A stretch of 64,000 bases of DNA, from assembly GCA_023078555.1 (NCBI GenBank), contig CM041197.1, forward strand, positions 7,534,842 through 7,598,841. Direction: 5' to 3'. This DNA is from Ulva prolifera. Lineage: Eukaryota; Chlorophyta; Ulvophyceae; Ulvales; Ulvaceae. This document shows, one piece after another, positions 1-64,000 of the stretch (its first letter is position 1; each line of letters begins with the position of its first letter). Position numbers and translations under genes: made by a program. The notes below the pieces were generated by a model. That model searched no databases. It saw nothing but the letters and a program-made list of their open reading frames with translations, and had not been told where the DNA came from.

Positions 1-23
1 CATGTGCCAATGTTGATCATCAG

Positions 24-516
24 CAGAGTTGCATTGAAACGTTTTGACATATGAAATATTAATGTAAAAAACGCGTTTGAAACGTTTCTATCAAAATTCT
101 TGCACAATAAGAAACGTTGTGTGGGTATAAAAGCACCTGGGCGCCGGAGGCGCCCAGCCTCGTTTCTCCCAGTAGAAGGGAACAGCGTCCTGTGCAATCC
201 AAGGGATGCCACACACCATACAATATTTTATTACACTTGCAGCGAGTGTTCACTGTGCAATGATGATATGACATGTGCTGGACTGTTCCTCACAGCACAG
301 GCCTGCAGGCCTAGCGCTAGGGGTGCATCAGGATCCCGGTACGCATGGAGCCATTGGCGCGTGGCTACGGGTGCCGCGTAGTGCGAATCTGTTTGGACCT
401 CCTGAAAACGATCAGTCCCGGCGTGCCAGCGTTTCATACGTTGATAAGAAACGTTAATATAAGAAACGCGATTGAAACGTTTCTTGTCGAATGAAACGCG
501 TTTCAATGCAACTCTG
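24..516. mobile_element. Non-autonomous hAT-type transposon (MITE), about 493 bp
   Basis: The ends are an 18-bp perfect terminal inverted repeat, CAGAGTTGCATTGAAACG at 24-41 and its complement at 499-516. The flanks 16-23 (ATCATCAG) and 517-524 (ATCATCGG) form an 8-bp target duplication with one mismatch. A terminal CAGAG plus an 8-bp duplication is the known hAT signature. Inside, AAACG/CGTTT words such as GAAACGTTTC recur near both ends, as subterminal transposase-binding repeats do in hAT elements. No transposase ORF is present, so movement would need a transposase from elsewhere. The element lies immediately upstream of the first likely exon of kinase gene A. Confidence 0.8.
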
Positions 517-542
517 ATCATCGGAATCCTTCTCGTTTGTAG

Positions 543-3167
543 GCTGACTTCGGCAAAGGAGGAGGTGCAAGAGGGACAGATGTTGGGCCTGGGCCAGCAC
601 AAGGAGGCGGATCTGCCGGCACCAAGCGCGCGGCCGACTGGGGAGCTCCGGACGGCAAGATCGCGGCCTCACATGAAAGTCCATATCGCCAGTTCCCCCC
701 AGGACCGCCACACTTTGGCCCGCCCGGAACTCTCGCCCCCGGCCCACAACAGCAGGGTGCATACGGCCAGCAGGGGTATGGGGCTGTGCAGCCATGGGCG
801 GCCAGGCGGTCAAGCGGATACAACGCCGCTGAGCTGCGCACGGAACCCACAGTCTCAGTCACCATTGGCTGCAACTGGACCGAGTTTGGGAAGTGCGCTC
901 CCATCCGCACACTAGGCATGCGTGTGTTGCGTGGCATTTTCTCGTAGGGCGTGGACATAGTTCGGATGTGGCCGCAATGGAGCCTGCAGGCCTCCGTTGT
1001 CCTGCATGCGGCACTGCGATCATGCCCTTTGATCTGCAAGCTTCAGCAGTGCATGGCATTTCTGTGCATGATCCATACGTTTGCATTTCTGCAGGGCATC
1101 GAGTGAGGCTGAGACGGCACTGGACAAGCTCGAGGTGGCGCTGGACGGGATGTGCTGCATGGCGGCCCCTTTCTACGGCCAGTACCAGCTACACTCTGCC
1201 GTGCAGAGGCGGGTCGGCGGCCAGGGCATTGTCCAGTTTGCCGCGATCATGAACACACAGGACAAGGTGCGTGCTGCTTGGCTGCCAGTGAAGCACCTGC
1301 ATGCGGCACTGCGCGCTGACAGCAGCGGCCCATTGCCTCCCATACAGCCATGGGCTTTGTACCGATGCCCGCTGCCATGCAGTATTGCTGCTCCCGGATT
1401 GCTGGACCGGTTGTAGATCCCGACTCAAAGCCTCGTCCTCTGTGCATTGATGGCAAAGCGCTAGCCTGTAGATGTGTGTTGCAGCATGGCCTCCCGCCAA
1501 ATCCCCAACAGACCACTGCAATGTTCAAGAATGGGCTGTCTGTCCGCACTCTTTCAAGGAGCCTCGCACGGTGGCCGTTGGTGCAGGCAGCCATCAAGTT
1601 CTACATGGACAAGGCAGCCTTCCAGAGCGAGAGGGACCTGTACGAGGAGCCCGCGCTCAAATCAATGATGCCCGCCACCCTCGCCATCGAGGACAACGCC
1701 TCCGGGGAGCACGCCACGCCCTACGGCTACGCCTTCCCCCCGTTTGTCATCATCGAGTGCGGCCAGAGCCTCGACGAGTGGGCCCGAGACAACGCCAACA
1801 CTGACTTCATCACCATCTTCCAGGTCACCTTCCCTCCGATTGTAGCCTTTGCTTTGTTCTTGGAGCACAGATTGTCACTGCAAGATGGCCGCACCAGCAC
1901 CATAACTGCGGCAGCACCATGTTTGGTTCGGACAAGCACCTTGATGCACCATGACCGCATCTGCCTGCTTGGACACACCTGTGGCTCGACACAACAATCA
2001 ATTCCTGGTCCGTGGTCGATGCACATTCAAAATCATTACAGGGTTGACCCTCAGTCTGTAGCACTGCTGGTGCACGACTCCGTTCCTGTATGCACACGTA
2101 CATCAAGCGAGGGAGTTGGAGGTATTCGAGAGTCTCTCCCACATCCCTCGCTTCATCTTTGGGCGTGCCTGACAGGCATCCTCATGATGTGCAGGCACTG
2201 AGTCACTCGGTCAGAGCTCTGGCGAAGCTGCACGGGACTGGCTATGCCCACCGCGACATCAAGCCCGGCAACATCCTGCGCCGCCCCAAGCAGCACGACT
2301 GGACGCTCATAGACTTTGGCTGCACTTCAAAAATCGGTGCGAGACATACAGGAGGTGCATGTAGTGGCATCGCTGTGCTCCAATGGCCAGCCCATGCTGT
2401 TCTGAAACAAGGCCTTTGGTAATTTAGCCGGCAGCGATCTGGTATTGTTGATCTTGGGATCTGTGAAACTGCATACACATGGCATGAACGGGTGTGTCGC
2501 ACCGAATCTGTAGTATCCTTGGTACAGGTGAGAGACAATCTGTTCTGTGGCGCCTGGAATGTCTTGCAGGACGCCCCATCGTGGCAAATTCGATGATCAG
2601 TGGCCCGCTACAGACGCCACCTTGTTGCGCTGTTATGCAGTGTCAAGTGTGTGATGTCATAGTCCGCACAATCGTTTCAGCATGAGTGCTGCAAATGTGT
2701 GTCTGACACACTCATACGCTGCAGGGTCAACTGCCAGCCTGGCATACTCGCTGAATTATGCTGCTCCGGAGGTGATCCAGGCGCTGGAGAGCGGCCGCCG
2801 CACGGTCCACGTCAACGCCGCCGTTGACATCTGGGCTATCGGCGTCATCGCCTTTGAGCTCCTCGCCGGCGAGCGCGCCTTCCCTGTAGACGGCCTTCCC
2901 TCGGCTGAGACAGAGCAGGCGGCGAAGGATGCGATCATGGGCCGCACGCCGCTGCCGTGGGAGGCTCTATCGGATGGAGCAAATGAGCGCCTTGAGAGAC
3001 TGCGAGGCATGAGGCGCACCGTGCTGAGGTGCTTGGATCGGGACCCCGCCGAACGGCCCAGTGCACAGGCCCTGGTCAACTCATGGGAGCACATCTTCGA
3101 CAATATGAAGACTCGAGGCACAGACTGGGGCAATGCGGCCCTCGAGACGGATCAATCCGACAAGTAG
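543..3167 (+). CDS. Gene A: protein kinase, multi-exon, catalytic motifs intact
   Basis: Kinase-domain gene with likely exons 1095-1266, 1590-1823, 2195-2336 and 2725-3167; all have GT/AG borders and consistent phases. The beta-3 lysine is in AAIKFYMDK (codon 1599-1601). The catalytic loop is HRDIKPGN (2249-2272), the metal-binding motif IDFG (GAC at 2322) and the APE motif YAAPEV. The C-lobe has DIWAIGVIAFELL and ends with a stop at 3165-3167. The loop suggests an active Ser/Thr kinase; the substrate is unknown. The G-rich loop is weak (QRRVGGQGIVQF). An open frame at 543-925, rich in Gly, Pro and Gln, may be a 5' exon, but its donor was not found. Genes B and C share the exon structure, which supports the model. 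The true start codon is uncertain. Confidence 0.8.
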
Positions 3168-5696
3168 CTGTGGCAATGCCTATGACACCGGTGGTTGTGG
3201 CTCCGGACGAGGCAGTAATCCAGCATGGCAAGCTTTTGGCCCCGGCATTGGTGTTCAAGTCACTGACCCCAACTAGGAGATTTGTACACAAGCTGTTCAG
3301 CAATTTCAAGCAGGCGTATACAGCCGTGTATTATGGGACGCAATTAGGCAAAGTCTCGAGCATAAGGATGATTGCTTTCTGGTTTACATCATGCCATGCA
3401 CATCATGCTGAAGTACATGCTCCGGTCAATCTTCACTTGCAGTGCGGCATTGAGCTGGTGGCATGGACAATGAGGCTTTTCCCGTGTCCTGGCAGTCATA
3501 TTCTAAGGTGGTGTGGTCGTGCTTGTTGCTGTCTTTGACAACCTGGCAAATGTAGCGCTGTATCAAAGGCCAAGGGCGCGCTTAGCACGTTCTGTGTGTC
3601 TGGCAACACTGGACGCATCATACGACACATCAGCAGGCATGCAGCTTGACACTGCGACTGCTGGACTTCTGGAAGTATATTATCACGTCGATGGTCCGTC
3701 AGCTGCTGTTGCGCATGCTGAATGGCCATGAGTGCTCAGGCCATCCAGTGCTTGGATGCACACTCGACGTGCTGCCTACGATACTCCACACGCCATCTAA
3801 TTCTTTGTGTATTTTATTCTCTCAGCGGCAGTAGCTCTGTCAGTGTGACGGAGGCGGGTCCAGCCCGCAGAAACAGCGCACCAGCACTAACACGTTGTCG
3901 CCGCGACATCAACGCGTGTATGCACCAGAGTGCGATACCCATACATGAGCAGGCAGGAGCAGTGCAGGAGGCAACGCGGGGGTGGTTGGGTGAATAGCAG
4001 GTGCCTTATTGAAGCTTCCTCTGCTCGCACAGGGCGTATGGTGCAGTGAGTAGGCGTGGATGGCGTGCCGAGCGCCCCAGGAAAATGTGCATCGAGCTCA
4101 CGGTGGCAGGTTCGGTGCCCAGATTCCCAATGGTGCTGTTATATGTAAACTCGCGACGAAACGAAGTGTGTTTCATGAACGCTGTCGCACGTGCGGTGGG
4201 GGCTGGGGGTTTGAAACGCCAGCGGCCTGGTAGCGAGCCGCGTGCCGGCGGGGGTTCGTGTAGACATAGGCCAGTGGCCGATCTCTGATTTCTACCGGAG
4301 ACACATAAGTCGATGTGTACAAGTGTGGCTTGTTACAGTTTCTGCAGGCTGCCTTACGGATCCTGCAGGCCTCCACCCGGGGCTGGACAAATGCATCTGC
4401 CAGGTAGGCCCACAGCTGCGCAGAACATGTGAATTAAAGAAACGCCTTGAAAATGCGTTCTGTGGGGCTTGTTGGCTGCGCATTCCGCCTGCAGGTTGTC
4501 CGTGGGCTGGTCTTCGAAAGGCCGTTGCCATCATGTGATCGCGCCTGAACATCAGGGCCGTGCACACGGCACAAACGTATCACATCTGCCTTGAATTTTA
4601 ACAATGTAACTCCCCCACACACTCTTGAAACATCATGACACCAGGGTACGCCCGTTCTGGGCGGTGGTAAGATCCATGAAGCCTGAAAGCTTGCTGACGG
4701 TCCATCCGAACTGGCGGAGCTGAATATGCAATGTGACGACACCCTATGACGGTTTCTTGTGTTGTGTCCACCTTAGGCCCTTCCAGAGATTTGTGACAAC
4801 ATGCTGGGACTGTCCGCATGCTGTCATCTCGTCTCCTGAAAACATCAACAAATTGCACGCTGCGCGCAATTCATGCACCAACAAGACATGCGGTCCAAAG
4901 CAACGTTAATGTGGTTCCGCCACTTACACCGGACTGAGGCCTTTGCAGTGCACATGCGGAGGCATGCCAGCCACCACTGGACGGCGACCTCCTGTGCAGT
5001 CCATGTGTATCTTCAGCGGCCAGAGTAGATGCAAGGCATCACCGCCTTGACTTTTCCCTGCAGAACGACCCCTACCCTACTCGATACAGTACTAAATGCT
5101 GTTGATGCAATCGCAGCCATCTACATCTATCTCACACATGCCCTTCGGCCTAGCCATGCACGCCTGGGAACACGGCAGCCAGCCCATTGTGGCATCAGCA
5201 AGTCTGCCAGGGTTGCACACAATCCACAATCCAAATGCATATGTACAAATCATCAGTGTGCTGCCTCCGGATCAGCGCAGCCGCTGCCTGGTCCACCCGG
5301 GCAGCGGCTTTGCCAGCTTTTCTCATGCCGGCAGCGGCGCCAGTACCATCGTACCATGGCTCCCCGGACGATCAGACCCTCATCTCGGATCCAGGCACAG
5401 AATTTTCAAAAGCGCCTTGAAGCTTTGGCAGTCACAGAATCGCGCCGGCAGCATGATGCGCTACACTGATGTCCCACCCCAGGATCGCACCCACCCATCA
5501 AAAGCCCAATTTAACAGCAACCGATTCATGCCAATGCCTGGAAATGGTCTGCAGGCCTGGAACTGTTTAGAGACCGGCCGCAGTTGCTGCCATACTCAGA
5601 CAGCACACCACAAAAATTTCAGCCAAAGCTCATCACTCAGGCCCACCACTCAAGGGGTCAAAATTCTCCTTCATCGGAGGAGGTTGTGCTCCGTTG
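3168..5696. other. Intergenic region between convergent genes A and B
   Basis: About 2.5 kb between the two stop codons. It should hold the 3' untranslated regions of both genes. Open frames here (for example 5029-5469 +) lack recognisable motifs or paired splice sites, and those above about 5.6 kb run antisense to gene B. No repeat or RNA gene was recognised. Confidence 0.5.
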
Positions 5697-7356
5697 CTAG
5701 GAGGCAGCTGCATCACGGCTGCCAGTCCAGGCTGTGCTGGCAGTCGCCTGTGATGCAATGCTCAGATCAGGTTGCATGTACGCGGTCAACATCTGCATCC
5801 ATGACTCGCGCAGCTCGGCCGCGGTCGGGCGCAGGCGCGCTTCGCGTTTGAGGCACTGCAGCACAGCCGCCTTGAGGCCCTGTGCAGCGTCCAGCCGCTT
5901 CCGGGCAACCTCCGAGAGGGCCTCCCACGGCAGGGGCGCCTGGCCGAGCATCGCCTGCCGCACCGCATTGTCTGCCGTCTCTGAAGGCAGCCCACGCGTG
6001 GGGAACGCTAAGTGCCCGGTCAACAGTTCGAACATGACGATCCCGAGAGCCCAGATGTCAAAGGCGGCATCGACTTTGATGGAGACTTCTTTGTTGTAGT
6101 AGGCCCTCAATACTTCTGGAGAGCTGTACTTTGGGGAGAACTGGAGACTGGCGGTGGTCCCTGGATGCATTTCAGCTTTGATGGGAGGTGTCCTGAATGT
6201 CTACAAGGGGCCATGTATTCTGACAACATCAACAACCAAGCAGTGTTGGTGGTTGCAGGATGGAGCATGCAGGGCCAACATTGCGTGAGTGTGCTGGTGG
6301 CACTGTGAGCATTACAGGAACAGCAGAAACACGAGCACCACAATGCACTCAGCGCCCTACGATGGCGAAAACACACAATCATCAAACACAGTGTTCAACA
6401 GCAGTGCCGGACAACACCGTTTCAGACAGCAACAGGAGTGGTGCACTCTCACAAGATCAATGGGGGCTGCTGGTACAGTTCAACACCATGAACACAAATG
6501 CAAGCCAGAAGAAATACCCGAGAGAGACCGAGTACTCAGACAGTTGTGCCATTGGAGAGGTGGCATAGCCCGCACCTGCTTTGGCGGCATAGCCAAAGTC
6601 GACAAATGTCCACCGGCGGTCATGCTGCTTACCAATACACAGGATGTTGCCTGGCTTGATGTCACGGTGCACAACCCCGGTGCTGTGGAGCTCCTCGAGT
6701 GCACTGATGACTCCGCCGAGTGCCTGAAGCACTCAGACACCACAGTGTCACCACCGGATTGACGTTCGATACGCTCTTTCCCTACCTCGGCGTCCAGATG
6801 GTGAGTGCCACCAACAGTGGCACGTGTGCACACCCCCACACAGCGGAGGGAAGCAGCACCCTTCGACGGAAACTGCTACCTTAGCCATACTGACCATGCA
6901 GCACTGCCAGACGTGGCGCACACTCCAAGGCAATGTCAGGCAGGCAGCTGTGATGGGAAGCGAGCGAGCAGGTGTGCACGTGAGTCGGGTTATCGGGCCC
7001 GGTCAAATCAAGTAGAACAATTCCCAATATTCAGGTACATTTTCTTGGTGGCAGCCCTGGAAATGCTGCAAAGCGACCCAAAACTGGTGTGCACGCACCG
7101 TGAGCACGGACACCAAGCTGGGGCCCTGGGCGGGATCCGCCGCTGTCATCAAAGTCCACGGCCGCTCGCCCAGCGACTGCCCCTTCTGCATGACCACACA
7201 AGGTGGTATCGGGCAGCTAGCTGCAGGCACGTCTGAGACTGGCAGGCTCTCGCCTTCTTTCAGGAGCAGAGTCGCCGGCATGGCGCCAGGCATCGTGGAG
7301 AAGGCCTCCCTCTCACGCTCGAAGTCAGCAGGCTGCATGTAGAACTTGATTGCCAC
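5697..7356 (-). CDS. Gene B: protein kinase, paralogue of A (kinase exons)
   Basis: Minus-strand kinase domain with exons 7356-7099, 6723-6576 and 6160-5697 (stop). Splice positions and phases match those of gene A exactly. Motifs are VAIKFYMQ (beta-3 lysine), VVHRDIKPGN (HRD at 6669-6661), VDFG, a PEV form of the APE motif (SSPEVLRAY), DIWALGIVMFELL and PLPWEALS. It is therefore probably a catalytically competent Ser/Thr kinase of the same family as A, in inverted (convergent) orientation. The exon bearing the glycine-rich strand upstream of 7356 was not located. A 107-bp MITE sits in the intron immediately after the donor at 7098. Likely 5' exons lie further upstream and are listed separately. 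Confidence 0.8.
6980..7086. mobile_element. hAT-type MITE copy in a gene B intron
   Basis: Copy of the short family seen best at 31000-31101. It shares an internal ATCGGGCCCG block and the end GACCCAAAACTG. A perfect 8-bp target duplication GTGTGCAC flanks it (6972-6979 and 7087-7094). The left inverted repeat has drifted. On the minus strand it begins only about 12 bases into the intron, so the duplicated target overlaps the sequence next to the splice donor. Confidence 0.75.
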
Positions 7357-7732
7357 CTGCACCACACGCGTCTCTCTTCTCATGCGCGATGTGTAATGGA
7401 ATTTGCAGCACGAGCACGTTGTGGTGCGTGCAGAGCATTTTGTAATGGTCTCCCGCATCGCCGAGGTGTCAGAGGAGTCATGTAGAACGACTGCAAATTG
7501 CCACAACCCAGCAATGAGCGTGCCGGCTGCGAGCTGTGTATGTGGAGCCACTCACTGTCAGCTGCAGGAAGATCTCAGTCAGGTGCTCATGCCACCTCAG
7601 CATGCGAATTCAGCACTTGGTACCACCACCGCCGCTGATGGCAGGTGCTGCCGGCATCGAGGGCAGGCGTGGGTGCCCTGTGCTCAGGGTCACCTCTCAA
7701 CAGCACCCGCCAGAACCTGTGATGATATCTAG

Positions 7733-7897
7733 CTGATCCAGTAAGTCAGGGATGAGCTTGGCAAGCCGAACGGAGGCGGCGCTGATGCTCAGGTTGAAGG
7801 CGGATGCATGGGTACAGGCCTGTGCCAGGGCCGTCGCGGGTGTGCGGGGCGCCCTCTGCAACAAGACATTCGACGGCAACAGGAGCAGGCCCGCGGC
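7733..7897 (-). CDS. Probable upstream exon of gene B (helical N-terminal segment)
   Basis: Open minus-strand segment encoding HASAFNLSISAASVRLAK and then LIPDLLDQLDIITG before a GT donor. It resembles the exons at 17837-18025 (gene C) and near 43350 (gene E) in position and pattern: a hydrophobic, helical stretch ending PDLL or ADLL just before a donor. It probably belongs to the N-terminal part of gene B. The function of this segment is unknown. The left splice site is not resolved. Confidence 0.4.
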
Positions 7898-8702
7898 ACG
7901 CATGTGGCATTTCGCAGGAGGCATGCATGTGGCACACCTCCTCATGGGTGTCCTTGTCTTGAGCAAATTGCACCAAGCTGTAGCGGCCGGACCGCCAGCA
8001 CCCCTCCGCAATCCAGTACTGCGAGAAAAGAGGACGATTCCTGGCATGTGTGAGCTTCAGAGCTTGCTTCAGTCTCTCCCTGGAGAGCTCAACCCTACAC
8101 GGCCAAGATTCTGCGTCAGAGCAGAACCAGCAGGAATTCTCAACGATATAGACGTGGACTCAGGGGCACCCCCACATGAAAGATTTGGTGCACCACTCCA
8201 AAACAGAGTGGTTGGCAGCAGGGCCATTTGGTCAGACCGCCACGCCAGCACACCGCAACCAGGTGACACACGATCTACTTTGTAGCCAGTATAAATGCAG
8301 CGGATGTACAAGCATTCAGCAACAAATCATTGGATCATCCCCCTGACTCGCTGATCCTCACGGGTGGGACGTGCGCCTTGGTCAGGCAGGCAGGCGTGCT
8401 TCAGGACGGTAAAGCACAGCCTGAAAGGCAGGGAAGACGGCGTTGTTGCTGCGATGTACCATGCCGAGGGCCATCAGAGGGCGAGCCCTCGGCAAGGAAC
8501 GCTGTCGGATCGGACACCAGGGGGCGACAGGAGCACACAGGCGGTTGACCAAGCAGGAGGTGAGGCACACAGGTACGCTCGTCTGCATTGGAGCAACGAC
8601 ATGGGACAGCCGCAGGCGGCACATCGGCTCCGCGCCATGAGACAGATCGAGGATGAAGCATCAGCAGTAGCAACAGAAGTGCTGGACGTCGCTACGCCCA
8701 GC

Positions 8703-9095
8703 TCACGAGCAGTCTGCAGCCGGGGGGGGCCCGCACCGTGGTCCACTGGAACTGGGGAGGGGTGGCTTGACGTGTGCGGTCTCTGCTGGGGGACTTGGCG
8801 GCAGCGCCCCGAGGCCTCGAGTGTGGCTGTCGGCACCATCTAAGGTGCTGCTGGACGAAGCGCCAGCTTTCATCGACTCCACAGCTGCGCTCTGCCAGGG
8901 GAAGCCTTCAAAGCTGTCGCTGGCAGTGGTGCCCGATCCCCCGGCCAGTGGCATGGCCGGATCCGCTTCGAGGGAGGCGCCCGCCCGTGCAGAGATGGCT
9001 GCCCACATGAACCCCCGATCGCCAGAAATGCTTCGCGGTGTAGCGCAGAATGGCGTCTCCTGCGACTCTTCTGCGGCGGGCAGCTGCAGGGGCAC
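8703..9095 (-). CDS. Possible 5' exon of gene B, low-complexity
   Basis: A 130-residue minus-strand frame rich in Ala, Ser, Gly and Pro, with motifs such as SDSFEGFPWQSAAVES. It has the look of the disordered exon that precedes the kinase in gene C (14374-14880), but I see no clear sequence match. The opposite strand is also open here, so the call rests on composition and position only. Confidence 0.3.
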   Translation of the reverse strand: MPLQLPAAEESQETPFCATPRSISGDRGFMWAAISARAGASLEADPAMPLAGGSGTTASDSFEGFPWQSAAVESMKAGASSSSTLDGADSHTRGLGALPPSPPAETAHVKPPLPSSSGPRCGPPPAADCS

Positions 9096-9743
9096 ACTGA
9101 GCCGTGTAACGTCTGCACTGCCGCCAGCCGGGGAGGCCTCACCATCAGCTCGAGCGGTACACTCACGCCAATAGAATTGTGTGATGAATCAATGGTCCAT
9201 GCTGCACAGGCGGTGGACCAGAAGCGCTGCAGCACAGCTGTAGTGCGAATCGCGATTCAAAGGTGGTGTGCGTCGCAATCGGTGCCTACCTCAACCGGCA
9301 GCATGGACACTTGGACTAGTACAGCATGACAGCACACTGCATGCATGAACCACGATGCAACAACAGAAGGCCACGTGATACATATTCGGCCGTGCAAAGT
9401 GCTGAGTCTGCGGGCCTGGTGGTATAGATCAGGGGTCAAAAGCCAACTCTCGAACAACCTGCGCCGACGCCACTGGCTGCTGCGACTCTGTGAAGTGCAT
9501 TCTGTTGAAGCAGTGCACACCTGATGCAGCATGGCCGCCAAGCACAGCAATGCATGCCTAGCTCTGAATACTACTGCAGCACATGATTAGCAAGCCACCT
9601 GGCGCTGACGTGGCGCTGCCTGGACGGCCAGAGTCGAGACATGTTCAACAGAGGTAGGTGGCATCAGTAGGTGGCACACCTCGAGCGGCACTTCAAGTTC
9701 CCGGGAGACTGCTGCGGCGGCGGCAGGCGCGGCGTGCCCGCTG

Positions 9744-9784
9744 CTAGCGCCGTACACGCTACTAGCGCCGTACACGCTACTAGT
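9744..9784. repeat. Two-unit 20-bp tandem repeat
   Basis: CTAGCGCCGTACACGCTA is repeated at a 20-bp period, with a degraded third start. It sits in presumed gene B intron or 5' sequence. Confidence 0.7.
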
Positions 9785-10023
9785 GCTGCTGTCGTTGCGG
9801 ACGAACGTGCTGCCACGACTGGTGAAGGCATTGGATCGTCCATCTGCATGAACTACACACGGCGTCAGGCCTTGGCATTCGGCAGCGACATATGACACAG
9901 CGCGTCGCACAGAAGGCTCAGGGTCACCAAAACAGGCTCGCAGACTTGCAAAGGGCAACGGACGTCATAGCTGACCCGCCGAGCAATAGGAAGTATGGTG
10001 TGGAGAGTAAACGTGGCAAAAAA

Positions 10024-10767
10024 TCAGCCTGCAGTCATATGTGTCGAGAGCACACCGGACGAGGCATGCGCCCATTGCACAGACGTATGGTCACTGCCTC
10101 CACTGTAGACTGACATGTTTCTCTGCTGCATGTGCACGGATCCGCTGGCCCAGGAGCTGCAAGCCCCCCAAGGATACGTCGGCACAGAAAGGTGAAAAGC
10201 ATATTCTGGCACAAACGAGTCACGACAAATTGGAGGGGGAGGGGCCAATAAGTCAACGGGTTTGACATGCAGTTCCTCGACCGTCGTGACATGTATGTCA
10301 TCTTTGGTGGCCTCAGGGGGAGGCCCCCGCATGCATGCAGCACCGGCCATGGATGCTAGACCCTTCCGGAAAAACGACGTCCACGAGAGCCTCTCGCGTC
10401 TGCCCTCGGTTTTGCCCGTACCGGACGCAGCGGCGCGTCCAGTCGATGCAAGTTCGCATCGCGCGAGTGGCAGTTGTTTGACTGCATCGTCACATGCAGA
10501 TGAGCGCTGCTCAGCAGCAGCTTGTTCACTGCACGTTGGGGCTGCACGATTCATGAGGACTGTGTATGAGCTGTCGCTGTCGCCATCGGGGGTTGATGGA
10601 GCCGGCGGGCTCAGGTGCGGGGGCAGCATCTGCGCAGTCCTCCAATCCGGCTGGAGGCCCCATGTAGGCAAAGGGCCTGCACAGCAGCTGCGGTCAGGCA
10701 CGTGGACATCGAAACGTTGACATCTCTGTAGGTGCACCGCGTTGAATGTGGGGACCAGGCAGCTCAT
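10024..10767 (-). CDS. Possible N-terminal exon(s) of gene B, unknown function
   Basis: A 247-residue minus-strand frame, long for this region, between the end of gene C (11147) and the other gene B exons. It contains a Ser/Pro/Asp-rich stretch, then ERLSWTSFFRKGLASMAG and VKPVDLLAPPPPICRDSF. No domain was recognised. Its position makes it a candidate 5' exon of gene B rather than a separate gene. Splice sites were not resolved, and parts may be intron. Confidence 0.35.
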   Translation of the reverse strand: MSCLVPTFNAVHLQRCQRFDVHVPDRSCCAGPLPTWGLQPDWRTAQMLPPHLSPPAPSTPDGDSDSSYTVLMNRAAPTCSEQAAAEQRSSACDDAVKQLPLARCELASTGRAAASGTGKTEGRRERLSWTSFFRKGLASMAGAACMRGPPPEATKDDIHVTTVEELHVKPVDLLAPPPPICRDSFVPEYAFHLSVPTYPWGACSSWASGSVHMQQRNMSVYSGGSDHTSVQWAHASSGVLSTHMTAG

Positions 10768-11146
10768 TGCTGATGGAATCGGGTCTCGGCAATGTCAGCA
10801 GCATGGCGCGGCTACAAGCATCACCGGGGCACGGCAGGAGTACACTGCCGAGGCGATCACTTTGCTCGATTTGCTGGTAGTCTCCTCCATCAACTCTCCA
10901 AATCAAAAGTCAGCGTCAACTCAGCATGAGTGGGATGCAGAATTGGTGCCTGGTATGATATGGACACATGCGTAGCTCCAGTGGAACCATGGCAACAGGA
11001 GTCGCAGGGTGTCAGGAGGGTGCAGCCGTCAGTGTTGTCGGCTTTGCTAGGGTTGTGACGCTGGCCGAGGAATCAGGGCCCAGAAAACCCTGTCAAACTT
11101 TCCATGACCACATCAGAGCAGCTGTCACACACACATGCCGATCGTG

Positions 11147-14100
11147 TCATGCCGGCCGTGCACGACCTATCTCGAGGAGCATCAAGCCCGATCGATGATA
11201 TGGAAGGCGCGTACCAGGCAATGGCTCGTTGCTCTCAGGGGTGCTCTGAAGGTTCCCCAGGAACTGTCGCACTGACCAGCGGTCTGCAGCATCGAGCGCA
11301 ACAAGGCGCAGTGCAGCCCTGCCCACCTCGCTTGAACGCAGCTCCGCATGCATGCTCTGAGCTGGAGCTCCCCAAGGCGGCACACGGCTGTCCAGGCGCT
11401 CGCCCGGTGCCTGCAAGCCGCTCAGGCCACTCACTCAGCCGATGCTCGGTGCTGCCACAGAAACGTTACGACTTCCCGACGCAATGCAAAAAAGGCATGC
11501 CCGTTTGAAGTAGACTGTACAGTGCAAGCTTCACCATCATGCAGACACCAGCCAATGGAAGCTATGAGAAAGCACGCCAATGCAGCATGGGTGGTCCTCT
11601 ACGAGTAGACCTGAGGCAGCTGCAAATGCTGGAGCCCAGGCAAATGTGAGATGCTGTGGATCTGACTCACAGCACTGCTGGGAGGAGGCCGCAAATGGCG
11701 AATCACTATCCGCGACATTATACCACAGAGGGCCACACCTCGGCTGTCATAGATGACGGGGTGCCGATAGGGCTGTCCTCGCTCAGCAGGTTGCAAGCAA
11801 TCACGCCGAAGGACCAGGCATCTGCCGCCTGGGCCGCAGTCAGCCTCTCCTTCCTGAGATGTGCCAGTACAACCTGCGGCAGCGCAGAGGCTTCAGGAGG
11901 GACAGTTGACTCCACGCTTGCCCCTGCGCTGCACACCATAGAGCAGCTAGCGAATCTCCAGGTGTCATCAGCCTTGAAGTACAACAGTTTCTCGGGTGTG
12001 ATGTTGCGGTGCGCGAAGCCGTGGTCATGAAGTCTGACGATGCAGCTTGCCGCTCCCTCCAGCACCTGCATGACACGGCCTCCTGAAGCTTGCCCAGAGT
12101 CAATCCCTGCACAACTTGGCCGGCCAGCAGAATTCTGAAGCCACATAGACCAGTCGTACAGGTTTGGTTCAGGAGAATGGACCTGGTTCTGACGAGGTTT
12201 TGGCCCAAAGCTTTGCCACAGTCACACAGACTGCAGGTCACTGGGAGCCGAAACCTGGTTATGGCATGGCTATGGAATGCAGATGCGCGGCACCACCCAG
12301 AAATAATGGATGTCTGCATCAGGTTGAAACGCCGACGGCCACACAGCAATCAGTCTAGTCATCCGACTTTGATGCCATGTAGGATACCTTGATGTCGACA
12401 GGTGTCCTCCGAGAGATTCCAGATCCTCGAATCGTGACACTCACAAAGACTGCATGGGGCAATGCACACCTTCCTGATGGCTGTGAGCCTGGCAAGCCGA
12501 TTGGGGTTGCTTGTGCTTGTGGCAGACACATCTCCAGATCGAAGATTCGCATGGAGCCGCGGGCCCTGAGCATCCGATGCAGACGCAGCTCGCACTGCCG
12601 CGAGCACCCTCTCGCACACCTGCACTAGGTTCTCCCCCAGCTGTACGACCATGAAGGGCCGCTTCAGCACGGCGATGGCTTTGCGGCTCTCTGTGTTGGA
12701 CAAGAGATCGCGTTCATCGCGATCCAGATCATTCGCCCCGTATCCCTGCATAAGCACAGACGATCATGGACAATACAGTCTCTTAGGGCAAGAGGTGCAA
12801 CATGCCTGCATCAACTTGGATTTCACATCCTCTTTGCACTCAGATCGCAAATCTCTCTGTGTGGAGGAATGGTTGGCCAGACGAATACACCTCACCAACT
12901 AAAATTTACAGCCAGCAGCGACTGGCGGGTGAAGCCCGCTCTGCCTTGAGCCATATGTGAAAAGGAGCAGATGAAAACATTATCGACTAACGAGCCATTG
13001 CTTCACCACGACGGCACTGGTGTGAGGCAATAGACACAGGTGGGCAGGGCAGAGCCAAGCATGCAGCTGAACGCAGGCCTACACGAAACAGGGATCCACG
13101 AGCTTGATCAAAGACCATGTGGCATCAATCAGGGACTAGCAGCAGGCGCTGCAGCCTTTACACGTGGATGAGAAAGACCGGGCGGAGAGCGTGTTGATAT
13201 AGCACGGCATCGACATGCAGCAAGAGGTGGATGCACACAAAATCGTAGACGCGAGGTAGTAAGCTCCGCAAGTAGGCCTGGTCAGGCAGGCCATATGGTC
13301 GGAGGCGCTGCTGGAACGCTGATTCGTCAGAGAACACCGTCAACGCCACGAGTTCCTGGTCGCTGTCCCCCGGCGGCGGCAGAACTTGAAATACCACAGA
13401 GCGACCTGCATTCAGCGCAGTGCTCACAAAGGACGCGCCACATCCCGCACATCTGAGCACCAACTGCATCAGATTCGATGAAGAGACGCGACGTGGGTCT
13501 GGCTTCTGATAGGCTGGCGAGAGAGTCACGCGCTGCCGGTGTCCAGCATCGAGCACGAAGGGGCATGTGAGAGAAGAACACAAAATTCTGGATCATGACA
13601 AGCGCCGTGTGCATCCACGGCAGAAATCAACGGGGGAGCGGACCTCCGGGCAGCATGCCCCGCACCGGGTCAGGCCACGTGCAGCCGTGCAGCTTCAGCC
13701 CGGCGAGACCCTGCAGGAGGGTGGCCGAGACTTTGGTCTGCTGCAGTTGCTGCAAGTCCCGCAAGCCCACGAACACCGCGTCCTCAAAGTCAAATGCATG
13801 CTTCTGGACCTCCAAGACACCGCGGCCTGCTTCACCGGGGAGGGCAGGCGCCTCGATCGCAGTCGGAAGGAGAGACACGCCTGCTGCTGTGAGGTAGTCC
13901 AGCACAGCGTCTGCAGGGACTGCGTCTGCGTGTGATGCCCAGGGACGAGCGGATGTGACACCCTGCACCGGCACACGCGTCCTCTGTTTCAAACACTGAC
14001 CACATAGCGCATGGCTGCTGCGCTCAGGCCTCGCGAGGTCATAAGTGCAGCTGGCTTCCAAGACCAGTAGCACAGCGCAGAAGCAGCCGGTGGCCACACT

Positions 14101-14880
14101 CCTCGACCTCCCCAACGAGCATGCCCACGCTGAAGGACGGTGAATGAACACTGGTTACAAAACAGCAAGAACGGATATCTGTCGTTGGCAAGGTGCAATG
14201 GTGTCGATGTGTGGAACAAGCAGACAAAACTATAGTGTAGGATGCACTGGATCTAGTGCGGACCCTTTTTCAATCACATCCGACCGTATCGCCAGGTCCA
14301 GCAACGCAACACGCCTTTACGTGATGGGGCCGCTCGAGGTGTGATCTCCACGGCAGCAATGAGCAGAGCATACCTTGTCAGTGGTGGCATCGCTGGTGTC
14401 ACCCGATGCAGGCTGAAGAGGTGGGAGGGGTTTGTAGTCCCTGCTACGAGGCAGCTCTGCAGAGCTGCCAACTGCGGCCGGGCTCGGCAGCAGTACATCG
14501 CCACCAAGGACGGGTGTCGGAGGGTCTCGCATGTCCGTCATGTCCCCACCTTGATCCGCCGAGGTCTCGTCTCCGCCGTGTGCATCTGTGCCGGCCCCGT
14601 GTACAGGACGCGGTACCGCGCCAGGCAACCAAGGCAGCTCAAGTGTCACGGCACATGGCTCTTCGTTGTCAGCTACAACACCACCGCAGTGTGGCATCGT
14701 GCCTGCTTCAGGGAGTTCAGGCAGGAGTTGTGACAGGCGCTCTTCGCAGGCTGAGGAGATGAGGTCAGACAGGGAGGCGTCGAGGCCAGCATCGGCGGTG
14801 GTGGCCATGAAGGCGTCGAGGTCGTGAAGCTGCAGGTACGTGTACCAGTCCAGATCGTCCAGCTGTGAGACCGGCGTGCC
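11147..14880 (-). CDS. Gene C: pseudokinase paralogue of A and B
   Basis: Minus-strand exons, from 5': 14880-14374 (acidic and disordered, with LQLHDLDAF), about 13968-13665, about 13545-13250, about 12745-12380, about 12090-11735 and 11410-11147 (stop). Homology to A and B is clear in the C-lobe (VPPWGAPA against PLPWEALS; DAWSFGVIACNLL) and in the hinge (PFMVVQLGENL). Three catalytic positions are replaced. The beta-3 VAIK reads VALT (ACG at 13338-13340), HRDIKPGN reads HRNITPEK (AAC at 12003-12005), and DFG is replaced by ASC near 11945. The segment after the DFG position continues without the intron that A and B share there. The frame is open, so this looks like a functional pseudokinase rather than a dead copy. 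A C-x-x-C pair (RCAGCGASF) lies just ahead of beta-3. Confidence 0.65.
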
Positions 14881-14982
14881 CTGCACACTCCACGCAACGT
14901 CCCCCTGGCCCATGCATACACACCAGGCAACTGTGGCGCGTGGCCCGGCTGTCGCCAATGATTGGGACTGCGCACCACGTGA

Positions 14983-15298
14983 TGCGCCCATGCATTGATC
15001 AGGTGTTCTGCAGAGCAGACAAGCACGAAGTCTTCAACACATTGAAAGCATGAAGTGCGATAGGAGCCTTAAGCTGTGAAACAATGGATGGAGGGCAATT
15101 CTATAAAGGCGGGTGTGACAATTGCAAGTGACGCCAGCGGGTGCTGCCCTGACGCCCATACATTGATGAGGTGTTCTGCAAAGCAGACCGCGCAGGACGT
15201 CTTCAACGAATGGAAAGCATGAAGTGCGATAGGAGCCTTGAGCCGTGAAGCTTGTGTGACCGTCGCACGCGAGACCAGCGGATGCTGCCCAGACGCGC
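14983..15298. repeat. Two-unit direct tandem repeat, about 168-bp period
   Basis: Unit 1 (from 14983) and unit 2 (from 15151) share long blocks such as AAAGCATGAAGTGCGATAGG, GTGTTCTGC and GACGCCAGCGG/GAGACCAGCGG. The units differ by scattered substitutions and small indels, so the duplication is not recent. It lies upstream of the 14880 acceptor, in presumed intron sequence of gene C. Confidence 0.75.
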
Positions 15299-16050
15299 TG
15301 CATAAGACACGATGCGGCATCGGTGTGAAAATGCCGCCACAGTGCCTGGCACACTGCACCTCCGCTCGCCAGAATCGGGTGCTGTGACACATCAGAGCCA
15401 ATAGAAACATGGGCCGATCCATGGATGCATTGGCGCCGTTGGCTCAGCCGACTGTGGCAATGCTGCAAGAGAGGGAGGGGCGCACGGGTAGTGGTACACG
15501 CTTCACGAAGGTGGAGATCTTCCGACTCTCCCAGAACATGTCCCGCCCCAGCGCCACAGCATGCACCGGCCCTGCCTGCCCGGCCCCGACACCGCCCTGC
15601 ACAGCACCAACCTCCACGTTCGAAGCCTAGCGTGTCACAGCCGTACAGTCGCGTGAATGGTAACACGCGTGTGCTCGAGCCATGGCTCGAGAGTCCACCT
15701 GGCCCGGACGAAGCCAGAGTGACTTTCCTGATGGGTCGCATATCTCAGAGATACTGTGCTCAGCCACGCAGATATCACCAATGACAGCAGCTACCGGCAC
15801 TGCACTTCGCTCACACTGCAGAGACGAATGCAAACAATCAGGCATGGTCAGATCGCGCCCTTCAGGGCGCGGGGCACACCTCGGACTTCACATCGGCTCC
15901 CTCCGAAGCGGCTGGCGTATACTCATCGAAAGCCTGTAGCTCCACAGCGTCCTGCACGGCACTCACATGTCATGGCAGCGGTGCAGGGGAGGCCCTAGCA
16001 CTCGCAGGTGCAGTCGGGTCGTGAGCCGGTGGCGGTGAGCCACTGCAGGC

Positions 16051-16142
16051 CCGCCATGCAGCATTGTTGGGGCTGCCACCCCGCAATTAGACCTGAGTAA
16101 TCGGAAGCGTTCGATGTGATCGGGCCCGACGACCCAACACTG
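16051..16142. mobile_element. hAT-type MITE copy, 92 bp
   Basis: Reverse-orientation copy of the 31000-31101 family. It ends in GACCCAACACTG and contains GATCGGGCCCGA and GGGGCTGCCACCCC. A perfect 8-bp target duplication CTGCAGGC flanks it (16043-16050 and 16143-16150). The left terminus is altered relative to the consensus. Confidence 0.75.
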
Positions 16143-16161
16143 CTGCAGGCTGCTGGGCAGG

Positions 16162-19100
16162 TCACAGACCAGCCTCGTCCGGGCAGGGTGCTGCAAGCAC
16201 GAGCCCCGTGGAGTCGGCAATGACATGCCAGTCTGCCAGCAGCAGGCTGGAGTAGACGCAAACGGAGCGGCCGCACGGCATGCATGCATGCATTGACTGT
16301 GGCGAGAGCCGGACCGCGCAGCATGCCGCCTCAAACTCCTCATCGTGGACCTCGTATCGGCGCAAGTCGGCAGGCAGCGCGGGCTCATGCGTGCAGTCAT
16401 CAGCATGCATTTTGACGCCTGTAGGCTTTGAGTCCCGCAGCTTGTTTTGGCTCGCCTGCACAAGGCGTGGAGTTATCCGCGATACAGCAGTTCAGGACCC
16501 TAAAAACATGAGAAGATGGGAGCAGGAGGGTGAATGAGTCGGGAACATGGCAGCGACCGCATGCTCCCCAGTTAATGTATCAATGATGAACACGAGCATG
16601 CAGACATGGCGAGCCACCTCACACAGCCGCAGTCCCACAGCATCAGCTGTGTTGAGTGTGAGCTGCCTCCACTTTCGACACCATGCACCTTCGCCGCTTC
16701 AGCAGAGTTGAACCAGCACAAAATCTTGCACGGAAATCTTCAGGCTGTGAAAAACAGGAGGGTCCCACATGGCAGCGCTGCTGGTGAGCGTATGAACGAG
16801 CGGCGGTGACAGAGTGGCAGCTGCTCAGAGTCGCACCAGGTGCATCACTCCTTCGACCGATACAGCTGTGCCACAGCATGGCAGCGCCAGGGGCTGCTGT
16901 GGGCCTTCAAAGCGAAAGATCTTCCCAGTGACTGGACATCTTGAACACTTCGTTGTCGGCTTCATCTGCGGCGAACGATACAGCTGTCGGATCGGCCGCG
17001 CTGTCAGGGACGTACAGTCGGACATGAGACATCATACCGCTCCGCAGGCATTTGGAACGTTGCCGGGCCAATGGTGGGCTGAACGAAAAAGGGTTCGTGG
17101 ACGATCAGTGGAATCAAGCACATGCCACTCAGAAGCAAGCTCGGCTCTCACCTTGCGAACAGGCCTGGCCCGCTGTTCAGAAAACAGGCCGTATTCTACA
17201 GCATGGGTGCAGTTCATGCGCATGCGATTTGCCTGAAGGAAGTGATCCAGACCAGCGGGAGGCGCCGCCGATTGCATGCACGGCCCGTTGTCCACAGTGC
17301 TTTCCGATGCGGCAGCAGGACGGCCCCCCGCTGATCGCGGCGCGGCATCACCACTCCTCAAGTCATGCATGATCTGGACCTGCATGCAATGTTCCTGTGT
17401 ACGCGCGCCTGCTTTCCACTTTGCAGCTGGCAAGGGATGCCTCATGCAGCCTCTTGTGACACGCTCACTAAATGATCGCAGTCTCCTCCACAGCCGTATC
17501 GCGGCGGTGGTGGATGTCGGTCAGATGATGCAGTCACGCATCACGTGCACAAAGGGAGCCCTGCGCATGCAACAACGCCAGGGCATAGGAATGGAAAGCC
17601 GCAGAGCCACAGTATCGATCGTCATCCCCGAAGACGGCGGTCACACCCAGTAGACATCCGGCCGGCATACAATGACTTCAGAGTCGGCTGTTGTGAATAG
17701 CAGCATTCTGCGGCCTGGGTGGCAATACGTGCATACGCATGGGGCCCAGGGCTTGGACCCCCAGTTCACAGCTGCACCGGCAGTCCAGCAGCAACACCTT
17801 CGAGGCCAACGCAGCAGGGACTTGCAGGACACTCACCTGCACCACTCCCAGCTTGATGAGCAGGTCTGCAACGAACTGCATCTTGCTGACAGCCGGGTGG
17901 CCATCGGTCGCCGGGGTGAAGCGGTCGGTGGCTGTCTCCGCGAAGTCGGGGCTCATGCTACAGCGCAGGGCAGCCTGGACGTCCACAGCGCCTTGCAGCG
18001 GCTGCATCATCGCATGACAGAACTCCTGCAGATGGAACGCTACATCAGAGGACCATGTGTGGAGTTGTGGTAGGCCTGCGCCCGCCCCAGCATCCTCAGC
18101 CCTTCAGCTACTCTGCGAATTGAGCAGACCACCCCGGGGCGGATGTGAGGTGGAGATGTCAGCAGCCGCTTCACACCATGACACACAACCTTCAAGGCTG
18201 ACCTCTTACTAGCTGGTTTATGCCGAAGTGTTCCATCTTGTAGCAGGTACATGGATGCAGTGACTTCGTGCCCGTTCACACCACCTCACCTTCTCACAAC
18301 CAGCCAATGTCACACTTCTGGACTCTTCACATCTGACAAGGGCAGACACGGTGGATGTTGTGCACTGGCATGGCGCTGCAGCATGTAACATTTAGCTACC
18401 TAGGGAAGCTCTGATTGCAGGCGGTCAAGGCATGGGGTTGGCATACGCATGGCAGTTCTTAGGCACAGCTTGGCGCCGTCGGAGGTGGGAGCACAAGTAC
18501 AGGTAGCTCCTCTGCTCACCGCAGCTGGCTTGTGTTACATGGAGTCGGACTGGCCGGAAGTCTGACTGGCCGGTAGCACCGGCAGGGCAACGAACACCGC
18601 AGCTGGCTTCCGTGTGTGAGATCACAGAGGCAGGTGTGGGAGGGGCAGCGCACCGCCCACATCGCAAAGAGGCCGTCGCAGACCCGCCCGAGGCTGCACA
18701 GGGCCGAGCCCTGCTGATCCGGCCCGCTGGAATCCTCGTCCGTGCTCCCGGGGCTACTCCGCGACCGGTCCACCAGGTCCTGCATGTCAGCACCCATTGG
18801 TGGATTACATTGATGGCATCCTGTTGGTGCATGCAGCAGGCAAGGCCCTTGACCAGTGTTGAGTCATCACGCTGTTAAACTGAGAGTTATCAGGTCTGAT
18901 GTGTGAACAGCAGCCCTGGCAATGCTGCAAGTCAAACCAACACCGTCCTAGAATCCCATGCAAAGAACAATGCAGTGCCTGCGAGGCGTTCTCTGAGACC
19001 AGCCTGCAGATGCCCTCATGGTGCTTGCATTCATACATGTGGGACCTCCTGAGAGCACCCAACGAGTTGTTGAAGTCCGGAGCCATGTGCACCAATGATG

Positions 19101-20581
19101 ACAAAGGACACAGCTCCCAGAATGTCCACAGATGAGACTATGCATGACAAGGGCAGTGTCTGCAGCCACATGCCAGGGCACACCTTGATGCATGCAACCG
19201 CAACTGTGCACACCGCACACGCCTTCGCGGCCTGGCCCAGAATCGTGCGCAGTGAGCATGCATGGGCACCAGACCCGACTTTGCCCAACAGCATCGCGCC
19301 GTATCCCAGCCGCAGCTCAACATTGTCTGGAGCAGCCTCCTGCACGCGCCGAGAGACCTGTAGGTGGGGTGGTTCCACCGGTGTGCTGCATATGCTGTGG
19401 CGCCAGCATTACCAGCGCCGGGACAACGGGCGTCGCGGAAGGCCGCCTGTGCCCCGGTACACAGCATGGGGGCAAAATGCAGCCACCAGCTGGGCGCCGA
19501 GCGACCGCCACGGGTCCAGTGTTATGGTGTAGCACACGGCAGGACACTGTGGACCTGGGTGGCCACAAAACATGTGCCAGCATGGCCAGGCTCGACGCCG
19601 ACTGCCTGCTTCAGCAGCAACATGCATGCACATTCACAACGCTCGTAACACGGCCGACCGCGAAGCCCCGCCAACGGACGAGTTGACCGGCATGGCAAAT
19701 TTGCCGTACTCAGAAGCGAGGCAAGCAACTGATTAGCGTAGAATATGCGCATTCAGAGCCAAGGCGCCAGACGAACGGCAGGTCGAAAGATCAGGGACGT
19801 GCCATCTTGCCTGTCCCAGCCTTCGCCTCTTGATGCACCTGGCCGAGCGCCTCGGCAACCCGTGCCACTGACGCCGGCACACCCTCCCCTACCCTGCATG
19901 CTTCCCTAGCGTTTTGAACATGAGAACTTAACACTGCCCATCATCACCGCGGCACGCACATTGCGACCACACCGCTGATCGCCATGATCATGAGCCCCCG
20001 TGCACTGACAGGCGCGTGCACCGCCCCAGAGCACGGGGTCAACGTTGCCCAGATACCAGAGCAGCATCACATCTGGTCTCACACAGGAAGGCGGCGCACC
20101 TGAAGCAATTGGCTGCGCGGCCGAGAGAGAATAGGCCTGCCCCAGAGTTCACGCCTCGAGCTGGCTGGGCACGCGGCCCTCTGCCGCGCCCCTCTTGAGC
20201 CTTCCCGGCCACATCCTGGATGAAGCAGTCATGCGCAGACTTCACAGAGTCCCGCCAGTGCTGCAGTTCGGCAAGGCACACGCACAGCAGCGCCTCAGCG
20301 TCTGCATTGGGAGCCGTGGAGTTGTTGTCGAGAGCACATCTGCTGCTGCCAGGTGCCTGCTGAGTGACCCTCTGCGGCACAGTGCTGCTGTACCGATGGC
20401 CACACACGACGCTCCTGACAAAGTCACTGCACAGGCTGCTTTGTGCGGGATCTCCGAGCATGCTCAGCTGCTCATCTGCTGGCCAGTCTCTGGCCGATGG
20501 CGGGGGGGCATGCGCAAAGCTGCTGAACTCGAAAGTGCCTCCTGCAGGGACTGACATGGACGGCGGTCCTGCGTCCTCCAC
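16162..20581 (-). CDS. Gene C upstream exon block, N-terminal helical region
   Basis: A series of probable minus-strand exons leading into gene C: about 20581-20200 (DADAEALLCVCL-like helical segment), 19357-19184 (LRLGYGAMLLGKV), about 18800-18655 (GSALCSLGRVCDGLFAM), 18025-17837 (EFCHAMMQPLQGAVDV, then RCSMSPDFAET) and about 16440-16300 (RRYEVHDEEFEAACCAV). Three of these have counterparts in gene E in the same order (44707-44533, from 43350, and about 41640-41450). Splice borders at 19357, 19184, 18025 and 17837 fit AG/GT with whole-codon lengths. No known domain was recognised. It is unproven that all these exons join the 11147-14880 kinase; some could be a separate gene. Confidence 0.45.
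18854..18945. mobile_element. Degenerate hAT-type MITE copy
   Basis: It starts CAGTGTTGAGTCATCACG and ends near GTCAAACCAACACCG, with the shared inner block CAGCCCTGGCAATGCTGCAA. No target duplication is recognisable, so this is probably an older copy. It lies in presumed gene C intron. Confidence 0.55.
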
Positions 20582-21183
20582 TTCATGCGCAGCTGAAACT
20601 AACCGCGCCCGTGGGAGAGCTTGATCTGGAAGCGAAGGATGGATTCCCGGTTGGCGGTTACGCCAGCATTGCTACTCGGGATCTGGGAGCTGCAGCGCCT
20701 GCACACTTTGAGGCCGGCACTGTGAGCTCCGCATGCCAGCCTGCTTGGCCCGGAAGGCCTTGTCGCGCAGATGCTTACGCAAAAATCCCTCCTTGCCGAA
20801 TGATGATGGGCTGGACAATCCCGGAGAACTTTCACGGCTACGCGCGCGTTCGATTCACCAACTGACAACAGGAGCACGTTGCCAAGCCGATCCAGACCGC
20901 ATCGCCACCTTGTCCACCTCGGCTTATGGTGTGATAATTGCGAGACGTTACACCACTGGACTGAATTTGTGGAAGACGGCTGCGGCGCAGCAGTGACAGC
21001 AGCGATAGAGAAAACACTCGCGCCCGTGCGCTGCGGGTGCAAGGCTCGAGCTGGGAGCAGCGCATGCGCAGAAAAGCAGCACCTAATAGAATACGTTCGG
21101 GCTTGTGCCGCGCGAGTCGGTCCCCTCTGCGGTTCACTGCTGCATGCAGGCATAAACCGACCGGTCGTCTTGGTGACATCCAA

Positions 21184-24100
21184 AGACCGTCGAATGTGCC
21201 TAGAGCTCCAGTATGTACGAATAATATTTTTGCAGAGTGTATCTTCGATTCAATCTGCTGGTGGCTCGGCGGTTATGGCCTCAACTTTCCCCCCGTTTAC
21301 AGCTAAACACAGGTGCTCGAACAGGGCGCGGGATATCTTGCATGCTTCACATCCAGATCATCCCAGTAGGCATAACGCATACCCACCGAAGCGTGTTGGG
21401 AAGCCGCTGCTTGCACGTTTGAGCGCATGACTGCGCACCGCGCGCTCGAGCGTACGTTCACACAATGGCGTGGGCAGTGTTGTCGCAGGTAACAGTCGTG
21501 TGAGGCTCGCCGCGGCGCATCGCGTCACAATTCGCGCGTACAGCCCGACGCACGTGCGCATGCCCGAAAAAGCAGCTGCTCTGTATCTGCAGATCAAGGT
21601 AGTAGTCTTGTCACAAGACTCTTGTGTCGAGGAACGCCCATGGTTGCAGAAAAGGGCTCTCGGCATTACATGTGCATGAACACTGGTGGCCTGCGAACCT
21701 ACCCTTCCACAAATTCCAGTGTATCTAAGATATGATGAACATATTTCTTGTTGTACAGCGTTCGGTTGGCGGCTGCTTCGCAGAATTTCTTGTGCTTTGT
21801 CTGAGTGGACCTGCCCTTTCTGTAACAACGTGCGGTCTGCCTCATGAGATCATGTTAGTGGTGTGAGACTCTTCGGTCCTTCGGATTGTATAAATGTCTC
21901 ACATGATCTTGTGACGCACATCACGGTGCATCATCGCATTGTTACTTCGGGATGCATTGCCTTGCAGTCTGCTTTAGTGCTCTGCCATGCTGTAAACCTA
22001 GATCATGCAATAATGGATATTGGGTGACTCGATCCTAAACCACAGAAGAGTGAACAACATTGATGGCACATACCAGCACCAGCTCCAGAACAAAGACAGA
22101 AGGTCAATTATGTGTGCACGTCAAGAGGGTCTGCGAAGCCACGAGCCACATGCATCTGTGCCCAGCAAGCATATACAGCCCTGTGCCATGCAGCCATGCG
22201 CCGTGGATATGAATGGCTGTCTCTGATCAGAATGGCTGTCTCTGATCAGCACCGCGAGTGTGTGTGCGTGTGTGGGTGTGAGAGTGGGCATGATGATGAG
22301 TTTGCGACATTGCGCCCGGCGTCTCTTCAATCATGATGTCATCAAGGTCGAACGTACACATTCGCTTTGCCAGGTCCGGTTCCCTGGCTTTGCGTGTGAA
22401 TCCCAAAGGGCAGCACCAACATGGCATCAGCTCAACGTCCGCTCACTGCAAGTCCACCGGCATCATGCCGCAATGCAAACGCGCAGAGGCTTGCGATCTG
22501 AGCAAGGTGCCATTGATGCAGCGACATCAGAAAGAGCGATCTCCAGGTGCGATGCAAGCTCTGACCTTGGGTCTATGCGCATACAGATCTGTGCAGTACG
22601 TAGTCATGATATACTGGTCAGTATATCTTGCCAGCGAGGTGTGAAGGAAGGACGTATGACCTGTCGGTAATTGCGACGTCATAGCCTGAGCGGCTGCACG
22701 ACCTGGACGAGAGCTTAGCTGCAGTCTTCGAACGTGGGCGCCTCAGAGGCCTGCCATGACTGCTTTGTCTCCGATAAAGTAAAGGCTGCAGCAGCGGGAA
22801 CGAGGCCGGAGCAACAGCCGTTCTGCTCGCCTTGGATGACATTGCTGGGACGAGCGCATTACACGGACAGTCGGACACTCTGGATCACTGCGAGACATGA
22901 AGTCGTGCGCTGTGAATATGAACGTGACGCTATGCAATCACCTTGATGAGCACGAACTAGATTGAGCTGTTTGAACATGTGCACCACGTCAAGTGTTGGG
23001 ACAAAGGCAGCAAGGCGGGCAGCATCGCGAAAGTAGCAAGCAGACGAAGCAAACACCAAGACACCCACGCACATCTCACCCATCACCGGCGCAGCAAGCG
23101 ACACAGATCCGCAGACCGCCAAGCACACACCCACACACCAGCACACACACGCACAGACCCCACGGCCCACACACAACACAACCGGCCCCTCCGGCTTTTT
23201 CCTTTGTAACACACAACACAGCCGCCAACACCACAACGCCTGCCGCCGCGCGCCATACGACAGGGCCGCGCCCAACACGTCAAGTGTATCCGAACCCGCG
23301 GCGCCCGCGCACGCCGCACGTATCTCCACGCGGCACACATCTGACCCGTCACTGCGCACTGCTTCACGGTGGTTACATCGTGCAGTCGCGCACATCGCGG
23401 CCTGCGCGGCTGTTGCATGGGCAGATGCTGACGACTTGATGTGATGTGTGCCGCAAGACACATCACATCAAGTGTGATGCAAGACATCGCAGGAAATTCT
23501 GGGACCAGGGCCAAGAACTGATGCAGCGGTGCACATGCTGCGACGAACCGTGCACGGATGTGCTTGGATTGCACAGGGACTGCAAGCCCAGCATAGAAGT
23601 GCATGGTGTGATGCACAAGGCATGCCCGATAGAGTGAAGCACATCACTATCCCTGTACTCGACATTTCAGTGTACGTGTTTATCCTTGCCGCTCGAGCAT
23701 CAATGCGACAGCTACAGGTCGTGTTCGTATGTGCCATCATCGATGGTGTTACGGCGTAAACGCATGACTTGTATCACTATACTTCTGATCAGCTTTACAT
23801 GGGACGACTGGCCTTCTGGGACGCACATGAAGAACATCGCTGAGGAGTTGGGCAGCGTCGTTGGGATTCCTTTCAGGTGTGTCACGACCACTCCTTCCAG
23901 CAACCTTGTATCTGGATGTTGCTGCGTATGATCGCTTCAGCTGCGTTTGTCTTGTTGGCGTTGTGCCTTGGTGTTCCTAAGCCTGTCCGGAGATCTACAG
24001 CGTACGGACAGCATTCCACCTTGTACAGTTACAAATTTGTAATATCAATCGCTTGTCTGTTGGGAAATATACGAGGACGCCTGCCGTGATGGCACCACTC

Positions 24101-25106
24101 CGCGGTGCTTGGCGTGCCCCCTCTGCAAGGCACATCTGCCTGCCGCACGCCACATGCAAATCTTGAATGGGAGGTGGCCTATCATGTCTGCATGGACGGC
24201 CTGGTCTTGACACGACGTACAGCCCCGCGACCTTTGCCGCAGAGGAGGAGGAGCTGTACACCTCGCCACGCTGTATTGATCGGTTAAGCCGGTGCCCCGG
24301 TATTGTGGGACAACGACCGAGTTCATATCCTGGCTTAGTGGGGTCATTTTGTGCATCTGATGCTCCATATTCCCTGTGTTTGATCCGTCCGATGTCTCGC
24401 CGAGATCGCGGTTTCGCTGTCGCAAGTGCATCCCTAATCCGTGCATCATGCAATGTACTTTTCAACGAACTCGTTGAACTTTCTTGGTGGTTTCTGGCAT
24501 CTGCAATGACGGCGATGGTGGCGCTGGTCCCACTGGCAGTGTCTGTTCAGAGAATACGATCAATGCGATATGATGGACGCATCCGATGCAGCCCGTTGGC
24601 CAACTTTGGCAGCAGATGTGCCGCAATTCCACTAATTGCTACAGTCCTAATGTTGAAGCCTGGTCTGTCTCTGCTGCTGGCTGCACAAGTGTAGCTTGGT
24701 TCTGAAAACGTTGTGAGCCCATCCTGAAACACCTTCATGGATGCACACACGCCCACATTGTGACCTCAAGACAATAGAGTTCCAGCTATAGTCCCATTCG
24801 CGGCCGTGCTGTGGTGCAACTTGCTCCGTGCGTGCTTTCCCACTGGAAAGCAGCAGGCATGTATGGTATGCTGAGACTGTCTACTGGGCTCGCTGTTAGA
24901 TAGGCTGGTACTCAGTCCTTTTCATATGTGACGCCTGGTAGGCAAGCACAAGTTCACCGATGTACCGCATTCAACATTTCCTTTCCATGTGTTGCCAGAA
25001 GCTGTGGTATGTGCAGATATAGCTCGAGGCATGCCACATCATAGCCTTCCCGGTAGGCGTTCCGTTTCATGCAAGGACGATGCAGAATTTGTGACTCGCC
25101 AAGCCT
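21184..25106. other. About 3.9 kb without a convincing gene
   Basis: Frames here are short and contradictory on both strands. Features seen are a GT-rich tract near 22255-22290, a CA-rich tract near 23120-23200, a palindrome GATGTGATGTGTG...CACATCACATC at 23438-23470, and a short inverted repeat near 21845-21912. The 175-residue frame at 24167-24694 has one hydrophobic stretch but no splice or motif support. This may be the divergent promoter region between minus-strand gene C and plus-strand gene F. Confidence 0.45.
22211..22248. repeat. Perfect 19-bp tandem duplication
   Basis: GAATGGCTGTCTCTGATCA occurs twice head to tail (22211-22229 and 22230-22248), followed by a GT-rich tract. Confidence 0.85.
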
Positions 25107-28100
25107 GAGGTAGAGGTTCTGCCATTTGAGTCCACCAGCGCCACGCTCCAGGAAGGTGGCAAGAAAGCCATGCTCCTCACCGCCGGCATCTCCATGTCCA
25201 ACAACCCAGAGGACGTGGAGGTGTGTCTCGCTCCCAATATTCGCACCTCATGCCTGCCCCAAGTTCGGCATGTAGTGAATGCAAAGTTTCATGCCATCGG
25301 CATCAGATCCCTTGCATTCCTTGCTGTCGCCTGGATTGTTCTGGCAGCCCTGCGGTAACTCGTGCTATCTGGCATGGTCCCTGGCTCCTAGAGCAGCATG
25401 TTGTGACACAGTGTGGTCCGCTGCAACACAGCGTGCAGTAGTAGTAGTGTGGGTCACCGCTACTGCTTCACTGTGATCTGTTGTGCACGCAGATTGCGAT
25501 GCCCGGTCTGACCACCAGTCTGGCCATCAGAGTGGATGCCGCGCTGGACTTGCTGTTGGACGGTGTCTTGACCTGAGACATACTTTGCTTGATTCTAGCA
25601 CGTATGTCTCTGTGTTACCTCAGTGTTTCCTCCGAGGTTTTGTAGTTGCAGCCATGTACCAAATTCCAGCTCCTCTCTGCAGACGGATCTCATTCTCGGG
25701 ATGATATCCTCATTTGTGTGCAGAAATGCTGCCAATGCCTATCCAACTGGAGCTGTGTGGAAGCAGATCAAGTCTGGGCAGCTACCTATGCGGTGCAGTG
25801 GCTCTGCTCCGTGGAGCCTCGCAGCGATGGGTGTCTCCTCGATTCGTCGCCACAATGCCTCGGCGTTCTGCACATACCCTCATCAGACCTGTGTGCCCTG
25901 ATGCAACGGTGCGGCACGCCCCGGCGCACGCTGCCTCCGCTTCCACATGTGTGCGTGGCCCCTGCGTGGGCGCAATCAAGCTGTGTGACTCGCTCTTTCG
26001 GCGGTCTACCTCATTTTTGCTGGTGACTGCGTCCATTGTGCGTCACACGTTGTTTTGCTGAGCTTTGCAAATCTGTTCAGTGCGCCATGGAACGCCATCG
26101 TGTAGTTTATTTAGGTCATACAGTCAACCAGGCGCTGTGTCGACCTGCAGTGGCATGGGTGTTCCTGATGCGTTCCGCATGGTCCTGCGATGCTGCCTGC
26201 CTCCCTGAGTTTGCCCTTCCAACAAAGCCAGCCGGCGGCTCAGCCGTACACCGCATGGGTACCAAGCTCGAGGTGATGTGGTAGAGTTTGGCAGGTGCCG
26301 CCAAATCAGGGACTGGCCGAAATTCATCTAGCACAGATGGATGGGCTGCTTGCTTTCAGTGGGTGTATGTATACTGACCCCCGTGACGGCCTCCCAGCCA
26401 ACCCACACCCGCTGAGCCGCGTGTCCCTTCAATCCGGATCTGGCTTGCAGGCAGGTGGACGCCGGCGCGGATCAGGTTCCCGTCGCGACCACCTCTCATG
26501 GTCAGGCTGATGAAGGTACGCGCGGCAGTCATGTCAGCGAATCTCTTTTCCACCGCCTGGTGTCCATTGCGAGAGAGCCCAGCACCTACAACAATGCCGC
26601 TAGACTCAACGAACTCTGCGTAGCACTGGAAGGCATCCCGGCCAGAAGTTCTCCCGCTGCAATGGCTGAAAACACGTTTGACGTCCTTGAGATCTGCGCA
26701 TGCATGCTGACCAACCGATACTCGGACAGCATCGTTGGACGCATGGGCACCGAGGATCAAGTCCGGGCGCCCGCGAAGTCCACTGAAGACTCTGCATTCC
26801 ATGGCTTGGTCAACGGATTCTCTTTCGGCGGGTTCCCTGGGGCCCCGGCACCAGCACCTGTGGCTGACGAAAGCACCAGCGCCACACCATCTCCTGGGCC
26901 CGCCGTGAGTCTCGCAGCTGCCGTTCTCGCCAGCATGTTTCGCCTCGCAACTGACACCCTATCCTACCTTAGTGACCCAAGTCGAGATGCGTTGAATGAA
27001 GTGCAGAGGCTGTTCATCCGGTGCGACACACACACTGGACTCGCGCATTGCTTCCGGCACCGATGATCCACTGACACACTTCAGTTCCTCTGGGAACCGT
27101 CAAAGGGTTTTCCTAGATCCCGAGTCGTCTGCTTCTGTGGCTGTGCCAGGGGCACCAGCCTCACCACTGAGGTCGATAAGGCTGCAGATTGCCTCGTGGG
27201 GCAGTGGGCACAGACCGGTGCCTCACAATAGCGGCGGCAGTACAGAATTTGAAGGCCCATGTGAAATGCTCCGTGACTGAACCTGGCCGGCTCAGTCCTC
27301 CTCCAACTGCCTCCTTGTGCATTGTGTGCTGATGTGCATTCTGTCAAGTGTGAGCCGATTCACATTCTGGGCATGCCTGTAATCAACGCAGTGCTGGGTC
27401 GCCTTGTAGCTTTGGCGTGTCTGTCATCCGGCAATTAGTCCCGATTGTCTGGAGTTGTGATATGGGATCGAGTCCGATGACCCAAAACGCATGCCCTGCC
27501 TTTGACTGCTTGATTGCTGCTGTGCAGTGCATCGCCGCTTCTGGAGCGCGCCCCGCTTGGCTCCGGGGACGCCAGAGGTCAAGCCATGCAGAGCGTGGCC
27601 GATGACTTCCAGCCGGCGTGGCTGCTCGTGCTGCAATCTGTCATCAAAGCCTGTACGGCATTGCCTGAGACCGTCGAGCTTCACTGCTTTGAGGACCTGC
27701 GAACACAGTTCCACAAGGCTGTTGCGTGTACGTGGCGCCTCCCCCTGCTGATCATGCAGAATCTGCGGCTGGCTGCGCCAGGCTCCGGAAGTGGTGCGAT
27801 GCGCCCCTTGGACCCTGGACCCTGCTGTGTCTCTTGAGTTTGGGTCGCAGGGAAAAACTGATGCATGCATACCATGCACTGCCGGTGCACTTGCAGATGC
27901 CACCAGGCATATCGCATCGCACTGGAAGCGGTTGCTGCCTGGCGCTGACGGTCTCCCTTCAAGAAGCAGCTGTGCATGCCTGTAGCATGTGTTGCTGCAA
28001 CTGCATGCTTGCATTGATACCGGTTTGGGGCCAACGTGCCAAGCACTGGCACGCGCTGTGACTCACCGCTGCGGCTAGATGTCAACTCGGCGTGTGTGTG

Positions 28101-31100
28101 CAGATTCAAGTACTGAGCGAGAAGTTGTAGCTGAGCGCGTGAGTAACTCCTTGGGGGCACAGTACGGGCAGGCACAGCCGGCTCCGCGCGTCCAGATCTA
28201 CCTTGCAAGCCTGGACATCGCCTCGGTATTTCTCACAGCCGAAGTATGGGTCATGGGGAAGCCGAGCTGGGTATGTCTCCTGCATGGCACACCCGTGCCT
28301 GTACTGCAAACAGACCGTGCATGGTGTGTGGCGCCAACCTCACTGTGTGCTTGCGCCCTGCAGGAATGCCCACAGTGGCCACGAGATAACTACAGTGAGA
28401 GGGTGCGTGTTCAGACTTTTGCCGCACCTTACCGATTGCCTATATTCTGTGCGCATGTTTTCTGTGAGCACGTTCACGTGCCGCGACCCCGAATATCTAG
28501 ATCTGCTTCTTTTCTGTCGGTGTTTCCGTCGTGCACTACGCTGGACACTTTTGCCGTGGCAGGACACTTTTGCCGTGGCAGGACACTTTTGCCCTGAGGC
28601 TTCCGAATGCGTGGTCAACGGCATGTGAGATCAGTTTCAGCAGCTGAACTACCACCCAGCAGGGTTTTAGTATGTTCTGCAGCAGTCCAGTGCTCAGCTT
28701 TTGAATTGCATTGCAGTGTCTGCACTTGCGTGTCATGCTTCAGTCCGAGCCCTGGCTACTTCACGTGGCGCAAAAGCAGCCACCAGTTGGGGCATCATCT
28801 GCCCCATTTCTGCAACTGCTGAATTTGCAAAGTCTTGCAGGAGCGCCTCAGTGATGTCCTTGCGGATGTCTGGAGTGCATGCAGCAAGGCTGAGGCTGAC
28901 ACAACACGGTACAGTGCCATGACACTCGACAGGCTGCCACAGAGCGTGCGCCGTTACCTCTTCGCATACACTAAGATCGCACCGTCCAAGGTGAGCACCA
29001 CCTGGCCAGGCTACACGCTTCTGACGCCGCCGTAATGATTTCGGGTCTCCATCCTCTGCGATCATGCGCCCCAATTGTGCAGGTAGGAGTGTGTCCAAAG
29101 GTAGTCAACGTGCTTGCACAGCGGGCAATCATGCCGACAGCATTCGCCAGGAGGAAGGTGCGCGATGCAGCTTATGGACTCCCACCTGGGCTACTTTGCA
29201 TGCATGCCTTGGCCGCGATCCCACAGCCACTTTGCTGCATGCCTGTCACACAGTCTTCAACCCAATGTGGCCACCGGGAACGACATGCATTTAATACCAC
29301 ATGACCTTGAACACCGCAGGCAGCCTCGACCACATGCGGATTGAGCTTGTGTTGAAGACATCTTACAGTGCCAAGACTGTCGTTTGTTATGGTGCTCTGG
29401 TGCTTCTGCCATGTGGAGGTGATCGCACAACTGTGCTCATTTCCGGTCGGCCCCTCCGAAGGGAGCTGCCGTCCAGTGCTCCGCATCACCAGTTTCTTTG
29501 AGCTCACACACATGCAGGACCTCTGCATTGGCCCGGACCTCCACGTCCAGTCCACCCCGGACAACACCCAGGCCAAGGCAAACGCCGGCACAGGCGTGGT
29601 CGTCGTGGCGGTGACTCTCTTCGACATCCCGACAAGCCATAGTGGCTCCGCCCAGTCCTGGCAGACCTCTGGCCCTGGAAGCCACCTGGTGTGGCCTTGC
29701 TCCCCTGTCCTCACCTGCACCCTTTGCCTGCAGCAGGTGTCCTTGTCTGGCAGTCAGTGGCTGCGCAACTCCGGCCAGCCCAGCCGAAAATCTCACTAGT
29801 TTGTCATGGTTCTAGTATTTATGGAACCAATTCCCGACGTGTATGAAGTCATTGCAACTTGGCTCGAAGTCTTTGCTGTGCTGGCATTGTGTTTCGTATG
29901 TCACCGTTGTGCCACCTATAGCTATGATAGCATTGTCGCCTTTGCAGTAACAACTGCCATTCAGTGCATTCTCTTGGCACTGTCAGCATGGAGTCAAGTG
30001 TTTGCACATGTAAAGGCGTCCCCGCCTTGATATGCGGACCCCGCTCACCAAGCCTGATGCCTAATGCTGCAGTCCGGGACCTAGTTCTGAACTTTGACAG
30101 TGTGCTGTAGCACCTCTACTCCTGTCGCACAGTTCCAGCAAGACATGTGCCACGCGATCCCATTCTGAGGAATTCCATTCATGAGTGCAGTCTGATGGTA
30201 AGTTGGTGGCCAAGATCTTTCCACTGAGGTCCCTGCTGACCAACAAAGGCCATTCTCGCAGCAGCAACGCCCATGCCGCACACTCCGAGGCATTTGCACA
30301 TCTGTACATGCTGTCCCAGGCGCGGGGGATTCCCTTAGACGATGTCCGGAAGGAGCTCCTCGGGTCCCAAGTGGAAACCGCGGAGGGCGCCATGCATACG
30401 GCTGCTGGAGCACCACCTGCAAATGCGGCTAGAGGGGGCGCAGAAGCAGTCGGAGACGGAGGCGCGCAACGGTGTAGCTACATGCCGCCTCTGATGGGTG
30501 TGGACGTGAGTCCAGATGCTGCTGCGTGTCCTGAAGCCAGAGATCTGCTCGAGCAGCTGTTGCACAGTGAGGAGTGTCTGCCGGGCGAGGTGTGTTCCGG
30601 CCATGGTGTCCGCCCAGTTTCTGTGATTTCTTCTGCATCGCTGCATGTCAGGGGCAGAGGTGGGTCGCTGCAATGACTTCACATGGATCGGTCTGCTCCT
30701 CTTCATACTCAGGATCTAGCTTAATCTGTTTTCGTTCCGTGGCCTGGATGATCACCAATGGACTGACCCTGTACTCGTGCTCAGAGCCAAAGCATTGCAT
30801 GCACACGTCACGAGGATCGCTCTTCGGCCTGCCTCGGGCTGTGTTCCAACTTGTATTTCATGCCGTCCTGCCCCAAGATCGTGAGATGTATGTATGTCGT
30901 TCCCTGATGCAACCAGACCCTGATCAGGCATGTTACGCCATGTGAGGTCACTGGCGCGGTGAGGGTGCGCACTGGGGCCGCCTCAGCAGGGCTGGTCACC
31001 AGTGTTGGGTCATCGGGCCCGATCACATAGAACAATTCCGAATATCCACATCTAGTTTCGGGGTGACAGCCCTGAAAATGCTGCAAAGCGACGCAACACT

Positions 31101-34100
31101 GCTGGTCACATGCTGCTGCACAATGCAAGGCACGCCAACTGTTTTGCTGCATATGACTGTGCGCAGTGACTGGTCGTGATCGCTGCACCGATGGCACCTA
31201 CCAGAACGGAGATGGCTGCTTCTGTGGCCTGTCGCTCTTCCTGTTGTGTGCACGGCGTGTGTGTAAAATAAAGAAAACATGGGTTGCCTTCAACGTATTC
31301 TTAGGAAAACATTGACAACTCCGAAGGGACGGCTCCACACGCCAAAGGAGCTAGCATATCACCTGGTGTGTAGGCCTCTCATTCACGAAGCATATCCCAG
31401 AACAGGGTGTGCATGTGTGTGTGCACCACATGCATCTTCCTGGGTGTCACCAGGTCTGACAGGGTGCCCACGCTATGTGCAGTCCGTCAAGGCCGTGTGG
31501 GTGTTCACCCCATACTTCCCGGGCGGGACAGTCGCCGAAATGATTGAGCGGGTGCGCTCGCTCGCAGACAGCGGAGCTCCCCGCCTCTCCCCCAGGCACC
31601 TCAAACTGTTCTCGCCCACGAGCTCCGGGGGCCTCCCGGCTGCTGCGGAATTCCAGCTGAACTTTGCAGACTTCAGCCTGACGTGCCATGACAGCCCTGA
31701 GGAGGACACCGGGGGCATCCCAGACGAGGATGTGCTGCGATCCATCGCCGTGGAGCTGAACGCTGTGCAAAGAGACCTCAGCGAATCAAAGAACATGTTC
31801 ATGCCTGTCGGGTCGCAGGTGCGTGCCGGTGGTCCCCACTTTGGCATGTCACCCTGACGTCGCCTTGAATCACAACAGGAAGTAACACCTGCGCCCACAA
31901 TGACATCGGCCTGCCATGCATGAGATATTGCCTAGGTGCGCCCACAGGTGCAGTGCAGTGGCAGGTGCTCCGCTGCGGCGCTTGGACGGCGCTGAGCATG
32001 CTCGAAACCATCTTCTATCTTGCAATTGTGGTGCTTCGTCCCCAGGATCGGCGCTCCCGCGGGCACAGCTGGCTGCCTGTAGCCACCCAGTCTGAGTGCC
32101 GCCAGCAGCGCTTCGACGCATGCCCCTTCTCACTTTTAAATGTCGGCCGACTCCCCCACAGACCTCTGGGAATGCCGACAAGCATGCGATGACCTTGAAT
32201 CTGACACAGTCTCTTTGTGAAGGGAATGATCGCAGAAAAGCGAAGACAATTGAGTCAGGTGATCACTTCAATTGTAGACCACGGGTGGCCCGGCCAAGAC
32301 CAGGAGGCTGGGGATTGTTCTCAGGCAATGGCAGAGTGTCGCTTCACGCTGAGCTGGAAGCACAGGCTGCAGTTGATGCGTGACATGATGTACGGACTGG
32401 CGCAAACTCATGCGGGCAGCCTTCGTCCGGGTGAGTCCATCTTGTTGTTCACTCCATACCTCGGTGCTGGAGCCTTGCTTCGGGTCAAGGAACTGCTGAA
32501 GGTGCACTGTGCTGTTCCTGGAACTACAGACAGGCAGGTAGCACCGCAGGCATCAGTTGCATAGCACCGCCACCGCCAGAAAGGTAGCACTTGAAGTCCA
32601 TGTGCTGTCGCTGCACAGCGACCAAACACCACTTGGCATGCTCTTGTCTTTATGGCATGCAATCCCAGGAGCTGCAGTTTTCAACAAAAGCTCTTGTGCC
32701 GGGCCACGAGATCAGATTCTGCCCTTGTGCCCCCAATAACCTATCTACAGTCTTGTGTTGACTGTCATAGTTGCCAGCAGGGCACCTTGTACGCTTCCAG
32801 GGCCTCGCCATGCTCCATGGCCACAAACACCGACCAGCCACTACAAGCAAGTCCATCAGCTGTTCTCAAGTTGTGCCTGGGTGCAGAGTTGAGGGGAGAT
32901 TATGCGTTTTGCCACCTGGATCTGTCCCTCAACAACAGCATGCTGGTGTCTAACTCGGTCGTCCTGATAGACTGGGCAAACGCATGCCGCCGAGATGGTG
33001 ACGCAGGGGAGCACACCACCAGCGCTGCCTGCCACCTGGCAAAGACGATGGTGCGATTTTCATTGCAGATTGTGGCCTTTGTTTTGCAGCCTTGTATCGG
33101 AGCCTTCCTGCTACCCAGAATTAGTGCTCTCCCCATCTTGTCCTAGTAGTTTTGTATCGCAAATGGCATGGGGCTGCTCCTGGGGATGCTCTCGCGCATG
33201 CAGCGCCGAGTTGCCCTGTTGCAGCGGCACATATGAGCTTCAGACTTCTTGTAGTGATGCATGTGCTGCGAGCAGGTGGCAGACAAGCAGCTGCGACAGT
33301 CGGAGGATGCCGCCCCGATCCCAACTGCTGCAAACATCTCCGGCATGAGTCCCGGCCCCGCTGATCTAGACGAGCTTGAGGTGTCGACGGTGTCCTCTCT
33401 CTTTCTCTCAACCCAATGCCATCAACTCCTTCCATTGGTGCACTACACATTGTAAAAAAAAATATCCTGTGACTGCCAGCTGAACCATATACCATGTCAC
33501 CACGCCGAGTTGAGGCAGCAACAGCCAGAATGTCACCCCGGAGCCGCCCTGTGCACCCTGCTGCCTGTTTGTCATGCACCGCGGCATCCAAGGGGACAGC
33601 TCTGCAGCGGCCCTCACGCCGGTGGTCTGCAGGATTCATTGCAGCGGCCAAGCAGCACGCGCACTTGCCAGTGCAGCACCCACCTCGAGACCATCCTGGG
33701 AGCGCCAGAGCTTGTGCCGCTGACTCATGGACGCAGCGGTGACGGTGCGTTCTGCGCATCATGCATGCATGCATGTGCCGCCACACACCAGCTGAGCAAG
33801 CATGTTGCATGGGCAGTGCGCACTGCGTGAGCGCTGCTGTGCTGCCACTTGCTCGGTGTACACACAGCACCGCCGTCGCCACGTGAGGCTGTTCCAGGGG
33901 AGTTGCACACTCTATGCAAATGTTTGGCAGCCGTTTGTTCTGCAAGGGATGTGGGCTCAGTTCATGGTGTACCGTAGTCCTGCGTTGGTGCTGCTCATCA
34001 TTTCCGCGGTGCCGCCCACCTCTCCCTCGCCCTGTTTTTGGCGCCTTTGTTCATATATCACTCTCATTGCCTTTTTATTCTGGCCTCGCTCGCTGGAGGT

Positions 34101-35523
34101 GCCCAGTACTGGGTCGCTTTGCAGCGGTTCCAGGGTCACCACTTGGGAATTAGACCTGATAGTGCACAGTTATCTGCGTGTTCTCTAAGCGGTTTCTCTA
34201 CCTCCAGATTCCCGACATCCACCACGCATTGCCGCATGTCAAGCAGGCAGAAAGGTGCTACACGCTCGACCACCACACATGCGCTCATCCGCCCGATGTG
34301 GGCTCACCTGGCGGCTGTGCAGGGGGAACAAGCTCGGTTTCCCTCGGGAGCCAGCCGTCGCTGCGTGCACACAGCGCCACCACCTCGGGACCCATAGTGC
34401 ACCGGGGGTACCCCTCCGGGCCCATCCCGGAACATCAAGAGGTCCCTGACCCCGCTGCCTGCACACAGCTCTACATGCCTCCCCCTGCGAGGCCGAACCC
34501 GGCGCCCGCCATCGCCGGCCATGTCCATCGTGACCCGCCAGCTGTCGACCCACACGGCCTCGTGCCTGTGTTCAGACAGGGCCTGCCGCCACCCGGCAGC
34601 GGCACTGCAGCGAGCTCCGCGAAGACGTTGTTTGAGCGGCACGCCGCCCTGGATGTCTGGGCATGTGGCATTGGCTTCTGCGAGATCATTCGGCTCCGGC
34701 AGATCTGGGGGGGTCACTGCCGAAGCATGGCCGGCGGGGTTTACTGCCCTGACGGGAGCACTGGGGGGGGAGAGCTGATGGCACATCTGCTGCCGGGCGA
34801 GGACCAGTGGTGGATGCTCACGCCACCGCTGTTCAGCTGTGGACGAGACTGTGATGCCGATTGGTGCGCCTCTGATACCCACAAACTTCTCCAAAGACCC
34901 TATCGGTGTAGCTTGCTTACAGGCGTAGGATCCATTCAGTGTGTCTGGTTCCTGAAGCAGACACCTGTTTTGAGGGTTGTCCCTCAGCATCAGGGCGAGA
35001 CACGTTGTTTTCCCCGGTCACAAAGTGTGTGCGAATTGCTGACAGCGTGTAATTCTGCAAATATTAACTGCTGTGTGCAACTTTGTGCATGAGGATCATC
35101 AATCCAGGAACCTGCGCAGTCGACCGGCTGCTTTGCAGTGATCATGGATCATGTTGATCCATTATCGTGTCTTGCAGTGAACCTCATGCCTTCTGATATT
35201 TAAGACAGTCTGCTCAGACGCAAGCATCCACCTTTGCCACAAGCGTCATGTTGTCCAGCGGTGCTGTCCATGTCTGATCTTGCCAGCTTCCTTGAGCATG
35301 TCGGTGACAAGCCCAGTTCAGCCACATTGATGTACATGTGTGACAGTGTTGCTTACGCATGGCGCTGCTGAAGGGCTGGTTTGTGGAAAGATCTGCGGTG
35401 GTTGATTCTGAAGTGCATGCTGGTGGAAGAGCAGCACCGGTGGACCGCCCTGAATGTGTACACTGAGCTGAACACAATTTGCCAGAAGATGGAACCCGGT
35501 GGCCCGCTCTCGGGCCTACTGTG
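25107..35523 (+). CDS. Gene F: long multi-exon gene with a divergent kinase-like domain
   Basis: Probable plus-strand exons: about 25107-25219, 25493-25562, about 26450-27020, about 27579-27725, 28841-28990, 29083-29157, about 30198-30590, 31483-31818, about 32260-32430, about 32887-33000, about 33276-33378, about 34208-34700 and about 35385-35523 (stop). The first part is helical. Kinase features are LVAKIFPL (lysine at 30212-30214), a hinge VWVFTPYFPGGTVAEM, a catalytic loop FCHLDLSLNN (HxD kept, 32913-32921), IDWANA in place of DFG (32967-32978), DVWACGIGFCEII, and a final QHRWTALNVYTEL. The invariant Lys, Asp and Asp remain, so activity is possible, but the motifs are far from canonical. 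The loop recalls aminoglycoside/choline-kinase-like folds. Exon phases are not all verified, and two genes are possible. Confidence 0.55.
28542..28597. repeat. Three-unit 20-bp tandem repeat
   Basis: GGACACTTTTGCCGTGGCA recurs at 20-bp spacing, with the third unit diverging at its end. It lies in a presumed intron of gene F. Confidence 0.8.
31000..31101. mobile_element. Best-preserved hAT-type MITE copy, 102 bp
   Basis: Terminal inverted repeats are CAGTGTTGGGTC (31000-31011) and the complement of GACGCAACACTG (31090-31101), 11 of 12 matching. A perfect 8-bp target duplication CTGGTCAC flanks it (30992-30999 and 31102-31109). Size, CAGTG termini and the 8-bp duplication fit a hAT MITE. It sits in the gene F intron before the exon at 31483. 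Four other copies occur in this window. Confidence 0.85.
34104..34168. mobile_element. Partial hAT-type MITE copy, reverse orientation
   Basis: It begins CAGTACTGGGTCGCTTTGCA and carries CCAGGGTCACC and AATTAGACCTGA, all matching the family. The far terminus is unrecognisable and no target duplication is seen. It lies about 40 bases upstream of the gene F acceptor near 34207. Confidence 0.5.
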
Positions 35524-36121
35524 AAGAAGCGGGGCAATAGCTGCCAGCGCATGACTGAAGTGCTACTGTTGATGTGCATCTCATACAATCAAGCCTGTCG
35601 GGCGGTTCTCATGACACTGTGTGGCTGTCCGGGGTGCCAGGAACATAGTGTAACTATTCAAGCAATTGTATCGCAGCAGATCGTGTGCCTGCTGTCAGTC
35701 AGCACGTTAATAGGTAAGGTGTGCAGCCTGTTGTGCATACCCACTGCTGGTGGTTTAAGGGCTGAGCCATGGCATAGCAATGAAGCCGTACGGCACAACG
35801 TGAGAACACTGAACCTGAGCCACAGTGTTGTGTCTTTCTACGTCCCTTGTGCAGGTGTGGATGAAGTCAGCACTGCTGCAGGCAGCGTGGTTGCGTATAT
35901 TCTTTGACTTCAACTCAACTCAGGCATGGTCAGGTTTCCATTCCCATTATGCGTGAGTATCTGCATCAGGGCGGTAAAATGAATGTGTGCCCACTCTGCA
36001 CAGAGCATTGCACAGCTGCATCTGTTACATTGCACACAAAGATCCAGCCAGGGCGGACGTGTTGTTGGCACGCACAATAGACTCCGCAGTGCCATCATGA
36101 AATAGTAGCACGGGGCCGTAC

Positions 36122-39021
36122 TCAGAATTTGGCACACAGGCAACCAAATGACCATCTACTCTGGTGTATCGCCCTTTCTGCTTTCGCCTCCACAGTGTCG
36201 GGGGGCGACCTGGATCCCTGTGGTGTGTTGAATTTGGCGCCGGTGCACTGCAACGGTGGCTGCAGCGTTTCGAGAGCAACCGTGAGGCGGCTGCAGACTT
36301 CAGCGGCTGATGGCCGCTTCAGCGGGTGCAACCTGGTGCAATCGTGCACGAGGGCCGCAAACGGAGCTGGGCAAGCGTCGTTGCATGACGGGCGGTACCC
36401 TGACATTGGAAGCCTGCACACTTTCATAACCACATTCTGACCTGCTCACACCCGACATACTGGCAAAAATAATACATCATGATCAGTTGCTGACATGTAA
36501 GCTCTGGCATCACTGGATGCATGAATGCACACAAGTTCAAAATGCGGTCCACACCTCCAGCTGGCAGACACCTTCGACAGTGCGGAAGCTCGTGGCCATG
36601 CGTGTGAACCACCACTTTGCAGCAATCGACCAGCTCACTTCCGATGGACCAAACATACTGAACACCAGCAGCAGTGCAGACACCATGGATCAGCAGCCCT
36701 GCCATGCAATACACCCTGCCAAACAGATGCAGATGGAACCGCACCTCGTCCGCGTCTCTGCTTCCCACACGCTCAACCAGCGGATGCCGTAGTAGATCTC
36801 CCAGAGGACGATTCCAAGGGAGTAGACCTCGCTGGCGGGCGTGATCTCGCCGCGTTCCAGGGCCTCGGAGGGCAGGTACGCCTGCATCTGTGGCGACGGC
36901 TTTGGGCCTGCCTGCCCCGGCGCGAGGTGCACCGACAGCGCAAAGTCGCAGAGCTTCGCTCGGAAGCGCCTCTCGTCCTGCACACAAGCCAGCTTCCAAA
37001 GGCAGTGGGCGAATACCATGCAGAACACGTACTGGGTGACTCTGTGAAACCGGAGAACAACGCCGTCCGTGACAGACACAAGATATCTGAATGATTGCCA
37101 CGGATGTATCGAGTCAAGAGACGCTGATCCACTGTGTCTAGGCAGGCATAGATCTCTACTATTGGTAGTACTATTGGGCCTTGGCCTGGTTGGATTCAAG
37201 GGGCAATGGTGATTCACAGCTACTAGTAGCGTGTCCGGGACTGGTCGATGGGAAGGTACCGAACGATCGCCGGTCAGCAGCACGTTGCCGGGATTGATGT
37301 TTCCATGGAGGACGCTGCGTCGGTGCATGAAGCTAACAGCCTGTGCGACGTCAAGGGCGGTCAGCAGCACGCAGCGCAGCACGTCCATGGAGCCGCCGGG
37401 GCCGCGTCGCAGCGCCTTGAAGGTGTCGGCAAGCGTGCGAGGTTTTGCGCCTACATTTACCAGGTGGTCCCGCAGCGACCCTGGACGCCATAGGCTGTGA
37501 GAGCGTCCTGCGACAGCGGTGGCACCGCAGATCAATGTCCTGTGCAGCAGCGGGCTGTCGCCTGGATCCCCTCTCACTGTCTCAGTCAATTTGGAACGGA
37601 CAATCCAACATTGTCACGCAGCTTAGAAACTACAGCTGTTTCTTTCAAGCAAACCACAAATAACCCACGGGCTGAAAAAGGGGTACATGTACAGGACGGA
37701 TGACTGGAGAGGTAGCAGCATGCGTACGGAGCTGGAGGCTTTGGATTTATAAATGCACGGCAGGGCACTGCGCACCGAGTTCGCATTGCTCCATCGCGAT
37801 GCACATCTGAAGCCTCACGCGCATCGGCCCCAGCTCGGCGACTCCACTGGACAATGGTGAGGCACTACGCGAGCCCGGAATTCCAGTCCAAAAATGCTTA
37901 CCCCGTCTCTGTTTCATCTGCTTCAGGCTTGCAGTGCCACTGTCAGCACCAGCATGCGATGCCCCGCCTTCTACTTGGAGCGCGAGATTGTGTGCAGTCA
38001 TCTCCAGCTGTGCTCCAGAAACGGGGTCGAGGCAGCGCGAGTATGCCCAATACATGGTGACGATATTCTTGTGCTTGAGGAAGCGGTGGAGGGAGGGCTC
38101 GCTGAGGCGGAGGCAGTCACGGAAGGCGGGTGCTGCACCGGAGACATACGTGACAGGCGTGGTCATCTTGAGTACAAATAAGGGCTTCATTCCATGGCCA
38201 AGGCTGCTACGTATACGCTTGCCCTGCAGAATCAGATGGAGGATCGCAGCAATCTTGTCTGTTGTCCAGATTGAGCGATGTCACGCAAGTCGGAATGCTG
38301 CGTAGTTACATGCTGTGAGCTGTGAAAACGACAGTGCTCATGAATGCTGAATTGAACAGGCTGCAGCAGGCAGTGCCACAGGTTCTGGGTGACAATATTA
38401 ATCGGCCCCAGTCTATAGCTAGAGAAGTACGAGTGCAAGCGACCACAATTTCTGCTGCATGCTGGAACCGGTGATGCTTGACCTTTGATGATTGAGTGGG
38501 TGACACTTCCCACCTACTGAGAAGACGCAAGAAGGGAACCATCACACGATACGCGCGTAAGCACTGTCGGTCAACAATCACGTAGCTGACCGGAGGCACA
38601 CCTGCCTTGTCAGTGTGCAGATATGCAAATCGCTGAGACTTCCTTTTCGCAGAAGCTTCGACATGGTGTAAATGCTCTCATGGTGTTCCCCAATGCCGTT
38701 CCGGATCCCCAGAGACGCCAGCATGGCTGCTGTGCCGATAGTGGTCTTGTGGACGGGCACGGCTGCAACCTCCCCAGAGCCCGCAACATCAGGCCACGGC
38801 TCGGCTGGATTGCTAGACGTCAAGGTCCGTGACCATTGGCTTTCAGAGCCAAGTTGCTCCAAGATGGATTGATCGGCGCCCCTTTTGCTGACGTCACAGT
38901 TTGACTTTGCATTTGCCGCGGCAGATGGTCCCTGCATTTCGCCGTCTGCAGGCGGACGGACCCTCCAGTCAATGTGCCACGCATTGCACAGCTGCCACCA
39001 TTGCCAAACCAACACATGCAT
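36122..39021 (-). CDS. Gene E, 3' part: TKL-like kinase domain with HGN and DFA
   Basis: Minus-strand kinase exons: about 39021-38595, 38190-37776, 37480 to about 37250, 36977-36778 and about 36433-36122 (stop). The beta-3 lysine lies in FVLKM (38167-38169). The hinge, rebuilt across a clean phase-1 junction, reads MEQCELGSLRDHL, typical of tyrosine-kinase-like (TKL) kinases. The catalytic loop is VLHGNINPGNVLL, with Asn at the Asp position (37299-37301). The DFG motif is DFA (36939-36947). EVYSLGIVLWEI and HPLKRPSAAEV mark the C-lobe. Lys and the metal-binding Asp remain, but loss of the catalytic Asp suggests a pseudokinase or very weak enzyme. The glycine loop is also poor (LLRKGSLSDLH). 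Convergent with gene F. Confidence 0.7.
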
Positions 39022-39389
39022 GTGGACTGCATGCGAACTGACACTGTTGATGACTCATGCCTACTCCATGTACATAAGCTGCCAACCGAACTAGGCCTGC
39101 CGGCACCGCGCCATTGCAGATGTTCCTGTTCAAAAGCTAGATCTTTGCAACACCGTACCACTGCGAGTACGTAGTCAGAGTTCACATTTGACCTTGCCAA
39201 TATATATATCCCGGACATTTGGGTTCACATGTGGCATGTGCACCTTCAAGTTGTGCACTCCTGAGACAGGAAGCCTCTCAGAAGACACACTGGCAGTAGA
39301 AAGCTGATGCTGCACACTAATACATCACAACATAGCCAGTGTGATATGCATCATGTGCCAGCATGCCGTGTGACGCAGCACGTGCGCCG

Positions 39390-42300
39390 TTTAAGGTAGG
39401 AACTACCTCGGAACACCGCCCATGAGCATGACTCCATGGCCAGGTCAACCATGCCCTGGTCAGCATGTTCACCACAGCAGACTTCTTCAAGCATCTTGTA
39501 CTCTGCTGTGGGCAAAATCGCTGGTATGCAGCTGGAAGACTGATCGGAGGAAATCTCTTGAGAGACTGGTAGTTCGAGAAATCCGTCGACATCATGCAGC
39601 TGCAGGAACTCCCGGCAATCTGGAACTTCTGTCTGTGTCACTGGAAATCCCTGCAAATTATAGCCGATGGCGCTTTGTATTGCCTGTACAGCAGCGAGGC
39701 ACAGATGCTTGTTTGATCTGTAGATCCGCGTGCTTGCCTGCAGCATGCTGCCACTGACAGATCACACAATGTTGCTACACACCACTGGCATGCAATGGGC
39801 TCAAGGCCAAGGCAATACTGCGCATTTCAACAAAGCAGCCTTCATCTTCATAGATATCACCTCCTGCCCCGCAACGTTGACCTCCACACACCCTCAGGAC
39901 AGGCAAGATCATATGCATGCCATGTCCGTTGGCTGTGGAGGCTTTGCAAACTTAGCATGCATTCGTACATGCATGTATTCGTACCATTTTAGCATGCCCG
40001 AACTGTTCCCAGGTATGGCCGGGACAACGATGGCTAAATCACGCGCATCCGCTATTGCATACACATATTTACAGTTCGGCTGACAGTCCGTCGAGTCATT
40101 GCAGAAGCCGGCCAATCGAAAGTATTGATCGTGAGAAATCCTCATCGTCGACAGGCGAGTGTATAATTATGACTATAAGCACATGGGAGTCTGTGTGGTG
40201 AACCGACTTCGAATCGGTCGATCGAAACGACTTACTTCGGCATATGTGGTCCCGTTCAATGGGAGGCCTCAAGTTGAGTCGGAGTTGTCCAACAAGATAC
40301 GGCTCCGAGCTGAGTCAGTAAATTCAGATTTACTCTACTTGACTTCGATCGCAACTGGCAGGGAAAGGGCGCACAGGTGCCCCTGCTCAGATGTCAGCAT
40401 GCATGAACTCTGTGCCGTCACCGCGACGGTGTGATCGGCCAATATTGATATGATCAGATGATCGGCCAGATGTCATGCAGAACACAATGCTATGAACAGC
40501 GTGGACAAACAGGCATCCTGACCCATGAAGGTGACAATGCCAATCGTCTGGCCCTAGCCATCAACACGATATGTGTCAGTCATGCACAGAGTCACTGCCA
40601 TCATGATGTACTGATGGCCCACAGCAGACAGCCCTCACTCAGCTTGGAAGCGCTATTTTAGCTAGACACACATGACTTTCACTGTGTGGCCAGATTCAGG
40701 GGAAGACGGTACCGGCAGGGGCAAGCTCTCAACGAAGCTAGCGACTTTAGAAGACTCCCAGAACATTTCACGTCCAAGTTTGGCCGCAACAGCATTCATT
40801 GTGTGCAGGGCATTGCTCTTTTGCCGATCCGGGGCTACCTGCATCGCAACGCAGGTGTCAGCAAACTCTCTTGAGACAGGCTGGGCCTGCATTATGACCA
40901 GACATCATGAACGCACTTCCTGCTCCACTTGACCGCCTGTGGTTTCGCTTTCAGGGGCCCGGTTGGCCTTGGGGGAAGGAAGGAAGGACTGCAACTCGAC
41001 CGAATCCTGCAGAGAGCAAAAATCGCTCAGTGACTAGAACACGTGTGACAGCATGTGTGTCAAGTGAAGGTGAGGTTCACAGTGTACGCCGTCCACTGTC
41101 TCAACACAAGCCGGACAATTGGTGTACATTGTGGACACATGATTAATCACAAGTTTGGTCGAGTTGCAAGGAGCCGTGGCCACCATTGGCTGCGACGCCC
41201 CATGCAGCTGTTGGCAAGGCGGCTCAATGTCAGGTTCCCAGTGAGCTCCACATGTACATGCACATGGCTCTGCTGCAAAGGGTACCTTTGAGGCTCGGGT
41301 GGTTTGAACACCATGGTGTGGCCAGCCGCAGACGTATCACAGAACCCACCAGTTCAAGTCCACGTGTAAAAGCAGCCTCCCATATGCAAAGTCACTTGGA
41401 GCTGCACAGCGTTCTGAGGATGAACTCGCATTTATGAGCTCATGGCCCACCGGGTCGTGGCATGCAGTAGACACACCGCCATGCATGCCTCATCGAACTC
41501 CGCCTCATGTACATCGCAGGCGTCCACCGCCATCTGTCCGCCACACTTGTTGCACAGAATGGACCCGTTGTCTTCAGCCTGTACAGGAGTCCTAGTTTCC
41601 GTTGGCCTCTCTGGAACCTAAAACTGCCGTGTGTGTGACTTAGTCTAGGTAGCTGTAGTCGCAGTCACAGTTCAGGCCCCAACTGCGAATTCATGAGTGA
41701 GATTTGGACAGATACTGAAGCAACAGTACCCATGTCTAACAGCACACACAGACACACACAGACTGAGAGACTGAAATACACACAGACGCAGATACACATA
41801 GACACACGGACAAATTTAAACAAACACACACTCTCACAGGCACACAGACACAGAGGTTGGTATCACAAGCTGCTCGCTCGCCCAGTGCAGCGCCGCCGTG
41901 CAGTGTGCAGTTGACCACACTGGAGCAGTCTGCATCACAGGTAGCAACATGCTCATGCATCCTCCACGCGGGATATGGCACGCCAGGTGTGGCTTGAGCG
42001 CACTTTGTGGCCGTTCTGCCGGTATGCCAGGGCCACCAGGCCCTCCCTGGAGGTCGCAGCTCTGCAGCATGTCCTTTCCAGCGGCACCTGGGGCCCGTCC
42101 GGTCTGTACAGCTTTTGTGTCTCCGGGCACTTGCCAACAGTGCGTACCTGCGGGGCTTCGGGAGTCTGCAGACGGAAGACTAGGCCCTGTCACTGACTAA
42201 CTGTTCATACCATCGTTGATCTGGTAGACGCTGGCTTGAACAGCAGCGCTGCATGCAGATGTGTGCGAGAGTGGCATTGGCCACGTTGAGTAGAGACTTG

Positions 42301-45300
42301 AGTCCGCAGCTGTCACCAAATACTCGGCGGCGGGCATCACACGTCGCTTTCATGCGGCTGACTTTTTTCATGACAAGATGGATGCTCGGCGGCGCGGTGA
42401 GTATCTGAGGTCACAGCTACTGAAGTGCCCGAGCAGTGTTGTCATGTGAACACAATGTTGGTCGCTGGCCCAGCTCCGAAGCTGGCTGTGTCACCACTAG
42501 CCCCTGGTGATCACGTGCTCTATGCTCTGCCGTTGCAGATGACTGACGGTACATGGCAAGATATGTGGCAAGCTTTATCGGTTATCTTAGAGCAGCACCG
42601 TTGATTGCATGGCGCTGGCAGGCATGGAGGCCCACAGGCCGGACGCAGCAGCATTAGACCAGTTCATACGCATGACATTTGCATCGATGAACAGATCGAG
42701 GCCCTCCACACGCTCGGTCTGTAGCTTTTCTCCTTCCATGTGAGTCCCTGATAGCAGCATCTTCACCTGCACTCAGCCAATCACGCCTGAGTTCGGCGTG
42801 ACCGCCACAGTTTTGGTCCAGCCACCATGCGTGAACTTTGCAGCCGGGACCACGGTGGCGCTGCATGCGATGCAGGCCTTGGCAGTGATCACTACACCGT
42901 GACTTCTGTCACATCCCTATTGAAACAGCCATGATTTAGTCATACAGGTAGGAGTGGAGACGGACCTGTTCTTTGCCCAGCCTGATAACAAGATTTGCGA
43001 TGAAGATAGCCTTCAAGTTCCCGACCTTGTAAGCGGCCCTGCTCTGTAAGCGCTCCCCTTCTGCAAGCTAATCGCGTGAGTCCATGCTGTTGGGCCGCAG
43101 TTCAAACACTATTTGAGGTTTCAACTTGGCCTGGGTCCTCAGACATGTGGATTAACTCAGTACCCTGCGGCGGCAATCCCACGCTGCATGTGTCTTCAGA
43201 GACCCCCAGGTGCGCCTCCAAGGCGGTCATATGATTGTCACTCAGCTTCTCTTCCGTAGCACGCACGAAGTCTGGGCTGATGGTGCACCGCAGAGAGGCC
43301 GCCACATCGATTGAGCCCTGCAGGAGCTGCATCGTACCATTGCAGAAATCCTGCATGCGGCTTCATGCCATGTGACCGAATGCTTTGTATGCGAACCTAG
43401 AGCCGACAGAAGAAACTTCTGCGTTTGCAATATTCATTCCCCCGTGGGCACTCATGGTGACAGTCCCCTTGTGGACATGCTGGGGTTGGCGGCCTCATCC
43501 GCACTGCCACACACGATTAGGCACCCACGCGTTGACGTGATCTCAAAGCAAGGTCACAGACTGGCGTGGCTGCCAAGGCGCAGGAGCTCACAGTTCTCAG
43601 CCTGTCTGCGACAGAGTGGCATGGATAGTAGGAACTGCGCCCACACTGCAAAGTATGGCACGTGTTGCCTGAGAGAACACGTACCGCCCAGTAAAGGAAC
43701 AGCTCCTGGCAGATGGCACGGAGATGCACTCGTCCAGACTTCGCAGCATGTGAGCCCCGTAGAAGCTGCAACCAAAGGCCGTTCTATGTGAGCCGCACTG
43801 CGCATCTGCGGGGTCTGTGCCAGTGAAGGCATTACGTTTGGCACAGTGCACGCAGGCCGGCCTCTTGGAGGATCGCAAAACTGCAATGGAGACATGCGAA
43901 CGAACTGTGCGCAACAGTGGTACTCGCCCAAGCCGGAGCATTCGGGCCAGGTCGCAATAGTTGAAATTAAGATTTCATTGGCTCTTATGCATGAACAAGG
44001 CATGTGATACTAGTACATGGAGGAGCTGTGAAAGTCCAGTGATAAGACCGCTTTACTACTGGACCCTTACACGTTGTGGCGTGTAAGCGTCCAGTGGTAT
44101 AGCGGTCTTATCACTGGACTTTCACAAAAGCTGGGTCCTCTGAGATTGAGGCAGGTCAATCCGCAACTTCCCCGGCTCGTTGACTGCATCACCAATCCAA
44201 CCAGACACTTTCACTGGTTCCTGAGGTGACCCCTTATCACTGGACTTTCGCAGGAACTCAGGCTGCCCAAGGACATCAGGACCAAAGAAGGTGTGCGATG
44301 AGATTTGCCACGTGCCATGTGGTGGCCAGTGGCCAGTGGTCGCAGATCCTTGCGCAATACTAGATCTCCTCTGGCACAATTCTTCAGTAGCACCTGATTC
44401 AGAACAGACGGGCAATGTCTCCGTTATGTGGGCGCACACAAATCAGGCACCTCAGTCGTGAGGCAGGTGTGAACCCCACTCAGGGCACTGTGACATATAT
44501 GTCAGGCACAAGCAGAACAGTCATGCTCGCACCTGCATACACTCGAGGGCTCGTGCATGCAAAATGGCTGCCGTTGCCATGGCAGTCAGAACTTTCCGGA
44601 GGGTGCAGGGATGGCGACAGATGGCATCAGCTTTCCCTAACATCATTGCTCCATAGCCCAGCCGCTGCACCACTGCCGGGGGTGGCAGCCCCTGTTCCAA
44701 CAGGCAGCTGAGTCAGAGCTGGAGAAAATAAAGCGATATGAAGCACTGGTTGAGGGCAAGGCAGCTTGTTGATTGCGTGCCAGCTAAGCATGTGCTCCAT
44801 GCATGCGGAGCATGCACTTCCACTCGCTGATTGGCATAAGTGGTTTCATAAAGACATCACTGAAACACAGAATGAAGTCGACGACAGCGATGTTTCTTGC
44901 GTAGCTACTATTCATCCGCTGAGTATTGAGGCCGCTCATCAGCACCTGTGATCACGATATTCCCATGCATCAAGCATGCTTCCGGATACAGGGAGACACA
45001 GGCTGCAGCACCTTAACGTGTGTGTTGTGATAGTCACAGTTGTGGACGTCTGCAGTGGAGTCTTGGGGGTTCGGGTCGTGGCCAGGCGCATCTGGCACAT
45101 CCGCATTATCATGTAACAGCGCCAACTTCGAGGACGGAGGATTGTTCGCGGGCCCTGCAGTTGGTCTGCACGGAAAACATGGCATTCAAATGGCGCCATG
45201 CACAATCCTCGCAGAGACTGTCGACAGATTGTCCGATCGGAGCAGAACTGCCCACCAGGTGGGCCAAAGCTCACGTGACAATGCATGACTCTGCTGGAAG

Positions 45301-48300
45301 GCAGATACTGCTTTGAACACTCCTGCGAGATGTTCAACACATGTCACAACCACAGGGCTGATGGTCTGTGGCTCTCAGGCAACGGGCTCCAGCTGCAGAT
45401 AGTGCAATTACAGCTATGATTATTGCCCGGATTGCAGCACTGAACGTGTCGCACCTTCGTGGATAATGTTTTGCTTGAATTTTTGCAAACATAAGGCTTG
45501 CACCACTGGCCGAAGCGTGCCGTTTCATGTCCGAATTCTCCCTCCAGTCAGGAATGCCGACGAGCTCCATTGCGCAAAGCCTCATGTGTAACAGGAGGGC
45601 ACACAGGAGCACATGCAGTGTACAGCACAGTGACACCTCATCAGTGATTGCACTTGGTTGGAACTCAAATAGCAGCTTCAACCAATCTCTGGGCTCAGAA
45701 CTTCCGCTCGCTGGACTCGAAGGCCGAGCCTTGGTATCCTGCACCACTGGTGCACACCAACTCCTCAGCCAGCATCTCATGATGAGCAGTGCTCATCGAG
45801 TATAGGATGTGGTTAACTGAAACTCAGCCTAGGCGCGGGTACAGCTGCTCGGCGCGGGCACAGCTGTCACACGGTGACCATTGAATGACATCAAATGCAT
45901 GAGCCATCAAATGCATGAGCCATCAAATTTAGAGTCAAAGCAACAGCACGTTTCACCAGAGCAGCACACAAACCACCAAATCTCATATGCGTCATGCACT
46001 TTGCCGCTGGTGGCATGCTCTTCCACCGCATTATGCACACATCACAGTACCGCAGTGCGCCGGTGATGTGCTCGACTGGATGCCTGGACAGGGTCGGTTG
46101 TAAAGAGGAGTGAACAAGTGGAAACACGAACAGGTGCAGACAGCCCTGGACAGGATCAACTCGTGTGTACAGCCTGCCAGTGAAATCAGCCTGAGGGTAC
46201 TCCACATTTGCGTATGCAAGCATCCCGTAGCGGGCCGAACACGTATGACTTCAGACATATGTCGACATAGATCTGCAGCGTCATGGGGGTGAGTGGGCAC
46301 GATCGCGGGAAGTATGATTTATGTAAACTGATGACGCAACCAGAATGCCGAGAATGCCGTCAAAGCTTCAAAACTAGCCCAAACATGTGCACAGGCCAGG
46401 AATGGCTACCGCACCTCGGGAGCAGCCTGTGTGGAGTCGGTGCGTTGCTGACTTGTTGGCTGAGCTCCCCGGTCATATTGATGCACAACATGATCGGCAG
46501 CCGTACGATCAGCGATAGCGTTGTCAACGTGACCGTGCTGCCGCGCGGGCATGATGACATCTAAAGCACCCGCGGGCAGCAGCTGGTCATGGTCTTCCGG
46601 CAGCTGTTGCTTCATCTCCGCTGGTGAACGGGAGGTGACTGCAGCTGACGCCTTCCTGGCTTCAGATGCTACCTCTGTCTTGAGCAGTACACTGTCAGTC
46701 GGCGATGCTGCGCATGCGTCTGGTGCTGCAGCATCACTCAGTCCCGTCATTGCCTGCAAGCACCACTTGCCTCGCATGCCTTCGCCTTGCAATTGACTCA
46801 CATGTATTTGCTGTGGCAGCAACCCCATGCAGTTCACATGTAAGACAGGCCGAGACGTCTCAGAATAGAGTCAAGCGCCTGTCTGCAACCACAAGGTATA
46901 TCTCTTGCTGTGTCTGGCAGTGCCGTGACCGTGCCCAAGCGTATGCCATACATCCCTACCCAACAGGACTTGTCCAGCTGCCTAGGCCGACCGAAACGCC
47001 ATGCTGTCGAGTCATGTGCTAGGACGGCTGCAGATGCATTCATACTCCCGCATATGCATACACTGGGGCATGGTGATGTGGTGGGACACGTTTATGATCC
47101 ATACCTGCAGTATCCTTTCAGTGCGGGTGGGATCCGCATCATCAGTACTGAAGCCATGAAGCTCCGCCAGGTGCTCCGTAATAACCTTAAGGTCGTCCCG
47201 CATTTGCTCCATACGCTTTGATATGGACGCGGTCAGGGCCTGAAGCTCAGATGCACTCACCTTTAAAACACCGCCCCCCGGCCCCCCCTGCGCAAGCCGG
47301 TTCTGCAATGCATGACATTCCTTCAGAACTGCGCGGGCACCTGCCTCGCCCAGCTGCAGGCTGCTCCTGTGCAGTTCCCGCATGCACTGCTCCACCCCTG
47401 CCAGAAGCCCAAGCTTGTCGCCTGCTCCAGAGGCGGTTCTGAGCGCCAGGATTGTGGCACGCAGGTGGCCAAGGTGTTCTGCCACCTCTGGCACGGCGCT
47501 TTGCATGGAGGTGGCGCGAAGGTCGGCCGCGGCAGCCGAGACATGGCCGGCCTTGTCGCCGCCGGCGGACACGGCGGAGACGATGAGCAACGGCAGCAGC
47601 TGTTGGACGCTGTGCATAATGGACCGCATGCGTTCCTGCAGGTGCTATCATGATGGCTGTGACATTCCCTGAACAGCCACTCATGCAAATGGTGCAACTT
47701 TATACGGAGCTGTCAGCAGGGCCTGAACAAGACGTATCTGTAACGTCCGACGGAGTCCTGGTGGACCACCATGTAAGCATACATGAGGTGGTCGCTGCCA
47801 TGGCCTGGGCAGGCCAATGAAACTGGCAAACACTGCATACATGCAGCCACAAGAATGGTAATCACTGGCAGAAGCGACAGAGTATTTGACCATCATAAAG
47901 TTGTATGGGATGACAAGTTCACGGAACCGGATTCATATGCATCCGGTTTCATTATTGAAGTTCAGCCTTTTCTCGATAGTTGACGGGCGCAACTGCCAGC
48001 CACTGACACCGACACCGACACGAACTGTCATGCCAGATGATCTAGATCCTCCGTGTGATGTAGTCAAGACCTTGCCGTGTTTTGCGTACAGAACTGTATA
48101 GAGCAACGTCAGCACTTGACCATATATGGAGCTACCGCCACGGGCAAGGGGCATTGCATGAGCTACAAGTGCTTGTAGCACACCGTGTCTCTGCGCTCGA
48201 GAATGACTCTCGACGCAGTCGCGCGTAACGCATACTTCTTCGCCTTGGACAGTGCAGTGTCTACCAGGGCGAGTAGCTCCTGTGCCACAGGCTGGGCATG

Positions 48301-48993
48301 CTGCGGGATGTCGTCCTTGATAGCTTGCACAACCTCAGCGAAATGGTCCATGAACCTGGCAGTGTATCCCGCATTCAACGCCAACGCCATAAGGAAGCAC
48401 CATGTGGCGAGGAGCGAGAACACGGTACATGCGCGGTGGTGTTGAAGTCAGTGAATGTGCACGTGTTATAGCGTCTGTCGCCAGTGCATGTTCGTTGAAC
48501 CCATGGTGAGCATAGAACATGTGGCACCGCTGCACACTCGCTCCTGGTAGACTGCAGCTGATGCGCTGAACTGGTAGGCAGGAGTGCGGGGTGTCAACAT
48601 GTCGACGATGATGTCTTTGTGGTGCTGGTCCGAGCAATCACAGAATGATGGAGTGGCAGCTTTCGAGCCTATGCAAACTTCAGGCGACACTTCAGTGAGA
48701 AACGCAGTTACCAGAATCCACATCACCAGATGGGCTGGGCAATGCGGATGTGTATCTGCAGTCAACATAGGGGTGCATAGAGGAGGCAGACTAAGTATCA
48801 GCAACGCGTTGCTACGTGGCGGGATGGCGCACTTGGCAAATTCCGCATTGGCTCGCTCTCGTTCATGTTTACAAAATTCCGCATTGGCTCGCTCTCGTTC
48901 ACGATAAAGCTTGAACACACTGCGCGCGTTGTGTGCAGCTTGAGTCAGAGTATCTTTGACATCAAGTGATGTTCCGGTACCGCTCGCCGCCAT
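39390..48993 (-). CDS. Gene E, 5' part: helical N-terminal region of unknown function
   Basis: Probable exons from 5': from 48993 (ATG, MAASGTGTSLDVKDTLTQ, then an ERERANAEF repeat), about 48372-48182 (AEVVQAIKDDIPQHAQPVAQ), 47635-47105 (177 codons, AG/GT borders), about 46755-46400, about 45780-45360, 44707-44533 (RLGYGAMMLGK), from 43350 (GSIDVAASLRCTISPDF), about 41640-41450 (ILCNKCGGQM, then VHEAEFDEACMAV) and about 39650-39390 (FLQLHDVDGF). Composition is mainly helical. The 45.4-45.8 kb exon carries two hydrophobic stretches that could be membrane segments. A C-x-x-C pair near 41.6 kb may bind metal. The order matches the upstream exons of gene C. Whether everything joins the kinase at 39 kb is inferred from strand and order; the block may be two genes. 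Confidence 0.45.
40080..41440. other. Stretch with no recognised exon
   Basis: Presumed intron or intergenic sequence of gene E. Only short unsupported frames and a small inverted repeat (GATCGGCCAATATTGATATG near 40433) were noticed. Confidence 0.4.
41737..41862. repeat. CA-rich simple repeat
   Basis: Degenerate CACACAGA-type microsatellite on the plus strand, in presumed intron of gene E. It creates spurious Cys/Val-rich frames on the minus strand. Confidence 0.8.
44028..44125. mobile_element. Foldback element, about 98-bp near-palindrome
   Basis: The arm beginning GTGAAAGTCCAGTGATAAGA at 44028 is complemented by the arm ending at 44125. Inner blocks TTACACG/CGTGTAA and the TTGTGG centre continue the pairing with a few mismatches. 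A related single arm CCTTATCACTGGACTTTCGC occurs near 44231. This fits a foldback or MITE-type transposon; no clear target duplication is seen. Confidence 0.65.
48838..48901. repeat. Direct repeat inside first exon of gene E
   Basis: A 28-bp unit beginning AAATTCCGCATTGGCTCG occurs at 48838-48865 and 48874-48901 (36-bp period). On the minus strand it encodes two copies of ERERANAEF, in a charged, probably helical segment near the N-terminus. The 36-bp period keeps the frame. Confidence 0.8.
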
Positions 48994-49526
48994 ACTGCCT
49001 CCACGCTGTCTAGGGCGCCTCTCACGGCCTGGGTATACAGTCAATTACAGTCGGTGCCGACGCGCAGAAAGCGCGGATACGAATAGTGCTGCACGTCCGC
49101 AATATACCCTTTCATGGGCCGGTGCCATCCGCCATATTTATCACCCTTTCATGAATCAGTGCCACTCTTACTCATCACAGCTTCCCCGTGCGGGCTCGAG
49201 GTGCACACCCAAAGCCCTCGTCTCCTCTGTTCCGCCCCTGCGGTATCAGCCATATATTCGAAAACGTTCATCGCCTGAATCTTGAGACACGAAAGGGTTT
49301 ACGCATTGTGACTGGCCATAGAGCTGGCCGCAACCGCACACTGAACGCAAGACACAGGATGCAGAACACGAGTGGCATGGAAGCTACTGCATCACGATTA
49401 CACAGACACTTCGAAACGTAAACACAGTCACCGACCTGGTAAATCTCGGAGGGATCACGTCTGCCAGAGTGCGAACCTGTCGCACGCAGAATCCTGCTCA
49501 GACGAGGCTCGTCGCATCAGCTTCAA

Positions 49527-49539
49527 GGGCAGCACAATA
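49527..49539. repeat. Left target-site duplication of the LINE
   Basis: GGGCAGCACAATA at the 3' side of the element is repeated exactly at 53399-53411 on its 5' side. Confidence 0.85.
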
Positions 49540-52500
49540 TATATTACAAAAGAGTGAACGGGAGAAAACAAATACTGAAACCGAATCTCATCCGAATCAA
49601 CTGCAACATACACTCACACACACACGAACACTACAACCGCACTCACAACTCAGTCCGGCAGGATCGCGTCCTCCAGGCCCGCATCATATCGCAACCCTTG
49701 CTCCCGAGAGATGACAAGCCCAGACTTCCGATACATATCCGCATTGCCGCGCTGCAATGACACCGACAACACCCGCAGCGCCCACTGGACAAACGCGCCT
49801 TTGGAGATGCGCCCACTGGCAGCGGCCACATCCCCCAACTGACCGACGAACCTCACGGCAGCCTTGCCCATGAAGCCACACGATTCGACCGCAAACGGAA
49901 CAAACCGGAACGCGGCATGGTCAGGCACGTCCCGCCGAAAGCGGTCCCGCTTCCTGTCCTCCGCCCGCTCCGCCGTCGCACCCGTCTCCCGCGCCGCAGC
50001 GGCCACGTATGAGGCCGCCGGCGCATGCGTGACCACGACGTCCACGGCCGCCATCTCCAGGCGCGGCATGACCACGACGACGTCCCCGCGGCGATTCAGC
50101 TCAACACCCGCGCCCCTCGCGAGGGCACGGTAGAGCGGCTCCAGGGCAGACTGCAGTCCGGCGTAAGAGGCGACCAGGCGCAAGGCACGAGCCAGGTTAT
50201 CATGGCGCATCTGGGTCTCCTTTGCCACCTTCTTGCAGACCATGGCGTGGTCTGGTTCGGCGGCAACACCTGCACTGCATTTGCACGGAGGGGGGGGGAC
50301 GTCCGTCGGGACGCGGAATCGCAGGCGGTGCCACACCGCCAGGACAAACATGTCGTCGCCCATGGTGAGAACGCCGCCCGGCAGAGCGGAGAGGAAGGCG
50401 CCTGCAGGCCCCCCCGAAGCGCTCCTGAGCCACGCCGCTTCCCGCCTGCCGGCCGGCGTGTCGAGGTCGATGCCCTGTAGCACGAGTGAGGCCGCATGGT
50501 CCGCGACCGCGCGCCCCACCTCGCGCTGGGCCGCTAGCAGCTTGCCCGAGACGAACTCGTCCGGCAGGTCACGGGCATCCGCCTCCCACCCCAGCAGCTC
50601 ATGCAGCTCGTCGAACAAGCCCTGCCAGCGCTGCAACAGACTGCCCCGGCTGTGGCCGCGGAGGGGGCGGAGCAGGTCCGGGCAGCCGGCGAGGTTGCGC
50701 TCGGCCGTGCCGGCCCCCGACAGGAAAGCCGCGTCAGCGACGCTGTCCACCAGCATCGTCAGTCCGAGCCCGCCATGCCTGACAGGGGACATCAGCCGGT
50801 AAGCAAGCCGCCGCGTCTCAGCGTCAGTGGCCGAGTTGTCAGACGCGGCAGCAGCCTCCGCAACCTCAGGCGGCAGGCACAGGATTGCGGCGGCACCGCG
50901 CCACACAGCGGCCTCCGCCCTGCGCATGTGCGGCTCGAGCACGGCATACGGCACCGTCCGCATCAGGTGCGTCATGCGCACACTCAGGGACACACGCAGC
51001 AGGAGGAACTGCGCCTGCACTGAGAGCGGGATGCGCACGAGGGTCTCGACGAGGCCCTCGACCTCGCGCGCCCGCGCGTCCAGCACCTCGGCGACGTACT
51101 CCGGGGTGCCCAGCGGCGTGCCGACAGCCTTGAAGCCCGCGTGCAGATCCCGAATGCCGAGCTCTGCGGCCACGGCGGCCGCCGCCTCGGCGTCGGCGCT
51201 GTGGACGCCGCATTTTGCCGGGTTCACCTCAAGCCCAATGCTGCGCACGCCGTCAGCTTCCACGCACAGCCGCCGGAACACGGCAGCTCCAGCCGCGAGG
51301 TCGCCCGCAATGCTGATGTCGTCCAGGTACGCCACCACAGGTGCGCCGGCGCCTGACGCGTCGACGCGCTCCAAGACAGGCTGCAGGGTCAACGCAAACA
51401 GGAGGGGGCCCAGGGGGTCACCTTGGCGGACGCCACGTTGGCAGAGGACCGGCTCGACGTCCTCCGGAGCGCCCGCGATGTGCAGCGGGGTCCCGGCGCC
51501 ATACGCCCACTGCGTGAAGGGCAGCAGCGCCGGGGCACGCTCCTTCACGGCAGCGAACATGGCCGCGCGGTCGATGCAGTTGAAGGCGTTCTTCATGTCG
51601 ACCGAGAACACCGAAGCGCCCTCGGCCAGAGCAGAAGACAGGCCGTGCACGACTGTCTCGGTCCCGCCCCGTGTGCCAACGCCGACCTGCAGCGGCGCCA
51701 GGCTCTCTCCGATGTCGCGGCCGTACTCGCGCAGGGCGCACACTGCCGCGAACCGGTACCAGGTCTCCCCCACCGCGATCGGCCGCGTGCCACCGTCCGG
51801 CTTCGCCAGGCCGATGAGGAGCCCGTCCAGCAGGAACGTCTCCCGTGGCAGCATGCCGGACAGCATGTGGTTGACGACCGCCAGCAGCGCGTCGGTGGCT
51901 GCGTCCGAGGATTGGCATGCTGCGCAGATCATCTCGAACGTCCAGCCGGACGGGCCGGCCGACGACCCTCGATGGTGTGCGCTCACGGCGGCCACCGCCG
52001 CCACCAGCGCCTCCCGTGTCAGGCACAGAGCGGGGACATCCGGGTTCGGCTCCAGAGGGACCGGCGGATCTGCTGGCGGGAACAATGCGCGCAGACCGGC
52101 TTGGACCTCCGGGGACCGTGCATCTGCGGGCTTGCCATCCTGCAATCCGCGGCCAGCTTTGTGAATGGAGCGCTTGATGCGAAAGCATCTGTCGATGTGT
52201 TGCGCCCGCAGCTGATCTGCAGACATGGGAGCTTTGCGCTTCCCGGGCCAGCGGCCGGGCGGCGTGTCCTCCCACATCTCCACGGGCAGCCCGAGGGCGT
52301 AGTCGCGGCACCGCCCTGCCGCCGCTTTCCCAGAGCGCCGCCCCCTGCTGTACGCTAGCAGGCGCATGGGCAGGCGCATGAGCTCCTCGAAAGCGGCAAC
52401 AACCTCCTCTCGCGCGCTGTCGCCGCGCGCATGCGTGCACGCGTCGGCCACCAGCTCCCACACCCTGGTGCACGACTCGGCCCACCCCAGCCGGGCGGCT

Positions 52501-53398
52501 GGGGGCACATGCTGCGGCAGGCGCAGCCGTGGGGCCGCGTTGGCCCGCTGCACTGGCGGGGCAGATGCAGCCGCACGGAGCCCGGCCTGTCTGCGGGGGC
52601 CCGCCCGCTGCGACTGGCTACCTGCTCCCCGTCCCTTGCCTTTCTTCTTACCTCCCCGCCGGGCACGTTGCTGCTTGGCGTTGCCGCCCGTGCCCCCACT
52701 GGCCTGCGCAGGGGGGGGTGCGCCGGCGGCTGCTGCGGCTTGGCGATGTGGCCGGCGGGTAGCAGACTGCTTGGCTGCTGCGCCTGCGAGGCCAGGAGGC
52801 GGGGGAAGGGGCGGGGAAGGGGTGTCGGCGGAGGCGGGCGGGGGTGGATGGTGGCACTGTGCAGTGCCGTGAGCCCTGTCGTGCCGGTCGTTGCTGGTGG
52901 CTGGCGGCTGCTGAGGGGCAGCCGTGGCGAGCTGAGTCTCACCAGGCACCACATTCAGCGCCGATTTTACCTGTTTGCTTGTATCTGCAGAGAGATGAGC
53001 CTCGGCAGCTGTCCCGCTGGCAGGTGCTGCGCGCCGGCGCTTGGGCTGTGGAGACCCGCGCGGTGACTCGCGCTGCACGACTGCGAGCTGTCCATTGTTG
53101 CAGTTAACAACTTCATTAGTATCTAGGATGCTACGTTGGTCTGTAATCAATAGGCTAGGTCGCACGGGCGACTGCGAAGCGTGCTGGCGGTTCAGGTCGC
53201 TCAGCTTTGCCTTTGACGGCTCCTTCCGCTTCGGCTTGCCCATGGGACCCTAGCATTGCAGATATGGCCTAACAAGTACTATCAAATGCCAAGCGCCGAG
53301 CCTCCGGGGGCTCGACTGCCATGCCGTGGACGAGGTCAATCGACACGACCAGCAACAGACCAGCAACTTGAGTGTGATAGACCGCGCAGACCAAATTG
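49540..53398 (-). mobile_element. Apparently full-length RLE-type non-LTR retrotransposon (LINE)
   Basis: A 3859-bp element on the minus strand bounded by a perfect 13-bp target duplication (49527-49539 and 53399-53411). It has a 5' untranslated region of about 155 bases, a single 1197-codon ORF, and a 3' untranslated region of about 110 bases ending in CTCTTTTGTAATATAT. The ORF has reverse transcriptase and a C-terminal restriction-like endonuclease, so it belongs with R2/NeSL/Utopia-like lineages rather than APE-type LINEs such as L1 or Zepp (family knowledge). The clean duplication and intact ORF suggest recent insertion. TGTAA near the 3' end matches the chlorophyte poly(A) signal. Tail-only copies lie at higher coordinates. 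Confidence 0.88.
49650..53243 (-). CDS. LINE ORF: reverse transcriptase with CCHC knuckle and restriction-like endonuclease
   Basis: 1197 residues, ATG at 53243-53241. Residues 1 to about 245 are low-complexity, Pro/Ala/Arg-rich with a KKKGKGRG basic patch, presumably for RNA binding. The reverse transcriptase spans roughly 450-700: FSVDMKNAF (Asp549), RQGDPLGPLLFAL, and YLDD at 639-642, less usual than YADD. A C-x-C-x9-H-x3-C knuckle lies at Cys987, Cys989, His999 and Cys1003. It is followed by an endonuclease with RRGD (Asp1054), AVDVVV (Asp1068) and DRKRD (Lys1098), the PD-(D/E)XK pattern. Together these make and integrate cDNA by target-primed reverse transcription. No separate ORF1, OTU or Ulp protease domain is seen. 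Motifs are intact, so the protein is plausibly active. The 445-residue frame on the opposite strand is a GC-driven shadow. Confidence 0.9.
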   Translation of the reverse strand: MGKPKRKEPSKAKLSDLNRQHASQSPVRPSLLITDQRSILDTNEVVNCNNGQLAVVQRESPRGSPQPKRRRAAPASGTAAEAHLSADTSKQVKSALNVVPGETQLATAAPQQPPATSNDRHDRAHGTAQCHHPPPPASADTPSPPLPPPPGLAGAAAKQSATRRPHRQAAAAAGAPPPAQASGGTGGNAKQQRARRGGKKKGKGRGAGSQSQRAGPRRQAGLRAAASAPPVQRANAAPRLRLPQHVPPAARLGWAESCTRVWELVADACTHARGDSAREEVVAAFEELMRLPMRLLAYSRGRRSGKAAAGRCRDYALGLPVEMWEDTPPGRWPGKRKAPMSADQLRAQHIDRCFRIKRSIHKAGRGLQDGKPADARSPEVQAGLRALFPPADPPVPLEPNPDVPALCLTREALVAAVAAVSAHHRGSSAGPSGWTFEMICAACQSSDAATDALLAVVNHMLSGMLPRETFLLDGLLIGLAKPDGGTRPIAVGETWYRFAAVCALREYGRDIGESLAPLQVGVGTRGGTETVVHGLSSALAEGASVFSVDMKNAFNCIDRAAMFAAVKERAPALLPFTQWAYGAGTPLHIAGAPEDVEPVLCQRGVRQGDPLGPLLFALTLQPVLERVDASGAGAPVVAYLDDISIAGDLAAGAAVFRRLCVEADGVRSIGLEVNPAKCGVHSADAEAAAAVAAELGIRDLHAGFKAVGTPLGTPEYVAEVLDARAREVEGLVETLVRIPLSVQAQFLLLRVSLSVRMTHLMRTVPYAVLEPHMRRAEAAVWRGAAAILCLPPEVAEAAAASDNSATDAETRRLAYRLMSPVRHGGLGLTMLVDSVADAAFLSGAGTAERNLAGCPDLLRPLRGHSRGSLLQRWQGLFDELHELLGWEADARDLPDEFVSGKLLAAQREVGRAVADHAASLVLQGIDLDTPAGRREAAWLRSASGGPAGAFLSALPGGVLTMGDDMFVLAVWHRLRFRVPTDVPPPPCKCSAGVAAEPDHAMVCKKVAKETQMRHDNLARALRLVASYAGLQSALEPLYRALARGAGVELNRRGDVVVVMPRLEMAAVDVVVTHAPAASYVAAAARETGATAERAEDRKRDRFRRDVPDHAAFRFVPFAVESCGFMGKAAVRFVGQLGDVAAASGRISKGAFVQWALRVLSVSLQRGNADMYRKSGLVISREQGLRYDAGLEDAILPD

Positions 53399-53411
53399 GG
53401 GCAGCACAATA
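53399..53411. repeat. Right target-site duplication of the LINE
   Basis: Exact copy of 49527-49539. It is immediately followed by an old, diverged 3' tail of the same family (53413-53440). Confidence 0.85.
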
Positions 53412-53412
53412 G

Positions 53413-53440
53413 TTTTTACAAAATAGCAAACGGGAGATGG
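53413..53440 (-). mobile_element. Diverged 3' tail fragment of the LINE family
   Basis: TTTTTACAAAATAGCAAACG and the following GGGAGA match the LINE 3' tail with a few substitutions. It abuts the target duplication of the full-length copy, so the new copy inserted beside an older one. Confidence 0.5.
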
Positions 53441-53555
53441 CCCAGCTGAAGAGATTACGTGGTATCCTCGACCCAATCTGCAACACTGTGACTGATTGGC
53501 ATCAGTAATGAAGCATTTTTCGACACGGAAACGGTCTAAGCAGTTGGCTTCACAG

Positions 53556-53629
53556 TTACAGAAGAGTGAACGGGAGAAAACAAACACTGAAACCGAATCT
53601 TATCCGTATAAACTTCAACATACCAGCTA
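53556..53629 (-). mobile_element. 5'-truncated LINE copy (3' tail only)
   Basis: Matches about 70 bases of the LINE 3' untranslated region, including GAGTGAACGGGAGAAAACAA and CTGAAACCGAATCTTATCCG. Same orientation as the full-length element. Target duplication not resolved. Confidence 0.75.
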
Positions 53630-53724
53630 GATTTTATGCTAACCGTCGAGAAACCAGAGAACAGGGAGCAGGGCTTCTAAAAGATGTGCACAGCGCACCC
53701 CGGGGTGGGCCCAGCCCCCACAGA

Positions 53725-53769
53725 GCAGGGGTAAACTTATAAACACCGCGTGAGAAAGGCGAGGGTGCG
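53725..53769. repeat. 45-bp direct repeat, copy 1
   Basis: GCAGGGGTAAACTTATAAAC and the following CACCGCGTGAGAAAGGCGAG recur at 54094-54138 with three mismatches. Copy 2 overlaps the left arm of the hairpin. Confidence 0.8.
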
Positions 53770-54093
53770 TCATGCATGGTGTGCACAAGTGCAGCCTGAG
53801 GGGGGCGCCATGGCGCGCCATACGTCCCCATGCATGTGTACAGGGCCCCGGGGCCGCCGCCATGAGAGCCGCCTCTGTGCAACACGTGGACACAAGGTTG
53901 TCCCACTACTGCGCAGCACGCCCGTTACGCAAACAACTGACACAATTACGATCGGACAACCACGGTGCTGGCCTGGGCTCCTCGGTCATTCATCCATCAT
54001 TGAGCAAGTACCTGAACGCCACTCTTATAGCTCTAAAACTTAGGGCATATGCTATGCAGACACAAGATTAGTTTTGATCACCCTAGCTTATAT

Positions 54094-54138
54094 GCAGGGG
54101 TAAAGTTGTAAACACCGCGTGAGAAAGGCGAGGGCGCG
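54094..54138. repeat. 45-bp direct repeat, copy 2
   Basis: Second copy, 369 bp downstream of the first, continuous with the hairpin arm that starts at 54113. Confidence 0.8.
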
Positions 54139-54220
54139 CTCGATCCGCGACGGTGCAGTTGGTCTTTACAAAATGGTGCACCGTCGCGGATCGAGCGCGC
54201 CCTCGCCTTTCTCCGCGGTG
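54113..54220. repeat. Long perfect hairpin, about 44-bp arms and 19-base loop
   Basis: Arm 54113-54157 (CACCGCGTGAGAAAGGCGAG and onward to GACGGTGCA) is complementary to 54177-54220 apart from one missing base. The loop is GTTGGTCTTTACAAAATGG. An arm this long and clean suggests a recent inverted duplication or the end of a mobile element. It may form a strong RNA hairpin if transcribed. Confidence 0.9.
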
Positions 54221-54587
54221 GCTGGAGCGGACGGACAGTGATATGCAAAACGGGGCCCCGATATCACAGCCCTTTGTTGAGCATGAGAGGGTCGGCTGTA
54301 GCTGCTTTTATAGCACAAAGCAGACATAGCGCGTTGCTGCATTTTGTAGCGATCGCGGCCGCTGTAGTGCTTGGCTTGACTGTGTTACAAGGACAAAGGC
54401 AGCAAGGCTTGTGTGACAATATTGCTGAGTGCTATGATTGTCGGTGTCGGTGTATTTGTGTGTCTTGCACGAGTAGACGAACCAGCATCACAGTGGAGAG
54501 GCAGGAACAGGTGTGATCTTGACATGTTGTCAAAAGCCCGGGCAATCCGGGGCTGCGAGCAGCGAGCTGCCACATGTTACAAAAGTA

Positions 54588-54704
54588 TTACAAAAGAGTG
54601 AACGGGAGAAAACAAACACTGAAACCGAATCAACAGCAACATACCCTCTCACACACACGAACACCACAACCGCACTCACAACCGCACTCACACACACACA
54701 CACA
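54588..54704 (-). mobile_element. 5'-truncated LINE copy (3' tail only)
   Basis: About 117 bases of the LINE 3' untranslated region, including ACACACACGAACACCACAAC, lacking a short internal segment present in the full copy. Same orientation. CTTTTGTAA appears twice at its 3' end. Confidence 0.8.
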
Positions 54705-54736
54705 CTTCACAGTGGGAAGGCTTCACAGTGGGAAGG
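54705..54736. repeat. Perfect 16-bp tandem duplication
   Basis: CTTCACAGTGGGAAGG occurs twice head to tail at the 5' edge of the truncated LINE copy. Confidence 0.9.
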
Positions 54737-55154
54737 CGACATGTCGCGACAGGTGGCATAGCGCGTGATGTTCTCAGTGCATGGTCTGCCCGAACGGCAC
54801 AAAACTGAAACGCGAAACCTGTCAATATCAGACTGATGCAGGTCACACTTTTCACAAGTTGGGTAAATACGCCTAAGAACTGTCGAGTTGCGACCGCGAC
54901 CGAATTCCATGGTTCGCTCGAGCGTATGGATCCATACGCGTTTCCAGACGAACTCCGTGAGCAAGATGCTGCACAATCGGAATGGCTACACCAGGCAGTA
55001 ATGCACACTGTATAGGATCGTGGAGTTTGCCCGTGCAGATCTAGTGAAGTGCACCCGCTTGATCGCGACGGGCATCCATACGCTTGAAGCGCAGGCCAGC
55101 TTTGCTTGCGACAGGTGATCATCCCAGGTTCGTGTATATTACGCAAGTGTGAAT

Positions 55155-55201
55155 TTTTACAAAAGAGTGAACGGGAGAAAACAAACACTGAAACCGAATC
55201 C
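55155..55201 (-). mobile_element. 47-bp LINE tail insertion with target duplication
   Basis: Contains only the last bases of the LINE (ACAAAAGAGTGAACGGGAGA and onward to ACCGAATCC). A perfect 11-bp target duplication CAAGTGTGAAT flanks it (55144-55154 and 55202-55212). It is an extreme 5' truncation and proves that the shared tail is the priming end of the element. Confidence 0.88.
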
Positions 55202-55455
55202 CAAGTGTGAATGATCCAGCATGCTGACTCCTGCCTTGTTTTGTGCTACGTGGATCTGATGTTGCTGTCATGCCAGAATGGCACGCACGCAGGCAAGTTC
55301 TTGCTGTGGCTGTGCTTTCCCATTTGTATGCATGACTAACGAAGTGATCAATGACCATAATGCATCCGCTGTTTGGCTGGCCGAATGTGCATATATTTGG
55401 TGTGTGCTACGACTGTAAGTAAGTAGTGCCGTAGTGCCGCGGTCTGCGCCCCCGC

Positions 55456-55456
<1 letters not shown>

Positions 55457-55493
<37 letters not shown>
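55457..55493. repeat. Poly(C) tract, 37 C
   Basis: Uninterrupted run of C on the plus strand. Length is likely unstable and sequencing-sensitive. The G-rich strand could form quadruplexes. Confidence 0.9.
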
Positions 55494-55639
55494 TTCAGAT
55501 CCTGTCAGTCTCACAAATTCCCTCACACGAGTACATGAACAATGTTCGCAACATTTCCATGCGATAGCTTCAACATGCATCACACCATTCCTGTTGCGTG
55601 TGCGTCTCCAGTCATGAATTGAAGCATGCCTGTTTTGGG

Positions 55640-57490
55640 GCAATTCTTGGATATGTCATGGCAACGGCCAAAGCATTGACAGGGTCCAGGCTTGAAGTTG
55701 AGGGATCCATTTCAAATTTGCAGTGTGCCGATGCCCTGAGCTCAGGTGAATGCTGCCATGCCGTACACGTATTCAGGTGCACATTGCTCGACTGACTCAC
55801 ATGCAAGGCACGACTGACAAGTATGTCACGTGGCGACTGGCATAAAGCAAGCAATGACCCAGTATCGAGAGGGCATGCATGTACCGTGTGGACGAGAGGC
55901 CGCCAATGGCATTGAGGTGTGTGTTTGGACCTGCATCAGCCATGTGGAATCTTGTCTACTGCTGCCGCCGCCCCGACGCCTAGCCGGGAAAAATGTGCCA
56001 CAGGCGTTCGCTCAGTCAGTACACATGTATTTGCGTTCAGGTGTGCTGCAGCACGCTACGGGAGTGGCAATGCAAGGGAATTGTACAGAAGGCGAATGCT
56101 GTGACGGTAGCTATCGACTGGCTCAAGGAGCACTGGAAGGCAGGGGCAGGCTGGACTGCAGAGCTCAACGCAGTGATACATCGCCACCATGGCAATGGTG
56201 TATTTGACGTCAGAATTTCTGCGCTGGCTGCAGCGATCGCGTGCGAAATCCACCAACTGTCAGACTGCATCTGATTGCTTAGGCAGCCATTGTGGTTTGC
56301 ATCTCACTCCACGCTGTGATACACGATCCCTGAGGTATGCCAGATTCTCAGTCTGCTCCAGGTGGGTCCTCGAGCACCATTGTATTGCCCTGCATAAGCA
56401 TCTGTGGTCGCCTGACGTTGGTGCTCAGATGTTACAGTAGAAACTCCTGGTTGGAAATACAGTCGCATATGCATGCAGTGAAACCATAAATGAACATGAT
56501 CCTGGTCACACTTATGGTATAGAGCAACCGGGCCCGGTTCCCTGCACATGCCCTTCCGTCTCTTGCTTGCCGTTCTAGAAGTGTCATGTGTGCGTCCTGA
56601 TTTGCACACCGTGTAGCCCGCTGCCTTGACATGCTCTGCACGACTGCAGAGACTCCATCTGCATCCAGGAAGACTGGTATTGCGGCGATCACGATGAGGA
56701 GATCACATACCTGTGCATGCAGGCAGGGGTTGGACTGCCGGCGTGTGCTCCCATCGTCAGAGCATGCCGAGGCCAGCGCTGGCAGGAATGCTCCAAATGA
56801 ACATCACACACCTGTGCCCACAGATCCAAGTCTTTTCGAGTGGTTCTCGTCACTGAATGTGCTGTACTGGACCTGCGCCGGCAGTGAAGCCGACTCGTCT
56901 ACGCTGCTGGTCAACCAGTGCAGAGCCTTGTCTGGCCTGGTGGACGCCATGGCTGACCAGGTATGCTGCTGTCACAATGATTGTCGCCTGTGGAGGTCCA
57001 GCTCATTCACATGTCAACGATGGCTACATCAAACATGTTCTGTACAGGTGTCCTGCCGAGATATGCTCCACAGAGTTCCAGCCGACACTGCCATCACATG
57101 TGCCATGCTGCAGTAGCACTGGCGCCACCCATCGTGCACTCTTGTGAGGCTTGCCGATGTTGCGACGGTCGACCAGCATAAAGACCATTTGTAGGGACTG
57201 CCGTTGGCAGCGCTTGTGCAGATTTCTGAATGCGCATGCAGGCTACCAATCCTACCGTACAAACGGTGGCAGCACACGAGTTTGGTGCATTCTTGGACGT
57301 TTGCCACACACTGCTGACTCTGGTTCTGCGCCGGACCCCGGCAAAAGATCCAGTTCTCGCGGAAGCGGTCGCTGATTTAGTGCAGCGGGTTGTGCAGCAA
57401 GCGCTAGACATTGCCGACGTCGGAAGCCTTTCCCGCAGACTTGCAGAAGAGCACCCCGCGGTCGATAGCGACAAGAGTACGAAGTCCTAG
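55640..57490 (+). CDS. Gene H: small helical protein of unknown function
   Basis: The last two exons are firm: 56824-56960 (PSLFEWFSSLNVLYW, then QCRALSGLVDAMADQ, GT donor) and 57242-57490 (AG acceptor, 83 codons including stop), joined in phase 0. Earlier candidates are about 55640-55745 (GAILGYVMATAKALTGSRLE) and about 56041-56270 (ANAVTVAIDWLKEHW). The product is mostly alpha-helical, with a Leu/Val-rich helix (FLDVCHTLLTLVLRR) and a charged C-terminus ending in Lys-Ser. No signal peptide, domain or catalytic motif was recognised. Style resembles the helical N-terminal exons of genes E and F, so it may be a kinase-less relative (inference). The start is unknown. Confidence 0.5.
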
Positions 57491-58950
57491 CCTGCTGTCA
57501 CTGAGGCTGTGCAGATCTTCACTATACCCGCAGTCACATGCTGGGCTGCCCTTCACGGTATCTCGCAAGACAGATGACGCATGCAGGATATGCGAGGGAG
57601 TGGGCGCTGTTGCAGAGCATGGCGGATGTATTCACAAGGTGTGCTGAGCCTTATGTGTACATGTGCTGCATGCTGAAGCTGCACAGTGTGAGGCGTCGCA
57701 GCGTTAATGATGTCACTCAGGCCGCCTTTACGGTGCTTGATGGGGGCAGGTGTAACATTGATACGGCCGTATGAAAACCTGCTGCCTGCTCCCCCTGTGT
57801 TGCTGCAGCGGGTCCAGCTGTGCTCGCTGGTCCTTGTGCCCATGCATATGCCGCCAAGTGCTGCGGCGGCCAACTGGCAGGTGGCAACATGGTTCCCACC
57901 ACATCCTCCGCCGTTTCAGCGGTGTGGCAGGCCTACGTCTACACAGGTCGTCGCTCATGCGTATGAGCGCCTCCGTATGAGCGGCAATATGAGCGGTAAG
58001 TTCACCATGTTTGGGTCGAAACGCTGACCTGGAGAATGTGACATCATTGGAAGCATACCGAAATTCGGCTCGTGCGGTTGAATAGCCTTGCAATTTCATG
58101 GTCAAGGCCTGTACCTGGCCAGATTGCGTCATTTGATGAAGAGTCCGTTGCCGAAAGCATGCAGGACTGCTCTGCGCGGGGACGCTCGCGCTGACCGCTG
58201 GTAAAGGTGCTGGTGGAAGCTATCACGACGATCCCGAGGTCTGCATTAGCAACTTTGACATACGTGCAATCTGCTGATTTTATGCACCACGAGCATCGGT
58301 GATGGACCCGGCCGGTTCGCTCTTATTCAGACTGGCTTTCGACTTGAAGACCACCATTCTAGGCACATGGATTGATCAATGATGAATGATGATGAAGGCA
58401 TGATGGCCGAACAGCCTTCAGGTAACCATGGTCGGTTACCGCGGGTCTGAGAGCGGTCTGTTTCGGCTCTGGCGCTTGAATGTGAGTGTGGCGCAGAGGG
58501 TGATCGGCGATGAACCAGGAATGCAGTCTGACGAATATGGAATAATAACAAAAGAGATCACGGGAGAAGTCAAACACTACACGCCTGTGGCCAGGCCCGC
58601 GCACAAAGCTGTACGGGTCTGTTTATCATTCGATAATGTCCTCCCATCTGGGCGCGCACAGGTTAAGCCTGCACAGTCTACCATCTGGTGCATGTTTTGT
58701 GACAGCAGTTTGTGGTCGACGCCTCGTCCTCGTGGGCTGCATAGCAAAGACGATCACGTCGTGATCATGTGCACCGACAGCGTCGGCGGTCTCACCGCCA
58801 CCCCGTGAAGCATTACTTCCGATACGATACACAGATACATGGTGTGTTATGCGATATGCGTTGACGACTCAGACTGTTGGTCTTGCCTGTCACCAGTGAC
58901 GTGCCGATTGTGCACGACCAGGTGTAACCGGGTCTCACTTGCGTCAAATA
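57491..58950. other. Spacer between gene H and the transposase-like gene
   Basis: No supported exon. It contains a diverged LINE tail at 58548-58578. If the gene on the right is a transposon, one terminus of that element should lie here; I could not identify a terminal repeat because its partner is outside the window. Confidence 0.4.
58548..58578 (-). mobile_element. Diverged LINE tail fragment
   Basis: ACAAAAGAGATCACGGGAGA and the following AGTCAAACACT match the LINE 3' tail at about 26 of 31 positions. Same orientation as the other copies. Probably an old insertion. Confidence 0.5.
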
Positions 58951-61900
58951 TTACACCTCGTATCCGCGCGGCTGGGCAGTCAAATCCACCCGAAACTGGT
59001 AGTAGCTACTCAGTTTGTATCCCTGCGATCTCTCAAACTCGCGAAACCGCCTCCCTGCGACAGTTTTATCGCTCACCGGTCGCCACTGGTCCACTCGCTC
59101 TGTCCCAAGCACTGGAAGGACTCTGACTGGTGTGGCAGTCTGACACGGTGCAGCGATCGCGCAAAACGCAATACCTTTGTATGCATCATCACTTCTTAGT
59201 CGATCTTTCCCGAAACCATCAAGTGCGCCTCGACATTTTGTGACTGCAGCCGCTTCTGCGGCGATGTCTGTATCCTTCCGTTTGCTACCTGGACGTACCG
59301 TTTTCCGTAGCTTCGATTCTTGTCCAGCTTCCGCAATTTTCTGATTCAGGTGTCTAATGTCCGCTGGGTATTCTGCTTCCCCAATCCGCGACCACACCAT
59401 GCGGTCGCATCCGTAGAATTCGGCATTTGGGTCTGCCCTCTGCAGCAGACTACTTACAGAAGATACATTTCGTCGTCTTTGTGGGCGCAGGCGGTGTAAC
59501 CATCTCAGGAGGTTGACTTGAGCCGTGCGCTCCTTCGGATTCGTGTCCGAGTCTCCCACCCGCAACTCGGTGAACCCAGACCCTGCTGCGTCCGGTCTGC
59601 ATACCAGCATCGTAAGTCCTGTACATAATAGAAACACCCATTTAGTGGGTGGAAGGGAAGACTCCCCCTTTATGACGGCGTTGAATTGTTTGCGATAGTT
59701 GATGCTGTTCTGTCTGGCCTCGAGTTCCTTGTCTGTCGTCTCTTGCACTTCGCTGTCCGTCAAGAAAAAGTTCAAGTGGCTTGGTCTGTTCATGAAAGAC
59801 ACCTGCAAGCTCCGAATCTCCGAGATCCATTTTCGGCCGCCTTTTTGGCCTGTGGCAGTGGCCCCGTCGCATGTGCTGATGGCTACTGCATATCTCTGCA
59901 CCCCATGAGGGGCTCCTGGTACCTCTCGGAACGCACCTGCCGTAGGTGGGCACTGCCTGCGTCACCGTGGTTGTAGTACGTCACATTGATGTTCGGGCTG
60001 GTCACCAAACACAGCCTCAGAAGTGTCTGCTTCAAGCCTCCCGTTGTCCGAAGATTCTCTTCGACCTGCTGCCCCAGATACTTTTCCAAGCAGTACGGCA
60101 GTGACAGTAGCTCGGGCAACTCCAGTACCTGTTGTGCCGTATCGACGACAACCCCGTTTGTGATCGCAGTCTCTAGCCCAGCCCGCACCGGGGCACTCAC
60201 CTCGCCCTCCTGAAGGCGCCTGATCGCTTCCATCCGAATGCTGTGACACCGCGCTTGTTGCCGTCCAGCCCCTTCGAGCCCGGCCGCCTCCGTTATAGCG
60301 GCGCACGGGCTCCCACGCAATTGTCTTGGTGTCCCTCTCTGTGCCTCTGCCATTGCCAGGAGTACCTGCATGTGTAAGTGCGCGTCTCACAGTCAACCAT
60401 CCCTGTGGTCAACGTCTTTCACACAGTCTTGGCTAAAAACCGGCCGGGGTAGGGGAGGCGGGGTGGGGGGAACTACAAGGTAAAATAATCTGGTACGGAA
60501 CGTGCTGCCGTTCCCGGTTCGGTGGACCGCTGCGACGTGGTCCAGTTGAATGTGTCGGACTATCGGCGCCGATTCTCTCTTCTGCATTGACCTTGGGGGA
60601 TCTTTGTCTATGATCCTTTGCCGTGTTCCCTGTGCCGGGTCCTCTCTGTTGTGCAGCTCGGTCACAATGGAGGTGGCTGTGATTCTCCCAAACAATAAAG
60701 CACCCAATCCCGGGTTCATGTAGGCCTCGTGTACAAGCGATTGCCATCTACTGGCATGTATGGCATGCATTTCGCGCCAGGTTTGCGGTGCCATGTTTGT
60801 CATCCTCACTATTTTCTTCTGGTCTTTGTGTACAGTTTCGTATATGTTCGTGTTGTGCTCCTGCACATGTGAACTGGTCACGAGCGTCATGAATGTTACC
60901 TCCACCATAGCTCATCCCGACTGACGCTGGGGGGTGTTGTGTCTGAAATCCCCTCGGCCTTGCCAGGGCTGTTGCGGTTCCGCTGCCGCAGTATAGCATG
61001 CCAGAGTACTGATCGTTGTGGATTGCAGGGCAGGCACATGATTTTGTGTTCGCACCTGTAATCCGCCATGTGTCATCATTTTTTCTGTTGCGTGTGAAAC
61101 GACCAGATGCGTCTTCAGTACCCTTGCTTGTGTCAACGCTTCACTGCTGTCATGAAGTTGTTCCAAAAACTTGCGCATGATAGGGAGGAACACATGTCCG
61201 ATGTGATCTTGAAGGCCATCTGCTTCCTGTTCAGTCCAGCCCACGTACGAAAGGTTGTCTCTCAAGAGCAAAGCCCCCAACGCTGTGAGTCTGCATTCTA
61301 TCCGACCTGAACTTCCTCCATCATGCCCATAAAATATGTAGGGTGGCATTGCAGAGCTCATGGGCCACTATGGGGCTGGAGCCGGAGAGTTCTTACCGTG
61401 CCAGTGCCAGTGGAGCCGCCGTGTGTGCCGCGCCCGGCAGTCCGTCAACAACGTACGTTAACACAGCCTGAACACGATTCATTTCGGCACCTTGGAGCTT
61501 GCCGCCTCCCACTGTGTCGCTTGGTCCCACTAAGCCCCCCTTGAAGGCCAGGGGAAGGGAAGCAAAGGGTGGGACCACAAAGACGGCTACTTCGTCAAAC
61601 AAATAATTAAGGCGATCGGTGAGCTCTGCTTTTGTGATTTTTCTCCCTAACTCCTTTCCAAGCCCGGCCAGTAGGGATATTATGCTCTGCACTTGTGAGA
61701 AATAGTCATTTTACACAAGCTTACGGATTTGACTGAGTGGGACAATTGTAGCGGTGTGGCGCGACCCCCACCATGCCACGGGAGCATGATACAACATAGC
61801 ATGCAACATACTTTCAGTTGATCCAGCCCGAATCGCTTCATCACGCCTAGTGTCCAGTGATGCAGGTGGTCCACCCCCCACAACTCTGGGAGGGCGCCCC

Positions 61901-64000
61901 ACTCAAACTGCGAGTCCCAGAATATGCTCTGTAGTGCTGGGCTAGAGGCTTTTATGCCTGCACAACACGAGTGGTCAAGACTCAGACGTGGCACGCTTCA
62001 TAAGGTCCAGTTTGATCTGTCGCCGTATCCTTCGTTACTCGTTTTGTGGAACCCTTTGCTATGCCACAATTACAGATTTGTAGGCTTCCTGTGCCGGGAC
62101 TTGCCTTGTCTTTTCATCTCTGCCTTTGACCCTGACTCTCGTATTGCTTCTGCTTCTCTGGGACTCCGGTGTTTGCGGTCTTCTGGGGAAAGCTCATGTG
62201 CTGCGAGGTCAAATTTGCATGTAGAGGTGTGGCATAGCAAACAGGCGGCATCTGTGCCTCCATTGACGCTGTCAAGCCTAAACGCGAATCGCTGCATCAG
62301 CCCCATTGTAGCTGCAGCCTCTACGGTGTCCATAATCAATGTACCCACCATTACGTCGCAATGGGCTGTCAGGTAGGGACCTCTTGAATCAAACGCCGGC
62401 TCGACACTGCTGTGGCGTAACAATTCTTCTCTATCCTTGTGAAATTTCACCCATACCTGCACCAGATCAGGCACGCATGGTTGTAACATGCTGAGTGCAT
62501 ATGCCGTCCGGATACCATTCCCCTTCTTGGATCTGGACCATTCGTCATCCCGGACCAACATTGGCGGGGGTAGCGCACTCCGCATTCTGGCTGCGTAGCC
62601 GTCCCTATATCTCTGAGCATCTCCTTCCACATCGCTGCGGTGGTGGCACTTATAGCGGCGTCGATGTCTGCCACGCGTACATGCTCTTGGCCTTTTGGCC
62701 TCTGTGCAAGTACCCATTCCTTCACATTTGGGACCATGCACAGTAGTTGTATCGCATTCTGACGCAGACTGGCATCTACATTCATCGGTGCCACAAATAT
62801 AGGGTACAGCTCACTGCAGCAGCACGCATTGGCTTATCTAGATCTGTCTCTATATGCTGCAGTCCCAGGCTACTGTTGACTCTGCCGGATAGGGTGTGGT
62901 CGATCATGCAGCACAGGCTTGTCAAACCACTGTCCTTTTAAGAGAGGTCACCTTTTGGCAATTGGGCTGATCAGGGTCTTGTCAAAGAATATTGCCACTG
63001 CGAAAATGGGCCTTGTGGACTCTGCTAACCCTAGTCCGCCCTGCATCCGGGCATGAATCCGAGCCTGCACGTCGCCCCACCATCAGCTGTTTGTGGTGCA
63101 TGACTGTAACTCATACAAAGTCGCCCTGCCTTCTACGAGGGGAGCGGAACCTGCTTCGCTTGGCGTACAGCCGAGCCGTGCATGAAACTCACGACTCTGC
63201 CTGCCATGTCAGCGTCGAGGGAGCCCTCAGAGGTACTGACTGGATCCATGCGTATGTTGCAGTTCTCGATGACAGGATTCTGAAGCGAGCAGCTCAACAC
63301 TTCAGCGATTGGCCTGATGAACAATGGGACCGGGGCCAATTGCCTGAGTAATGCGTGATCTGATACAATAGGTACTTCCCTGGCTGTCATCTTGCATCGG
63401 TACTTGTCTGCTTTGTCATCCAGGTATTTATTCAGTGCTTCAACTGTATGGATCGTGGGCCGTCTCTCGTGCTCAGGTCGGGATGTCTGCCTTCTCAGCA
63501 CTTCCAGCAGGCGCACCCCCATGAAGTAATTCCTTTGCTGTACTGCTGTAAGGTCTTTGAGCATCCATGCAATGATATCATTCGCTATCAACATATTCTC
63601 GACGTATGCAGGTACAGATGCACCTGATGGTTGCTCTCCATCACTGTCGGGTTCGGAGTTGTCCTCACTCGTAGCGTCTGGAAGAGTAAAGGTTGGCCAA
63701 CCTGTGTCTGCTGTCTCTGTATTGCACTCAGGCTTGCACTCCGTTTCACATTCTGGTTCACCGAGATCCTGTCCGTAGAGACCCTTGTTGGTGCCTGGCT
63801 GGGCTGGGGCGAGGTGGGGCTTGGTGGTGTGATTGTATTCTGCTGGATCATGGGCTGTTTCTGCTTGAGGACCGCTGGGGAGTATCATAGACTCTGCAGA
63901 TCTGGTAGCCAGTCTGTTGGTAATGCTTGCAGCGGCCTGATTGTTTGTCAATTTTGTAAGTACCCGTTCATTGTATGACCGGTCTGCTGTGGTCCGCTTC
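58951..64000 (-). CDS. Transposase-like gene, Plavaka/Tnp2 type, 5' end outside window
   Basis: Adjoining minus-strand frames run from the window edge (open through 64000) to a stop at 58951: about 64000-63133, 62794-62070, 61994-61680, 61692-61393, 61361-60912, 60908-60393, 60371-59883 and 59901-58951. Order and motifs follow the known Plavaka/Tnp2 (EnSpm-like) transposases: a GPYLTAHCDVMVGTL segment, a C-x-x-C-H (CLLCHT, near 62245), FEWGALPELWGVDHLHHWTL with Asp/His near 61870, FLPIMRKFLEQLHD, KTHLVVSHATEKM, and NTNIYETVHK with a candidate catalytic Glu near 60845. These would form a DDE-type cut-and-paste nuclease. Changes of frame between segments may be introns or decay; I cannot tell which. 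The C-terminal 300 residues match nothing I recognise. No terminal repeats were found. Confidence 0.55.

Follow-up and report, generated by a model that had tools for sequence, protein, structure and literature searches.

The window, the whole 64,000-nucleotide stretch of Ulva prolifera DNA that was analysed, encodes intact and degenerate kinase genes. Paralogue A (1575..3164, plus strand) has kinase exons at 1575-1823, 2195-2338 and 2724-3164 with AAIK, HRD and DFG. Paralogue B (5700..7368, minus strand) has kinase exons at 7099-7368, 6574-6723 and 5700-6161 with VAIK, HRD and DFG. All three signatures are thus present in both genes, which are intact kinases, as a first-pass annotation of this DNA had proposed. 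Gene C (11147-14880) and a second degenerate kinase, gene D (36122..39650), are encoded on the minus strand. Another kinase-like frame on the plus strand (32595-33146) contains HLDLSLNN and LIDWANA and gives weak Choline_kinase and APH matches below the cut-off. A 1199-residue open frame on the minus strand (49650-53249) resembles the reverse transcriptase of what we take to be a LINE element.

Gene C is predicted to comprise six exons, each open and in phase 0, with borders set by frame and homology; all five introns are GT-AG. Exon 1 (14374..14880) encodes an N-terminal part whose opening reads GTPVSQ...LQLHDLDAF; it has no transmembrane segment and matches gene D weakly. The terminus of exon 2 (13666..13962) resembles by eye the segment that precedes the N-lobe in relatives. 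Exon 3 (13239..13505) encodes the N-lobe, where the likeness to relatives starts at about 13409 and the VAIK site reads VALT (13338-13349). Exon 4 (12470..12745) has a hinge-like FMVVQLGENL, judged by eye against relatives. Exon 5 (11739..12065), the catalytic exon, carries HRN (12003-12011), SCS at the DFG site (11940-11948), LPQ at the APE site and a conserved DAW in helix F. The last exon (11147..11410) encodes PWG, the C-lobe end DRWSVRQF, whose Arg appears by eye to be kept, and the stop codon. Position 14880 is the first base past a CAG acceptor and the stop codon ends at 11147, so the extent and the open exons first reported for C hold. An ATG-bearing open frame continues to 14991, and the start position is therefore provisional. 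Queried against the alga's own genome, exon 2 found no second match at E ≤1 and exon 3 none at E ≤10. An imperfect direct repeat with a spacing of 168-169 (window positions 14985-15080 and 15153-15249) lies just upstream of exon 1.

Residues required for phosphotransfer are replaced throughout C. In the N-lobe register given by aligned relatives, the VAIK Lys is Thr, and the catalytic exon alignment places Asn at the HRD Asp, both as first described. The ASC originally read at the DFG site is one residue off: WTLIDFG aligns with WRFASCS via an invariant Trp four residues earlier (alignment A1), which puts SCS in register. A pseudokinase is defined by loss of the VAIK Lys, the HRD Asp or the DFG Asp, and C has lost all three. 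In addition, the catalytic-loop Lys and Asn are replaced by Thr and Lys, the Glu of APE is gone, and the helix-C Glu appears to be Arg (FQSERDLY in A versus FQQRLRPY in C, aligned by eye). These extra losses make the C-lobe less intact than the first-pass annotation held; the hinge, as far as can be judged by eye, is kept, and the C-lobe landmarks are kept in part. The F-helix Asp and Trp are retained. Pro207, Asp220 and Trp222 (PKA numbering) are present in 103/103 aligned rows, C included. When the three frames of C's strand (11147-15100) were searched for motifs resembling HRD, DFG and VAIK, two matches appeared, both outside kinase context, and thus no alternative exon that would restore a motif in place; in A and B alike, the same search recovers each of the three. 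The predicted loss of catalysis in C is well supported.

The catalytic exon frame of C alone matches Pfam Pkinase at 17.3 bits (E 0.0033), below the 31.7 cut-off, and its kinship to kinases follows from relatives that do match Pkinase. Against the alga's own 88.9 Mb genome, this exon finds 128 places at E ≤1, itself included, the best other at 6.8e-10; the weakest of the 127 others may be chance matches or other kinases. The family comprises no fewer than 100 related catalytic exons. It is probably larger, since two other members used as genome queries gave at least 150 matches each (344 and 356 candidates). We fetched 100 catalytic exons from a list of 104, 20 of which were read with 6 kb, and aligned them with A, B and C to give 103 rows. 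The listed loci outside the sample are C5:7345471, C5:7394078, C5:7615839 and C8:5982775; three C23 matches, one short C2 match and matches weaker than E 0.00124, except C7:647625, are off the list. The profile that aligned the 103 rows derives from alignment A1, which holds C twice (row 10).

Large kinase-exon arrays occur at C5:7.2-8.7 Mb and C7:0.56-0.74 Mb, and many of the loci read at length there have membrane segments. Identical scores at C23:14361 and 23617 and at C7:626288 and 635548 may mean that C23 duplicates part of C7 or represents a second haplotype. A receptor-class query matched 2075 solved sequences; the 60 listed include PknB, PknA, AGC, CAMK and other kinases, and none of these 60 is named an RLK. 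IMG/VR yielded no relatives of the catalytic exon of C or of alignment A1.

The HRD Asp, the catalytic-loop Asn and the DFG Asp are all kept in 76 of the 103 rows, A and B included, and at least one is lost in the other 27, a share that may over-represent degenerate members because the sampled exons came from matches to C. All three are lost in four rows: C, L033, L119 and L113. L113 has an in-frame stop in its catalytic exon and may therefore be a broken gene. We looked for the N-lobe of 13 further degenerate members, namely L027, L033, L040 and ten fetched for this purpose, and could read all but that of L113. The VAIK Lys is kept in all 12 readable N-lobes and the helix-C Glu in 11, with an apparent Ala in L040 (by eye). 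The VAIK Lys is likewise kept in every receptor-family locus with a readable N-lobe (28 of 30 were readable). Among the members seen, C alone lacks the VAIK Lys, and it alone lacks this Lys together with the helix-C Glu.

Mapped on a tree built with the ten motif columns removed, the degenerate label needs at least 9 changes compared with 24 in shuffles. Degeneracy is thus clustered and seems to have arisen several times, on an 86-column tree in which many forks are unresolved and the starred branches alone force one change only. Among close pairs (dS 0.03-0.6, dN ≤0.2, a dN filter that pulls dN/dS down), ten are degenerate-degenerate, C not among them, with dN/dS of 0.17-0.39 (median 0.29). 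The ratio is below 1 at P <0.03 (Fisher test) in eight of these ten, which come from three clusters and include three pairs with L113 (62 codons), the member with the stop. The medians are 0.24 for 125 intact pairs and 0.19 for six mixed pairs, all with L104. Without the dN filter (dS <1.2, mostly distant pairs), the medians rise to 0.58 (degenerate), 0.54 (mixed) and 0.38 (intact). Purifying selection is seen among close pairs of degenerate members other than C.

C had been described as a paralogue of A and B. Kinase kinship stands, with 26-28% identity to both genes. A clear descent from them does not, since the exon structure of C is that of another group of family members, here called the receptor class, to which its identity reaches at most 34%. 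The reading frame of A and B is broken after the DFG segment and before APE, and then stays open through the PWE segment. In the receptor class, a frame change or stop precedes PWE in 17 of the 18 loci whose last exon could be read. Of the 20 loci examined, two gave no last-exon match, and L031 is the one locus contiguous into PWE. C has the receptor-class arrangement, an interruption before the last exon; as in receptor-class kinases such as L023, L033 and L040, its catalytic exon is contiguous from HRD to helix F and breaks before PWE. These loci were picked by a contiguous catalytic exon, so their lack of a DFG-APE intron is partly a selection effect.

Exon structure is the best evidence on the origin of C, because trees cannot place it. 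A test on a 28-row subset rejected neither of two placements: C beside L033, L048 and L057 (p-AU 0.46), or C beside A and B, with a log-likelihood lower by 5.34 (p-AU 0.344). The Asn position holds Lys in four rows, namely C, L033, L048 and L057. The predicted exon structure points to C belonging with the receptor class rather than clearly with A or B.

A segment with hydropathy of at least 2.4 lies within 4.2 kb upstream in 18 of the 20 receptor loci; of 58 control tiles taken from the window, five have one. Such a segment with three or more basic residues (Arg or Lys) among the next twelve occurs in 15/20 loci and 0/58 tiles. On account of this upstream membrane segment, the 18 loci resemble receptor-like kinases. 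C differs from these 18: no transmembrane segment was detected in the 4.2 kb upstream of its catalytic exon, where the top hydropathy is 1.73. By the same measure the top values are 1.93 for B, 1.62 for D and 2.05 for A, the last over 2194 bases only. A wider scan to 22000 found a hydrophobic stretch (2.23) at 19150, 4 kb upstream of exon 1, in a frame not tied to C. The outer parts of five receptor loci gave no Pfam identity; the candidate matches Beta_helix (L040, E 0.03) and DUF6251 (L027, E 0.02) are both below the cut-off and were rejected.

Gene D is another type of kinase (Pfam PK_Tyr_Ser-Thr, E 3.9e-11) with HGN and DFA at its catalytic sites. Its relative L138, 31 kb past the window end, matches it at 81% over the DFG segment and has HGD and DFG, as does L139. 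Over 149 sites, D carries 18 private residues and L138 three, and D evolves fast. The N-terminal exon of C is similar to a segment of D (39477-39650) that lies 25 kb away. The match has an E value of 3.9e-5 in the window and of 0.0096 and 0.0078 genome-wide, one per direction, and the similar part is preceded in each gene by CAG, a possible acceptor. We found no third copy of this exon in the genome at E ≤10 and no exon of this type in a 4 kb stretch of L138. The match is short and its genome-wide E values are modest, which makes it a lead only.

The first-pass annotation suggested that C is under selection for a scaffold or decoy role. Its frames retain a coding base pattern, with a GC1-GC2 difference of 0.191 against a null of 0.030 ± 0.047 (8 of 20,000 draws as strong). 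Exon 5 alone is weak in this respect (0.064, with 0.114 in another frame). When six receptor-class catalytic exons were simulated to decay neutrally to 35% identity, 11.7% of 1800 runs had no stop, and the absence of a stop in the catalytic exon of C, taken alone, is not significant. Such decay needs about 167 substitutions, over which the chance of no frameshift is 0.035, 0.0038 and 1.4e-5 at assumed indel:substitution ratios of 0.03, 0.05 and 0.1. The intact frame of C is therefore improbable under neutral decay unless indels are rare. The closest relative of C is at most 34% identical, and none is close enough for dN/dS. A fair reading is that most of C's divergence passed under frame-keeping selection; the gene may or may not still be alive.

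A serious alternative is that C is a dying gene that diverged under selection and lost its use only recently, so that its frame is still open. We consider this quite possible, though less than an even chance. Its branch is the longest of 103, with 4.28 changes per column compared with a median of 0.21 and 1.69 for the next longest. The third-position GC of its catalytic exon is low, at 0.697 versus 0.873 in intact and 0.884 in degenerate members (lowest 0.621), and fits simulated neutral decay (0.667 ± 0.063). Over all exons it is 0.66 in C, 0.80 in A, 0.735 in B and 0.705 in D, and 0.545 in the introns of C. Almost all catalytic and nucleotide-contact residues of C are altered, L113, which has likewise lost all three residues, carries a stop, and the neighbouring D, with its excess of private residues, is also drifting. 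Set against these signs, the six exons of C are free of stops, frameshifts and broken splice sites, and the gene retains its coding base pattern and its structural residues.

An exon model that is wrong or fuses two genes, with a different actual transcript, is improbable. The borders do follow from frame and homology and the start is provisional. Stop-free stretches of at least 100 residues are also common (244 in the window), and for this reason we rejected stop-free length alone as evidence for C. However, homology pins the motif positions along one contiguous exon, the break before the last exon matches relatives, and no frame of C's strand offers an alternative motif in kinase context.

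EphB6 and EphA10 have, like C, lost VAIK, HRD and DFG and kept the F-helix Asp, and in EphB6 the helix-C Glu is Arg, as it appears to be in C (PMC7586955). They differ in being animal receptor tyrosine kinases, and EphB6 binds nucleotide experimentally (PMC7586955). That C would likewise bind nucleotide in an unusual way or keep residual chemistry is very unlikely: its losses resemble the EphB6 column (VAIQ, helix-C Arg, HRS, RLG) in Table 1 of PMC7586955, but where C has Thr, the VAIK Lys is present in each of the 12 other degenerate members whose N-lobe could be read, and C is thus the member least likely to bind ATP.

We propose, at close to even confidence, that C is a soluble, catalytically dead kinase-fold protein that came from the receptor-like kinase class and acts by binding. 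The proposal starts from what is directly observed: lost motifs in open exons, membership of the kinase family, an exon structure of the receptor type and no transmembrane segment found near the kinase exons. A receptor-like member would have become C by losing its membrane anchor and its phosphotransfer residues. The protein would still be made, with a C-lobe that still folds. It could hold or titrate active kinases, whether soluble or of the receptor kind, A and B for instance, or it may act as bait beside them. The long N-terminal part could provide a second contact surface. Of the scaffold or decoy claim, loss of catalysis and the open frame stand on the motifs and exons; the role itself is no more than plausible, given relatives of C too distant for a measure of selection and the signs of decay. 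We regard a scaffold or decoy as possible, and as slightly more likely than recent decay.

The Arabidopsis ZRK protein ZED1 (RLCK XII) has, like C, Asn for the HRD Asp (PMC6634424) and is a pseudokinase within the ZRK gene cluster (PMC6634424, PMC9539561). Such plant pseudokinases beside receptor kinases offer the nearest analogy to C, and binding to an active kinase and an NLR, as in the ZED1/ZRK adaptor system, is for C an analogy only. C is found in an alga, and a similar way of working does not imply kinship with ZED1 at the family level, nor with EphB6. We further speculate that this alga has built a separate kinase-pseudokinase network, in which dead members of a receptor-kinase family at least 100 strong arise repeatedly and are kept, and in which C and D, from different kinase families, carry a similar N-terminal exon that is absent elsewhere in the genome and marks soluble adaptors. 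As a whole this is unlikely.

About 20% of Arabidopsis RLCKs are given as pseudokinases in PMC6634424. The table of a review puts RLKs at about 1 to 4 per chlorophyte (PMC10868138), a count that may differ by definition from the at least 100 found here, since the family of C may or may not belong to RLK/Pelle. Gains and losses of kinase families are reported for Trebouxia (PMC11523091). Our literature search found no paper on such a kinase family in green algae. Pseudokinases are already known; less usual is their setting here, among at least 100 related catalytic exons in a green-lineage genome. That lineage is borne out by LHCII-type light-harvesting proteins of the genome, which match chlorophyll a-b binding proteins. 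Since degenerate members make up roughly one in four sampled exons and evolve under constraint in close pairs, the rate at which dead kinases arise and their persistence can be asked within one family. As its extreme case, C would be a test of the boundary between pseudokinase and pseudogene.
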